Part shown: piece after piece, positions 1 through 52,865 of the stretch
How positions within the stretch are numbered: the first letter of the stretch is position 1
Layout: each line of letters begins with the position of its first letter
IMG/VR virus record: IMGVR_UViG_3300043420_002024
Coordinates: 1 to 52,865 of that record
Direction: 5' to 3' (one strand)
DNA: 52,865 bases
Source: a virus
The notes under the pieces: model-generated
What the model was told of the DNA's origin: nothing
The model's database searches: none
The model's input: the letters and a program-made list of their open reading frames with translations, nothing else
Position numbers and translations under genes: made by a program

Positions 1-129
1 GCAACAGCAAAAAAAATTATTGATTACAGAAATAAAAACGGGAAATTCCTACATACTGAAGAACTAATTAGAATTGGTGGCGTAGGCAAATCTACTTATG
101 AAGATATAAAAGAGCATATTACATTATGA
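1..129 (+). CDS. ComEA-like helix-hairpin-helix protein, C-terminal end (partial)
   Basis: The reading frame is open from the left edge to a TGA at 127-129 and gives 42 residues. They follow the ComEA-type helix-hairpin-helix pattern: a KIIDYRNKNGKF segment, an EEL helix, then the hairpin IGGVGKSTYEDIK. In this family the fold binds DNA through the backbone without sequence specificity. Only the C-terminal end is in the window, so total length and any N-terminal membrane anchor are unknown. The stop overlaps the next gene's start (ATGA at 126-129), which supports it being a translated gene in the same operon. Confidence 0.72.
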   Translation, partial: ATAKKIIDYRNKNGKFLHTEELIRIGGVGKSTYEDIKEHITL

Positions 130-545
130 ATACTACAGATAGTAAAATACTTATCACCGAAGAAGTTGAAAAACTTATAGATCAACAACAAAAAGCTTTG
201 GGGCGGTTTAAAAAAATAGCAGTTGCAGAAGCATGGAAGTTGCTTCAGTCTATTACGGCATCTATTATACAAATAATAGAAGCTATAGGTAAAGATTTGG
301 AAGGATCTGAAAAAAAATCTTTAGCTATGAATTTCGTTAGTCAGTTTTATGATAGAGTTTTCATTGTTATTGATATTCCATATATACCAAATTTTATACA
401 AGCATATATGCATAGGTATATTAAGGGGTTTTTAATGATTTTAGTTAGCTCTACAATCGATAGTATGGTTACGATTTTTAGAAACACTGGGATCTTTTTA
501 AAGAAAAATACAGAGGTTAAAGATGAATTATACACAGAGTTTTGA
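126..545 (+). CDS. Small membrane-associated protein of unknown function
   Basis: 139 residues. The N-terminal half is charged and probably helical. Residues about 75-125 are hydrophobic, with one clear stretch around residues 98-118 (KGFLMILVSSTIDSMVTIF). Size and the single or paired hydrophobic segment would fit a holin-like or virion-associated membrane protein, but I recognise no family. The start is coupled to the previous gene by an ATGA overlap, and the 3' end overlaps the next gene by 23 bases. It sits in a run of small membrane proteins next to a papain-like protease. Confidence 0.7.
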   Translation: MNTTDSKILITEEVEKLIDQQQKALGRFKKIAVAEAWKLLQSITASIIQIIEAIGKDLEGSEKKSLAMNFVSQFYDRVFIVIDIPYIPNFIQAYMHRYIKGFLMILVSSTIDSMVTIFRNTGIFLKKNTEVKDELYTEF

Positions 546-912
546 AGAATTTTCTCGATCAAGCACGATAACCGATTTAGCTTTATATGCTGGTATTGGT
601 ATTGTGCTATTTGTATTATTTAAAGACAGGCTAACTCCAATGCAAAAGATGATGCTGGATGTACTAGGGTCTGCCAAAAACACCGTATCAGATTTGGCGA
701 AATACAAACCAGAAAGCAAAGAAGAAGAAGTTGTGGTAAAAGTTGCTGTTCCTAAGTCACCGATTGATCCAAACGATACGTTTTTTCAGCTTGTGGCATC
801 GTGGAAAAAAACTAGAGATTTATCTAAACAACATAAATGTGACGAGGCAACAGAAAAATTGGACGAAGTTTTCCAATACTTATCCCCAAATGTTTGCAAT
901 AAGGGAGAATAG
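523..912 (+). CDS. Single-pass membrane protein of unknown function
   Basis: 129 residues. A hydrophobic segment at about residues 19-36 (LALYAGIGIVLFVLF) is followed by a long charged, probably cytosolic region containing a KEEEVVVKV stretch. An AGAGG ribosome-binding site at 512-516 supports the start inside the end of the upstream gene. No enzymatic motif is visible. The context is a block of small membrane proteins (126-3490). Lysis or virion-assembly roles are possible but unsupported by homology I can see. Confidence 0.7.
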   Translation: MNYTQSFEEFSRSSTITDLALYAGIGIVLFVLFKDRLTPMQKMMLDVLGSAKNTVSDLAKYKPESKEEEVVVKVAVPKSPIDPNDTFFQLVASWKKTRDLSKQHKCDEATEKLDEVFQYLSPNVCNKGE

Positions 913-915
913 TCG

Positions 916-1413
916 ATGAAAAATCAACCTCTTTTAATTATAGCTGGAATTTTAATTGTTATTGGGTTCTTTAAGCCAGATTTATCTAGCATTATACCCA
1001 ATAATTCTCCAGTAGTTGTCAATCCGTCAGTTGAATTTAATGAGCCTACAAACCCTAAACTTTTAAGTGAAGCGGATAAAATAACCGCTATACTTCGAGA
1101 AGGGGATGGAGACCAAAAAGAAGATGGTATGAAATTAGCTACTTTATATCAAGACATAGCTCAATTAATTAGTTTAGATGGAGATGGGTCTATAGTAAAA
1201 ACTACGAGTGAAATAAGAGAAGTAAATAGCGTAGCAGGCACTCTTATAAATGCAAAACTAAAAGGCAAATACCCTAACCTTGCATCAACAGCCAAAGGAT
1301 TAGTAGTAAGCGCGCTTGGTGATGATGTTGCTGTGCTAAATGATGAAAACAGAAAAAGTGCAGTAGAAGCATTTGAAGCCCTTGCATGGGGCTGTTATAT
1401 GGGAGCTAAATAA
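916..1413 (+). CDS. Membrane-anchored or exported protein of unknown function
   Basis: 165 residues with an N-terminal hydrophobic segment (residues about 5-18, PLLIIAGILIVIGF) after a single lysine. It reads as a signal anchor or uncleaved signal peptide followed by a soluble domain of about 140 residues. A GGGAGAA site lies just upstream of the ATG. The soluble part has no Cys pair, no Walker motif and no recognisable catalytic signature. The gene ends at 1413, one base before the protease start at 1415, and is probably co-transcribed with it. Confidence 0.7.
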   Translation: MKNQPLLIIAGILIVIGFFKPDLSSIIPNNSPVVVNPSVEFNEPTNPKLLSEADKITAILREGDGDQKEDGMKLATLYQDIAQLISLDGDGSIVKTTSEIREVNSVAGTLINAKLKGKYPNLASTAKGLVVSALGDDVAVLNDENRKSAVEAFEALAWGCYMGAK

Positions 1414-1414
1414 A

Positions 1415-2344
1415 ATGGCTAGACTAACACCTAATGGTTTATATGACGCTTATAATAAAGGCTTACAAGGATGCTTGTGGGAAGAGCATATTTTTAAGGA
1501 ACTTATTGAAACGTCCAAATATCCATACTTTGGAGATGGAGCATCAAAGATTGTGGGAAGCGGTAAGGATAAACTATCTCTTCCGTTTAAAAGTGTTCTT
1601 GATTTTGATAAGAAAGCATATACAGAACGACAAACTACAGGAGATTGTGTTTCGCACTCAACCCGCAATGCCTTAGATTTAAGTCGGGCCATAGAAATTG
1701 CAGTAAAAGGAGAAAGAGAAGGTTGGCACTCTCGTAGTGCCACAGAAGCTATTTACGGGGCTCGTGGACACGGTGGCCAAGGAATGAGTTGTTCCAGAGC
1801 GGCTGCTTTTATTAGTGAAAATGGGGGTATTGTACTTCGTAAAAATTATCCCGGTATTGCTGATTTTAGCACATATAATGGTAATCTGGGTGCTGGATGG
1901 GGCAGTAGAGGATTGCCCGATTCGGTTATAAAAGAAGCGGCAAAACATCAAGTTAAAACCGTATCTTTAATCAAAACAGTAGAGGAAGCCAGAGATGCTC
2001 TTGCAAATGGTTATGGAATTAGTGTATGTTCTGGGCATGGATTTTCTAATACTAGAGATGATAAAGGTATAGCTAGAAAAAGTGGGTCATGGGCACATGC
2101 GATGGCATGGGTAGCGTGTGACGATACTGGAGAAAGACACAAAGAGACTCTATTTTTAGTACAGAATAGTTGGGGTAAATGGAATGGTGGCCCTAAAGTA
2201 CACGGCCAACCAGACGGAAGTTTTTGGATTAGAGAAAAAGATGCTTCAGCTATGTTAAGCGGTAACGGATCTTACGCTTTTAGTAATGTGGACGGATTCC
2301 CTCCTCAAAAACTACCAGATTACGGTTTTGTAGATTATCTGTAA
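1415..2344 (+). CDS. Papain-like (C1-type) cysteine protease
   Basis: 309 residues from ATG 1415. An in-frame ATG at 1373 exists, but 1415 has a GGGAG site nine bases upstream and does not lie deep inside the previous gene. The papain-fold triad is readable: Cys78 in QTTGDCVSHS, His228 in SWAHAMAW and Asn251 in VQNSWGKW, with Gln73 as a plausible oxyanion-hole residue. No signal peptide is evident. The family cleaves peptide bonds, and in a phage it could mature virion proteins, act in lysis or cut a host target. The neighbours are small membrane proteins. A clear paralogue lacking the catalytic Cys is encoded at 5012-6778. Confidence 0.85.
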   Translation: MARLTPNGLYDAYNKGLQGCLWEEHIFKELIETSKYPYFGDGASKIVGSGKDKLSLPFKSVLDFDKKAYTERQTTGDCVSHSTRNALDLSRAIEIAVKGEREGWHSRSATEAIYGARGHGGQGMSCSRAAAFISENGGIVLRKNYPGIADFSTYNGNLGAGWGSRGLPDSVIKEAAKHQVKTVSLIKTVEEARDALANGYGISVCSGHGFSNTRDDKGIARKSGSWAHAMAWVACDDTGERHKETLFLVQNSWGKWNGGPKVHGQPDGSFWIREKDASAMLSGNGSYAFSNVDGFPPQKLPDYGFVDYL

Positions 2345-2358
2345 GGAGTAGTCTTATC

Positions 2359-2535
2359 ATGAATTTTTTAGACAAAATAGCGTTTAATAGATTAGTCTCA
2401 ATAATAGCTAATTTCATATTAAGCATAATGAAATTACTCAATGTCAAAGGCGTTGATAATATAGAAATTGATACAAAGCCTGATCGAAGAAGAATATTTC
2501 CAATATTTAAAAGGAAGAAAAATGAAACCAAATAG
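2359..2535 (+). CDS. 58-residue basic protein with hydrophobic N-terminal half
   Basis: A short gene with a good ribosome-binding site (AAGGAGTA at 2343-2350) and ATG at 2359; the stop is TAG at 2533-2535. The first 28 residues are mildly hydrophobic (RLVSIIANFILSIMKLL). The tail is strongly basic (DRRRIFPIFKRKKNETK). It overlaps the next gene's start at 2522 by 14 bases, the same overlap style as elsewhere in the window. A small membrane or nucleic-acid-associated protein is possible. No family is recognised. Confidence 0.6.
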   Translation: MNFLDKIAFNRLVSIIANFILSIMKLLNVKGVDNIEIDTKPDRRRIFPIFKRKKNETK

Positions 2536-2845
2536 TTTATTGATCTTAGCTGTAATGGGAAGCGTAGCATTAATAGAATTCCAGCCTTCTTCTATCAGTG
2601 CAGTAAGTCTCATAGGTGGTGTTATAAAGGCTAGACATGAAATAACAGAAGAGGCCAAATATCCAAGAAACGAATGCCCGGTCTGTAAAGGAAAAGGCTG
2701 GTATATCAGTGGAGACGGTATTGAAAAAGTAGAATGCGGCTATTGCGAACCTGCCAAAGAAGAACCAAAAGAGCCAGAAACCAATCAACAAACAGATACA
2801 GTAGAACCAAAACTTGTTCCAATTAAAACTTTCTTTTTAGATTAA
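2522..2845 (+). CDS. Membrane-anchored protein with a DnaJ-like CxxCxGxG zinc motif
   Basis: 107 residues from ATG 2522, chosen over an in-frame upstream start at 2468 because AAAAGGAAG sits immediately upstream. An N-terminal hydrophobic segment (residues 4-20) suggests an anchor or signal peptide. Residues 52-75 carry CPVCKGKGW and CGYC (Cys52, 55, 72, 75), one half of a DnaJ-type zinc-binding repeat. The C-terminus is rich in Glu, Pro and Lys. Zinc binding is inferred from Cys spacing. The role is unknown. Confidence 0.7.
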   Translation: MKPNSLLILAVMGSVALIEFQPSSISAVSLIGGVIKARHEITEEAKYPRNECPVCKGKGWYISGDGIEKVECGYCEPAKEEPKEPETNQQTDTVEPKLVPIKTFFLD

Positions 2846-2850
2846 AAACA

Positions 2851-3246
2851 ATGAATGAAACACTAAATATTTTAGCCAAAGATATACAAAAAAAAATACT
2901 GTCTGAAGTTAAAGAAAAAGATATCTATGGTATAGACCCTATTACAATCATACTGATTATAGGAGTAATAGTCAATATTATTAGGGTTATACAAGAATGC
3001 AACAAAAAAGAAATTAATAAAATGGAAAGTTCAGAAAAAGTAGACTTATTAAGTACAGAAGTAAAGTTTAGGTCTGCACACAATAGTTTTTTGACAAGGT
3101 GGCGATTAAAGTCTATAATAAAAAGTCATTTAGATAAGAAACAGTACAGAGTATATGGAGAGCCGATGCTAAAAGCATTGTTAGAGGCAGGGAAGAGTAT
3201 TACAACAAAACAAGTAATAGCAATTATGGAGTATGACAATGTTTAA
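2851..3246 (+). CDS. Single-pass membrane protein of unknown function
   Basis: 131 residues. A charged N-terminal helix is followed by a strong hydrophobic segment at about residues 30-47 (DPITIILIIGVIVNIIRVI), then a basic, probably helical C-terminal domain. No recognised motif. The start at 2851 follows the previous stop by six bases and lacks an obvious Shine-Dalgarno sequence, so translational coupling is likely. It overlaps the start of the GlsB/YeaQ-like gene. Confidence 0.65.
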   Translation: MNETLNILAKDIQKKILSEVKEKDIYGIDPITIILIIGVIVNIIRVIQECNKKEINKMESSEKVDLLSTEVKFRSAHNSFLTRWRLKSIIKSHLDKKQYRVYGEPMLKALLEAGKSITTKQVIAIMEYDNV

Positions 3247-3490
3247 TATAATAGTATGGTGTGTTTATGGTATTTTTGTTGGATCTATAGCTAAAAGTAT
3301 TATTCCTGGTGAAGAAAATTTTGGTTTTGTTAAAACCGTAGCTTTGGGAGTAATCGGATCTTATACGGGCGGTGCTATTTTGTATATTCTAGGACAATAC
3401 GATAGCTTATCTCCTGCTGGTTTATTTATGGGTGTAGCAGGCTCATGCGTTGCTCTTGTCTTATACAATAAAGTGCTTTTAAAAAATTAA
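3239..3490 (+). CDS. GlsB/YeaQ/YmgE-family small membrane protein
   Basis: 83 residues from ATG 3239. An ATG at 3233 is also in frame, but the GGAG at 3228-3231 is too close to it and correctly placed for 3239. The sequence follows the family layout: IIVWCVYGIFVGSIAK, a PGEENFGF loop, a Gly-rich helix (ALGVIGSYTGGAILY), then a last membrane helix. That gives about three short membrane segments. Bacterial members are stress-linked envelope proteins with poorly defined function. In a phage lysis-like neighbourhood a holin-type role is imaginable, but this is inference only. Confidence 0.75.
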   Translation: MFNIIVWCVYGIFVGSIAKSIIPGEENFGFVKTVALGVIGSYTGGAILYILGQYDSLSPAGLFMGVAGSCVALVLYNKVLLKN

Positions 3491-3493
3491 TTC

Positions 3494-3521
3494 TTGACAA
3501 GAGCATAGGATGTTTAATAAT
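3494..3521 (+). promoter_or_regulatory. Sigma70-like promoter P1
   Basis: TTGACA at 3494-3499, a 16-base spacer, and AATAAT at 3516-3521 (5 of 6 matches to TATAAT), followed by AGG. It lies in one of the few non-coding gaps in the left part of the window and faces the gene at 3542. Spacer length and the AATAG context after the -10 match two other promoters in the window (18529 and 34527). Confidence 0.65.
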
Positions 3522-3541
3522 AGGACTAAAGGAACCAATCA

Positions 3542-3883
3542 ATGCCAAACTATACTTTTTTTTGCGAATCTTGCTCGAACAAGTTCGAGATTTTTTTAAC
3601 CATTAAGGAATATAAAGAGCATCCAAAATGTTCTTTGTGCGAATCAAAAAAAACTTATCGATCTTATCAAGACGATATTTGTACCGGCTTCGTAAAAAAA
3701 ACAGACGCTGAATTGTCTACTATAGGAGACTTAGCAAATAGAAATAGAGACAGGATGAGTGACGACCAAAAGCAAAGTCTGTATGTAAAACATAATGAAT
3801 ATAAAGACTCTGCTTTTCAAAAAGAACTACCTTCTGGTATGTCTAGAATGAAAAAACCCAAACAGAAAACAAAATGGTACTAA
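3542..3883 (+). CDS. FmdB-like zinc-ribbon protein
   Basis: 113 residues. The N-terminus MPNYTFFCESC matches the FmdB zinc-ribbon start, with Cys8, Cys11, Cys30 and Cys33 placed to bind one zinc. The remainder is charged, with a basic C-terminus (MKKPKQKTKW). FmdB-type domains are called putative regulators and occur as small proteins in bacteria and phages. The exact role is not established. It is the first gene after promoter P1, with an AAAGGAA ribosome-binding site. Confidence 0.78.
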   Translation: MPNYTFFCESCSNKFEIFLTIKEYKEHPKCSLCESKKTYRSYQDDICTGFVKKTDAELSTIGDLANRNRDRMSDDQKQSLYVKHNEYKDSAFQKELPSGMSRMKKPKQKTKWY

Positions 3884-3885
3884 TT

Positions 3886-4281
3886 ATGAGTAACGAATTT
3901 ATTTTTAAGAATACAAGCAGATATCCTTTAGAAGGAGAAAGCCAAGAATTGCTTTACACTATTTCGGGATTTGAATCAGAGACAGACGAAAATGGAGTGC
4001 CGTTGATTACAGACCAAAAAAATGACGACAAGGTTTTTGCAAAAAAAATCATAAAACAAAATGGCTCAACAAAATACTTAATTAGGTTTAACAAAGATGG
4101 CAAAATGTACAATCCAGCATCTATGTATGACGATAAAAAAAACACTTTTTTTCTTGATAATATTACTAGATCAAGTAAAGAATTTAAGGAAGTAAGCTAT
4201 AGAGTTTTTGACATGTATGTAAAGTTTTTGAAGACTAAAAATACAGCATGGCTAAGCAATGCAGAAAGAGAGTCCGAATAA
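3886..4281 (+). CDS. Hypothetical protein
   Basis: 131 residues from ATG 3886; a start at 3874 would add four residues and overlap the previous gene, and neither has a strong ribosome-binding site. The protein is polar, with no Cys pair, membrane segment or recognised motif. Its stop (TAATG at 4279-4283) overlaps the next start, so it is translationally coupled to the HTH gene. Confidence 0.6.
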   Translation: MSNEFIFKNTSRYPLEGESQELLYTISGFESETDENGVPLITDQKNDDKVFAKKIIKQNGSTKYLIRFNKDGKMYNPASMYDDKKNTFFLDNITRSSKEFKEVSYRVFDMYVKFLKTKNTAWLSNAERESE

Positions 4282-4622
4282 TGCCAAGACTAAGTACTGC
4301 TCAAAAATATGCAATAATGTGGTTAAAGCAACAAAATCAAACAGACGAAAACATTGCTAGCGAATTGAATATTACTGAAAAACAAGTTGCTAATCATCTA
4401 TCTAAAAATAAAAAAAATTTGCCAGAAAATTCTAGCGACAAAAATACAAACACCACAATTACTTCAAAAGATATGATGATCAGAGCAACATCAGTTAAAG
4501 GAGATAAAAACGTAGCTATCATGACAAAAGAAGCGTCGGAAATGAACGATGCTTTCAAAAAAAATCAGACAGAAACTTCTCATAACCCAAGTAAAAAATC
4601 AGCAATACATAAAATATCATGA
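4281..4622 (+). CDS. Small helix-turn-helix protein
   Basis: 113 residues from ATG 4281, whose A is shared with the preceding stop. Residues 3-38 read as a sigma-factor-like or Trp-repressor-like helix-turn-helix: a first helix around YAIMWLKQQ, then NIASELNITEKQVANHLSKN. The rest is polar and low in complexity (Asn, Lys, Thr). A DNA-binding regulatory role is a reasonable inference. A small terminase subunit often starts with a similar HTH and remains an alternative, but no large subunit is nearby. Confidence 0.62.
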   Translation: MPRLSTAQKYAIMWLKQQNQTDENIASELNITEKQVANHLSKNKKNLPENSSDKNTNTTITSKDMMIRATSVKGDKNVAIMTKEASEMNDAFKKNQTETSHNPSKKSAIHKIS

Positions 4623-5008
4623 AAAAAAATAATACGCTTACAGTAGACGCAGATAAAATAGAGACCTTAATATCTGTCTTACAGAGCATGTTGTCTCCTT
4701 CAGAAGACACTACAGATAGTGTTGTTAAAGAAAAGCCCAAGAAAAATAGAAAACGAACAACAAATAATATTCAGACCAAAACCCCTATCAATAAGTTTGA
4801 TAGTATGTCAGAAAAGCATATGCATAAAAATGATGTGCTTATAGACAAAAAATTAAATAGACTACCTCCCGTACCAAGAACAAGAAGTTTTGCAATGATT
4901 GATGTGCGATGTAGGGTGTGCGGAAAAGAAGAAGAGATTAGCCCAGCGTTATTAGTAGAATCTAAAGATCGATATAAATGTAATAAATGTTCTAGTTCAG
5001 CCGGATAG
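4619..5008 (+). CDS. C-terminal zinc-ribbon protein
   Basis: 129 residues. The N-terminal part is helical and charged with a basic KKNRKR run. The C-terminus carries Cys98-x2-Cys101 and Cys121-x2-Cys124, a compact zinc ribbon (CRVCG ... CNKC). It overlaps the upstream HTH gene by four bases (ATGA). With the FmdB-like and HTH proteins it forms a small DNA-binding or regulatory-looking trio. No specific family is recognised. Confidence 0.65.
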   Translation: MKKNNTLTVDADKIETLISVLQSMLSPSEDTTDSVVKEKPKKNRKRTTNNIQTKTPINKFDSMSEKHMHKNDVLIDKKLNRLPPVPRTRSFAMIDVRCRVCGKEEEISPALLVESKDRYKCNKCSSSAG

Positions 5009-5011
5009 TAT

Positions 5012-6778
5012 ATGATCTCATTATCTCCAAAAGAACTGTTTGTAAAATTTTCTAACGATTATTGTGACACTAATATCACTTGGGGTAAAAGGCGTTTGTT
5101 ATGGGGAAAAGGAGCCTCTTATGATATCGACGGCTTCAGTATTTTACTTAAATCTTTACCACATTCTTGTTTTAGTCACTATGTTAGAAATATCGACAAA
5201 AGCTCTAATGATGAATATAAAACAAGATTTAGTGATTTCGTTGGCAGCGGCTCTGGCAAAATAGCTTTGCCATATAAGTTTTTACAAATATTAGACCCAA
5301 AAGCTTATACAGAAATTCAACAGGATCAATATGCTGGTGTTGCACACGCTGTTAGAAATACCTGTGATTTAAGTAGGGCTTGTTATATATTTTGGAAAAA
5401 CAGAAAAACAGAAAATCATAATTTTTATGAATGGGAAGCCAGAGGAGCAATAGAACCTATTTATCATTATGCTCATAATTCTTTAGCCAAAGCCCTATTT
5501 TTTATAGGTCCAAATTATATGCCTTCATTTCGAGGTAGTAAAAGAGGTAACGGATGTTCTGATGCGTACAGCCAATTAGAATGTCTTCCTGAGTTGTGGG
5601 GCGCTAGTTATAGTTGTCAATGCCCTCCTAATCAACAGTGTCCACCAGCAGAAAAGATATGTGACATAGAATTGTGTTGTATCCCAGCCGAAGGAACGGA
5701 ATCTTGTAGAGAAAGATCTGATTATGGAGGATGCTACGATAAAGCAAATTGTGCTAACGAAATTTTTCCAGAACAAACTGGAATATTTTTAAATAATAAT
5801 AGCAACTTAAGTATACATGCAGGCTATTTTGTTCGTAAGTCTTATAGCGGGTATGGCAATTTTATCAATAATGGAGATTATTTTGGTACACAAGATGATA
5901 GTATTTTTCTAAAATTTGCTCAATTGAACAATCTCATGAATTATATTCAACCTTTCTATGACAGAGAAATTTCAAATTTTCCAATATATAAAGGGTTGAA
6001 TCTTGATTTTTCTCCCCCGATTAAAAGAGTTCAGAATGTTACTATGGTTTCCACAGTAGAGCAAGTAAAAGATTTCTTGTATAACGGATACGGAATAGTA
6101 CTTAGTACGAATGTAGGATTTTCTGATAAAAGAGATTCAATAGGCATTTCTTATCCAGATAGGCTGTGGTATCATACTCTCTCAATCATAGGATATGATG
6201 ACACAAAAAGAATATATCCAGAAGGACTATATCTAATAGCAAATTCTTGGGGAAACTGGAATTATGGTGGGCAACCGGATTGGGGGCCAATACCAGAAGG
6301 ATCGTTTCTGATTACAGAATCACATTTAAGATGCATATTGAATCAATTCCCGCCTGTTCACAAATATAAAGACTGCAATGAGGTAGATTTTAAACCGTGT
6401 CGAATGCTAGACCTAGAAGACATAAACCAAAGATTTAATACTCCTCCAACAACAATCGTTGAGGCTATTGGTACTGCTGGAGACGGGTTTTATTTGTATG
6501 ACGCAGACAGAAGCGATAGAATAAGATGGATCAGACTAGACTGTAACAACAAACAAATAAGATACTTATCACAAAATAGATGCAATCAGGCAATAAAAAA
6601 AGAGCTAGTAGATACAAATGCTTGCGGAGATAATTGTGAACCGTTAGGAGATTGTGATTATACTCAATGCGGACCAAATCAGTCTCCTTGGGGAATAGCG
6701 TTTGTTATTTCTTTTGATGACGACCCTCCATATTACAGAAAAGATTTTAACTATAACCAATTTTTTGTGCCCAGATAA
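5012..6778 (+). CDS. Papain-fold pseudoprotease with a Cys-rich insertion
   Basis: 588 residues, clearly paralogous to the protease at 1415-2344. Shared blocks are a VGSGSGKIALPYK-type block, YTEIQ, RNTCDLSRA, the STVEQVKDFLYNGYG block, and the catalytic-region motifs. His388 (YHTLSIIGYDD) and Asn411 (IANSWGNW) are kept. The position of the catalytic Cys is Gly109 (QYAGVAHA), with no Cys nearby, so peptidase activity is unlikely. Residues about 185-260 form an insertion with more than a dozen Cys, which may bind metal or form disulfides. About 130 extra residues follow the papain fold. A binding or structural role is inferred. Confidence 0.78.
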   Translation: MISLSPKELFVKFSNDYCDTNITWGKRRLLWGKGASYDIDGFSILLKSLPHSCFSHYVRNIDKSSNDEYKTRFSDFVGSGSGKIALPYKFLQILDPKAYTEIQQDQYAGVAHAVRNTCDLSRACYIFWKNRKTENHNFYEWEARGAIEPIYHYAHNSLAKALFFIGPNYMPSFRGSKRGNGCSDAYSQLECLPELWGASYSCQCPPNQQCPPAEKICDIELCCIPAEGTESCRERSDYGGCYDKANCANEIFPEQTGIFLNNNSNLSIHAGYFVRKSYSGYGNFINNGDYFGTQDDSIFLKFAQLNNLMNYIQPFYDREISNFPIYKGLNLDFSPPIKRVQNVTMVSTVEQVKDFLYNGYGIVLSTNVGFSDKRDSIGISYPDRLWYHTLSIIGYDDTKRIYPEGLYLIANSWGNWNYGGQPDWGPIPEGSFLITESHLRCILNQFPPVHKYKDCNEVDFKPCRMLDLEDINQRFNTPPTTIVEAIGTAGDGFYLYDADRSDRIRWIRLDCNNKQIRYLSQNRCNQAIKKELVDTNACGDNCEPLGDCDYTQCGPNQSPWGIAFVISFDDDPPYYRKDFNYNQFFVPR

Positions 6779-6791
6779 AAGGATTTAGAAA

Positions 6792-7418
6792 ATGAAAATA
6801 GCATATTGTATTACTGTATGTAATGAATATTTAGAAATACAAAAATTGATAAACCATATGATAAAATATGTGAATCTAAATGAAGACGAAATTATTGTTT
6901 TATGTGACTCCACAAAAACTAATGAAAAAGTAATAGGGTTTTGCAAATATTGTTCAGACACATATGGTATTAATTTTGTTTTAGATGAATTTCAAAATCA
7001 TTTCTCTGATTGGAAAAACAAATTCAAAACACTATCTAAAAGCGACTACATTTTTCAAATAGATGCAGACGAACTCCCCAACCCATTCCTGCTACACAAT
7101 TTAAAAACTCTACTAACAAATAACGCTAATATAGAATTGTTTTGGATTCCAAGAGAAAACTATGTTGACGGTATAACAGAAGAGCATATAATAAAATGGA
7201 AGATGACATTGGATGACAAATCTAGAATCAATTTTCCAGACTATCAAGCTAGATTGTTTAAGAATAAACCAAAAATAAAATGGGTAAACAAAGTACACGA
7301 AATTATTTCTGGCACAGACAACCAAGCTGCTTTACCTCCAGAAGAACAGTTTTCACTACTACACACAAAAAGTATTGATAAACAAGAACAGCAAAATAAT
7401 TATTACGATACCTTATGA
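6792..7418 (+). CDS. Family 2-like glycosyltransferase
   Basis: 208 residues, shorter than many GT2 proteins. The N-terminus (MKIAYCITVCNEY) and the metal/nucleotide-binding DXD motif (FQIDADELPNP) fit a GT-A fold. GT2 enzymes move a sugar from a nucleotide donor to an acceptor in the cytosol or at the inner membrane face. It opens the thirteen-gene sugar cluster with an AAAGGAT site and overlaps the next gene at its stop. Donor and acceptor cannot be read from sequence. Confidence 0.78.
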   Translation: MKIAYCITVCNEYLEIQKLINHMIKYVNLNEDEIIVLCDSTKTNEKVIGFCKYCSDTYGINFVLDEFQNHFSDWKNKFKTLSKSDYIFQIDADELPNPFLLHNLKTLLTNNANIELFWIPRENYVDGITEEHIIKWKMTLDDKSRINFPDYQARLFKNKPKIKWVNKVHEIISGTDNQAALPPEEQFSLLHTKSIDKQEQQNNYYDTL

Positions 7419-8338
7419 AAATATTAATTACTGGCGGTAGCGGAATGTTGGGTAGACATCTACAAGAAAATATTCCATATGCTCTTTTTCCAACAAGCCA
7501 AGAACTTAATTTATTAGACATCAACAATATTAATGAGTATCTAATAACACATAAGCCAGACATCATAGTTCACGCAGCAGCAAAAGTTGGCGGAATATCT
7601 GATAATATTGCTCATCCGTATGATTTTTTTGAAAAAAACGTATCAATAAACACGAACATAATTAGTTGTTGCGTAAAACACAAAATAAAAAAATTAATAG
7701 GAATATCTAGTACATGTGCATATCCAGATATTGTTGATAAATATCCTATGATAGAATCTGATTTACATTCAGGAAAACCTTCTGATACTAATTTAGCATA
7801 TAGTTACGCAAAGAGAATGATGTGTGTTCAAATTGACGCCGCAAATAAACAGTATAATACTGGATATAATTACATCATACCTTGCAACTTATATAGCGAA
7901 TATGATTTTCTTCATAATGAAACAAAAATGCATTTTATAACAGCTTTAATTTACAAGATAGTACTAGCCGAAAAGAATAAAGATAGGCATATTACTCTTT
8001 TTGGTTCTGGCAGACCAATGAGACAGTTTATGTACGCTGGAGACCTATCTCGGATAATTAAATTAATAATTGATCAAAACATATCTGCAAATATGAACAT
8101 TGCTCCTCCACATAGCAATCTTACTATAGACTATATGGCAAAAACAATACTAGACATATTAGATAAAAAAAATTGGAAAATTGAATATGACCAATCCAAA
8201 CCAGACGGGCAATATAGAAAAGATGTTTCTAACGAATTAATGGAATCTTATATACCGAATTTTAATTTTACTACTTTTCAAAAAACGATACCAAGGATAT
8301 ACAATCAATATGTTACGCAAATGGGCACTAAAAACTAA
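7415..8338 (+). CDS. GDP-L-fucose synthase-like SDR epimerase/reductase
   Basis: 307 residues, an extended short-chain dehydrogenase. It has an NAD(P) loop TGGSGMLG near the N-terminus, the HAAAKVGGI block typical of Fcl/WcaG, an SSTCAYP catalytic segment around residues 98-104, and Tyr129-x3-Lys133 (YSYAK). Fcl epimerises and reduces GDP-4-keto-6-deoxymannose to GDP-L-fucose. Colitose and related SDRs are close alternatives. No GDP-mannose 4,6-dehydratase is evident in the window, so the substrate may come from the host or from the RmlB-like enzyme at 11017. Confidence 0.8.
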   Translation: MKILITGGSGMLGRHLQENIPYALFPTSQELNLLDINNINEYLITHKPDIIVHAAAKVGGISDNIAHPYDFFEKNVSINTNIISCCVKHKIKKLIGISSTCAYPDIVDKYPMIESDLHSGKPSDTNLAYSYAKRMMCVQIDAANKQYNTGYNYIIPCNLYSEYDFLHNETKMHFITALIYKIVLAEKNKDRHITLFGSGRPMRQFMYAGDLSRIIKLIIDQNISANMNIAPPHSNLTIDYMAKTILDILDKKNWKIEYDQSKPDGQYRKDVSNELMESYIPNFNFTTFQKTIPRIYNQYVTQMGTKN

Positions 8339-9680
8339 AAAGCATTTAATACTAAAGTTGGTTAAGTCTTTTGTGTCTCAAAAAAAACAAATGGCTACTC
8401 AGTGGACACCCAATAAAGACTGGGTAAATTATTCTGGACCATTCTTTGATCATGAAGAATATATAGAAGCTATTGATACAATTTTAGATGATTGGCTTAT
8501 CTTAGGAGAAAAAGCCAGACAGTTTGAAACCACTTTTGCTTCACAACTAGGAAAAACAGATGGCGTATTAACAAATTCTGGATCTTCAGCAAATCTTTTA
8601 ATGTTAGCTGCTTGTAAATCTAAAAGACTATTTAACCTACCTAAAGGATCTCAGTTCATAACATCTGTAGTATGTTTTCCAACCACAATAAATCCAATTA
8701 TACAGAATGGGTTTGAGCCAGTATTTGTTGACGTAACACTCCCGTCTTTAAATCTAGATTTAGATGAAGTGGAAAAAAAATTAGAACAAGATAAAGAAGG
8801 TAAAATCAAAGGTATTATATTTGCTCATGTTCTTGGAAATCCACCAGATATGGATAGACTTATGAAAATTGTAGCAAAATATAACTTAATTTTTTTAGAA
8901 GACGCTTGTGATGCCCTAGGTTCTAGTTGGTCAGGACAACCATTGGGGTCTTTTGGACACCTATCAAGTTGTTCGTTTTTCCCTGCTCATCATATGACTA
9001 TGGGAGAAGGAGGATACGTCGGCGTAAACAGTATGAAAGAAAGAATGGTTGTTTCGAGTTTAAGAGACTGGGGAAGAGCCTGTTATTGTAATACTAAAAA
9101 GCCTGGAGATGTAACTTGCGGTACAGCATGTGGAACAAGATTTAATTCGTGGTTTAAAGATCGTAAAGATATCATCTATGATCATAGGTATGTATTTGAC
9201 GAAATAGGCTATAATCTTAAGCCTATAGAAATGCAAGCAGCAATGGGCTTGAAACAAATTAAAAAATTAGAATACATGCACAATAAAAGAAAATATAATT
9301 TTCAAAAATTGTACAATATATTTATGAAATATTCTGAATATTTTATACTTCCAGAAAAATTTGAAAAAGCAGACGTATCTTGGTTTGGGTTTTTGGTAAC
9401 ACTAAAAAATAATGTTCCTTTCACAAAAGCTCAAATTGTATCTTTCCTAGAAAACAAAAAAATACAAACTAGATCATACTTTACTGGGAATGCACTATTC
9501 CATCCTGCTTACAGTGATTTTGCAAAAGAATACAAGAATTGCGACACAGCTTTTCCTGTAGCCACAAAATCTACAATAGATACTTTTTTTCTTGGTGTTT
9601 ATCCAGGAATAACTGATGATCAATTAGCGTACATAGAAAGTGTGGTTGATTTATTTATGAAGGAGCACACCAATGCCTAA
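8310..9680 (+). CDS. rfbH: RfbH-type CDP-4-keto-6-deoxyglucose 3-dehydrase (E1)-like enzyme
   Basis: 456 residues, DegT/DnrJ/EryC1 fold. The PLP lysine is replaced by His227 in FFPAHHMTMGEGG, the hallmark of C-3 dehydrases rather than aminotransferases. Cys200-x57-Cys258-x1-Cys260 reproduces the spacing of the [2Fe-2S] ligands of Yersinia E1. The fourth ligand is probably in CGTACGTRF, after an insertion of about six residues. The segment YDHRYVFDEIGYNLK is also family-typical. E1 removes the C-3 hydroxyl of a 4-keto-6-deoxy sugar and needs a reductase partner (E3), which is not seen here. The long 5' overlap with the upstream gene is kept because the extra N-terminal helix resembles RfbH. 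Confidence 0.87.
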   Translation: MLRKWALKTKKHLILKLVKSFVSQKKQMATQWTPNKDWVNYSGPFFDHEEYIEAIDTILDDWLILGEKARQFETTFASQLGKTDGVLTNSGSSANLLMLAACKSKRLFNLPKGSQFITSVVCFPTTINPIIQNGFEPVFVDVTLPSLNLDLDEVEKKLEQDKEGKIKGIIFAHVLGNPPDMDRLMKIVAKYNLIFLEDACDALGSSWSGQPLGSFGHLSSCSFFPAHHMTMGEGGYVGVNSMKERMVVSSLRDWGRACYCNTKKPGDVTCGTACGTRFNSWFKDRKDIIYDHRYVFDEIGYNLKPIEMQAAMGLKQIKKLEYMHNKRKYNFQKLYNIFMKYSEYFILPEKFEKADVSWFGFLVTLKNNVPFTKAQIVSFLENKKIQTRSYFTGNALFHPAYSDFAKEYKNCDTAFPVATKSTIDTFFLGVYPGITDDQLAYIESVVDLFMKEHTNA

Positions 9681-10521
9681 TTATGTTAGTATGCCTTTAT
9701 TACCCGCAATAGGAAATTTTGGTTCTCAATTACAGCAGTATGCTTCTATTCTTTCTATAGCTAAACAAAATAATAAAAAAGTAATTTTCCCTAAATATTC
9801 TTTGAGCCTAGACAATTCGCATGGATTTAGAATTATAGAAGCTTTTGACTTAGATATTACTTTTGTTGACGATGATTTTAAAGAAGATTTTGTTTATTGG
9901 GGCCACAACACTCAAAAAGAAGTTGATGAAAATGTTTTTAATTTAGAACCAGACAAAAACTATATATTTACGAATAGGTTTAATAGTTTTAAGTATTGGT
10001 ATCCATATATTAGAGAAACTATATATGAAAAGTTTGTTTTTTTTGAACAAATAGAAAAAGAAGCCAATGAAATGCTAAAAGATATCAAAAGCAAAAATTC
10101 TCCTATTGTATCTATGCATGCTAGAAAAGGAGATTATTTAGACGACATACATCTTAATGTATATTGTCAGCTAGATTTTACATACTATAAAAAAGCCTTA
10201 GATAGTCTCAAAGAAACAGATCCTACTATACTCCTTTTCTCTAATGATATCGAGTGGTGTCAAAATCATCTAAATCAACTATCTCCAAACATATATTATG
10301 TTAAAGGGTCTAATGACTATGTAGATATGTGCCTAATGTCAAAGTGTGACCATAATATAATAGCAAATAGTTTTTTTAGTTGGTGGGCTGCGTTGTTAAA
10401 TAAACACAAAAATAAAAAAATAGTTTGTCCAAAAAATTATGTTAAAAATAATATCAATACGTTTATTAACGGAAACTATTACCCAGAAGAATGGTATGCT
10501 ATAGATAATGACGACTCATGA
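9673..10521 (+). CDS. GT11 alpha-1,2-fucosyltransferase-like protein
   Basis: 282 residues. The GT11 pattern is readable: an N-terminal GNFGSQLQQYA block, His149-Ala-Arg-Lys-Gly-Asp-Tyr (HARKGDY), an FSNDIEW block, and MSKCDHNIIANSFFSWW near the C-terminus. GT11 enzymes transfer fucose from GDP-fucose, usually in alpha-1,2 linkage, onto cell-surface glycans. A strong AAGGAG site lies upstream and the start overlaps the RfbH stop. Its presence fits the fucose-synthase-like gene at 7415, although other 6-deoxy sugars could be donors. Confidence 0.83.
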   Translation: MPNYVSMPLLPAIGNFGSQLQQYASILSIAKQNNKKVIFPKYSLSLDNSHGFRIIEAFDLDITFVDDDFKEDFVYWGHNTQKEVDENVFNLEPDKNYIFTNRFNSFKYWYPYIRETIYEKFVFFEQIEKEANEMLKDIKSKNSPIVSMHARKGDYLDDIHLNVYCQLDFTYYKKALDSLKETDPTILLFSNDIEWCQNHLNQLSPNIYYVKGSNDYVDMCLMSKCDHNIIANSFFSWWAALLNKHKNKKIVCPKNYVKNNINTFINGNYYPEEWYAIDNDDS

Positions 10522-11002
10522 CGTAATCCACACAAATATAAAAGACTGCCTACTAATAAAACCAAAAATCCATAAAGATAATAGAGGTAGATTTAGCGAG
10601 ATATATAAAGATCAAATAGACAATATTCTAGACTGTAAACAAATCAATTATAGCTATTCCAAGAAAGGTGTTTTGAGAGGCATACATAAAACCCCTTATG
10701 CCAAATTAATTACATGTGCATTGGGAGAGGTTTTCGATGTCTGTTTGGATTTAAGAGAAAATAGTCCATCATATGGACAATATTTTTGCGCCAAGTTAAA
10801 TCCAGATTCAATGCAACAATTATACATACCTCCTAATTGTGGTCATGGATTTTATTCTTTTACTGAAAGCATAGTAATATACATGCAAGAAAAAATTTAT
10901 GACCCAAATGCAGACGAAACTTTTGGCTACAATAAATACCATATACCCTGGCCAGAAAAACCAACAATTATGTCACAAAAAGATCGTAAGGCTTCTGTAT
11001 AA
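10508..11002 (+). CDS. RmlC-like dTDP-4-keto sugar 3,5-epimerase family protein
   Basis: 164 residues, a cupin of the RmlC family. Motifs are DNRGRFSEIY, KKGVLRGIH with the probable catalytic base His60, GEVFDVCLDLRENSPSYG, and PPNCGHGFYSF. RmlC inverts C-3/C-5 of a 4-keto-6-deoxy nucleotide sugar; relatives act at one carbon or isomerise ketones. It overlaps the GT11 gene by 14 bases and precedes the RmlB-like gene. It is a little shorter than typical RmlC (about 180). Confidence 0.82.
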   Translation: MTTHDVIHTNIKDCLLIKPKIHKDNRGRFSEIYKDQIDNILDCKQINYSYSKKGVLRGIHKTPYAKLITCALGEVFDVCLDLRENSPSYGQYFCAKLNPDSMQQLYIPPNCGHGFYSFTESIVIYMQEKIYDPNADETFGYNKYHIPWPEKPTIMSQKDRKASV

Positions 11003-11016
11003 GGAGGAAATTTTTC

Positions 11017-11973
11017 ATGGATAAAAAAATATGCTACATAACAGGATGCCTAGGTTTTATAGGATCTTATGTCACCAAACTAGCATTAGAATCAGGATAT
11101 TATGTTAGAGGAATAGACAAAATTACTTATGCAGCAAATAAATCGTTGCTTAAAGATTTTTTGTCTTACGACAATTTTACTTTTGAACACAAAGATATTA
11201 ACGATATTGAGTTCTTATATGAATGCGATTATTTTATTAATGTAGCAGCAGAAACTCATGTAGGAAACTCAATTACAAAAAGCCAAGACTTTATCAAGTC
11301 TAATATTGATGGAGTATACAATATTTTAGAAGCGATAAAAAATTACAGAGCAGAATCAGCCTGCAAACCTATATTATTACATTTTAGTACAGATGAAGTG
11401 TACGGAGATATACATGCCGGAACACACACTGAGAAAGATCTACTAAAACCAAGCAACCCGTATTCTGCCACAAAAGCGGCTGCGGATATGCTTATATTAG
11501 CTTGGGCTAGAACATACAATATACAATATGTTATAGTCAGACCAACAAATAATTACGGTATAGGACAATATGTAGAAAAATTGATACCAAAAACATGCAA
11601 ATATCTTAATCTAAATAAAAAGATACCTGTACATAATAATGGCGAGCCAATTAGAAATTGGTTACACGCAGAAGATACTGCTAGAGCTGTAATGAAAATT
11701 ATGGAAACAGAATCAGTTAATGAAATATATAACATTGCTGGTGGTTTTGAACAAAAAAATATAGACACCATTAAAGCAATACTTAATGAATATAATATCG
11801 AAGAAAAAGACTATGAAAAACATATAGATTTCTCTTTGTCCCGTCCTGGTCAAGACGCAAGATATGCTTTAGATGATAGCAAACTAAAAAATATTGGGTG
11901 GCAGCCAATTAAAGAATTTAATCAAGAAATCAAAGAAATAACAAATTATTACAAAGAAAATTTTATATGGTGA
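11017..11973 (+). CDS. RmlB-like nucleotide-sugar 4,6-dehydratase (SDR)
   Basis: 318 residues. It has an N-terminal NAD loop TGCLGFIGS and the dehydratase signature STDEVYGD, which carries the Thr-Asp-Glu used for water elimination in RmlB. YSATK supplies the Tyr/Lys pair, and RPTNNYG is also family-typical. It would make a 4-keto-6-deoxy nucleotide sugar, the common precursor for the RfbH-like, RmlC-like and SDR enzymes around it. It has the strongest ribosome-binding site in the cluster (AAGGAGG). The nucleotide (dTDP, CDP or GDP) cannot be assigned. Confidence 0.82.
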   Translation: MDKKICYITGCLGFIGSYVTKLALESGYYVRGIDKITYAANKSLLKDFLSYDNFTFEHKDINDIEFLYECDYFINVAAETHVGNSITKSQDFIKSNIDGVYNILEAIKNYRAESACKPILLHFSTDEVYGDIHAGTHTEKDLLKPSNPYSATKAAADMLILAWARTYNIQYVIVRPTNNYGIGQYVEKLIPKTCKYLNLNKKIPVHNNGEPIRNWLHAEDTARAVMKIMETESVNEIYNIAGGFEQKNIDTIKAILNEYNIEEKDYEKHIDFSLSRPGQDARYALDDSKLKNIGWQPIKEFNQEIKEITNYYKENFIW

Positions 11974-12275
11974 TATACATAGATATTGATGACACTATTT
12001 GTTTAAGCCCTAATAAGCCGGATTACACAGACTCGACCCCTATTGTCGAAAATATAAAAAAAGCAAACTTGCTTTATGAAATGGGCCATACTATTATATA
12101 TTGGACGGCAAGAGGAACGCTGTCTGGGATAGATTGGTCAGAAGTTACCCATAAACAATTTGAAGAATGGGGAGTAAAGTATCATGAGATTAAATTTGGC
12201 AAACCTTATTATGATTTATTTATAGACGATAAAAACATAAATTCTAAAAACTGGAAAGAAATCATTGATGTCTGA
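11967..12275 (+). CDS. Small HAD-family phosphatase
   Basis: 102 residues. The HAD motif I is DIDDT (Asp6, Asp8), followed by a YWTARG segment as motif II and FGKPYYDLFIDDK as motifs III/IV. There is no cap domain, like the small HAD proteins found in capsule and O-antigen clusters. It may dephosphorylate a sugar phosphate, for instance the product of the NeuB-like enzyme encoded next. The start overlaps the SDR stop (ATGGTGA) and its end overlaps the next start. Confidence 0.77.
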   Translation: MVIYIDIDDTICLSPNKPDYTDSTPIVENIKKANLLYEMGHTIIYWTARGTLSGIDWSEVTHKQFEEWGVKYHEIKFGKPYYDLFIDDKNINSKNWKEIIDV

Positions 12276-13341
12276 TATATTTAATAATTTGTTTGTTTTA
12301 GAACTAGCTAACAACCACTGGGGATCGTTAAGAAGAGGCAAAAAAATTATTAGAGAGTTTGCCAAAGTTGTCCGTAAAAATAATGTAAAAGCCGCTATCA
12401 AACTACAATTTAGAGACGTAGATAATTTTATTCATCAGGAATATAAAAACAAGGGAAAGGGAAAGGACCTATTATCTCTAAAAAAACAAGATAGATATAT
12501 ACAAAAAACACAAAGAACAAAACTCTCTTACGATGAATTTTACGAATTGGTAAAATATATAACAAAACAAGGTTGTATACCTATGGCTACGCCATTTGAC
12601 GAAAAGTCAGTAGATTGGTGTGTAGATATGGATCTTCCTATTATAAAAATTGCAAGTTCAGATATTAATGATTGGATACTAATAAATAAAATTTCTGAAA
12701 CTAAAAAGCCTGTTATTATATCTACCGGGGGAGCAAATGAAAAACAAATTGATGATGTTGTTAAGTTTTTTGAAAAAAGAAATATACCATTAGCAATAAA
12801 TCATTGCGTTTCAAAATATCCTAGCGAAGACCATGAACTAGAATTAAATCAGATTGATTATCTAAAAAACAGATACCCAAATCACGTTATAGGCTTGTCT
12901 ACACATGAATATCACGATTGGTACTCTTCTATGTTTATTTCTTATGCAAAAGGAGCAAGAACATGGGAAAGACATATAGATATACCTTATGATCCAAAGG
13001 ACGAACAAAATGCAGTCAGTCCCTACTGCTCGCTGCCGCATCAAATAAACGAATGGCTTCAGTCTTTTAACAAAGCTAACATAATGTGTGGAGACACTAG
13101 TAATAATAGAAGATCGATAGATGATAAGGAATCAAATTATTTGCTAGCGTTGCATAGAGGATTATATTTAAATAGAGACATAAAAAAGGGAGAAACAATA
13201 TCTATCAAAGATTTATATAGTGCTGTTCCTTTACTAAAAGACATAGACCATTTTTCTTCTAGGGATTTTATTGAAGCAGATACGGTAGCTGTTGAAGATT
13301 TACAAGCAAACCAGCCATTAACAAAAAAAGACATTCAATGA
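12268..13341 (+). CDS. neuB: NeuB-like sialic/nonulosonic acid synthase family protein
   Basis: 357 residues from ATG 12268; a TTG at 12265 is also in frame. The N-terminus (FVLELANNHWG) matches the NeuB TIM barrel start, and the C-terminal 65 residues (LNRDIKKGETISIKDL onwards) form a SAF domain. NeuB enzymes condense phosphoenolpyruvate with an N-acetyl sugar to make nine-carbon acids. No NeuA, NeuC or pseudaminic/legionaminic partners are visible, so the substrate may differ or be host-supplied. It lies between a HAD phosphatase and a ThDP enzyme. Confidence 0.82.
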   Translation: MSDIFNNLFVLELANNHWGSLRRGKKIIREFAKVVRKNNVKAAIKLQFRDVDNFIHQEYKNKGKGKDLLSLKKQDRYIQKTQRTKLSYDEFYELVKYITKQGCIPMATPFDEKSVDWCVDMDLPIIKIASSDINDWILINKISETKKPVIISTGGANEKQIDDVVKFFEKRNIPLAINHCVSKYPSEDHELELNQIDYLKNRYPNHVIGLSTHEYHDWYSSMFISYAKGARTWERHIDIPYDPKDEQNAVSPYCSLPHQINEWLQSFNKANIMCGDTSNNRRSIDDKESNYLLALHRGLYLNRDIKKGETISIKDLYSAVPLLKDIDHFSSRDFIEADTVAVEDLQANQPLTKKDIQ

Positions 13342-15047
13342 AATTATCTGATTACGTCTTTTCTTTTTTAAAAAGCAGAAACATAGATACTGTATTCACC
13401 GTATCTGGTGGAGGCTGTATGCATTTGATAGATTCTCTTGGTAAAAGCGGAATCAAATACATTTGTAATCATCATGAACAAGCAAGCGCCATTGCGGCAG
13501 AATCTTATTTTAGAACCTCCGGCAAGCCTGGATGTGTATTAGTTACCACAGGTCCAGGAGGTACTAATGCTTTAACAGGAGTTTTGTGCGCATATCAAGA
13601 TTCTATTCCTATGATAATTATTTCTGGACAAGTACCTGTTAGCCAATTGTCTGAAGAAACAAAATGCAGGCAAATAGGGCAACAAGAATTTAATATTGTA
13701 GAAACTGTCAAACATATGACCAAATACTCGAAACTGGTAAAAAAACCAAAAGATATAAAATTTGTACTAAATAAAGCATATTATATTGCAACTACAGGAA
13801 GACCAGGACCAGTATGGATAGACATACCATTGGATGTGCAAGCTTCAAATATTGAAGAGGATAAACTAAAAAGTTTTTTCCCACCAAAACCAAAAACCAA
13901 AAAGAATATTTCCAAAGTATTAGCTAGTATTAAGCTCGCTAAAAAACCTGTCATTGTTATAGGAAACGGAATAAAATCTTCTGGAACACAAAAAGAATTA
14001 ATAAATTTTTTGAACAGCACAAATATTCCCGTAATGTCGGGACCACATTCGGCAGTAGATATCGTTAATAATGATTATTCTTATTATGCTGGAAGATTTG
14101 GTATCCTTGGACAGAAAACAAGTAATCAGATTATACAAGAATCAGATCTAATTATTTCTTTAGGTTCTAGACTCAATCCAAAAATGATAGGATATAACCA
14201 TAATGATTTTGCTCCTAAAGCACAGAAAATAATAGTAGATGTCGATAAGCACGAATTAAATAAATTAAAATTCAAACGTTCTATTAAAGTAAACATAGAC
14301 TTAAAAAATTTCTTTGAACTAGTTAAAGACTTTAAAGTTGAAAAAAAACAAGAATGGCTATCTTATGTCTTAAAGAAAAGAAGTGAAGAAAAATTGGTAT
14401 TAGATAAGCATAGAAACATAAAAAACTATGTCAGCACATATGTTTTCTCTGAACAATTACAAAATTGGTTACTAGATGATTCTATAATTGTTACCAGCGA
14501 TGGTACTGCTCATGTTGTTCCGCTCAAAACTATACAACTAAAAAAACAACAACAGCTTTTTAGCAACGAAGGAACCGCACCTATGGGATACGGACTCCCC
14601 GCTGCTATAGGCGCTCATTTTGGTAGCAAGAAAGAGGTAATTTGTATAGAAGGAGATGGCAGCATGATGATGAATCTCCAAGAGCTGGAAACCGTAAAAT
14701 ATCATGATTTGCCAATTAAAATTTTTATCATTAACAATGAAGGATATCTATCGATCAAACTAACCCAAAATTCTTTCTTTAAAGGACATTTGGTAGGCTC
14801 AGAAATCACTTCTGGAGTTAGTATTCCTTCTTTTCAAAAAATATCAGAAGCGTTTGATATTCCTTATACAAGCATAAAGGATAACACAGAAATCGAACCA
14901 GTATTAGAAAAAGTTTTCAGAAATCACTCTATGTGTATAATAGAAATATTTTCTGATCCTAACGAATTACATGAACCTAAAGTTTCAGCAAAAGGAATAG
15001 ATAGTAAAGGGAAAATTATACCAGGGAAACTAGAGGACATAAAATGA
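13338..15047 (+). CDS. ThDP-dependent enzyme, acetolactate-synthase superfamily
   Basis: 569 residues with the three domains of the family. Glu47 in NHHEQASA is the probable cofactor-activating residue. TTGPGGTNALTG and SGQVPVSQL are typical of the N-terminal domain, and the ThDP/metal motif runs from Gly439-Asp440-Gly441-Ser to Asn-Asn about 27 residues later. Homologues in O-antigen clusters are often annotated as acetolactate synthase. YerE of the yersiniose pathway is one that adds a two-carbon branch to a 4-keto-3,6-dideoxy sugar. With RfbH nearby, a carbon-branching role is attractive but inferred. Confidence 0.82.
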   Translation: MKLSDYVFSFLKSRNIDTVFTVSGGGCMHLIDSLGKSGIKYICNHHEQASAIAAESYFRTSGKPGCVLVTTGPGGTNALTGVLCAYQDSIPMIIISGQVPVSQLSEETKCRQIGQQEFNIVETVKHMTKYSKLVKKPKDIKFVLNKAYYIATTGRPGPVWIDIPLDVQASNIEEDKLKSFFPPKPKTKKNISKVLASIKLAKKPVIVIGNGIKSSGTQKELINFLNSTNIPVMSGPHSAVDIVNNDYSYYAGRFGILGQKTSNQIIQESDLIISLGSRLNPKMIGYNHNDFAPKAQKIIVDVDKHELNKLKFKRSIKVNIDLKNFFELVKDFKVEKKQEWLSYVLKKRSEEKLVLDKHRNIKNYVSTYVFSEQLQNWLLDDSIIVTSDGTAHVVPLKTIQLKKQQQLFSNEGTAPMGYGLPAAIGAHFGSKKEVICIEGDGSMMMNLQELETVKYHDLPIKIFIINNEGYLSIKLTQNSFFKGHLVGSEITSGVSIPSFQKISEAFDIPYTSIKDNTEIEPVLEKVFRNHSMCIIEIFSDPNELHEPKVSAKGIDSKGKIIPGKLEDIK

Positions 15048-15568
15048 AAAAAGTTAATACAGAACAGCCAGATTTACATTGGGAATTTGTTAATGTTACA
15101 GAATGTGTCGTGTTAGATTTGGGGTGTGGAAGATGGGAGCATGTTGAATATAGAGAAAAAACTTGGCCTACAACACCAGAATATTTTATATCAAAAGGAG
15201 CCTCTAGGGTTTATGCTCTAGACGCCGACAATAATGAGATCAAGTGGTTTCGTGAAAAATTTGCTCAAGACAATAGATATCTTTTTGAGCCCTTTTACAT
15301 CACATCTGCGAATGCTGTAGAACAAATAATACAAAAGGTAAAACCAGATTGTATTAAATGCGACATAGAAGGAGGAGAGGAATTTCTGTTTTCTATAAAC
15401 AAAGAAGTATTCAATTCAGTTAAAGAATATTATATAGAGACGCATAATGATCGACTCTTTAACATGGCCTTAAGCACTTTTAATAAACAAAACTACAAAA
15501 TAAGAGAGACAATAGACCTTACTCATACGAATGGTATTTGTAAAGTTGTATTTGCTTATCGAGACTAA
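15044..15568 (+). CDS. FkbM-like SAM-dependent methyltransferase
   Basis: 174 residues. The SAM-binding loop is VVLDLGCGRWEH, the acidic strand-2 residue is in YALDAD, and CDIEGGEEF matches the FkbM-family KxDIEGxE block. It is shorter than most FkbM proteins (about 200-250). It probably O-methylates a sugar or polyketide-like acceptor; in this cluster a sugar is likely. It overlaps the ThDP gene by four bases (ATGA). Confidence 0.75.
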   Translation: MKKVNTEQPDLHWEFVNVTECVVLDLGCGRWEHVEYREKTWPTTPEYFISKGASRVYALDADNNEIKWFREKFAQDNRYLFEPFYITSANAVEQIIQKVKPDCIKCDIEGGEEFLFSINKEVFNSVKEYYIETHNDRLFNMALSTFNKQNYKIRETIDLTHTNGICKVVFAYRD

Positions 15569-15586
15569 ATTAAAGGAATAGCACAA

Positions 15587-16348
15587 ATGATTTTTTTTCC
15601 GAAAACAAACCGGTTAATAAAATATTGCCAAAACGAAAATCTAACCGAAATAGCAAATAGATACGAAACAGATAAAGGAGATATAGATAAGCACCAGCTA
15701 TCATGGGGCTCTAGCTATCCAGAACATTTTTGTATGGCTTATACCAAAACTTATGAAAAATATATGAAAGAACATAGGAATAATGAAGTGCCATTAAATG
15801 TTTTTGAGGTAGGGATCAAAGATAAAAGATTTCCATTCGCGTCTTGTAAAATGTGGCTTTCTTATTTTAAAGAAATCAATCTATATGGAATGGATAATTT
15901 ATGGGGCTCTTCTTTAGATAAAGAAAAAAGATCTATAGAAGAACTAAATGAATTAGGTGTCAATTTTATATACGCAGATCAAGGAAATTTTGAAGATTGG
16001 GATATGATTGCAAATACTATTCCAATGAAATTTGATTTTTTTATAGAAGATGGTAGCCATTGGCCTAATCATATGGTTGTTACTTTATGGAAAGCTATTC
16101 ATCTGATGAGTTCTGGCGGTTATTATTTTATGGAAGATATACAAAACCCAGTAACTAGTAGAGGAAAATTTAAATATGATAATTCTTTGTTGGCAGATGA
16201 ATTATTAATGTCTTTACATACAAAAGAATTTAATAGCTGCTTTTTAAACGAAAAACAAAATAAAGAAATCAATAATGCTTTTGAACTAGTAGAATTGGTT
16301 TTAGATCCACATAAAATTAATTATCTTGCTGTGTTCAAGAAAAAATAA
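15587..16348 (+). CDS. Class I SAM-dependent methyltransferase, sugar-cluster type
   Basis: 253 residues. An N-terminal ANRYETDKG segment, a VFEVGIKDKR loop, an acidic YGMDN strand and an FFIEDGSHWPNHM motif resemble the class I methyltransferases of macrolide-sugar and O-antigen clusters. Those enzymes act on hydroxyls of a glycan or nucleotide sugar. It has its own AAAGGAA ribosome-binding site. Two different methyltransferases in tandem suggest a multiply methylated product. Confidence 0.73.
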   Translation: MIFFPKTNRLIKYCQNENLTEIANRYETDKGDIDKHQLSWGSSYPEHFCMAYTKTYEKYMKEHRNNEVPLNVFEVGIKDKRFPFASCKMWLSYFKEINLYGMDNLWGSSLDKEKRSIEELNELGVNFIYADQGNFEDWDMIANTIPMKFDFFIEDGSHWPNHMVVTLWKAIHLMSSGGYYFMEDIQNPVTSRGKFKYDNSLLADELLMSLHTKEFNSCFLNEKQNKEINNAFELVELVLDPHKINYLAVFKKK

Positions 16349-16360
16349 GGAATAATCAAA

Positions 16361-17203
16361 ATGAATATTTTAGTAACAGGATCAAGAGGATTATTAGGTA
16401 AAGAATTATCACGACAACTTAAAGAAAAGTATGGTTACAATATATACGAAATAAACAGAAGTAACTGCGATTTACTAAACTTTGAATCCGTAAAAGATTT
16501 TTTTGTTAACACAGACACTAAATATGATTTAGTTTTACACACAGCAATTGAAGGTGGAAGAAGAACAAAAAAAGATGAAGAAGTAATAGTTTATAGAAAT
16601 ATTTTGATGTTATACAATTTATTGTCTTTTCAAAATTACTATCAATGCATAATCTCTTTTGGCTCTGGCGCTGAATTAGACAGAAGATATGACGTTAATC
16701 CAATGTCCATCAACAGATATCCAGTTGACCCATATGGTTTGTCTAAAAGCGTAATAGATAAAATGTCTTTAGTAGAAGAAAAACTATGTAATTTTAGAAT
16801 TTATAATTGTTTTGGGGTTAACGAACAGCCTGACAGAATGATTAGATCTAATGTGAACAAATATATCAACAAAGAAAATATAGTTATTCACCAAAATAGA
16901 ACAATGGACTTTTTTTATATTGATGACTTAATAAAGCTTATTGATTATTTTATTACGAGTAATAACATACCAAAAGTTTTCGATTGTTGTTATAAAACAA
17001 AAACAACCTTGTTAGATATAGCAAATATCATTAATAATTTAGATGAACACAAAGTAGAAGTCATACACAATAAAGAAGAAGATTTTCATATAAGCTGTTC
17101 GAATAAAGATTTTTATGGTCAATATGTGGAAACCCATATTCCATATATCGGCTTAGAACAAGGAATTCGTGAAATGTACAACCATTTTAAAAAGGCAAAT
17201 TAA
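16361..17203 (+). CDS. NAD(P)-dependent SDR, RmlD/fucose-synthase-like
   Basis: 280 residues. An N-terminal VTGSRGLLGKEL loop, a SFGSGAE segment supplying the Ser, and DPYGLSK supplying the Tyr-x3-Lys pair define an extended SDR. Members of this group reduce a 4-keto group, with or without epimerisation, at the last step of a deoxysugar pathway. In the yersiniose pathway a reductase follows the ThDP step, and this gene could play that part. It is divergent from the SDRs at 7415 and 11017, so it is not a recent duplicate. Confidence 0.76.
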   Translation: MNILVTGSRGLLGKELSRQLKEKYGYNIYEINRSNCDLLNFESVKDFFVNTDTKYDLVLHTAIEGGRRTKKDEEVIVYRNILMLYNLLSFQNYYQCIISFGSGAELDRRYDVNPMSINRYPVDPYGLSKSVIDKMSLVEEKLCNFRIYNCFGVNEQPDRMIRSNVNKYINKENIVIHQNRTMDFFYIDDLIKLIDYFITSNNIPKVFDCCYKTKTTLLDIANIINNLDEHKVEVIHNKEEDFHISCSNKDFYGQYVETHIPYIGLEQGIREMYNHFKKAN

Positions 17204-17207
17204 TTAA

Positions 17208-18521
17208 ATGAGAAACAATATAACATTCTGTATCGCTTCAGCAAAAAATGAAAAAGAATATACTAAACTATTGATTAAGTCTTTAACAGAAAACACAAAA
17301 ATAGAAGATCATGAAATATTAGTTTTTATTGATAGCGATAATCAAAATACTTATGAAGATTTGTTAGAAATAAAAAAGACTTTAACAAACCTCAAAGTAC
17401 ACAGAAACACAAAAAAATTTCCAGTTGGCGGTCAAAGAAATGTGTCGATAATGTTTAATGCTGCAGCAAATGACATAGTCTGTTATTTGCAGTCAGACAT
17501 GGTGGCTGGAAAGAATTTAGATAAATACATATTAGAATCAATAACCGAAAATTCGGTAGTGTGTTGCACAAGAATAGAGCCTCCTGTTCATCCAGATGGG
17601 CCAGAAAAGATTGTTGAAAACTTTGGCTTTGACACTAACGATTTTCAATATGGTGCTTTTCAAGATTTTGTTGCAGAACTACAATCAAAAGACAAGCCTA
17701 ATACTTTGGGTCATTTCGCACCTTTTGCTGTACACAAAAAAACATGGTTTGATAAATTGGGGGGTTTTGATACTCAATTTAGATGCTCTAGAGAAGACTC
17801 TGATACTATATTAAGAATGCGCTTAAATAATATAGATATGATACAATCTTGGAAAGCTTATGTTTATCATTTCACTTGTGTGTCTTCCAGAGGAAAAGAT
17901 TGGTTTCGTCCCCAAAAAGATAAAAATATAGAATACCAAAATCAATTACAGGTATTAGCTGATGAAGAAGAATTAAAAAGGTATGTTAGAAAATGGGGTT
18001 TTTTTGGCCACGAACCACAACCAATATACAACATTGGAATGCATATAGAAATTGATAAGTTTGTTAATTTTCAAATATTAGAATTTATAGAAGTTTATGT
18101 AAAAACACTATATTTAAATAGTCCTGAAATTACAGAAGAATTAAAGAGAAGAATTGTTTTTAATGCTGAATATTATTCTAATCTAAGATGGAATTATTCT
18201 ACAGAATATTGGAATAACGTTAAGTATTTATTTAATCAAGATGATTTTGTAGACCATATACAATATGCAAAAAATGATGAAAATCTAAAAAACGATATAA
18301 TCATATCGGCTAAATATTCTGAAATAGAAGAAAATTTTGATAAAGATTTGTCGAGTTTTATTGCAAGCCTCAACTCTTATGTTCATCAAAAACCTTTAGG
18401 TGTTTACCCAATCTTTCCGTTTAATGTCAAAATCAAAAACAAAATAGACATGTCAAACTTATACAAAAAGGTCAAAAATACTGACATTTTGTTAGATTCT
18501 GATGAGTTTGTATTTTCTTGA
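17208..18521 (+). CDS. Family 2 glycosyltransferase with C-terminal extension
   Basis: 437 residues. The GT-A fold starts with NITFCIASAKNE, and the nucleotide-binding acidic motif is in YLQSDMV (about residue 104). FDTQFRCSREDSDTILRMRL resembles the GT2 acceptor/ED region. The last 200 residues are a mostly helical extension with many Asn, Tyr and Glu and no recognised family. It closes the cluster and ends eight bases before the -35 of promoter P2. Confidence 0.77.
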   Translation: MRNNITFCIASAKNEKEYTKLLIKSLTENTKIEDHEILVFIDSDNQNTYEDLLEIKKTLTNLKVHRNTKKFPVGGQRNVSIMFNAAANDIVCYLQSDMVAGKNLDKYILESITENSVVCCTRIEPPVHPDGPEKIVENFGFDTNDFQYGAFQDFVAELQSKDKPNTLGHFAPFAVHKKTWFDKLGGFDTQFRCSREDSDTILRMRLNNIDMIQSWKAYVYHFTCVSSRGKDWFRPQKDKNIEYQNQLQVLADEEELKRYVRKWGFFGHEPQPIYNIGMHIEIDKFVNFQILEFIEVYVKTLYLNSPEITEELKRRIVFNAEYYSNLRWNYSTEYWNNVKYLFNQDDFVDHIQYAKNDENLKNDIIISAKYSEIEENFDKDLSSFIASLNSYVHQKPLGVYPIFPFNVKIKNKIDMSNLYKKVKNTDILLDSDEFVFS

Positions 18522-18528
18522 AACAGGC

Positions 18529-18556
18529 TTGACGCATTAACTGTTTTGCGTATAAT
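18529..18556 (+). promoter_or_regulatory. Sigma70-like promoter P2
   Basis: TTGACG at 18529-18534, 16-base spacer, and a perfect TATAAT at 18551-18556 followed by AGTA. It is the best promoter match in the window. It drives the small ORF at 18622 and the ribonucleotide reductase operon. The core -35 and -10 hexamers, spacer length and downstream AGTA closely match the promoter at 34527. Confidence 0.78.
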
Positions 18557-18621
18557 AGTACATCTAGCCTAGATTATCGAACAAAAACGATATCTATATT
18601 GTGGAATTTTTGGTGGTGTAT

Positions 18622-18765
18622 ATGGTAGTAAAGGTTCTGTTTTATATATCGTTGTTGTACAATCTATATCTATCTTTTGTAGACCCAAATATGATTATTA
18701 ATCCGTATGACGCAACGATTACCCTAGGTCTACTTCATCTGATAAACAAAAAAGAAAATAAATAG
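18622..18765 (+). CDS. Small 47-residue ORF in the reductase leader
   Basis: ATG at 18622 to TAG at 18763-18765. The peptide has a hydrophobic N-terminal half (VLFYISLLYNLYLSFV) followed by DPNMIINPYDATITLGLLHL and a basic tail. GGTGG at 18611-18615 could serve as a weak ribosome-binding site. The stop overlaps the AGGAGA site of the reductase gene, so translating it would end exactly at the next start region. In such A+T-rich sequence a 47-codon open frame is notable but not decisive. It may be a small membrane protein or a leader peptide. A 7-base inverted repeat (GTAGACC at 18679, GGTCTAC at 18727) lies inside it. Confidence 0.5.
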   Translation: MVVKVLFYISLLYNLYLSFVDPNMIINPYDATITLGLLHLINKKENK

Positions 18766-18773
18766 GAGAAAAT

Positions 18774-20969
18774 ATGTCCGCTCTGCAAGAACTTCAAAAT
18801 TATACATTTGTTAGTAAATATGCTCGTTGGATTGAAGCTAAGAAAAGAAGAGAAACATGGAAAGAAGCAGTTGAACGAGTAAAGGGTATGATGCTTACAA
18901 AGTATGCAGAATTTGATATCAATCAAGATATCGATTGGGCCTATGATTTAATGTACAAAAAGAAAGTTCTTGGCAGTCAGAGAGCATTGCAGTTTGGCGG
19001 AGAGCCTATTCTTAAAAGACACGCAAAAATTTATAATTGCACAAGCTCTTATTGTGATCGTCTCAGATTTTTCCAAGAATGCTTTTGGTTGCTTCTTTGT
19101 GGAAGCGGTACGGGTTTTAGTGTTCAAAAACATCATGTCTCAAAATTGCCAAAATTGCGACACGATCCACAAAAAGGTCGCGGGGTGAAACATGTTATCG
19201 AAGATAGTATTGAAGGTTGGGCAGATGCTCTTGGTGTGCTTCTTACTTCTTACTTTGATAGACCTAGTGATGACCGCTTTAAGCATTATCAAAATTGTAA
19301 TATAGTATTTGATTACTCAGAAATCAGAGAAAAAGGAGCTCCCTTAAGTTCTGGTGTTGGAAAAGCTCCAGGTTATGAGCCTCTTGCTAATGGTCTCGAA
19401 AAAATAAGAGCTTTGCTAGATAGGTGTGTTGCCAATAAGCAAGAAAAATTACGGCCAATTGATGCTTATGATATTGTTATGCATAGTAGTGATGCCGTAT
19501 TGTCAGGCGGTGTTCGCCGCTCTGCGTCATTAGCTTTATTTAGTCCGGACGACGAAGAAATGGCTAAGGCTAAAACAGGTAATTGGTTTGTCGATAATCC
19601 ACAAAGAGCACGAAGTAACAACTCGGCACTTCTTCTCAAAAACGAGACTACTTATGAGCAATTTGCTGCGCTCATGGAGAGCGTAAAAGAGTTTGGAGAG
19701 CCTGGATTTATCTGGAGCGAATCAAAAGATATGATCTTTAATCCATGCGTAGAAATTGGCATGTGGCCTGTTGATGAAGACACAGGGGAATCTGGATGGC
19801 AAGGATGTAATCTTTCTACCATTAATTGTTCTTCCCTAGCAGACGAAGAAGATTTTTATGAAAGATGTCGTGCCGCAGCCATTATCGGTACTCTTCAAGC
19901 TGGATTTACAAATCTAGATTATCTTGGAGATATAAGCAAAAAGATTTTTGACAGAGAAGCTCTTTTGGGGGTTTCTTTAACGGGTATCATGGAGAAGCCC
20001 GACCTAGTTTTAAGCGACAAAGTTTTAAAGAAGGGTGCGGAAATCGCCGTAAAAACTAATAAAGAATTTGCCGATAAAATCCGAATTAATCAAGCAGCAA
20101 GAGTAACATGTCTAAAGCCTGAAGGAACATCGAGTTCTATGCTTGGTACTAGTTCGGGTATTCATCCACATCATGCTAAAAGATATATTCGTCATGTGCA
20201 AGCAAATGTTCTAGAAGCACCTTATGGATATTTTAAAAGCTATAATCCGCAAGCTTGTGAAAAAAGCTCTTGGTCCGCAAATGATACTGACGAAGTAATT
20301 AAATTTCCAATAGAAGTGCCAGACGGATCAAAATTAAAAAATCAACTACCGGCGGTTGACATGCTTAATGTGGTTAAAAATACACAAGTGCATTGGGTAA
20401 ATTCTGGCAAAAACAAAAATCTATGTACGCAACAATATTTAAGCCATAATGTTAGCAATACTGTTACAGTAAAACCTGACGAATGGGAGGAAGTAACCAA
20501 ATTCATCTATAAAAATCGTCAATACTATGCTGGAATTAGCCTTATTCCACAGAGCGGAGATAAAGATTATCCACAAGCTCCTTTTACAACTGTCTATACA
20601 AGCAGAGAAATAGTAAAAGAATACGGAGACGCTTCTCTGTGGTGCTCCGGATTAATTGAGTTGGCTTTACAAAATTTTGACAAAAACTTATGGGCGGCTT
20701 GTGATTATGTAACATTAAACCAGTCCAAAGACAGTGATCCCGAATCAAAGCTTTATTTCATGACTAAAATGAAAAATTTTGCCGGTAAATATTTTGAAGG
20801 AGATATCAAAAGATTAACCTATTGTATGAAAGATGTTTATAACTGGAAAATATATTGCGATCTACAAGATAGTTTCAATAAAGTTGATTATACACAACTA
20901 TCAGAATCAGAGGACAATACTACTGGCATAGAGGAAATTAGTTGTGCTGGCGGCGCTTGTCTAATTTAG
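18774..20969 (+). CDS. nrdJ: Adenosylcobalamin-dependent (class II) ribonucleotide reductase
   Basis: 731 residues, the size of the monomeric Lactobacillus RTPR type (739). It reduces ribonucleotides to deoxyribonucleotides using a B12-generated thiyl radical. Cys325-x-Glu327 in NPCVEI is the thiyl/acid pair, Cys89 and Cys345 fit the redox pair, and Cys724-x4-Cys729 at the C-terminus is the swinging re-reduction pair. The C325-C345 loop is longer than the 11-residue spacing I recall for RTPR. FWLLLCGSGTGFSVQ and HPHHAKRYIRHVQ are family-typical. It has a strong AGGAGA site after promoter P2. By eye it is less A+T-rich than the sugar genes. No small subunit is needed. Confidence 0.9.
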   Translation: MSALQELQNYTFVSKYARWIEAKKRRETWKEAVERVKGMMLTKYAEFDINQDIDWAYDLMYKKKVLGSQRALQFGGEPILKRHAKIYNCTSSYCDRLRFFQECFWLLLCGSGTGFSVQKHHVSKLPKLRHDPQKGRGVKHVIEDSIEGWADALGVLLTSYFDRPSDDRFKHYQNCNIVFDYSEIREKGAPLSSGVGKAPGYEPLANGLEKIRALLDRCVANKQEKLRPIDAYDIVMHSSDAVLSGGVRRSASLALFSPDDEEMAKAKTGNWFVDNPQRARSNNSALLLKNETTYEQFAALMESVKEFGEPGFIWSESKDMIFNPCVEIGMWPVDEDTGESGWQGCNLSTINCSSLADEEDFYERCRAAAIIGTLQAGFTNLDYLGDISKKIFDREALLGVSLTGIMEKPDLVLSDKVLKKGAEIAVKTNKEFADKIRINQAARVTCLKPEGTSSSMLGTSSGIHPHHAKRYIRHVQANVLEAPYGYFKSYNPQACEKSSWSANDTDEVIKFPIEVPDGSKLKNQLPAVDMLNVVKNTQVHWVNSGKNKNLCTQQYLSHNVSNTVTVKPDEWEEVTKFIYKNRQYYAGISLIPQSGDKDYPQAPFTTVYTSREIVKEYGDASLWCSGLIELALQNFDKNLWAACDYVTLNQSKDSDPESKLYFMTKMKNFAGKYFEGDIKRLTYCMKDVYNWKIYCDLQDSFNKVDYTQLSESEDNTTGIEEISCAGGACLI

Positions 20970-20993
20970 TATTTTATATCATGAGGTACTCCT

Positions 20994-21722
20994 TTGAGAA
21001 AAAAAAGAATAATCAAAAGTCAAAAATCAAAATTTATAGATATCACAAAAGAAATTTTACCGAAAGTTTATGATGTACAAATTAAAAATAGATTAAAGCC
21101 AAGAACAGAAAACCAGAAAACATTTATTCGTTCTATCGTTGAAAACGATGTTATTTTTTGTCAAGGTCTAGCGGGTTCCGGTAAAACCCATATAGCTATA
21201 GGCATGGCTTTAGAATGGTTATTGGAAGAAAAAATAGATAAAATCATCATTACAAGACCAGTTGTTGAAGCGGGAGAAAAACTTGGTTTTTTACCAGGAA
21301 CAGCAGAAGAAAAATTGCATCCATATTTATTGCCGATATTAGATGAAATTAATCATTTTATTAGTATTCCTGATTATGTTAAGCTAAAAAATGAAAATAA
21401 AATAGAAGTGGTTCCTTTAGGCTTAATGAGAGGCAGAAATTTTCATAATGCCTTTATTGTTGCTGACGAATGTCAAAACGCTAGTTATGATCAATTGAAA
21501 ATGCTTATTACTAGAATTGGAAACGGTAGTAAGATGGTTTTGACAGGGGATGTGGGCCAATCAGATTTGCCTAGACATTTACGAGACGGTTTTGTAAATT
21601 TGATAGATCTGCTACAGGATGTAGAAGGTGTAGGAATTTCGTTTTTAGAATCTTGCGATATAATAAGAAACCCTATTATAAGTAGAATTCTAGAAAAACT
21701 TGAAATATATGAAAAACTATAA
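20994..21722 (+). CDS. phoH: PhoH-family ATPase
   Basis: 242 residues. Walker A is GLAGSGKT at residues 58-65 and Walker B is FIVADECQN. TGDVGQSDLP and the DVEGVGISF tail are family-typical. PhoH proteins are ATPases linked to RNA metabolism and phosphate stress and are widespread in phages, though their phage role is unsettled. The start is TTG at 20994 with GAGG about eight bases upstream; no in-frame ATG fits. It sits between reductase and HNH nuclease genes. Confidence 0.87.
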   Translation: MRKKRIIKSQKSKFIDITKEILPKVYDVQIKNRLKPRTENQKTFIRSIVENDVIFCQGLAGSGKTHIAIGMALEWLLEEKIDKIIITRPVVEAGEKLGFLPGTAEEKLHPYLLPILDEINHFISIPDYVKLKNENKIEVVPLGLMRGRNFHNAFIVADECQNASYDQLKMLITRIGNGSKMVLTGDVGQSDLPRHLRDGFVNLIDLLQDVEGVGISFLESCDIIRNPIISRILEKLEIYEKL

Positions 21723-22287
21723 CCGCAAATGTTTACTATTAAATTCTGATTATTCTCCAATTTCTATAATAGATTGGAAAAAAGCTATTATATGGCATAT
21801 TAAAAGCAAGTTAAATAATTCTTATGGTATAGAAATCATAGATTTCTATGATAACGATTATATTATTTGTCCAAACCAAAAAATGAAAATACCGTCAATA
21901 GCTAAAATAAAAAAATATGTTAAATCATGTCCAGAATCTGTTATTTTCTCTAGAAAAAATGTCTTTTTAAGAGACGATTATACTTGTCAATACTGTGGTC
22001 AAAAAAAAATCATTTCTGAACTTACTTATGATCATGTTATACCAAAATCAAAATGGATTAGAAATAAGTCAGACTCTAATCCTACATCATGGACCAATAT
22101 AGCAACAGCATGTAAGCAATGCAATAGAAGAAAAAGAAATAGAACGCCGGAAGAAGCTAAAATGCCTTTGATCAATCTTCCTTACAAACCAAACAAAAGT
22201 AAAAAATACTTGCCGATACACTGGCATCTATCTAAAATAGATATGACAATACCAGATCAATGGAAAATTTATTTAACAGGAAGGTAA
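21709..22287 (+). CDS. HNH endonuclease
   Basis: 192 residues from ATG 21709, overlapping the PhoH gene by 14 bases. The HNH module has a zinc site (Cys93-x2-Cys96 and Cys135-x2-Cys138), Asp108-His109 in TYDHVIPKS, and Asn130 in SWTNIATACKQCN. The N-terminal domain (KCLLLNSDYSPISIIDWKKA) resembles a common bacterial and phage HNH group. It could be a free-standing homing nuclease or a DNA-processing enzyme. The sequence does not decide. Confidence 0.85.
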   Translation: MKNYNRKCLLLNSDYSPISIIDWKKAIIWHIKSKLNNSYGIEIIDFYDNDYIICPNQKMKIPSIAKIKKYVKSCPESVIFSRKNVFLRDDYTCQYCGQKKIISELTYDHVIPKSKWIRNKSDSNPTSWTNIATACKQCNRRKRNRTPEEAKMPLINLPYKPNKSKKYLPIHWHLSKIDMTIPDQWKIYLTGR

Positions 22288-22288
22288 A

Positions 22289-22627
22289 ATGGAACAAAAC
22301 TTGGCGATAAATAAACTGAATGATATTGCATTAAATGTTTTAAGTCGTGCCGAATATTCCATATTCTTAGACATTATGCAAAAAATACGAGACAGAGCAA
22401 TGGAAAAGATCTCTATCTCAGAAGAGGAAGAAGAAATAAACAAAATTAGATATTCTCACGATATAGAATTATGTCTAAAATATTCAATTTTTAGGAATAA
22501 TACTAAAGGAGAAAGAGTCGAGTTAAAAAAAACTAATAAACACAATTTCTTAGTTAAATGTCCACTACAAAAAGATCCGACAGTTATAATTGATAATATT
22601 GTAGGAGTATTGTCAGGGGAACAATGA
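22289..22627 (+). CDS. Hypothetical protein
   Basis: 112 residues with a good AGGAAGG ribosome-binding site. The N-terminal half is helical and charged (an EEEEEINK run near residues 48-55). The C-terminal part may form strands (NFLVKCPLQKDPTVIIDNIVGVL). No motif is recognised. The position between an HNH nuclease and the recombinase suggests a replication or recombination accessory role, by context only. Confidence 0.6.
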   Translation: MEQNLAINKLNDIALNVLSRAEYSIFLDIMQKIRDRAMEKISISEEEEEINKIRYSHDIELCLKYSIFRNNTKGERVELKKTNKHNFLVKCPLQKDPTVIIDNIVGVLSGEQ

Positions 22628-23037
22628 AATTCATATCAAGATATTCCAACAACAAAGAAGTAACTCCTGCTCAATACATTACGGAGTTAATTTGTGAAAA
22701 AAAGGCTAAATTAGATAATGAAGACCTACATTATAAATTTTGGACCACAAAAAAATGGTCTAAGTTTTACAGAGATCAAATAGCCACAGCTAATAAGCTG
22801 GTTAAAAATTATGATCCGGTAGTAATTGTCAAAGCTTTAAACCACAAAAAAGCCAAAACGCTTTATTCTTTAAGGGCCCCTTTTTTAAAAGACATTTTAA
22901 AAGAAGAACAAATGAAATTTGACACTCAAAATAAAACCCTCACAAAAAAACTAGAAAGAAATAAAGAAGTTACTTTTTCAAAAACAAAAGTTAAAAAAAA
23001 TATCATATCAAAACTTAAGGAACTAGATAATGAGTAG
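22624..23037 (+). CDS. Hypothetical basic protein upstream of the recombinase
   Basis: 137 residues, Lys-rich, largely helical. An N-terminal ordered part (YITELICEKKAKLD, KFWTTKKWSKFYRDQ) is followed by a charged tail. It overlaps the previous gene by four bases and the recombinase gene by eight. It could be a DNA-binding accessory factor such as a mediator for the adjacent recombinase, but no family is recognised and this is only a context guess. Confidence 0.6.
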   Translation: MKFISRYSNNKEVTPAQYITELICEKKAKLDNEDLHYKFWTTKKWSKFYRDQIATANKLVKNYDPVVIVKALNHKKAKTLYSLRAPFLKDILKEEQMKFDTQNKTLTKKLERNKEVTFSKTKVKKNIISKLKELDNE

Positions 23038-24055
23038 CATAACCAAGGATATTACAAAAACATTTGGTGAGAATATTATTCTAACAGGGAATTCTATAAT
23101 TGATACTAAGAATGTCATTATTCCTGTTAGCCCTGTGTTAGATATACTTCTAAACGGAGGAATCCCCGAAGGATCATTTGTGGTTTTAACTGGTCAGCCC
23201 AAATGTGGCAAAACGACAACCTCGTTAGACTTTGCTGCCACAGCACAAAATTTGAAATATGCTTATGGCCCATTCAAAGATGGAAGAGAAGTGTATTATC
23301 TAAACATTGAAGGTAGATTAAAAAAAAGAGACTTACAAGGTATACCACACCTTAATCCAGAAAAATTTCATGTTATTGGATCTCAACAGGGTAAAATTCT
23401 ACACGCAGAAGAATATCTCCAAATCGCAGAAAAATTAATCAACGAAGTTCCTGGATCAGTAGTTATTATAGATAGCTATTCGGCTTTATGTACAGAAGCA
23501 GAAATTACTAGCGATATGAGCAAAATGCAACGTGCTGACGGAGCAAAACTATTAGCAAAATTTTGTAGAAAGGTAGCCAATGTTATTCCTGTTAATAAAA
23601 ATATTGTTATTGGTATTACTCATTTGATGGGCAATCCCACTGGATACGGAGCAGAATTTAAAGAGAAATCTGGTCAAGCAATTGCATACCAAACTGATAT
23701 CAAATTAAGAGCAAAAAAATTTGGTTCTTGGACAGTCGGAAATGATACTGCCCCAATTGGTCAAGAAGTTGATTGGCAGGTCGTATGCTCTGCTTTAGGC
23801 GCTCCGGGAGCAAGTATGACTAGCTATATTAGATATGGTCAGGGTATTGATAAGCATACAGAAATAGTTCAGTTGGCTTCAGATATAGGAATAGTTAACA
23901 AAGCTGGAGCATGGTTTACTTTAACTCATTTGGAAGACACGCCTAAGTTTCAAGGAGCAGAAAAGCTAAGACAATATCTGGTGGAGAATCCTGAGGTCTA
24001 TAATAGCTTGGTTTCTAAAGTTAAAGAAATGATGGGTATAAATAATGCAGACTAG
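23030..24055 (+). CDS. RecA/UvsX-like recombinase
   Basis: 341 residues. Walker A is GQPKCGKTT at residues 55-63, Walker B is VVIIDSYSAL, and the ITHLMGNPTGYG region is consistent with a RecA/RadA-type core with DNA-binding loops. YLNIEGR resembles the RecA EGxFD region, with Glu present. The protein should form filaments on single-stranded DNA and drive strand exchange for repair and recombination-dependent replication. It overlaps its neighbours on both sides and lies next to a nuclease and the replicative helicase. Confidence 0.86.
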   Translation: MSSITKDITKTFGENIILTGNSIIDTKNVIIPVSPVLDILLNGGIPEGSFVVLTGQPKCGKTTTSLDFAATAQNLKYAYGPFKDGREVYYLNIEGRLKKRDLQGIPHLNPEKFHVIGSQQGKILHAEEYLQIAEKLINEVPGSVVIIDSYSALCTEAEITSDMSKMQRADGAKLLAKFCRKVANVIPVNKNIVIGITHLMGNPTGYGAEFKEKSGQAIAYQTDIKLRAKKFGSWTVGNDTAPIGQEVDWQVVCSALGAPGASMTSYIRYGQGIDKHTEIVQLASDIGIVNKAGAWFTLTHLEDTPKFQGAEKLRQYLVENPEVYNSLVSKVKEMMGINNAD

Positions 24056-24446
24056 GGATTTAGATGGAAATTCTAGCCTTTGGTCCTTGACAGGACACAT
24101 GGCTTATGGTATAAATAAGTCAGAGCTTCACATCAGAGCAAGGAAGCTTTTGAACTCAGAATATCCAACGCTTCAAGTATTAGAAGAAGTTCCTATTAAT
24201 CCAAGAAAAGGTTTTACATTATATATGGATTTTTATCTTCCTCTAAAAAAAATGTGCGTAGAAGTTCATGGTGAACAGCATTACAAATTTGTGTCGTTTT
24301 ATCACGGAAATATGGTTAATTTTGTCAAAGCTCAAAAAAGAGATAAAGACAAAAAAGAATGGTGTGAAATAAACGGAATAAAATACATAGCTTTACCCTT
24401 TGATAAAACCGATAAAGAATGGCTTGAGATATTAAATAATGAGTAG
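24045..24446 (+). CDS. VSR/DUF559-like PD-(D/E)XK nuclease
   Basis: 133 residues. The nuclease core reads Asp62 in LYMDFYLP and Glu73 in CVEVHGEQHY, followed by a basic helix (KAQKRDKDKKEW) and a closing strand (IKYIAL). This is the layout of small VSR/DUF559-type endonucleases. It overlaps the recombinase gene by 11 bases and the next gene by eight. Recombination processing or homing are both possible. A distant relative is fused to an HTH at 41096. Confidence 0.72.
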   Translation: MQTRDLDGNSSLWSLTGHMAYGINKSELHIRARKLLNSEYPTLQVLEEVPINPRKGFTLYMDFYLPLKKMCVEVHGEQHYKFVSFYHGNMVNFVKAQKRDKDKKEWCEINGIKYIALPFDKTDKEWLEILNNE

Positions 24447-24936
24447 AACATCAAAAGAAGAAATAGCTTATTGGGATAATTTTTTAGACCAATATGAAAA
24501 TAGTATAGGTTTGCCTATATATCAACAAAATTCATTGCCAGAAGAAGAACTTCAAGACTATTTTACAATGGGTAGAGATAGTTTAGAAAAACTAACCCCA
24601 GAAGACTGCGCTCAAATAGCTTATAGACTAGCTCAATATGCATTTCATGTCCAAAGAACTTTGAATAGAGAAATAGCTAGACATAATTGGGCAGAGGAAA
24701 CCATTAAAGATGTTATCTCAAACGAAATCAATAACTATAAAGGCTATGGTTATGTAGAAAAAAGCTTACAAGCAATTAACAATAACGCAAAAGCAGCGGC
24801 ATTAAACTCTATAAAAAAACACGCCAAACAGAGAATGGATAGGTTAAGTTATTTGGCTAATAATATTAAAAACCTTTCAGATATTTTAATGATGGTCAAC
24901 AAATCAAAAGCAAATATTAAATCATACGGAAACTAA
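24439..24936 (+). CDS. Hypothetical helical protein before the helicase
   Basis: 165 residues, mostly helical and charged, without Cys pairs or membrane segments. Conserved-looking parts include the DFLDQYENSIGLP-like start (residues 11-22) and the middle segment AYRLAQYAFHVQRTLNREIARHN. It lies between a nuclease and the DnaB-like helicase, which is where helicase loaders or single-strand-binding accessory factors are often found. It has no Walker motif, so a DnaC-type loader is not supported. Confidence 0.62.
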   Translation: MSRTSKEEIAYWDNFLDQYENSIGLPIYQQNSLPEEELQDYFTMGRDSLEKLTPEDCAQIAYRLAQYAFHVQRTLNREIARHNWAEETIKDVISNEINNYKGYGYVEKSLQAINNNAKAAALNSIKKHAKQRMDRLSYLANNIKNLSDILMMVNKSKANIKSYGN

Positions 24937-24948
24937 AAAGGAAACAGA

Positions 24949-26412
24949 ATGCACCTAAGAGACATTGCTGCAGAACGAGCGGTTTTATCCGGTATATGTT
25001 CCTATGGAGAGGAAGCATATTTAGATGTATCGGATTTAATTAAAGAAACCTCATTTACGGTAGATAGCAATACGATACTATATAAATGCATTAAGCATAT
25101 TTATGAAAAGAATCAAAACCTATCTATAGATATCGCCACCATATATTCTGCTGCAAGCGAACTTGGTTTATCTGAAAATTTGTCTTCTAAAGAAGAGGCT
25201 CAACATTTAAAAGCTATTTTAGATTTTCCTGTAAGCCAGCAAAATATTAGAAAGTTTGCTGTAAAGATTAAGAAACTAGAGATAGCAAGAGCCTTACATA
25301 AAGAATTACAAATCACTCAACAAAAAATAGAAGAAATCAATGGATCTGAATCTATCGGATCTATTATAGGTATCGCTGAGGAAAGTGTGCTTAATTTCAC
25401 AAACACACTAATAGATACCGACAACAATCCTGTTTTATTGTCAAATAATATTGATGACTATATAAACAATCTTATTGAAAATCCGATTGACCAAGTTGGC
25501 ATACCTACTGGATTTCCTATTTACGACCAATCTATAGGAGGCGGACTAAGAAGAGGAACAGTAAATGTAATTGCCGCTAGGCCAAAAACCGGCAAAACAT
25601 TACTAGTAGACAATATGGGATATTATATTGCTCAACAAGGTATTCCGGTTTTAAACATGGATACAGAAATGTCTCAAGAAGACCATGTTAATAGAATTAT
25701 AGCTATGTCTACAGAAGTAGATATTAAAGACATAGAAACCGGAAAATTTGTTTTATCAGAAAACAAAAAACATAAAATCACAGAAAGTGTCAAAAATATT
25801 AAGAAGTCTCCAATTTTTTACAAATCTATTGCCGGAAAACCTTTTGATGAACAGTTATCTATAATGCGTAGATGGTTAATAAAACATGTTGGACTTAATG
25901 ATGACGGAACAGCAAAAAATTGTGTAGTGTTTTATGATTACTTAAAACTAATGGACACTCAAGGTATGTCTCAAGACCTAAAAGAATATCAACTTCTTGG
26001 TTTTATGATGACACAACTTCACAATTTTGCTGTGAAATTTCAAATTCCTATTGTTGCATTTGTGCAATTGAATAGAGATGGTATAACAAAAGAAAGCACA
26101 GACACCGCAAGTGGTTCGGACAGAATCATATGGCTCTGTAGTAACTTTACCATATTCAAAAGAAAGTCTGATGAAGAAATAGCAGAAGATGGTCCTGCGA
26201 GCGGAAATAGAAAACTTGTACCAATCATTAGTCGTCATGGAGGAGGATTAGACGATAACGACTATATTAATTGTCACATGAAAGGTTGGTGTGCTAAGAT
26301 ATCAGAAGGACAAACTAAACTAGAAATTTCTAATGGTGGTGGTGCTAAAAGTAAAGGTTTTGTAGTAAATGAAAACGATGTTGAAGAACAAGAAGAAATT
26401 CCGTTCGTATAA
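24949..26412 (+). CDS. dnaB: DnaB-like replicative helicase
   Basis: 487 residues. An N-terminal helical domain (AERAVLSGICS) is joined to a RecA-like motor. Walker A is AARPKTGKT ending near residue 217, NMDTEMSQEDHVNRI matches the DnaB H1a region, VVFYDYLKLMD is Walker B-like, and VAFVQLNRDG and ISRHGGG are downstream family motifs. It should unwind the fork as a hexamer, working with the primase encoded next. It has an AAAGGAAA site. The C-terminus (EEQEEIPFV) is acidic. Confidence 0.9.
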   Translation: MHLRDIAAERAVLSGICSYGEEAYLDVSDLIKETSFTVDSNTILYKCIKHIYEKNQNLSIDIATIYSAASELGLSENLSSKEEAQHLKAILDFPVSQQNIRKFAVKIKKLEIARALHKELQITQQKIEEINGSESIGSIIGIAEESVLNFTNTLIDTDNNPVLLSNNIDDYINNLIENPIDQVGIPTGFPIYDQSIGGGLRRGTVNVIAARPKTGKTLLVDNMGYYIAQQGIPVLNMDTEMSQEDHVNRIIAMSTEVDIKDIETGKFVLSENKKHKITESVKNIKKSPIFYKSIAGKPFDEQLSIMRRWLIKHVGLNDDGTAKNCVVFYDYLKLMDTQGMSQDLKEYQLLGFMMTQLHNFAVKFQIPIVAFVQLNRDGITKESTDTASGSDRIIWLCSNFTIFKRKSDEEIAEDGPASGNRKLVPIISRHGGGLDDNDYINCHMKGWCAKISEGQTKLEISNGGGAKSKGFVVNENDVEEQEEIPFV

Positions 26413-27538
26413 TCAATCCGAATTAAAAATACTTTGTGATAATTTGTGCGATAATATTGAAGATGTTTTTGATTTCTTTAACCTAGAAACAAAACACAAC
26501 AGTAAAATGTACACTATGTCTTGCCCAATACATGGTGGAGATAATGTCTCTGCCTTAAATTTGTATCATACAGGGGATAGGTATAGAGGCAATTGGGCTT
26601 GCAGAACTCATAATTGTGAAAAAATATTTAAGCCTTCAATTATAGGCTTCGTTAGAGGCTTGATATCTGTAGAAAAATATGATTGGAGTATTAATAATAA
26701 AGATAATAATATTTGTCCTTTTAATGAAGCTGTAGAATTTTCTCTAGGTTTGCTCAACAAAACTATTTCGGATTTTAAAGTATCAAAGAGTCTTCAAGAG
26801 AAAAACAAATTTTCTCAACTAGTAGATAAGGTTACAAATAAGAATCAAAATGAGCATAAAACAATCAAAAGGGAATATGTCTTATCTTCATTAGACATAC
26901 CTGCAGATTACTATATCAATAGAGGATATTCTAAAGAAGTATTAACTAGATACGATATAGGTTTTTGTAGTAAAGCAGGAAAAGAGATGACCGATAGGGT
27001 TGTCGCCCCCATATATACAGACGATCATAAATTTGTTGTAGGATGTACTGGCAGATCTGTATATGAAAAATGTTCTGCATGTTCTGCCTTTCATAATCCA
27101 GAAAATCCATGTCCTCCAGAAAACAATCTATGGAAATATTCTAAGTGGAAACATAATTCTGGTTTTAAGTCGCAAAACTATTTGTATAATTTTTGGTTTG
27201 CTAAAGAAGAAATACTAAAAACCAACACAGCAATTTTAGTTGAGAGTCCAGGAAATGTTTGGAAATTGGAAGAAAACGGAATACACAATAGTGTGGCTAT
27301 ATTTGGCTGTTCTTTAAGCGATAGACAAAAACTAATACTAGATTCTTCTGGAGCAATGAACTTAATTATTCTAACAGATAATGATGAGCCTGGAAGAAAA
27401 GCTGCGGAACAGATAAAAGAAAAATGTCAAAAAACTTATAATGTTTATATTCCCAGCATTAGCAAACAAGATGTTGGAGAAATGAAAAGAGAAGAAATCG
27501 ATAACGAAATCAAAAAATTTATGGAGAAAATAATATGA
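26369..27538 (+). CDS. DnaG-type primase with zinc-binding and Toprim domains
   Basis: 389 residues, starting 44 bases inside the helicase gene; ATG at 26378 is an alternative. The N-terminal zinc site is CPIHGGDN ... CRTHNC. A linker and an RNA-polymerase-like region follow, then Toprim with Glu in LVESPGNVWKLE and Asp337-x-Asp339-Glu-Pro-Gly342. It makes RNA primers for lagging-strand synthesis. It is shorter than bacterial DnaG (about 580), as phage primases often are. The overlap with the helicase suggests coupled expression of the pair. Confidence 0.86.
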   Translation: MKTMLKNKKKFRSYNQSELKILCDNLCDNIEDVFDFFNLETKHNSKMYTMSCPIHGGDNVSALNLYHTGDRYRGNWACRTHNCEKIFKPSIIGFVRGLISVEKYDWSINNKDNNICPFNEAVEFSLGLLNKTISDFKVSKSLQEKNKFSQLVDKVTNKNQNEHKTIKREYVLSSLDIPADYYINRGYSKEVLTRYDIGFCSKAGKEMTDRVVAPIYTDDHKFVVGCTGRSVYEKCSACSAFHNPENPCPPENNLWKYSKWKHNSGFKSQNYLYNFWFAKEEILKTNTAILVESPGNVWKLEENGIHNSVAIFGCSLSDRQKLILDSSGAMNLIILTDNDEPGRKAAEQIKEKCQKTYNVYIPSISKQDVGEMKREEIDNEIKKFMEKII

Positions 27539-28116
27539 ATATTATTGCTTTTGCTGGAAGAAAACAATCAGGAAAAACAAGCGCTGCGCTGGCTGTTGTT
27601 CAAGCGTTTGAAGTAAGAAATATCACAGGCATAGTTAAGGTATATAACTTTGCAGACCCATTAAAAAACTTGTGTATTGATATTTTTGGACTAGAACACC
27701 GACAGTGTTATGGTAATGACCAAGATAAAAACGAGCTTGTTGATTGTTATTGGGACGATAAGCAACTGTCATCTAGAGAAGTTTTACAAATTGTTGGCAC
27801 AGATATGTTTCGTAAAATGCAGCATCATGTATGGTCTTCGGCAACAATTAGAAAAATCAAACAAGACAATCCGGACCTAGCACTAATTGCTGATTGTAGA
27901 TTTCCGAATGAAGTTGAAGCAGTTAAAAAAGCTGGTGGTATTGTTATCAAACTGAACAGAAATGTACATAGTTCTGATCACGCAAGCGAAACTGCACTAG
28001 ATAAAGAAAATTATGATTATTCAAATTTTGATTTGGTTGTAGAAAACCAGGATATGGACATATATGAAAAAAACTATTATATAGGCACATTTCTTAGAAA
28101 CATAGGTGTTGTATGA
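27535..28116 (+). CDS. Deoxynucleoside monophosphate kinase
   Basis: 193 residues. The P-loop GRKQSGKTSA spans residues 8-17, FADPLKNLC and DCRFPNEVEAVKKAGG are the usual phage dNMP-kinase blocks, and LNRN follows. It phosphorylates dNMPs, including those released by host DNA breakdown, to dNDPs. It belongs with the reductase in dNTP supply. It overlaps both neighbours by four bases. Confidence 0.83.
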   Translation: MNIIAFAGRKQSGKTSAALAVVQAFEVRNITGIVKVYNFADPLKNLCIDIFGLEHRQCYGNDQDKNELVDCYWDDKQLSSREVLQIVGTDMFRKMQHHVWSSATIRKIKQDNPDLALIADCRFPNEVEAVKKAGGIVIKLNRNVHSSDHASETALDKENYDYSNFDLVVENQDMDIYEKNYYIGTFLRNIGVV

Positions 28117-29135
28117 TTATTACTTATTTAAGAAGTTCTAGTTATGGTACGCATTCTATGTGTGAACAGCAATATTTTATCGAATATAATTTAGGAATTC
28201 GTAGCCCATCTAATCAAAAGGCCGATAAGGGAACCATAGTACATAAAGTAATGGAGATATTAGCAGATATATCTGTTGCTATTAAAAAAACACAAATGCA
28301 TATAGAGGATGATATATGTGGGGAAATTGACGTTTTGAATTATGACTTAAATTCAATTATAGAAACTGTCTATGAGTATTATACAAGTAGATTTAACCAT
28401 CATAACTGGAAACCTCTCGACTTAAAACATTGTAAACAATGGGTAGAAAAGGCTATAAATGTACAAAATGGTAATTTTGATCCCAGGAATCAAAATATTA
28501 TACAGCCGGAACAAAGATTTGATATAGAAATAAAAAAACCATGGGCTTATTATCATTATAGCGAAGATTTAAAAGGTTATTTAGCTATTAAAGGAACTAT
28601 AGATTTAATTGCAAAACCAAATGAAAACACGTTGGAAATCATCGATTATAAAACTGGTAGAAGGCTAGATTGGACAACAGGAGAAGAAAAAACTTTTGGT
28701 AAATTAGAAAAAGATCCACAATTAAGAATGTATCATTATGCCGCAAGTATACTTTATCCAGAAATAGACCATATTATTGTTAGTATATATTTTATTAATG
28801 ACGGTGGCATATTTAGTATGAATTATGATCGTAGCCATCTTCAAGAAACAGAAGATATGATCCGTAGAAAATTTGAAGAAATTAAAAGATGTAAAAGGCC
28901 TAGATTAAATAAGTCTTGGAAATGTACTAAACTATGTCATTTTGGCAAAAACTATTTTGACGAACCATTAATAGAATATAGAGATAATCAGGTTTGTGCT
29001 CATGGAACACCAATGACCATGTGTCAACAAATAGCCCATGCAATAGAAGTTGCTGGAATTAACTCAACTATTGACAAGTATACCGTTGAAGGCTATAATG
29101 TTGGAAAGTACAAAGCGCCTGGGAGCACGGAATGA
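28113..29135 (+). CDS. Cas4/RecB-like PD-(D/E)XK nuclease with candidate Fe-S cysteines
   Basis: 340 residues. The nuclease motifs are His44 in GTIVHKVME, Asp164 in GTIDLI, and Asp178-x-Lys180 in IIDYKTG, followed by QLRMYHYA (motif QxxxY). Cys17 near the N-terminus and Cys260, 271, 275, 295 and 304 near the C-terminus recall the split iron-sulfur site of Cas4/AddB nucleases, but spacing differs and the cluster is not certain. It would act as an exonuclease in recombination or replication. No CRISPR array or cas1/cas2 is present, so a phage recombination role is more likely. Confidence 0.8.
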   Translation: MIITYLRSSSYGTHSMCEQQYFIEYNLGIRSPSNQKADKGTIVHKVMEILADISVAIKKTQMHIEDDICGEIDVLNYDLNSIIETVYEYYTSRFNHHNWKPLDLKHCKQWVEKAINVQNGNFDPRNQNIIQPEQRFDIEIKKPWAYYHYSEDLKGYLAIKGTIDLIAKPNENTLEIIDYKTGRRLDWTTGEEKTFGKLEKDPQLRMYHYAASILYPEIDHIIVSIYFINDGGIFSMNYDRSHLQETEDMIRRKFEEIKRCKRPRLNKSWKCTKLCHFGKNYFDEPLIEYRDNQVCAHGTPMTMCQQIAHAIEVAGINSTIDKYTVEGYNVGKYKAPGSTE

Positions 29136-31024
29136 AAAACTATACGCCTCTACATTGTCATAGTCATTACTCACTTTTGGACGGACTCAGTAAACCTGAT
29201 CAAATAGCAAAAAGAATAAATGAAATAGGAGCATCTGCTTGTGCATTAACGGATCACGGGAATATTTCCGGTGCTGTACAATTCTATTCTTGCATGAAAA
29301 AGAACAAAATCAAACCTATATTAGGTTGTGAAATATACATGTGTCATGATGATCCAAAAAAGAAAACCAAAGAAAATTATGACCTATCACACTTTTTGGT
29401 TCTAGCAAAAAACCTGAAAGGCTGGAAAAAGCTAATACATTTAGTTTCTAGGTCAAATGACCCAGAATGTTTTTATAGAAAGCCTAGAATAGACATTAAG
29501 GGACTTCAAGAATATGCTGGTGACGACCTAATAGGAATATGTGGACATCTTGGATCTTATATTACAGACAAGATCTCTGTAAACAATCAAATTATAGATA
29601 ATTGGAAAACTGTTGGTTCGAATACAGTTGATGAGCTAAAATCTATCTTTGGAAAAGAAAACTTCTTTTTAGAGGCCCAGTTAATGGATTATATTAATAA
29701 TCCCATACAAATAGAAATTACTGAAAAATTAAGAAGTCTAGCTCAAATAACTAATACAAAAATTTTGTGTACACCAGATGCGCATTATTGCAGAAAAGAA
29801 GATGCTGTAGATCAAAGAATTCTACTATGTAATAATTTAAAAACTACATTTCCAGAAATACAAAGAAAATCTAATGCCGGTATCGATATAGGCATGAACT
29901 GTTTTTTTGAGTCGGATAATTTTCACATTCTTTCTCAAGAAGAAATTAATGATCTACATACAGAAGAAGAAATAGAAAATACTAATTTAGTTGAATCCAT
30001 GTGTGAAGATTATGATATTCTACACAAACCTATGCTACCTCCATTTGATTGCCCTAAAGGATTTACAGATGCAGAATACTTGAGACAATTATGTAGAGAC
30101 GGTTGGAAATCAAAAATAGAAAAAGATGTACCAAAAGATAAGCATGGAGAATATGTAGATCGAATTAAATATGAATTAGACGTCTTACAAGGCGCTGATT
30201 TATCCAGTTATTTTTTGATAGTACAAGATATTGTAAATCATATTAGAGACAATAATTGGCTTCCTGGACCCGGAAGAGGTTCTGCGGCAGGATGTCTTGT
30301 TTCATATCTAATCGGTATTACCAGCATAGATCCAATTAAATACAATTTGATTTTTGATAGATTTTATAACGCTGGAAGAAATACTAAAGATAGAATTTCT
30401 ATGCCAGATATTGATGTAGACGTACCGATTAATAAAAGAGAAGTAATCATCCAATATATCAAAGATAAATATGGTTCTGACAAAGTATCACAAATGATTA
30501 CTTATAATACTATGAAAGGCAGAGGTGCTTTAAAAGATGTATTAAGAGTATACGGAAACATTACATTTGAAGAGATGAACAAAATCACAAAAAATATTCC
30601 AGATGAGGCTAAAATTGCTGATGAGCTTCAAGAAATGAAAGAAGAATATGGAGAAGCTTCTATTATAAGATGGGCCTTAGAAAATAATCCTGACGAACTA
30701 AGAGAATGGTGTTCAATTAATAAAGACACAAATGAGATACAAGGTCCGCTTGCCAAAAGGTTTGAGCAAGCTATTAGATTAGAAGGAACCAAATCAAACC
30801 AATCAAAGCATGCCGCTGGAGTTGTTATCAGCCAACATAAACTAGAAGATACATGCCCGATGGTTTATGACAGCAAGAACAAACAATTAATTGCTGGTAT
30901 GGAAATGCAAGACTTAGAGTCTCTTGGTGTTATTAAGTTTGATATTCTTGGTATAGCTATGTTGGATAAAATTATGTCTATTCAAGATTTATTAAAATCT
31001 AATTCGTTTAACCTTTCAAATTAA
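29132..31024 (+). CDS. dnaE: DNA polymerase III alpha, N-terminal part (PHP and palm)
   Basis: 630 residues. The PHP domain (LHCHSHYSLLDG, ALTDHGN, GCEIYM) is followed by the palm: PGPGRGSAAGCLVSYL, the catalytic pair Asp426/Asp428 in PDIDVDV, and the third carboxylate Asp604 in IKFDILG. The protein stops 26 residues later, before the fingers. The fingers and C-terminal domains are in a separate gene at 32926-34530. The stop is fused to the next ribosome-binding site (TAAGGAG), so the break looks established rather than a sequencing error. The two halves presumably assemble into one polymerase. Confidence 0.9.
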   Translation: MKNYTPLHCHSHYSLLDGLSKPDQIAKRINEIGASACALTDHGNISGAVQFYSCMKKNKIKPILGCEIYMCHDDPKKKTKENYDLSHFLVLAKNLKGWKKLIHLVSRSNDPECFYRKPRIDIKGLQEYAGDDLIGICGHLGSYITDKISVNNQIIDNWKTVGSNTVDELKSIFGKENFFLEAQLMDYINNPIQIEITEKLRSLAQITNTKILCTPDAHYCRKEDAVDQRILLCNNLKTTFPEIQRKSNAGIDIGMNCFFESDNFHILSQEEINDLHTEEEIENTNLVESMCEDYDILHKPMLPPFDCPKGFTDAEYLRQLCRDGWKSKIEKDVPKDKHGEYVDRIKYELDVLQGADLSSYFLIVQDIVNHIRDNNWLPGPGRGSAAGCLVSYLIGITSIDPIKYNLIFDRFYNAGRNTKDRISMPDIDVDVPINKREVIIQYIKDKYGSDKVSQMITYNTMKGRGALKDVLRVYGNITFEEMNKITKNIPDEAKIADELQEMKEEYGEASIIRWALENNPDELREWCSINKDTNEIQGPLAKRFEQAIRLEGTKSNQSKHAAGVVISQHKLEDTCPMVYDSKNKQLIAGMEMQDLESLGVIKFDILGIAMLDKIMSIQDLLKSNSFNLSN

Positions 31025-31034
31025 GGAGATAATA

Positions 31035-31220
31035 ATGACAGTACAATTTAAAGACGTAGCAATAGGTTCTCAATTTATATTCAATGATGTTAAATACGAA
31101 AAAATTCCAGAGATTAGAGTAAGTTGCTGCACTGCTCATACAGCACAAGAAGTGGGTAATCCGAATTCTAAAATACAAATTCTGCCATTAGTGGAAGTAG
31201 AGGTGCTAGAAAATAAATGA
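31035..31220 (+). CDS. Small conserved-looking phage protein
   Basis: 61 residues with the strong site AAGGAG. The pattern FKDVAIGSQFIFNDVKYEKIPE followed by SCC and a closing strand is familiar from small proteins in many phages, probably an all-beta fold, with unknown function. It is the first of four genes between the two polymerase halves. Confidence 0.68.
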   Translation: MTVQFKDVAIGSQFIFNDVKYEKIPEIRVSCCTAHTAQEVGNPNSKIQILPLVEVEVLENK

Positions 31221-31903
31221 TCAATTATAACAAAATTTGTGTTTTTGACTTTGAAACAGATGGATCAAACCCATTCGTTTGTAGCCCAGTACAAATAGCT
31301 GCGGTTATGATAGATCCAATTAATCTTTCGGTTATTAAAGACTCAGAGCTAAATTTGCACTTTAAGCCAGAAGTTTTAGAAAATGATCCAGATTATGAAT
31401 ACAAAGGAGATATCTTAGATTTCCATGCTAAAGTTAAGGGAACGGACAAAGAATCTGTATTAGCAGAATGGAAGACATATCCGTCACAAAAAACTTCTTG
31501 GAATCTTTTTACAGATTATATGGATAAGTATCATTCTAGATCTTCCAAGAAAAGCCAGTTTAGCGCCCCTATAGCAGCTGGCTATAATATTCATAGGTTT
31601 GATTTGCCAATTATTGAGAGGTTAAGCACTAAATATGGAAATCTTAATAAAGAAAAAAGAAGCAATGTCTTCTATATGAGAGACGTTCTGGATATTATGC
31701 ATATAGTATTTCTATGGTTTGAAAATAATACAGACTTGAAGAGTTATTCTCTGGATTCTTTAAGAGATTATTTTGGAATATCCAAAGAAGGTGCTCATGA
31801 CGCATTAAAGGATGTTAGAGATTGTGCAGAAATTCTTATTAGGTTTCTAAAACTACACAGGAGAATGTCAACAAAAATACAATTTAAGGATTCTTTTAAA
31901 TGA
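31217..31903 (+). CDS. DnaQ-like DEDDh 3'-5' exonuclease
   Basis: 228 residues. The five DEDDh ligands are readable: Asp11 and Glu13 in FDFETDG, Asp129 in GYNIHRFDLP, and His194 and Asp199 in AHDALKDVRD. This is the fold of the proofreading epsilon subunit and of RNase T-like enzymes. Its location between the two DnaE genes strongly suggests it proofreads for that polymerase. It overlaps both neighbours by four bases. Confidence 0.86.
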   Translation: MINYNKICVFDFETDGSNPFVCSPVQIAAVMIDPINLSVIKDSELNLHFKPEVLENDPDYEYKGDILDFHAKVKGTDKESVLAEWKTYPSQKTSWNLFTDYMDKYHSRSSKKSQFSAPIAAGYNIHRFDLPIIERLSTKYGNLNKEKRSNVFYMRDVLDIMHIVFLWFENNTDLKSYSLDSLRDYFGISKEGAHDALKDVRDCAEILIRFLKLHRRMSTKIQFKDSFK

Positions 31904-32340
31904 GTAAAAAACTTGTAATAAAAACAATAGTCCGAACTATTGTCTATCAAATACTATTGGTTTGGGCTGGGTTTTCTATAGGTTTCATGGTAAATCCAGA
32001 ATATTGGGGTAATCGTGCTCCGCTTGTTGAGAGATCTATCAAACATATCTTTTGGCCTATTGAATATAACGAAAATGTAGAACAGTTTTTATGTAGTATC
32101 GGTAGGTCTAGAATATATTTTGAACTAGAAGCATCTGCGCCGGGATTCTATGGATTAAAAATACTCGAAGAAAAAATGGAAAGCGACGAATACTATATAG
32201 CAAAATATAAATACACAAATATAAATGGCGATGTGGTTATAGTAGATGACTATAGGACAAAGATCAACTGGAAACCCTGGGAATTAGACTATCCTTTACC
32301 TGAAGAAAAAACAGCAGACAGCGCAAAGGATTTTGACTAA
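31900..32340 (+). CDS. Membrane-anchored hypothetical protein
   Basis: 146 residues. A hydrophobic segment at about residues 12-32 (TIVYQILLVWAGFSIGFMV) after a basic N-terminus suggests an inner-membrane anchor, followed by a soluble domain (FELEASAPGFYGLKILEEK, then DVVIVDDYRTKI). No motif is recognised. A membrane protein between replication genes is unexpected, and a role in anchoring is possible but unsupported. Confidence 0.62.
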   Translation: MSKKLVIKTIVRTIVYQILLVWAGFSIGFMVNPEYWGNRAPLVERSIKHIFWPIEYNENVEQFLCSIGRSRIYFELEASAPGFYGLKILEEKMESDEYYIAKYKYTNINGDVVIVDDYRTKINWKPWELDYPLPEEKTADSAKDFD

Positions 32341-32915
32341 TGACAATAACTAATAAGGATATTGTACAGTATATTGTGGAAGACAATATGCAAGATTTGA
32401 TTATTTCCAACGCTAAAAAAGCAGAAATTGGTGGTTTTTCCCAAATTAGAAATAATATGGAAAGAAACAAACTACTTTCTGAAGATCAATTAGTGGGACA
32501 AATAAGCACCTATTGTGCATCAATGGTCTTGACTGGAAAAGCAGAAGGGTATATTAAGGCAAGAGAAAAAGCTAATATGAATCCCTATTCTGGAGATGAA
32601 GGAATCGATATTCAAGGACTAGATAATATAGATATCAAAGGTAGTTTGATGAGATATTCAAAAAATCCTTTAGAATACAGGCTGTTGGTTAGGCCAAAAG
32701 AAAGACATAAAAATTGGATTTATGTCTTAGCGTTAGTGCCAAAAGAAAGACCTTACAAATCTTATATTGTAGGATGGGCCGAAGATAAAGATTTGCCAAA
32801 ACAAACATATAACGGAGCAATTAAATCTTTACATGGTGCTTATGTTATAGAAGCAAAAAACTTAAAGCCTATCAAAAAATTAATTGAAAACACAACATTG
32901 ATCTTTAATAATTAG
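32340..32915 (+). CDS. Putative PD-(D/E)XK-fold nuclease
   Basis: 191 residues, starting at the A of the previous TAA (TAATG). A core with Asp90, Asp98-Ile-Lys100 (GIDIQG ... IDIKGS) followed by strands LEYRLLVRP and NWIYVLALVP and a VGWAED turn resembles restriction-endonuclease-like phage proteins; an upstream EDQLVGQI helix could supply the Glu. It sits directly before the C-terminal polymerase gene. The nuclease assignment is by pattern only. Confidence 0.5.
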   Translation: MTITNKDIVQYIVEDNMQDLIISNAKKAEIGGFSQIRNNMERNKLLSEDQLVGQISTYCASMVLTGKAEGYIKAREKANMNPYSGDEGIDIQGLDNIDIKGSLMRYSKNPLEYRLLVRPKERHKNWIYVLALVPKERPYKSYIVGWAEDKDLPKQTYNGAIKSLHGAYVIEAKNLKPIKKLIENTTLIFNN

Positions 32916-32925
32916 AAATATAAGC

Positions 32926-34530
32926 ATGAAATATTTTACATATAATTGTGGCTGTAAATTTCCTATTGTAGACTCAAATTCTATTATATTTAATTCAAAA
33001 ATAGAAGACATAAATTTGGATTGTCAAAGAACTTGGGAATTAATAAGTGAAGGAAACACAAAAGGATGTTTCCAGTTAGAGTCTAGACTCGGAAGAACAA
33101 TGGCAAAAAAACTAAAGCCAGAGAACATAGAGCAGCTTTCTGCTTTAATCAGTATTGTTAGACCGGGTTGTCTAGAAGCTATTAGAGATGGAAAAAGCGT
33201 TAGTAACCATTACATCGATAAAAAGAATGGAAATGAATCCATTGATTATTTTCATCCTTCTCTAGAACCGATTTTAAATGCAAGCTATGGAGAAATGATC
33301 TATCAAGAACAAGCAATGGAGATCACAAAAGTTATTGCTGGTTTCAATTTACAAGAAGCCGATATGTTAAGAAAAGCTATTGGTAAAAAGCAGCCAGAAG
33401 AAATGGCAAAAGTCAAGCAAAAATTTCTTGAAGGAGCCACATCTAAAAATATAGTAAACCAAACCCAGGCAGAAGAGATATTCAGTTGGATTGAAAAATC
33501 ACAAAGATATTCTTTTAATAAAAGTCACAGTATTTCTTATGCTGTTAATGCCTATATGTCGGCATATGCTAAGGCTCATTTTCCAAAAATATTTTTTGCT
33601 TCTTATTTAAGGTATGCAAAAGATAAAATTGATCCACAACAAGAGATCAAAGAATTAATTCAAAACGCTAACGAAATGGACATAGAAGTAACTCCTCCAG
33701 ACATAAGAAATCTAAATGAGTTTTTTTCATTACAAGAAGGAAAAATTTATTTTGGTTTGACAGACATTAAGGGTGTTGGTAAATCTGTTTTTGATAAGTT
33801 AAAAAGCGTTGTTACAGAAAATAATCTTGACTTAAATACAATGACCTGGGAAGAAATATTATTTAAGGTTTTACTGAATATTAATTCTACAGCAGCTAAA
33901 GCTTTAATTAGTTGCGGAGCTTTAAGATTTGTAGACAAAACCAGAAATGCTATGTTGTATGAATTAAATATAGCTAGCAAGCTAACTAGTAGAGAGATCA
34001 AAATCATAGAAGAATATATAAAGTCAAATAATCTTAAAAACTTGATAGAGATTCTTAGCAGCTCAAAAGTTAATAAAAAAAGAATGCAAACTATTCAAGA
34101 GCTTAAATACTCACTAATAAAGCCTCCTTTTAGTCTTGCGGATAGTCCTGAATGGATTTCTGACAACGAAGACACTCTATTAGGATATTCTATTACATGT
34201 TCTAAGATAGATATGTACGATATTAGTATGACAAATTGTACATGTAAAGAATTTAAAAACGGATTCAATAGAGAAAATATAATGCTTGCTGGAGAAATAG
34301 ATAGGATTCATGTAGTAAAAACTAAAAACGGAAATTCCAAAGGAATGGATATGGCTTTTATATCTGTTAGCGATAGTACAGGAAATCTTGATTCTATTAT
34401 ATGTTTTGCAGAACAATACAGGCAGTTTAAGAATGTTTTGTTTGATGGGAACGTTATTATCATAAAAGGTAAAAAATCTAATCAGAAAGATAGTCTAATA
34501 GTAGAAAAAATATTTATACCTGCGTCTTGA
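32926..34530 (+). CDS. dnaE: DNA polymerase III alpha, C-terminal part (fingers, HhH, OB)
   Basis: 534 residues. It starts with about 30 residues not assigned (containing NCGCKF) and then enters the polymerase at NTKGCFQLESR. It continues through ISIVRPG, YGEMIYQEQAM, MLRKAIGKK and RYSFNKSHS of the fingers, an HhH (GLTDIKGVGKSVFDKL), and a C-terminal OB fold (IMLAGEIDRIHVVKT). The region joins on directly to what is missing from the gene at 29132. The usual cyanobacterial split-intein site (YSFNKSHS) is intact and uninterrupted. It ends at promoter P3. Confidence 0.88.
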   Translation: MKYFTYNCGCKFPIVDSNSIIFNSKIEDINLDCQRTWELISEGNTKGCFQLESRLGRTMAKKLKPENIEQLSALISIVRPGCLEAIRDGKSVSNHYIDKKNGNESIDYFHPSLEPILNASYGEMIYQEQAMEITKVIAGFNLQEADMLRKAIGKKQPEEMAKVKQKFLEGATSKNIVNQTQAEEIFSWIEKSQRYSFNKSHSISYAVNAYMSAYAKAHFPKIFFASYLRYAKDKIDPQQEIKELIQNANEMDIEVTPPDIRNLNEFFSLQEGKIYFGLTDIKGVGKSVFDKLKSVVTENNLDLNTMTWEEILFKVLLNINSTAAKALISCGALRFVDKTRNAMLYELNIASKLTSREIKIIEEYIKSNNLKNLIEILSSSKVNKKRMQTIQELKYSLIKPPFSLADSPEWISDNEDTLLGYSITCSKIDMYDISMTNCTCKEFKNGFNRENIMLAGEIDRIHVVKTKNGNSKGMDMAFISVSDSTGNLDSIICFAEQYRQFKNVLFDGNVIIIKGKKSNQKDSLIVEKIFIPAS

Positions 34531-34554
34531 CAATCAGTACAATTTTGATACAAT
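34527..34554 (+). promoter_or_regulatory. Sigma70-like promoter P3 for ssb
   Basis: TTGACA at 34527-34532 (6 of 6), 16-base spacer, TACAAT at 34549-34554 followed by AGTAG. The -35 overlaps the stop of the polymerase C-half. It gives ssb an extra transcript in addition to read-through. The gap to the ssb start also holds a TAGGAG ribosome-binding site. Confidence 0.75.
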
Positions 34555-34609
34555 AGTAGTAGTTCGTGGTGCCCTCTTTTTAATTTTTTAGTAGGAGTTT
34601 GATAAAATA

Positions 34610-35002
34610 ATGAACATTATTATCCTTAAAGGCAATTTGGCTCGTGATCCTGAACTCAGATGCATTAGTTCTAATGGTAGAGAAACATATGTGGTAAATT
34701 TTACAGTTGCTGTTTCTAGAGAATACTATAAGAACAATGGTGACAAAGACAAGATTACAACTTTTGTTCCTTGCGAAGCATGGGATAGCGGAGCAGAGGT
34801 AATTGGGGAATCCTTCAAGAAGGGAGACCCTGTAATGATCGAAGGTTCTCTACGGAATGATAGCTGGGAAAAAGACGGCGTTAAACATAATACTATGAAA
34901 GTAAGGGTTAATAATTTTTCAAAGATCACAAAGCTTTCTAGAAAAAAAACAGCCGCTGTATCTACGGAAAGTAGTGAACTAGAAGACACAGTAGCGTTTT
35001 AA
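34610..35002 (+). CDS. ssb: Single-stranded DNA-binding protein
   Basis: 130 residues. One OB fold of the bacterial SSB type: MNIIILKGNLARDPELR, VVNFTVAVSREY, VPCEAWDSGAE and KKGDPVMIEGSL. The acidic tail ends ELEDTVAF, which keeps the terminal Phe but not the standard DDDIPF, so contacts with host SSB partners may be altered. It is flanked by its own promoter and a terminator-like hairpin, consistent with high, separate expression. Confidence 0.92.
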   Translation: MNIIILKGNLARDPELRCISSNGRETYVVNFTVAVSREYYKNNGDKDKITTFVPCEAWDSGAEVIGESFKKGDPVMIEGSLRNDSWEKDGVKHNTMKVRVNNFSKITKLSRKKTAAVSTESSELEDTVAF

Positions 35003-35022
35003 TATCAGTATTATGCTTATTT

Positions 35023-35060
35023 CCCCCCAGAGATCATATCTCTGTGGGGGATTAAGTTTT
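35023..35060 (+). terminator. Terminator-like hairpin after ssb
   Basis: A C-rich arm with AGAGAT, a CAT loop, then ATCTCT with a G-rich arm (35023-35050) can form a stem of about 11 pairs with one mismatch. ATTAAGTTTT follows. The U tract is short and interrupted, so it may be leaky, but it lies 20 bases after the ssb stop and separates the replication block from the second glycan block. Confidence 0.65.
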
Positions 35061-35094
35061 GGCACAAATAAAAAGACATAAATATTAGGACAAT

Positions 35095-36765
35095 ATGAAA
35101 AAATTACGAATATTGATGTGCTCAGAAGCCAGTTATTTAAATTCTGGATTTTCTGGATATGCTAAACAAATTCTCCGTCGTTTACACGCAACTAATAAGT
35201 ATATAATTGGAGAATTTGCTTCTTATGCTAGGATGCATGATCCTAGAGATCAAGATGTGCCGTGGATTTTTTATCCAAACGCTCCCAGCAATAACGACGA
35301 CGCTTCTGCTAAAGAATATAATGCTAATCCAGAAAATCAATTTGGTAGATGGAGATTTGAAAGAGTAGTAATAGATTTTAAGCCTGATATCATTTTCGAT
35401 ATTAGAGACTATTGGATGAACTCTTATCAGCAAAACTCTCCTCTAAGACCTTACTACCATTGGGTTGTAATGCCAACAGTAGATTCTGAGCCACAACAAG
35501 AAGACTGGATAGACACATACGTTTCTGCTGATGGCATATTAACTTATTCTGATTTTGGTCGAGACGTATTGCTAAAGCAAAGCAATAACAAAATCAAATA
35601 TTTTGATACTGCTTCTCCAGGTGTGGACCTATTAAACTTTAGACCTATGATAGAACAAAAAAGTCAAATCAGAGAACTTTTGGGAATGCCAAAAGACGCT
35701 TTTGTTATAGGTTCTGTAATGAGAAATCAAAAAAGAAAACTCATACCGGATCTATTTGATGCTATTAGAATATTAAAAGAAAAAAACCCAGAACTATATA
35801 ATAAAACATTTTTGTATCTACATACTAGTTATCCAGATGCTGGATGGGATATTCCACAGTTATTAAAAGATTATGACATAACGAATAAAGTATTTTTTAC
35901 ATATTATTGTCCTAAATGTGGCAACATTAGAGCATTATTGTTTAGTCATTCAAAAATAATGTGTAACAAATGCGGGTCTGACACTCTCGCTTTTCCAAAT
36001 GTTAATAACGGTATATCCACACAAAACTTAGCATTGATCTACAACTCTTTTGATTTATATGTTCAATACGCAATTTGCGAAGGGTTTGGAATGCCTCAAG
36101 TAGAAGCAACTGCTTGTGGAATACCTATAGCAACGGTAAACTATAGTGCGATGCAGGATATTGTACAAAATCTGAAAGCCTATCCTGTCAAAATACAAAA
36201 ATATTTTAAAGAGCTTGAAACAAAAGCAATCCGAGTATACCCGGACAATGATAATTTAGTAGAAATTATGGAAAAATTCTACAAACTTCCAGATTTACTC
36301 AAGCTTCAAAAAAGAACAGAAACTAGATCGTTAACAGAAAAACACTATAATTGGGACAATATAGCTAAGAAGTGGGAAAAATATTTTGATAACGCAGTGC
36401 TAACAGGTCTGCAAGGAAAATGGGACCATTCTTTACCAACCTATACTCCGATACCAGAAGAAATAATTGAATCAAAAATAGATAACTATACATTTGTATA
36501 TGGTACAATTAAAAAATTTCTACCGAATCATCCAATTATAAGTTCTATTATTCCTTTAAATATGATAAGAGATCTAGATTATGGTTTTGTTCAACATGGA
36601 ATGTCAATAGTTCCATATACAAAGAAAAATGTAGTTACTATCTTAAATTCGATTATAAATAACCATAATTTAGCACAAAACGCTCTTAAAAACGCAGATA
36701 AATTAGTTTATCCAGACTTTATACAGTATTCTCGTTTGAAACAGCAAACAAAGGTCAATTCATGA
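35095..36765 (+). CDS. GT4-like glycosyltransferase with an inserted zinc ribbon
   Basis: 556 residues. The GT-B fold shows IGSVMRNQKRKLIPDL at the start of the C-terminal domain and CEGFGMPQVEATACGIPIATV, the donor-binding E-x7-E type motif of GT4. Between them Cys272-x2-Cys275-x14-Cys290-x2-Cys293 forms a zinc ribbon not usual in GT4. The last 120 residues are an unassigned extension. It would transfer a sugar from a nucleotide donor in the cytoplasm. It opens a block of seven overlapping or near-overlapping genes. Confidence 0.8.
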   Translation: MKKLRILMCSEASYLNSGFSGYAKQILRRLHATNKYIIGEFASYARMHDPRDQDVPWIFYPNAPSNNDDASAKEYNANPENQFGRWRFERVVIDFKPDIIFDIRDYWMNSYQQNSPLRPYYHWVVMPTVDSEPQQEDWIDTYVSADGILTYSDFGRDVLLKQSNNKIKYFDTASPGVDLLNFRPMIEQKSQIRELLGMPKDAFVIGSVMRNQKRKLIPDLFDAIRILKEKNPELYNKTFLYLHTSYPDAGWDIPQLLKDYDITNKVFFTYYCPKCGNIRALLFSHSKIMCNKCGSDTLAFPNVNNGISTQNLALIYNSFDLYVQYAICEGFGMPQVEATACGIPIATVNYSAMQDIVQNLKAYPVKIQKYFKELETKAIRVYPDNDNLVEIMEKFYKLPDLLKLQKRTETRSLTEKHYNWDNIAKKWEKYFDNAVLTGLQGKWDHSLPTYTPIPEEIIESKIDNYTFVYGTIKKFLPNHPIISSIIPLNMIRDLDYGFVQHGMSIVPYTKKNVVTILNSIINNHNLAQNALKNADKLVYPDFIQYSRLKQQTKVNS

Positions 36766-37883
36766 ATATTTTATTTGTAGGTCCATATAGACAAAAAGAC
36801 GGCTGGGGTTTAGCTGCAAGAGATTATATCAAAGCAATATCTACTGTTTCAAATATTAATCTAGCAACTAGATGCGTGTATACAGCTATGGCTTATTCTG
36901 ATGAAAATTTTTCGGACTCAGAAATATTGTTGTATGAAAAAAATTGTTTATCTAATTACGACATGATTATACAAAATGTTTTACCGGAAGATCTTTTTTA
37001 TGATAGCAGATTTAAAAAGAATATAGGTTTGTTTACACTAGAAATAAACGATCTTTCTAAAACAGACGTCATTAGAAATATCGATAGAATGGATGAAATA
37101 TGGGTTCCTTCAAAAATAGAAAAAAAGAGTCTTGTCGAAAGCGGAATCAATTCAAATAAAATTAAGGTCATATCTGAAGCATTAGATTTACAGCAAATAT
37201 CCCCTAGTAATCGTATTATTTTTGATAGTGAAATAGAACACAGTTTCAAGTTCTATACAATTGGAGAGTTTGTTTATCGTAAAAATCTAGAAGATTTAAT
37301 TATGGCTTTCCATCTAGAGTTTGATCTTTCAGATAATGTGTCTTTGATAATTAAAACCGGAAATAATGTTTCAGACACAAAAATATTTTCTGAAAAAATA
37401 AAAAAGAAACTACAGCTTAATAAACAATATAGACCAGAACTTTTTATTTCAAAAAGATTGTCGTATCAAGAAATTATTGATTTTCATTATTCCTGTGATT
37501 GTTTTGTTTCTGCTTCTTACGGAGAAGCTTTTTGCAGGCCCGCTGCTGAAGCTTTATGTTTGGGGAAAAATCCTATTGTTAACAAAAATACAGGAATGGC
37601 AGATTTTATTAATGAAGAAAATGGTTTTTTAGTTAAAAGCTATAAAACACCAGTTTTGTTAGAAAATAACCCAATCAATAACAATAATGATTATTATAAT
37701 GCTAATCAATATTGGTATAAAATAGATGTGTACGACTTAATGAATAAAATGAGAACAGCGTATGAAATGTACAAAAAAGATAAAGTTTTATGGGATCAAA
37801 AATCTGAATTAGGAATCTCTCAGAAACAGATATTTAGCTATGAAAATATAGGGAAAAAATTATGTATACAGCCTATACGGTAA
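36762..37883 (+). CDS. GT4-like glycosyltransferase
   Basis: 373 residues, GT-B fold. It starts NILFVGPYRQKDGWGLAARD and shows VISEALDL and FYTIGEFVYRKNLEDLI at the domain junction. ASYGEAFCRPAAEALCLGKNPIV is the donor-binding motif with both Glu. It overlaps the previous gene by four bases and the next by 22. Donor and acceptor are unknown. Confidence 0.82.
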   Translation: MNILFVGPYRQKDGWGLAARDYIKAISTVSNINLATRCVYTAMAYSDENFSDSEILLYEKNCLSNYDMIIQNVLPEDLFYDSRFKKNIGLFTLEINDLSKTDVIRNIDRMDEIWVPSKIEKKSLVESGINSNKIKVISEALDLQQISPSNRIIFDSEIEHSFKFYTIGEFVYRKNLEDLIMAFHLEFDLSDNVSLIIKTGNNVSDTKIFSEKIKKKLQLNKQYRPELFISKRLSYQEIIDFHYSCDCFVSASYGEAFCRPAAEALCLGKNPIVNKNTGMADFINEENGFLVKSYKTPVLLENNPINNNNDYYNANQYWYKIDVYDLMNKMRTAYEMYKKDKVLWDQKSELGISQKQIFSYENIGKKLCIQPIR

Positions 37884-38773
37884 ACACAGTTATAAACAAC
37901 GCTATTGATGATAAGGATCAAGAAAAATTAGATATTATATACAGTGCTCATTATAGTATTTTTGATACAATATTATCGCAATGTCCTGTTACCTTGTATG
38001 CTGGCGGAGAAAACGCAAAAAAAGTATTTAGAAACAACACCGAAATATATACCGTGTATCAAGAAGATGTGTATATAAGGCCGTACAATAATTTAATTGC
38101 AAACAATACCATAAAATATGTTAATGAAGGACACGCTTACAATTTACATTTAAACGCTGTTATTTTTTGTCATGATTATGATTTGCGTAACATTAAAGCA
38201 GAGGAAAGGACTCTGGTCTGCAATAAAGGATTTAGGGAGTCCGATCTAATATTATCCTTTAACAATTCTCCAGAATCGCTAAATTGTGAACAGTTAAATT
38301 ACCTAAGAGTTAATTATAGCATACCTGAAATTTTCAATATCTCAAACAAAAACAAAAGAGAAAAAATTGGAGTTCTATCATACAATAAAGACTTATCAAA
38401 TGATTTGGTTACGTCTATACATCAAAATTCTGAAACGCTTAGTTCTATTCCAAATATAGAATCGTTAGCACAGGAACTTAATGAATATAGGGTTCTAGTT
38501 GAATTAGATCCAAATTCGATTATTAATATAATGGTTGGCGTATGTTGTGGATGTATTGGTATTATTCATGACCCACATGGGGTTTTAACAGAATATTCAG
38601 ATTTTCCAAATTTGTATATCGCAAAATCTATAGCAGAAATCCAAGAGCTTTTGGAGAAAGATATAGAGTATAAAGACAATAAAATTGATGATAAATACAG
38701 AAATTTTGAGAATTTTAGTAATTCTGTCTATAATGTCTTAACAGAAAACAAAAAAAGGGCTTTTAGAATATGA
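37862..38773 (+). CDS. Unrecognised protein of the second glycan block, possibly GT-B related
   Basis: 303 residues. No clear catalytic motif. The C-terminal third (VLVELDPNSIINIMVGVCCGCIGIIHDPHG) has the shape of the donor-side half of a GT-B transferase, where a conserved Glu or Asp is followed by a G-rich turn. The N-terminal part has strands and turns consistent with a Rossmann fold. Tight packing between a GT4 gene and other glycan genes supports a glycan role, by context only. Confidence 0.6.
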   Translation: MYTAYTVNTVINNAIDDKDQEKLDIIYSAHYSIFDTILSQCPVTLYAGGENAKKVFRNNTEIYTVYQEDVYIRPYNNLIANNTIKYVNEGHAYNLHLNAVIFCHDYDLRNIKAEERTLVCNKGFRESDLILSFNNSPESLNCEQLNYLRVNYSIPEIFNISNKNKREKIGVLSYNKDLSNDLVTSIHQNSETLSSIPNIESLAQELNEYRVLVELDPNSIINIMVGVCCGCIGIIHDPHGVLTEYSDFPNLYIAKSIAEIQELLEKDIEYKDNKIDDKYRNFENFSNSVYNVLTENKKRAFRI

Positions 38774-39186
38774 AAAAAATTAATATTTGTGTCTCTAAAG
38801 AAGACGCTATAGCAAACTATAATAATATTCAACTTACTGAATTGTCGATGATAGCTAATGGTTCTATTGATGAAATTATATTTAGAACTGTAGATAATAT
38901 AGACGCTAGCGAAAAAGACTCTATGATCGTAACAGCGTTAAAAAAACTAAAAGAAAAAGGAACTTTAATTATAGAGTTTTTAGACATTTTGTCTATATCC
39001 AAACTTATTTTAAACGGTTCTCTAACATCTAAAAGCATATCTGGAATATTTGCGAATAAAAAGTCTTTTAGTTATGAAAAAGAAATAATAGACACGGTTA
39101 AAAATTTTCCACAGTTTAACATTCGTAATAGATATAAAAATAAAGATAATATTGTTATGAATATACACAAGGAATTAAACAAATGA
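38770..39186 (+). CDS. Degenerate Rossmann/methyltransferase-like protein
   Basis: 138 residues. The segment MIVTALKKLKEKGTLIIEFLDI looks like the strand 5 region of a class I methyltransferase (KxGGxLxIE), and INICV at the start may be strand 1. The SAM-binding GxGxG loop is absent. It may be a small non-catalytic partner of a neighbouring protein. It overlaps both neighbours by four bases. Confidence 0.5.
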   Translation: MKKINICVSKEDAIANYNNIQLTELSMIANGSIDEIIFRTVDNIDASEKDSMIVTALKKLKEKGTLIIEFLDILSISKLILNGSLTSKSISGIFANKKSFSYEKEIIDTVKNFPQFNIRNRYKNKDNIVMNIHKELNK

Positions 39187-39896
39187 ACAAAAATCATAAA
39201 AAGATTTTACATGTTATTTTTTCTTATCAGTTTACCAAAAATATGAAATATTTAGGACCAAAAGGTTCTATACAAATCAAACATCAAAATAGTAAAAAAC
39301 CTATTATACAACATCATATAAACGGAACAAGAAAACTATTTAAAAACGAAACTTTATCAACAAATATCGTTGTTGGTTTTGAAGCCGATAAGGTTCTAAA
39401 AACATTTGACAGTCAACCTAATTATATGTTCGTGCTAGATCATAAATATACTAACCATGGTAAGATTCTAAAAGACATATTGTTAAAATACAACAAAACA
39501 GAAGAACAATTCGCTGGCTGCTTAATATCTTCAGAAATTAGCTTTATACCGAAAACCACCTTGATAGATATGGATCTAAATGAAAGCTATTGTTTTTGTA
39601 CAGAACAGGACATTACGACAGACATAACATGTAATATCAATGATCAAGATTCAAAAATAGAATACATATCATATAACACATCGCCATACAAATGGACAGG
39701 AATGGCTTATTTGTCTAACGAAGCTATAAGATTAGTTAAACATATTAATCTAGCCTATAACACAGATCCTCTATTCTTAATGGAGGTATTAAACCAATCC
39801 ATTTCTTCTGGATTAAAAATCAATATGATTAACTTAAAAAAGAAAGATTTTGTTTATATCAAAAACAATTCTCTTAAACATAAACAAGGTAAATAA
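39183..39896 (+). CDS. Nucleotidyltransferase-like (GT-A fold) protein
   Basis: 237 residues. The order of elements resembles sugar-1-phosphate nucleotidyltransferases: KKPIIQHHINGTRKLF as the sugar-nucleotide helix, NIVVGFEADKVLKTF, then a FVLDHKYTNHG segment. The N-terminal G-x-G-T-R-x9-K loop is not visible, so catalysis is uncertain. SPYKWTGMAYLSNEA resembles the product-side block. It might activate a sugar for the cluster, or be a diverged relative. Confidence 0.55.
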   Translation: MNKNHKKILHVIFSYQFTKNMKYLGPKGSIQIKHQNSKKPIIQHHINGTRKLFKNETLSTNIVVGFEADKVLKTFDSQPNYMFVLDHKYTNHGKILKDILLKYNKTEEQFAGCLISSEISFIPKTTLIDMDLNESYCFCTEQDITTDITCNINDQDSKIEYISYNTSPYKWTGMAYLSNEAIRLVKHINLAYNTDPLFLMEVLNQSISSGLKINMINLKKKDFVYIKNNSLKHKQGK

Positions 39897-40642
39897 TGGC
39901 AACAGACATTTTAATTCATAAAAACGGATATACAAAAACACACAATTCTTTAATTTATGGTTTGATTAAGAATATTCAAAATCATAAAGTTATGAACTGT
40001 CATGATAAATTATATGATCTGTTCTTTATGTTCGAACCCAAAAAATTATTTTTGCAAATAGAAGAATATTCGAACGAATGGCATTCTTTTATTATAGATA
40101 CAGGAATAACCAATAAACCTGAAATCTATCTAACAATAGATAACAATATTGTACATAAAGATAAGTATCTCGACATTCTTAGTCAAATTAAAACATCTGG
40201 CACCAATTTTATAATACCAAAATGGCTATCTGACGAAATAAAGCCAGACCCCGCATTAAAACGAATAGTCTATAACAATCTATATAACAATGATGTATTT
40301 TATTCGTTAGAATCAAAAACAAATAGAAATGACAAAATTTTATGTATATTATCAGACGATACCGATTGTATTAACGAAGTAAAGGATTATTTATATCCAA
40401 ATAAAATGGGACATAAGATGGTCATGGTTAATAATGCTCAGGTAATACATCCACAAAATATAGGAATTATGTTGGATTCTGATATGAATGTTGCTTTAAA
40501 TACTTATGGTTCAGTTATTGATTTAACAAAATCGTATGATGCAGAAATCGCGAGTTGTGGCATTAAAAAATTCCTAGAGCCTGAATCAAATATCTCAGAA
40601 ATTGTGGACACAGACACCTTTATTAAAGAACATATAACATGA
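39896..40642 (+). CDS. Unrecognised protein of the second glycan block
   Basis: 248 residues. The N-terminal part (YGLIKNIQNHKVMNCHDKLY) and PEIYLTIDNNIVHKDKYL could belong to a GT-B-like or response-regulator-like alpha/beta fold. The LMFEPK-type strand and ILCILSDDTDCINEV suggest a second Rossmann-type domain. No catalytic motif is evident. It overlaps its neighbours by one and four bases, so it is expressed with them. Confidence 0.55.
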   Translation: MATDILIHKNGYTKTHNSLIYGLIKNIQNHKVMNCHDKLYDLFFMFEPKKLFLQIEEYSNEWHSFIIDTGITNKPEIYLTIDNNIVHKDKYLDILSQIKTSGTNFIIPKWLSDEIKPDPALKRIVYNNLYNNDVFYSLESKTNRNDKILCILSDDTDCINEVKDYLYPNKMGHKMVMVNNAQVIHPQNIGIMLDSDMNVALNTYGSVIDLTKSYDAEIASCGIKKFLEPESNISEIVDTDTFIKEHIT

Positions 40643-41109
40643 AATACGAAAAAACTATAGGCTTTTACTGCCCTTTTATTCATAACAATCAGGAACATCA
40701 AAGACTGGCGGATCTGCTTAATGACCTATCTGATGACTTTACTACCGTTCTATTTAATAGTTCATATGGTATCATCAATAATAATATTGTAAAATATGCT
40801 ATTTTACATTGCAATCAAGCCAAGTATTTTTATGGTAAGTTATTTTTGTTCGATATCGATTCGGTATCTATAGCAAATACATTTCCCGGCCCTTCCAAAA
40901 AAATATTTATAGCATCTGATATATTTTGGGAAAACAAATCGATGCCAGCTTCTGTATTAAGCAATTTAGTTTCAGACGATATAGATATTTTAACTTATGA
41001 TAAAACAACTTATGATCTCTATGATATTTGTCTTAAAACGCCAATACATAATTTTGAAAATGGCTTAAACAATGAGAGTATAAAAAAAGTAATATATGAA
41101 CAACTATAA
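40639..41109 (+). CDS. Unrecognised small protein closing the second glycan block
   Basis: 156 residues, alpha/beta type (TIGFYCPFIHNNQEHQRLADLL, KLFLFDIDSVSIANTF, PSKKIFIASDIFWENK). It has an FFDID-like strand and a paired-acid turn but no assignable active site. It overlaps the next gene, an HTH-nuclease, by 14 bases. The overall character resembles the 37862 and 39896 products and may be a partial GT-B half. Confidence 0.55.
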   Translation: MKYEKTIGFYCPFIHNNQEHQRLADLLNDLSDDFTTVLFNSSYGIINNNIVKYAILHCNQAKYFYGKLFLFDIDSVSIANTFPGPSKKIFIASDIFWENKSMPASVLSNLVSDDIDILTYDKTTYDLYDICLKTPIHNFENGLNNESIKKVIYEQL

Positions 41110-41881
41110 TAATTTATCTGACATAGAAAAATACAATATCTTAAATCAATATTATGTAAAAGAAAATAAGAGTTTCCAAGATATTGCAAAAATGTTTAAT
41201 ACCTATCCAAATAGAGTGCGTAGAGACGCTATTAAGCATAATATTAAAATTAGAAATAAAAGTGAAGCTCAAAAAAATGCCTTAAAGACAGGAAAGCATA
41301 AGCACCCAACAAAAGGTACTATAAGAAGCGAAAACACAAAGGGGAAAATAGGCTCCTCTGTAATGAACTCTTGGGAGAATTTAAGCAAGTCGGAACTAAA
41401 AAGAAGAAAAGAAATAGCTAAATCTAATTGGGAAAAATTATCCGAAGACGAAAAACAACAAAGGCTACAAAAAGCAAACGAAGCTGTTCGGGCCACCAGT
41501 AAATTAGGATCAAAACTAGAAAGATTTCTACTAGAAAATTTGATTGCCAATAATATAAAAGTAGAGCCTCACAAGGAACAAATCCTGAGTAATACCAAAC
41601 TTCACATAGACTTGTTCTTACCAAAACATAATATAGCTATAGAGGTAGACGGACCTTCTCATTTTTCTCCAGTTTGGGGAGAAGAAGCATTGAAGAGAAA
41701 TCAAAACTACGATCACAATAAAACAGGGCTATTAACAGGAAAAGGGATTAACCTTATAAGGATTAAGCAAAAAAGGGACTTTTCTAAGTCTAGAGCAAAA
41801 GTCATTTTTGGACGGCTTATGGAAGCTATAGCAGATATTAGGAATCAAGGAATAAACTATATTCAAATAGGAGATGAATAA
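41096..41881 (+). CDS. HTH plus VSR-like nuclease, candidate homing endonuclease
   Basis: 261 residues. Residues about 8-50 form a helix-turn-helix (SFQDIAKMFNTYPNRVRRD). Residues 70-120 are basic and repetitive with GTIRSENTKGKIGSS and two E/S-K-W helices, reminiscent of the NUMOD3 motifs of homing nucleases. The C-terminus has a VSR/EDxHD-type core: Glu142, Asp172 in HIDLFLP, Glu183-Val-Asp185-Gly and His189. The domain order matches free-standing homing endonucleases, which cut a phage lacking the gene. A repair nuclease is an alternative. Confidence 0.7.
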   Translation: MNNYNNLSDIEKYNILNQYYVKENKSFQDIAKMFNTYPNRVRRDAIKHNIKIRNKSEAQKNALKTGKHKHPTKGTIRSENTKGKIGSSVMNSWENLSKSELKRRKEIAKSNWEKLSEDEKQQRLQKANEAVRATSKLGSKLERFLLENLIANNIKVEPHKEQILSNTKLHIDLFLPKHNIAIEVDGPSHFSPVWGEEALKRNQNYDHNKTGLLTGKGINLIRIKQKRDFSKSRAKVIFGRLMEAIADIRNQGINYIQIGDE

Positions 41882-42610
41882 ATGCCACCAAAAGCAAAGA
41901 AAAAAGAAGAAACTACAGAAAACGAAGAAAACATTTTAATTCCTACTATCCATGACATTGGATGGACAGATTATGTTTTAAGCTTTTTGGAAGAAGAAGA
42001 AAAAATTATGGGTAATCCAACAACAGATGGTTTGCGTAGAATTTTTGAAAAAGTTATGGGTTGCGAGATCACCCATGCCGATACTAATGTTATACAGGCT
42101 CCTGCTAGAGAAAACGAAATGAGAGCAACTGTAACACACACGATTACCTATATTTTAAACAGAGAGCATCATGAAGGCTCCAAGACAGCATTTTTAAATA
42201 GCAGGTCTGTAACTGGCGCTGCTGATGTTTATTGGGGTAACTGCGATAAGATTTTCCGAAATCATCCTGTTGCTGTTGCGGAGACTAGGGCCGAGGGTCG
42301 TGCCCTGCGCAGGGCTCTACGTTTGCGTAAAGTGGTAGCAGCAGAGGAAATGGCTTCGGATATTGAGGACCATCCAGATGCTGGAAATATAGACAAGATA
42401 ACAAACAATCAAATTAATTTTATTGATGTTTTATCTAAAAGACTAAATGTAAATGTGCTAAAAATGCTTGAAAAACTTGACATAAAAGAAGAAAACGTTT
42501 ATAATATTACATACGATAATGCCGTTAAGATAGCATCTTCGTTGGCTAGTTACCAACAAAAAGATTCTGTGTCAGATGATATCTTAGGTTATGATTCTAA
42601 CTGGAAATAG
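41882..42610 (+). CDS. Candidate Rad52/Erf-like single-strand annealing protein
   Basis: 242 residues. A charged N-terminus is followed by DYVLSFLEEEEKIMGNPTTDGLR and then VAVAETRAEGRALRRALRL. The latter recalls the helix that ends the Rad52/Erf-type core (AxAET+AxGRALRxAL) in annealing proteins. Annealing of complementary strands would complement the RecA-like protein. The assignment rests on that helix only. A G+C-rich patch at 42283-42335 with a 14-base palindrome (42302-42315) stands out from the surrounding DNA. It has a GGAG site. Confidence 0.5.
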   Translation: MPPKAKKKEETTENEENILIPTIHDIGWTDYVLSFLEEEEKIMGNPTTDGLRRIFEKVMGCEITHADTNVIQAPARENEMRATVTHTITYILNREHHEGSKTAFLNSRSVTGAADVYWGNCDKIFRNHPVAVAETRAEGRALRRALRLRKVVAAEEMASDIEDHPDAGNIDKITNNQINFIDVLSKRLNVNVLKMLEKLDIKEENVYNITYDNAVKIASSLASYQQKDSVSDDILGYDSNWK

Positions 42611-42617
42611 GTGAAAG

Positions 42618-42950
42618 ATGAAACTAAATTATAGAGTTAACGATAAACTAGAATTTGAGCTAGAAGGCGCTGGGCAAAAAGAAATATTTAAAGAATTATC
42701 AACAATACAAGAGATATTTGGAGAAGAGTCTTGCGGGTTGTGTAACAAAAACAATATTAGATATATAGTTAGAAATGTTGAAGGCAATGATTTCTATGAA
42801 CTGAGGTGTTCAGACTGTGGTGCAGTACTGGCTTTTGGTCAACATAAAAAAGGCGGTACTCTCTTTCCAAAAAGGAAAGATGAAGCCAATGACTACTTAC
42901 CCAATAGAGGGTGGCACAAATGGCAGAAAGACAACTCTAAAAAGTCTTAG
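42618..42950 (+). CDS. Zinc-ribbon phage protein
   Basis: 110 residues. Cys39-x2-Cys42 and Cys64-x2-Cys67 form a zinc ribbon (SCGLCNKNNIRYIV ... LRCSDCGAVLAFGQHK), followed by GTLFPKRK and a final GWHKW. Similar small proteins occur in many phages next to annealing or recombination genes. The function is unknown. Its TAG at 42948-42950 overlaps the stop of the convergent minus-strand gene. Confidence 0.72.
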   Translation: MKLNYRVNDKLEFELEGAGQKEIFKELSTIQEIFGEESCGLCNKNNIRYIVRNVEGNDFYELRCSDCGAVLAFGQHKKGGTLFPKRKDEANDYLPNRGWHKWQKDNSKKS

Positions 42951-43432
42951 TCCTTTATAGCACCCCATTTACCAGTTGGGCAAACTTGATTTTTTTGGGC
43001 TAACTTGTTTTTATAATTAGCATCTCTAACAACTACACAACCGCACAATAAACAAGAATCATTTTCATAATATTCGCAGGTGCTACATATTTTTAATCTT
43101 TGATTGATTTGTTCTTGCGAGCAAATATTATTTGTTTCTACAGCTTGTTTGATTTGCTCAACATCTTTAAGAAATTTATCGGCGCTACCATATTTTTCTA
43201 AAACATGTTGTAGTATATTTTCTTCAAAATTATCAGATGTTAATCCTGAAACAACCTTATCTCTATTAGGATCAATAGTTTGATTAATAGCATCCCTTTT
43301 TGCAAAACAGATAACTTTAGAATTTTCTGGATTTTCTAAAAGTAGCTGAATATCGCAATACTTACATTTGTATATATCTCTTTTATTGAATTGAGCGCCT
43401 GTTTTTTCAAATTCACAATATAAATTTTCCAT
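42947..43432 (-). CDS. Zinc-binding phage protein
   Basis: 161 residues. The N-terminus has Cys6 and Cys23-x2-Cys26 (KCKYC). The C-terminus has the pattern ICSTCEYYENDSCLLCGCVV, then a Lys-rich stretch and CPTGKW. This Cys-rich module recurs in small proteins near phage tail or structural genes; the role is unknown. It lies 13 bases after the giant gene and is probably the last gene of the minus-strand transcript. It ends face to face with the plus-strand gene at 42950. Confidence 0.72.
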   Translation of the reverse strand: MENLYCEFEKTGAQFNKRDIYKCKYCDIQLLLENPENSKVICFAKRDAINQTIDPNRDKVVSGLTSDNFEENILQHVLEKYGSADKFLKDVEQIKQAVETNNICSQEQINQRLKICSTCEYYENDSCLLCGCVVVRDANYKNKLAQKNQVCPTGKWGAIKD

Positions 43433-43445
43433 TATTTTTGTAACC

Positions 43446-46400
43446 CTAACCTTTTAAATATGTTTTTCCATACAGATCAATTTTACAACAATATTCATCT
43501 GGAGAACATGATCTTACTTTATCATAACATACTGGAGCTGATGAGCAAGTGTCTTCTGGATTATTTCCAATTTTTTCTACGACGTTAGTAAATTTTCCAG
43601 AAAACATTCCGTTTCGACAATTATTTCTAGGCAAACCAGCGCTATAGTATGTTCTACAAACAGAACTGCTAATATTGTCTGGTCCTAATTCATCTATAAT
43701 TTTATCTTCAAGAGATACCGGATGCTTATATTGATATGTCATATAAGCAACTAATACGCTTATACTAGCTTCTTGTGTTATAAGTTCATAATCAAAACCA
43801 CACTGATCATCCCTTAGTGTCGCTTTCAGCTTAAAAGCAGTAGCAGGCCAGGAAAAAGAACCAAAATTTAAAGAGCAAGAACCTGGGATAACACCTTCAA
43901 TTAAATCTTTGGCAACATAACCATAATTATTTGTACAATAATATTGACTAGCGTATCGTTCTTCTATTTGCTGTTTCCATAGGTCTATATAAGCTTCTGC
44001 TGATTGACCATTAGTTGTCCATGATGGAAAATTAACGACAAACCCACCATTTGCTACTATCTTCGTTTCACATAAGCCCCCTAGCTCACCATTGTCAGAA
44101 CCAAGTAAAGGATGGCCAACAGCGATGTGCCACAATGTTTCAGCTGCTCCAAAACCAACATAAGGAGGCCATGTACCACACTCTCTTTCTCCGTAGAAAC
44201 CAAGATTTCCCAACCCCATATCATTGCCTTCTGTTACATTAAGATAATCACTACCTTTTATAATTAAGCAGTCAAAACCGGCCGTCATATTCGAATTTAG
44301 CGAACCTCCAGTCAAAAGAGTGCCTAAAATACAAATATTATTATCTATTTGGAATTGCCATTCAGGATTGCTTACCACCTCTACATTACCTAAAGAAGTA
44401 GAACACTGTTGACAATTTGTGGTTATTGTTTCGTTTATACCGTATGTATTATTCGGTAATTCAACCTTAATATAAGGACATCCTCTAGTAGTAATTTTAT
44501 CGCAACCATATCCGTTATACTTAACTACATCTTCACTACCTTCTCCATCAGCTGAATTATTTTGTATTGTGAGTATCTTTCTAATTCCTAGATTTAATTG
44601 CACTTCATTATTGTCATAAGAAAATGTAGCTATCACTCTATTACAACCAATAGTGTCTGTGTTATCAATTGGATAATTATTAGTGGTTTCTACTATTTCA
44701 TATACTGTTCCTGGGCTTACACAAGAGGAATACCAATAAGATTCTACGCAAGTAAAATATTCAACCCAACCACCATACGCTAAACATGTTGTTGGAGGAT
44801 CTGCATCGTTGCCTCGCAAACCATAACAACAATTTCCAGGATAATAATCACCCTCATTTAAACCAAGATCAAAACAATCATCATATATACCACCAGGATT
44901 GCTATCTACGCCACCTTCATAATCTCCTTCCACGCTTCCCATAGGACGGTTGCAACATTTAACATAATATGACCAAGCCTCTAAGTCTACTCCTCCCTCT
45001 CGTTTGTTTTCTACACAAGTATATTCCGGAATACTAGTTGTGTAACTAGCGACATTGTACAAGCTATTTGTAACAAGCCCCTTCATAATCATATCATAAT
45101 GACAATTTTTGATTCTATAACTCAATTTTTTAACTAATATAGTTTTTGGTTCCGAATCTCCATCTGTTGTGTTCTCTCCGCAACAATTAGACTCAACAGA
45201 ACATGGATATGCTTGATATCTTCCGCATTCTAACGGAGCACTGCTGTCCCCGCCACCCCTAAAAATAATCGCAGATGCTGCGTATCTTGTTAAAAAGCTA
45301 TCCAAATTACTAGCCAAAGCAGAATCAGCAGTTTCTATGCTAAATGCTGAACAAGGAACATTATTAGATACAGATATTGGCACAGCATAAATAGAATTGT
45401 CCAACGTTATAACGGCATCAAATCCTCTCCATGAAGCTTGACAATCAGAAGCATAATCTGATGTAAATGTGACTACCTCTCCGCTAGGCATAGCTTCTAC
45501 AATACTACAATTTTCTCTGTAAATATCGTCGGCGTCTGCCAAAGGATGCTTATAGCCACAGTGAGTAGAAATACCAAATCCCATTGGGGTTCTACATGTA
45601 TCAACAACTCTTTCTGTTGTATTCTCGTCAACAACAGAAGTAACGTCGCTACCAGCTTCTCTAATATAGAGACTTTTGCTTTCGGCAAATTTTTCTTTAA
45701 TTAATCCTTTAACGCCCATCTCAGGACACTCTGCTATAATAGCTTCCGCTGTTTCTTTAATGTTAATAGTATAAACGCGTTTATTAAAAGTAATTTTAAA
45801 AGAATCGCCTATATTACCAGGACCTATAATATTAAAAGCTCCATCCACTTTTATATTTTTTAAGTTAGCCAATTTATCATAATCATAAGGAATATAATCA
45901 TAAACACTAGCAATATTATTTTTTGTGTTATTTAGTAATTCGTTTAAAATATTTGAATATGAAATATTATTAGAATTATGTTTGGATATGTTATTTAGGT
46001 TAAGCTTTTGTTTAGACCCATGAATCGCTCTAAACATAATTTCATTTGCCCATATATCAATATCTTTAGGGGCTATAATGTTTTCAGAAATTTCATATTG
46101 ATACAAATCATCCCATACAGATAAGCTTCTCTGTAATCGAGGATAGCTAGATCCGTTAATACAATCAGAACTGCCATTTAAAGAGTGTTCAGGAAACATA
46201 ACGCTGTAATTTTCAAATTCAGATCTAACTATATAAGGTATGGCGCCACTTAAGCTCAAAGGACAATATAATCCAGCATCAATTGATATTGCATATTCTA
46301 AATTTTCAGTATCTAAATCTGTTAATGACTTATATTTGTAAAGATACGTTCCAAATATAGATGAGATTTCGGTGTTTCCAATAGGATTCATAGAACATTG

Positions 46401-49400
46401 ATTCTGAACCGGCGTTTCGCCACACTTCCTTTCTTCGTCAATATCACAATATATAGGATATGACACATAAGGTTCTCCTCTCGCTATTATTCTTTGGAAT
46501 CTTGACCAATCAAAAGGAGAGTTTGTCATATTTGTTAATGGCATAGTAACATTTGCTGTAACTAAATTTGTACACACAGAACTATCGAAATCTTCATCCG
46601 TTAAAGAAGACTTGGAACCAATACCTAATAAAACATTATATGGTTCTGTTAAGACTAATGACCTGGAATAAAAATCTCCAACAATAGAAACTGGTTTTAG
46701 TCTAAAATTGCTATCTAAATTAACAAAAAAATCAAAGTTATCAGAACTTGGTGTTTTGGGATTACTATATGACGGCCTATAAATGCCAGAAATACACATT
46801 GTGCCAATCTTTGGAGCATAATTCCTATCTGGATCTAAAGAAAAATTTGTTTCTGACAATAAATCGCTTGGGTTTTCTGAGTTATCATAGATATTTAAAT
46901 CTATAACCGGAGTGCTAGTCTTGTATAAATTATATTTACCTAAAGTTTTTTGTGCTTTCTTATCCAAGCTAAAAGGTTGATGCACATAATAAGATAATAA
47001 GGGAGTATCAAAAGATATGACCCTATTTTGCTCTTTGAAATATAACCGATATAAAAATTCATTAAAACATAGTCCGTTGTCTTCTTTAGAATCTGGAACT
47101 TGATAACTATAACTAAAATTATTAGCCATAATGTAGTTTAAAATATTGTCATATAAGAAAGGACCATAAGCTTGATTTAAAGCTAGTTGATAAACCGAAT
47201 TATTAAGTGTATCTGCTGTATTATTTTTATATACTAGATCAGCCCATTTATTACTATAGCTTTCCCTATTTTGTTGCATAAAAACTAATTCAAATAGGTT
47301 TAAGTTGATCAAATCGTTATTATTAATATTTGCGGCTGAAGTAGTAGGAAATATGGTAAAATTATGGTTTTTACTTTCTTCGTTATAAATATTGATATAG
47401 CCATTATCTGGAGGAGAGGAGTTTAATTCTAAAACAGTATAGATATTGTTGTATTTTTGTGGAATCAAATTATTTTCTGAAAAACTAGCATAAAGATCTC
47501 TGTTTACCTCTATACTTTTCGATTTAACTATATGTGTTTTTACAAAATAGGGCTTTCTGTTTGACACATGAGACTCGTAGTCTTTACTGCCCATACTGTC
47601 TATATTGCCATCAACAGAATATATTTGAACATCATCAGTCAATGAAAGCTTTGTGTCCGGAGCTGTAACGCCACTATATGTTATTGATTGATACAAAATT
47701 TTATCTTCATGAAAAATGTTAGGTTTTATACCGCCCTCTTCTTCAACAAACATATTGTCTGCATTAGATAAATTAGGCAACATAAAATACGCTCTAGATC
47801 CTTCTATGTATATTTTATTTGGGTCGTTTTTATCTTTTACATATCTATGGGTTGAATAAGGGTATGGTAGTTCTCCTCTATAAGCTGGTAAAACAGCCCA
47901 GTCTAAAACATTGCGAAAGTATTTAAGTTCCAAAGGAACTTTTGGTACGGCAGGAATAAGCGGTCCTATAGCGGGTTCTGTTGGTTGATAAGTCTCTCTA
48001 AAAAAAGTAGGCCAAGAATGATATTGTTTATTTTCTTGAGTGTTATAGTAACCAAAGGTTCTATCATCCTCATATTCATACCACCGATCATTTAATTTTA
48101 GATAAAGCCGTATTTTATTGTTATAGTCCAAAGAATTAACATACCTATTTAATTTGTTTATCTTGTCTAAAGTCAAAGAGCCTTTTAGGGTTAGGCCTTT
48201 TTCTGTTTGAGGATACTTTGTAGCATTGTTAAAAACTTTATACCCATAATCAAAATTAAACAAGCCATTATATTTATTGATCGATAAAGTGCTATCATAG
48301 CTTTTGTCTCCAATCAAACCTATATTTGGTTCAAAAAAAGTTTCTTGCAATTTACCTAAAGACTGAATAGGGGGAATTTTAAAAGCTAATACATTTTTAT
48401 TAGGCAGTCTTTTTATTGTTAATGTAATTGTTGAAGGACCTGTATTTTGGGAGAAATTAGCATTTGACGAGTTTGTTGAGCAGCTGAACATAGCGGGTGT
48501 ATATAGATACTGGTTGGGGTCTTCAAAAATACTAGATAATAATTGGTTGTATATATTTACTTCTACAGTATTAGAAAAGACATCAACAATAGTTTGTTCG
48601 TTAGGAAATATTTCTTTGTTATTAATAACTATTTTGTTTTGATTTCTAATATTGCCAGCAAAACCATAAGTGTCACTAAAAGAAACCCATATTGTAGCTC
48701 CATTAGGGTCTAATTTTGGAATTTTAAGCACCCATTTAGTAGCGACATAATTAGGCAAAGTCACAGTAAAAGTTTCAGCGCATCCATTCAACTCTAAAAC
48801 ATTGATTTCTTTGTTAGTTCTAGGCAAATTTGAACCTGGTTCTGGATGATTTGGTATTCTAAAATCACCCATTAAGTCTGTTACTTTTATGTCGCTGTAA
48901 CCTCCATAAGATTTTAAAGGAATAGATTTGGTAGATAAAAACGGAGTAAAAAGTTTTGGTGTTTCATAAACAACAGCACCATTCTCGTTTGTGTCGCATC
49001 TGTAACTAAAATTTTCTACTTTATTCAAAGACCAACAGCTACAAGCTTGATTCAGAGGTAGAGTTTTACAATTTAATCTGTCTGACTTTCTAAGAAATTC
49101 AGAAGATATCCCATAAACTTTTATTCCCATATCATAAGTTTTGAAAGATATTTCTGGATTATATTTTTGTTTAGAAGGCTTCCAGTCTGTAGCAAAAGCT
49201 ACTGTTCCAGTACCGGGATATCTAGTTAATAAGGTGCTGTCATAATAACAGCCTCCCTCTTCATGAAAAGCTACTAAATCTATTGATGGATTAGAAGCAA
49301 TAGCGTCATAATATCTAGTTAACCTAAATAGTCTATCTGGATTTAGAAAAAAAACATTTTCATTTCCTTCCGCATCTGTTTCTAAATCTAAATCAGAAAA

Positions 49401-51713
49401 TGTTGAATCTAAAGTAGAAGATACAGAAGGAAACCTGGAATAAATATCTTCAAATTTTGTTTGAAAATCTCCATGGGCTTGATTAAATACAACCTTATCT
49501 CTAAAATAAACGGCCATAACAGAAGCCACATCTGTTATTGTGCTTACTGGAGGATTACCTTTACAAACAGCATTATACGCAAGCCCCTCATCCAAAAAAG
49601 CAGTTTTGAGATAAGATTCTCCAATAGAAAACTTTTGATCATACGAAAAGATTTTTGTGCCACCCCGGACAATACTACTACAATCTAAATTTTTTCTACG
49701 TTTATATGTATTTAAATTTTTAGTGTCTGATAATTTAACAACTGGTTCAAAATCAACATTTAAAGTTGCGTGAGGTTCTGTTAATTTGTTGATGGTTATT
49801 TTACCTTCGGACCTTGGTTTTATCCACCCATAACAGCCGTATTTATGAGCTAGTGTATTAACAAGATCCCCAGATGTTTGAACCATATTAATATTATTAT
49901 GAGATGACATGTTTTTATTTGTCATTTTTTTTCTTATATCAAGATTAAAATCATTCAAGTTATTAACGTCGATTTGATCTAAAAGATCTAATGTTTCTGA
50001 ATTCCAAATAAGAATGTCACTATCTTCAACTTTTTCTCTTGGAAAATACTTTGTTATTAAATCTATAAAATCTTTCCTAATACCTGGGCTGTCATATTTT
50101 ATTGCAGGCTTAAACAGATCTATTGTTATGTTGTCGTACTCCGGTCCAGTAGCAATAATAGCAGCTTGTTTAAACAATTCTTTGTATGTTTTTTGCTCTT
50201 CTTTGGGTTTTTCTTTGTCTCTTTCCTTAAAAAAATCAACAAATTTTTGTGTTAAATTGAATACTCTGTCATAAATATTTGTAGAAACATAAATGAATTT
50301 AGAGTTGCTTGGCAGTATAGTAATATTAGAAGTTGAATTAGCTACTTGATAATCTGTAAACTTTAAACCAGAAGGACAAGACCTTGGGGTACACATTCCC
50401 AAAGCACCACTTGTAGCCAAAGGTTCTGGCCCATCATTTTCAGCAAAGAAAACATCTCCGTCAGATATATACAAATCTACACCAGCAATAAATCTATCGT
50501 CATCTTCCCTATTTGTATCATAATATCTGTACCAACATAAAACACCAGATGTATAATTCCACTTCCAATAACCCCCAACCTTATTTTCCGGGGCTTTTAA
50601 AAATATGTTATAGTGGGTATCGTCTGTTATTCCGTATGGTATGGTAAATTGTTCAACAGAAGGAATAACTTTTTCTAACGGCATTGGAATAGGAGTGCCT
50701 GGAGTATAACCGTTCTCATACGAAACTTCTGACAGTCCACTACATTCAACACCGGAATTATTAACAAACAACCCCCCACTCAGTAAAGGCATATTGCCGC
50801 TCTGCCATAAAGATATGGGCGTGGCTGTATTGATTTCCTCTAATATAAAATTTCCAGCAGTTTTATTTTGAGATAAGTATCTAGAATAAGATTGTTTATG
50901 AGCATATAATGTAGAATGATAAGTATCGTTTTCCGTTGGGGGTATTTCGCCCAATCTTGCTTTAAGAGTCCAATCTATAAAAAGCTGAACGCCATCTAAG
51001 GAGATATCTTGCGTTGGTTTAATTTCAATAAGTTTTTCGTATCCTAAAGGAGGATTCTCTATTGCAGGAAATTGTTTGAGATATTTGAAATCTAATAATT
51101 TAAACAAATAGTTATTATACAAATATGGAATTTTTGGCGTTATATCATCTGTTTTCATTCTTGTGTCGCAGCCACCTTCGCAACAGTCTTTTTTATATAG
51201 CTCTCCCTCTCCTGTAGGAGGATCTGTAATAGGATCTGAAAGAGGCCATAAAAAATTAGTTTTGCTTTTTTTAGATTTTGGTGGAGGTCTGTACTCTACT
51301 TGAGCATAACAAGGCATTTTGTCTTCATCGTTCGGGTACAAGCCTTGACAGTAAGAACAATAGACACCATCTTCTTCTTCGTCAGACAGGTCATTAAAAG
51401 CAAAAGACACATTTCTTTTAATTTTGTTTCCTTCTGTACTACAGTTACAAGGACTAGATTTAGAATCGTCTATATTTTGTGGATTACCCAATAAACTACC
51501 ATATAAAGACCGAGAAGCATTTTTACTAATAATAATTGGTTTCCAAATACCACTAATAGAATCCTCGTATTCCGGCAAAAAAGTCTTAATGTATTCCTTA
51601 GCTTTGTTTAAAGAATCAACATTAACTGCACTATCTATGTCTTCTTTATCTAGTATTCCTTTTTTTGTAATGTTTTCAAATAAAGCTTTGCCGAAATTAT
51701 TGCAATTGCTCAT
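43446..51713 (-). CDS. Giant (2755-residue) Cys-rich putative virion/tail protein
   Basis: One uninterrupted frame of 2755 residues with an AGAGGA ribosome-binding site. I recognise no family. It is polar and rich in Asn, Tyr, Ser, Pro and Gly, without a signal peptide or strong membrane segment. This composition suits a long extracellular or virion protein such as a baseplate or tail-tip component. Cys is concentrated near the N-terminus (YCSYCQG, DCCEGGCDTR) and in the last third, where GNCCYGLRGNDADPPTTC and LAYGGW follow the CC-x-DG-x-C ... C-x3-GG-W repeat style. The C-terminus again has CSPDEYCCK. Disulfides or metal sites are likely. The minus orientation separates it from the replication genes. 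Confidence 0.8.
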   Translation of the reverse strand: MSNCNNFGKALFENITKKGILDKEDIDSAVNVDSLNKAKEYIKTFLPEYEDSISGIWKPIIISKNASRSLYGSLLGNPQNIDDSKSSPCNCSTEGNKIKRNVSFAFNDLSDEEEDGVYCSYCQGLYPNDEDKMPCYAQVEYRPPPKSKKSKTNFLWPLSDPITDPPTGEGELYKKDCCEGGCDTRMKTDDITPKIPYLYNNYLFKLLDFKYLKQFPAIENPPLGYEKLIEIKPTQDISLDGVQLFIDWTLKARLGEIPPTENDTYHSTLYAHKQSYSRYLSQNKTAGNFILEEINTATPISLWQSGNMPLLSGGLFVNNSGVECSGLSEVSYENGYTPGTPIPMPLEKVIPSVEQFTIPYGITDDTHYNIFLKAPENKVGGYWKWNYTSGVLCWYRYYDTNREDDDRFIAGVDLYISDGDVFFAENDGPEPLATSGALGMCTPRSCPSGLKFTDYQVANSTSNITILPSNSKFIYVSTNIYDRVFNLTQKFVDFFKERDKEKPKEEQKTYKELFKQAAIIATGPEYDNITIDLFKPAIKYDSPGIRKDFIDLITKYFPREKVEDSDILIWNSETLDLLDQIDVNNLNDFNLDIRKKMTNKNMSSHNNINMVQTSGDLVNTLAHKYGCYGWIKPRSEGKITINKLTEPHATLNVDFEPVVKLSDTKNLNTYKRRKNLDCSSIVRGGTKIFSYDQKFSIGESYLKTAFLDEGLAYNAVCKGNPPVSTITDVASVMAVYFRDKVVFNQAHGDFQTKFEDIYSRFPSVSSTLDSTFSDLDLETDAEGNENVFFLNPDRLFRLTRYYDAIASNPSIDLVAFHEEGGCYYDSTLLTRYPGTGTVAFATDWKPSKQKYNPEISFKTYDMGIKVYGISSEFLRKSDRLNCKTLPLNQACSCWSLNKVENFSYRCDTNENGAVVYETPKLFTPFLSTKSIPLKSYGGYSDIKVTDLMGDFRIPNHPEPGSNLPRTNKEINVLELNGCAETFTVTLPNYVATKWVLKIPKLDPNGATIWVSFSDTYGFAGNIRNQNKIVINNKEIFPNEQTIVDVFSNTVEVNIYNQLLSSIFEDPNQYLYTPAMFSCSTNSSNANFSQNTGPSTITLTIKRLPNKNVLAFKIPPIQSLGKLQETFFEPNIGLIGDKSYDSTLSINKYNGLFNFDYGYKVFNNATKYPQTEKGLTLKGSLTLDKINKLNRYVNSLDYNNKIRLYLKLNDRWYEYEDDRTFGYYNTQENKQYHSWPTFFRETYQPTEPAIGPLIPAVPKVPLELKYFRNVLDWAVLPAYRGELPYPYSTHRYVKDKNDPNKIYIEGSRAYFMLPNLSNADNMFVEEEGGIKPNIFHEDKILYQSITYSGVTAPDTKLSLTDDVQIYSVDGNIDSMGSKDYESHVSNRKPYFVKTHIVKSKSIEVNRDLYASFSENNLIPQKYNNIYTVLELNSSPPDNGYINIYNEESKNHNFTIFPTTSAANINNNDLINLNLFELVFMQQNRESYSNKWADLVYKNNTADTLNNSVYQLALNQAYGPFLYDNILNYIMANNFSYSYQVPDSKEDNGLCFNEFLYRLYFKEQNRVISFDTPLLSYYVHQPFSLDKKAQKTLGKYNLYKTSTPVIDLNIYDNSENPSDLLSETNFSLDPDRNYAPKIGTMCISGIYRPSYSNPKTPSSDNFDFFVNLDSNFRLKPVSIVGDFYSRSLVLTEPYNVLLGIGSKSSLTDEDFDSSVCTNLVTANVTMPLTNMTNSPFDWSRFQRIIARGEPYVSYPIYCDIDEERKCGETPVQNQCSMNPIGNTEISSIFGTYLYKYKSLTDLDTENLEYAISIDAGLYCPLSLSGAIPYIVRSEFENYSVMFPEHSLNGSSDCINGSSYPRLQRSLSVWDDLYQYEISENIIAPKDIDIWANEIMFRAIHGSKQKLNLNNISKHNSNNISYSNILNELLNNTKNNIASVYDYIPYDYDKLANLKNIKVDGAFNIIGPGNIGDSFKITFNKRVYTINIKETAEAIIAECPEMGVKGLIKEKFAESKSLYIREAGSDVTSVVDENTTERVVDTCRTPMGFGISTHCGYKHPLADADDIYRENCSIVEAMPSGEVVTFTSDYASDCQASWRGFDAVITLDNSIYAVPISVSNNVPCSAFSIETADSALASNLDSFLTRYAASAIIFRGGGDSSAPLECGRYQAYPCSVESNCCGENTTDGDSEPKTILVKKLSYRIKNCHYDMIMKGLVTNSLYNVASYTTSIPEYTCVENKREGGVDLEAWSYYVKCCNRPMGSVEGDYEGGVDSNPGGIYDDCFDLGLNEGDYYPGNCCYGLRGNDADPPTTCLAYGGWVEYFTCVESYWYSSCVSPGTVYEIVETTNNYPIDNTDTIGCNRVIATFSYDNNEVQLNLGIRKILTIQNNSADGEGSEDVVKYNGYGCDKITTRGCPYIKVELPNNTYGINETITTNCQQCSTSLGNVEVVSNPEWQFQIDNNICILGTLLTGGSLNSNMTAGFDCLIIKGSDYLNVTEGNDMGLGNLGFYGERECGTWPPYVGFGAAETLWHIAVGHPLLGSDNGELGGLCETKIVANGGFVVNFPSWTTNGQSAEAYIDLWKQQIEERYASQYYCTNNYGYVAKDLIEGVIPGSCSLNFGSFSWPATAFKLKATLRDDQCGFDYELITQEASISVLVAYMTYQYKHPVSLEDKIIDELGPDNISSSVCRTYYSAGLPRNNCRNGMFSGKFTNVVEKIGNNPEDTCSSAPVCYDKVRSCSPDEYCCKIDLYGKTYLKG

Positions 51714-51715
51714 GA

Positions 51716-52864
51716 TTATCCTCTAGTAGACTGAACTATCCATCCATCTTGTAAATATGTAAACAAACCTATATCACCAGGGTCAATAGATATATCCAAA
51801 GGATTAGAAAATGTTGCCACAAAATTTGCGTTTTGAGAAACCGACTGGCTATTATTTTTTAAGAATGTGATATCTTTTTTAAACAGGGCCCCCATAGAGG
51901 CGGTGTTAGAAGAAATGATAGTACCAGATGTTGTGAAAGAATTTTGTGAAATAGGTTCGTAATACCCACTATCTGGATCATACGCACAATAAATTAAGGC
52001 TGTTCTAGGAGCTGCATACAAACCAAAAGTATCCCTAACAAATACGGTTTTTCTATAACCTAAAGCTGCTGGGCTTCTAGCCAATTCTGTCTGATCGTTA
52101 TTTATTAATTCTCCTCTAGCTATTTTTTGCCCAATCAAATCTTCTTCGAGCAAAATATAGACGTTTCTATATGTCGTCGGAACTGTCCAAACATGTGATT
52201 TTTCGTCCCATCTTAAATCAATAGGTCCAACAGGCCATCGAGAAGGGGTTTGAGCCCATCCTTTAGCAAATCTATGATCTTTTACAGGTTCTGTGAAATA
52301 CCCCCTATTCTGTTCGTCCTCACTTAAATAATTTACTATGATAGCATCGTCTGGAACTTTTATTCCAGAAGGTAGGTCTCCTGTACGAATAAATTTTTGT
52401 GTCTGATAAATATCATACACAGTACCGTTTTCAACCCCGGTCGCTGTTTGTCTCAACATAATCTTGCTCGACGAATCGGTTCCGCTTGGCAAATACAAAT
52501 AATCACCAGAAGCATTAGGAACAGGATAGCCTTCTGTGTCATAACCCCAACCATGAAGCATCATCGGACCCCTAAAACCAAAAAACCTACTATTATTTGC
52601 AAAAGGCTTTGGTTTGTCTGTACCTATACTATTTAGAATGTTTTGTATCGTTGGTGTTCTTTCCTCTTGAGGAATATTGTACAGCTCTTGAACTTTATCT
52701 AGGTACAACTGATCGTATTCTAAAAACGATTTGTATAGTCTGTTTTCTCCACACATTTGCTGATTGAGAGAATCATTAGGACCATTAGGAGGCACTGTCC
52801 CCATCCCAACCATTTTAATACTGTGTGTTGTATAGTCTCCAGATTGTCTGTTTTGAAAAATGCT
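51716..52864 (-). CDS. Putative virion protein, partial at right edge
   Basis: An ATG at 52813 would give 365 residues. The same frame stays open another 17 codons to the window end (reading SIFQNRQSGDYTTHSIK), with protein-like composition, so the true start is probably outside. The protein is rich in aromatic and Gly/Pro residues (FFGFRGPMMLHGWGYDTEG, then GYFTEP) and ends two bases before the giant gene starts. No catalytic motif is seen. Linkage to the giant gene suggests a structural role, for example in a tail or baseplate. Confidence 0.7.
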   Translation of the reverse strand, partial: SIFQNRQSGDYTTHSIKMVGMGTVPPNGPNDSLNQQMCGENRLYKSFLEYDQLYLDKVQELYNIPQEERTPTIQNILNSIGTDKPKPFANNSRFFGFRGPMMLHGWGYDTEGYPVPNASGDYLYLPSGTDSSSKIMLRQTATGVENGTVYDIYQTQKFIRTGDLPSGIKVPDDAIIVNYLSEDEQNRGYFTEPVKDHRFAKGWAQTPSRWPVGPIDLRWDEKSHVWTVPTTYRNVYILLEEDLIGQKIARGELINNDQTELARSPAALGYRKTVFVRDTFGLYAAPRTALIYCAYDPDSGYYEPISQNSFTTSGTIISSNTASMGALFKKDITFLKNNSQSVSQNANFVATFSNPLDISIDPGDIGLFTYLQDGWIVQSTRG

Positions 52865-52865
52865 A

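Follow-up and report, generated by a model that had tools for sequence, protein, structure and literature searches.

The cassette of 13 genes described here, carried by a 52,865-bp IMG/VR phage contig, encodes, in the reading that we favor on balance, a phage pathway that has its own donor-making step and leads to a C-4-branched deoxysugar of YerE/ErwE type. The contig, referred to below as the window, is the complete IMG/VR virus record and probably represents a genome fragment. The cassette spans positions 6792 to 18521, with all genes on the plus strand and every frame open (Table 1). The preliminary description had reported 13 genes packed without gaps; gene number, positions and tight spacing stand, but there are gaps of up to 18 bases and overlaps of up to 29 bases between the open reading frames. 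The family assignments, the intact catalytic residues, the core conserved among viruses and the exchange of modules around it come directly from computation.

Table 1. Features of the sugar cassette and its downstream flank in the window
Feature	Assignment	Positions	Strand	Evidence
g1	GT2 glycosyltransferase	6792..7418	+	Pfam PF00535 1.8e-7
g2	SDR, GDP-fucose-synthase-like	7415..8338	+	Pfam Epimerase 1.6e-42; NF047922 172 bits (cut-off 500)
g3	RfbH/E1-type 4-keto-6-deoxyhexose 3-dehydrase (DegT/RfbH)	8310..9680	+	NF011936 442 bits (cut-off 423); 3BCX 304 bits
g4	GT11 glycosyltransferase	9673..10521	+	Pfam PF01531 2.2e-25
g5	RmlC-like 3,5-epimerase, accessory	10508..11002	+	PF00908 1.1e-41; TIGR01221 132 bits (cut-off 155.75); PDB 2B9U 2.5e-28
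g6	RmlB-like dTDP-glucose 4,6-dehydratase, core	11017..11973	+	TIGR01181 305 bits vs 76 for CDP-glucose 4,6-dehydratase TIGR02622
g7	Small HAD-type phosphatase	11967..12275	+	TIGR01689 6.3e-6; DxDxT motif intact (read from sequence)
g8	NeuB-family PEP-dependent synthase with SAF domain, core	12265..13341	+	PF03102 9.5e-43; nearest PDB 3G8R 182 bits
g9	YerE/JanthE-like ThDP carboligase, core	13338..15047	+	JanthE 8RPH 371 bits vs best ALS 250
g10	SAM-dependent methyltransferase, FkbM-like, type A module	15044..15568	+	AF2 pLDDT 93.2; Foldseek methyltransferases ~1e-7
g11	MycE-like sugar O-methyltransferase, type A module	15587..16348	+	PDB 3SSM 1.1e-9, 8IA9 1.8e-7
g12	SDR reductase, core	16361..17203	+	Pfam Epimerase 1.5e-20
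g13	GT2 glycosyltransferase	17208..18521	+	PF00535 3.4e-9
Promoter-like site	Between cassette and RNR gene	18529..18556	+	TTGACG-16-TATAAT, 11/12

Sequence, fold and phylogenetic placement all mark the g9-encoded ThDP enzyme as YerE-like. JanthE (8RPH), its best solved relative, scores 121 bits above the best acetolactate synthase (ALS) and is the top Foldseek match of an AF2 model with a pLDDT of 86 (TM 0.93; ALS at most 0.87). In a tree that included a single characterized YerE-like sequence, 25 YerE-like rows are set apart from 6 ALS rows on a branch supported at 100/99, with JanthE on the YerE-like side. The ThDP machinery (E47, G439-D440-G441 and N466-N467) is invariant across 15 viral proteins, and Y297 and K567 of JanthE are conserved in g9 as Y286 and K548; the two proteins differ in being 34% identical and in the CDG of JanthE, where g9 has the canonical GDG. 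The YerE-like carboligases YpYerE of Yersinia, JanthE and ErwE of Pectobacterium are thus the nearest group to g9 and share with it the ThDP motif and an RfbH-type partner in the same locus, whereas g9 belongs to a virus-only clade and adjoins a PEP-dependent synthase. The predicted role of g9 is to couple a keto sugar with an activated aldehyde that originates from a 2-oxo acid. That g9 is instead a biosynthetic ALS supplying branched-chain amino acids is extremely improbable, and we rejected this identity: the top NCBIfam models for g9 are indeed those of ALS, but the score of 364 bits is far under the cut-off of 538, and the JanthE match, the separation in the tree and the sugar-gene neighborhood all speak against it. 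The YerE-type character put forward in the preliminary description is therefore borne out, and the clustering inside biosynthetic ALS that it had considered did not occur.

The new part of the cassette is NeuB. The g8 product resembles NeuB/PseI nonulosonate synthases in fold, PEP and metal residues and SAF domain, and the residue equivalents E25, K53, T110, S132, Y186, H215, E234 and H236 are invariant in 27 viral copies. It departs from them at the equivalent of Arg314, which in sialic acid synthase holds the N-acetyl group of the substrate (PMC6795526); this position is I or V in 27/27 viral NeuB copies and in all YerE-linked bacterial NeuB proteins of the close subfamily. A further difference is the lack of NeuA: CTP_transf_3 (PF02348) was absent from 14 viral records and present in 11 of 14 control genomes. 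Scores against NCBIfam nonulosonate (NulO) synthase models lie far below the cut-offs (135 versus 340 and 127 versus 400), and the best PDB match, 3G8R, is named a probable spore coat polysaccharide biosynthesis protein E. The TTG start of g8 is directly followed by an ATG at 12268. Homologues of the HAD protein g7, 65 to 84% identical, adjoin NeuB in other viral contigs. Isolated phages yielded NeuB matches to g8 in only 3 of 50,697 phage records, all at 31% identity or less, and going by this count the cassette adds chemistry absent from isolated phages. We propose that g8 is the maker of the 2-oxo-acid donor of the ThDP enzyme.

Bacterial YerE-like loci bear on this proposal. Among 78 such loci, exactly one of three donor families was present in 52 and two in one; the families were represented by NeuB in 11, HpcH/HpaI in 27 and an HMGL-type aldolase in 16, and between one-quarter and one-third of the loci had none of them. 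Locus L165, with both NeuB and HpcH, counts against strict exclusivity. Ten two-donor loci were expected, and a number as low as that observed arose in 0 of 20,000 permutations, a figure that overstates significance because the donor counts come from related sequences. The best scores of the locus aldolases were to 4-hydroxy-2-oxovalerate aldolase and HpaI, and the products of the NeuB, HpcH/HpaI and 4-hydroxy-2-oxovalerate-type aldolase families are 4-hydroxy-2-oxo acids, the compounds preferred by ErwE (PMC12247030). In a reciprocal test, 10 further NeuB loci with identities of at least 51% were drawn from 1,176 genomes, and 9 of them had a YerE-like gene within about 7 kb; NeuB homologues of the Planctomycete phylum, at 36 to 41% identity, had a YerE-like neighbor in 0 of 5, and the NeuB fold alone therefore does not imply the pathway. 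Bacterial RfbF-RfbG-RfbH-SDR-NeuB-YerE loci, such as L168 and L169 (the latter also carrying type B genes), have the same core enzyme set as the phage but with RfbF/RfbG in place of its RmlB; membrane proteins are frequent in their vicinity, and their NeuB and ThDP proteins are 51 to 59% and at most 46% identical, respectively, to those of the phage.

RfbH enzymes are known to act on CDP sugars, a point against our reading. The g3 product keeps all E1 residues, namely, H220, which replaces the PLP lysine, and the four Fe-S cysteines C193, C251, C253 and C261, and with a score above the model cut-off it upholds the earlier designation as an RfbH-type 3-dehydrase. Because its annotated start overlaps the preceding gene by 29 bases and E1 homology begins at residue 32, the true start of g3 may be internal. 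Either RfbH or a homologue with the histidine but without the cysteines was found in 29 of 32 viral cassettes. The top PDB matches of g6, whose family occurs in 31 of 32 viral contigs, are dTDP-glucose 4,6-dehydratases, and the catalytic TDE and YxxxK motifs can be read from the sequence as STDEVYGD and YSATK; its substrate is nevertheless uncertain, as the RmlB score lies under the NCBIfam equivalog cut-off of 365. With a dehydratase of the RmlB (dTDP) type, the pathway need not use CDP, so the missing cytidylyltransferase of the preliminary description, although confirmed by the absence of PF00483 (RfbF) from the window, is not necessarily a gap. A dedicated E3 reductase is likewise missing from the cassette, with no family match among its 13 proteins to suggest one, and the contig may be partial.

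The other assignments of the preliminary description hold with some refinement. Its three glycosyltransferases comprise one GT11 and two GT2 enzymes; members of the g1 family occur in 12 of the 32 viral contigs. Both g2 and g12 are SDR proteins. The g2 product (307 amino acids) is GDP-fucose-synthase-like, judged by a top score under the cut-off, and 6 of the 32 viral contigs encode its family; members of the g12 family were found in 30 of the 32 and close to 25 of the 78 YerE-like genes of bacteria. The two methyltransferases are supported by predicted fold for g10 (174 amino acids; 9 of the 32 viral contigs encode the family) and by PDB matches for g11 (253 amino acids). Genes g2, g4 and g5 may belong to a second sugar. 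The promoter-like site after the cassette is only suggestive, since a scan of the sequence found 78 such sites against 86 in shuffles and hence no excess.

From these assignments we infer the substrates, the order of the steps, the nature of the donor and the destination of the product. An NDP-4-keto-6-deoxyhexose would be formed by g6, probably from host dTDP-glucose, and g3 would remove the 3-hydroxyl with host electron carriers. From PEP and an aldehyde or aldose, which may be a phosphate ester that g7 has trimmed, g8 would generate a 4-hydroxy-2-oxo acid, which g9 would decarboxylate, adding the acyl unit to C-4 of a 3,6-dideoxy-4-keto sugar to give a long-branched sugar and not yersiniose. 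We propose that reduction of the branch ketone falls to g12 and methylation to g10 and g11, after which soluble glycosyltransferases would transfer the sugar, within the cytoplasm, to acceptors that are most likely virion proteins. The yersiniose A pathway, in which YerE acts on CDP-3,6-dideoxy-4-keto-glucose and pyruvate, has in common with the cassette a 4,6-dehydratase, an E1 3-dehydrase, a YerE-like enzyme and a reductase, whereas the cassette has an RmlB-type instead of an RfbG dehydratase, lacks RfbF and E3, and adds a NeuB-type donor enzyme and two methyltransferases. The earlier analogy with yersiniose thus holds for the YerE-like ThDP enzyme and the true E1-type RfbH but not in detail, because NeuB occupies the slot taken elsewhere by 4-hydroxy-2-oxo-acid aldolases and so points to a branch longer than the two-carbon one of yersiniose. 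The cassette resembles the systems for long-branched sugars of the erwiniose and caryophyllose type (ErwE and MMAR_2332) in the predicted use of 2-oxo acids that are hydroxylated and exceed pyruvate in length (PMC12247030); in this comparison at the level of the enzymes, the donor source of the cassette would be PEP-dependent. The 11-gene bradyrhizose cluster includes a dTDP-glucose 4,6-dehydratase, and the paper describing it names neither acetolactate synthase nor dehydroquinate synthase.

The cassette could alternatively serve two unrelated sugars, a yersiniose-like one made by the YerE-like enzyme with pyruvate and a NeuB-made ulosonic acid activated by the host. Nonulosonic acids are the usual products of the NeuB family, YerE itself uses pyruvate as the donor (PMC12247030), and host NeuA or KdsB could provide activation; the loss of the R314 equivalent, the missing NeuA, on which grounds we rejected a nonulosonic acid pathway, the distant NulO synthase scores, the linkage of NeuB to YerE and its near exclusion with aldolases nonetheless make this reading unlikely. 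Much less probable still is the recent acquisition, in one event, of a host O-antigen locus that may be decaying; in its favor, every component has bacterial homologues. The core of RmlB, 3-dehydratase, NeuB, ThDP and SDR enzymes recurs in about 30 viral contigs, and virus-only clades of ThDP (24 rows; SH-aLRT, 100) and NeuB (27 rows; support, 95) refute such a transfer in its simple form. The intact frames and the RmlB in place of the bacterial RfbF/RfbG pair also speak against it, as do the ThDP identities, which are 55 to 68% within the group of type A viral copies plus their closest kin and at most 46% for bacterial relatives. Comparison with related viral contigs identifies the cassette as a conserved viral unit, and the broken genes of a recent host transfer, which the preliminary description had allowed for, were not seen. 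All 32 viral cassettes carry NeuB (27) or HpcH/HpaI aldolases (5), never both, and the viruses share the core while swapping other parts at a fixed genome site. Searches of plasmids and phages found no close copy of the cassette. As the closest phage polymerases are only about 33% identical, no host is named; one related contig (L110) has a T4-like gp23, most weak terminase matches in related contigs resemble PhoH ATPase and do not classify the phage, and the large proteins adjoining the cassette in L107 and L130 obtained no functional assignment from PHROGs.

As to destination, open reading frames with at least six transmembrane segments numbered 0 of 562 in 29 viral loci and 85 of 941 in bacterial loci, such that multispan membrane proteins of the flippase, polymerase or exporter type were present in 0 of 29 viral and 44 of 64 bacterial loci, which speaks against an O-antigen or capsule pathway that is complete in itself. 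Remodeling of the host surface to block rival phages fits the occurrence of bacterial homologues in O-antigen-type loci with RfbF, RfbG and RfbH, where GT11 and GT2 enzymes are also frequent, and the pathway might feed host machinery; in view of the membrane protein counts we consider it rather unlikely. Glycosylated DNA is known in T-even phages, and a dNMP-kinase-like protein is encoded in the window, but decoration of phage DNA bases appears quite improbable, given that no dCMP hydroxymethylase, thymidylate-synthase-like or base-glucosyltransferase family was found among the scanned open reading frames of the contig fragment.

Long hydroxylated 2-oxo-acid donors are needed for branched higher sugars, among them erwiniose and caryophyllose. 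A 2025 enzyme review (PMC12247030) does not discuss NeuB and brings up aldolases solely as another route to carboligation, and the gene-neighbor pattern offers a direct, testable answer on donor source for many loci. We tentatively suggest that bacteria and a large number of uncultured phages share a class of modular C-branched-sugar loci. In these, a dedicated C-C bond enzyme (a NeuB-type synthase, an HpcH/HpaI aldolase or a 4-hydroxy-2-oxovalerate-type aldolase) would make the donor of a YerE-like carboligase, and phages would swap the tailoring module behind it, giving many different higher branched sugars, perhaps for virions. The exchanged modules are methyltransferases or an SDR/AroB-like cyclase/sugar kinase set, the latter of which could close a carbocycle. 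Exchange of sugar-tailoring modules at a fixed genome site bears on phage glycan variation and suggests a previously undescribed way for viruses to diversify unusual sugars.

In this sequence-based analysis, we found the cassette to consist of 13 ORFs, all on the plus strand with short overlaps or gaps of no more than 18 bases. The window that carries it is 52,865 bases long and represents an entire IMG/VR virus record; the gene list of the preliminary description was substantially correct. The question raised there, whether the ThDP protein is YerE-like or an acetolactate synthase (ALS), was answered in favor of the former by bit scores, predicted fold, and phylogeny. Among all PDB sequences, the best match was JanthE (8RPH; 371 bits), a characterized YerE-like enzyme (PMC12188165), followed by the ALS 5AHK (250 bits); an AlphaFold2 model (pLDDT 86) gave a TM score of 0.93 to JanthE and at most 0.87 to ALS, and 25 YerE-like rows, including JanthE, were separated from six ALS sequences with support of 100/99. 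Residues Y297 and K567 of JanthE, named in an engineering study (PMC12188165), correspond to Y286 and K548 of the window protein, given an offset of one between paper and PDB chain numbering that was derived by hand, and both are invariant among 15 viral proteins. The placement of the protein inside the YerE-like group is less certain, as the comparison held one characterized YerE-like sequence.

With the ThDP protein and NeuB as queries, IMG/VR yielded approximately 50 loci, from which we retained 32 viral contigs; these are fragments, and among them are the window itself and a small number of near-identical pairs. A common core was evident, comprising the ThDP enzyme (31 contigs), RmlB (31), SDR12 (30), a 3-dehydratase (29), and NeuB (27), and some of the 3-dehydratase absences may reflect contig truncation. 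The dehydratase count covers two kinds: the window RfbH protein retains the E1 histidine and all four cysteines, and a shorter homologue in L001, L002, L003, L106, L108, L109, and L124-L126 keeps the histidine without the cysteines, a combination also seen in ColD. Whereas many bacterial relatives encode RfbF and RfbG, the window has an RmlB-type dehydratase in their stead, so that a cytidylyltransferase would be dispensable, provided that the pathway draws on host dTDP-glucose.

Three arrangements were distinguished. Type A, that of the window, runs NeuB-ThDP-(methyltransferases)-SDR12; type B runs NeuB-ThDP-SDR-AroB-like cyclase-sugar kinase-SDR12; and type C runs ThDP-two HpcH/HpaI aldolases (matching PF03328)-Fe-S protein-HAD-SDR12. 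The type B AroB-like protein scored highest against TIGR04425, "AroB-related putative sugar phosphate phospholyase (cyclizing)," the putative FGGY-like kinase is named by resemblance only, and the product of the module could be a carbocyclic branched sugar. In both viruses and bacteria, this module occurs beside NeuB and the YerE-like gene.

Since aldolases stand in place of NeuB in type C, we sorted the neighbors of 78 bacterial YerE-like genes, taken from the 80 top-scoring matches of a single scan. HpcH/HpaI aldolases were found at 27 loci, HMGL-type aldolases at 16, and NeuB at 11; exactly one of these families was present at 52 of the 78 loci and two at a single locus. Independence predicted 10 loci with two or more partners, and none of 20,000 permutations gave a number as low as that observed, a figure that is not a true probability because the loci are mutually related. 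For the HMGL-type protein, the top-scoring family was 4-hydroxy-2-oxovalerate aldolase; for the first HpcH protein, it was HpaI. The established chemistry of both aldolase families, like that of NeuB-type synthases, yields 4-hydroxy-2-oxo acids. ErwE does not use pyruvate and prefers 4-hydroxy-2-oxo acids (PMC12247030). We therefore propose the partner enzyme, whether NeuB-type synthase or aldolase, as the putative maker of the 2-oxo-acid donor that the YerE-like enzyme would use. In a reciprocal search from NeuB across 1,176 genomes of three phyla, a YerE-like gene lay within about 7 kb of NeuB in 9 of 10 newly sampled loci with NeuB identity of at least 51%; four further loci, at 35 to 38%, had a YerE-like gene together with RfbF, RfbG, and RfbH, and none of five planctomycete-phylum loci, at 36 to 41%, had a YerE-like gene.

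The PEP- and metal-binding residues are invariant across the 27 viral NeuB copies. In the meningococcal enzyme, Arg314 positions the N-acetyl group (PMC6795526); the corresponding residue is Ile or Val in all viral and close YerE-linked bacterial copies, and no CTP_transf_3 protein was found in 14 viral records; the cassette NeuB is thus probably not a sialic acid synthase, and its acceptor is probably something other than an N-acyl sugar.

A simple hydropathy count gave six or more predicted membrane spans for 85 of 941 ORFs in bacterial loci and for none of the 562 ORFs from 29 viral loci, and no flippase, polymerase, or exporter was present in this viral set; attachment of the sugar therefore probably takes place in the cytoplasm. 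The simplest target would be virion proteins, a reading that we favor only tentatively; a change to the host surface effected through host machinery is also a possible role for the sugar, as is DNA modification.

Coordinates of the cassette, other window features, and modules at compared loci
Feature	Position	Strand	Remarks
588-aa ORF	5012-6778		Immediately 5' of cassette; no Pfam or PHROG match; papain-like stretches HTLSIIGYDD and IANSWG, active-site cysteine not obvious
Sugar cassette	6792-18521	+	
Class II (B12-type) ribonucleotide reductase	18774-20969		Directly 3' of cassette
DNA polymerase III alpha, two genes	29132-31024; 32926-34530		PHP/NTPase part and finger/OB part; three ORFs between, the first an RNase_T-type exonuclease
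Two glycosyltransferases (phrog_2170)	35095-37883		Distant from cassette; adjoin it in contigs L004 and L117
2755-aa ORF	43446-51713	-	Unmatched in Pfam and PHROG; possible large virion or tail protein
Type B module (SDR, phospholyase, kinase)	L115:12817-16172		Also at bacterial locus L169
LdpA-like protein, two 4Fe-4S sites	L011:13213-14370		Type C cassettes, between aldolases and HAD gene

The cassette sits among phage genes, with a holin-like ORF upstream and, downstream, the ribonucleotide reductase, PhoH, UvsX, DnaB, primase, a dNMP-kinase-like protein, and DNA polymerase III alpha. Several matches in the phage collection were bacterial contigs; in addition, MG065691.1 (L141), titled Campylobacter phage A11a, has an acetolactate synthase that hardly differs from IlvB of E. 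coli, pointing to host or laboratory DNA in the record.

Two contigs with type B cassettes, L105 and L127, are kin of the window phage: L105 has downstream genes in window order (ribonucleotide reductase, 82% identity; PhoH, 65%), and the 588-aa protein encoded upstream of the cassette recurs in L127 (44%). In the NeuB tree, the window and two type B rows form a supported trio, L105 and L127 being nearest to the window (97), whereas in the ThDP tree the window falls within the type A clade (100) and L105 and L127 within the type B clade. This disagreement suggests that the segment lying between NeuB and SDR12 was swapped at a fixed genome site, and the apparent exchange is the strongest evidence that viruses maintain and diversify the cassette.
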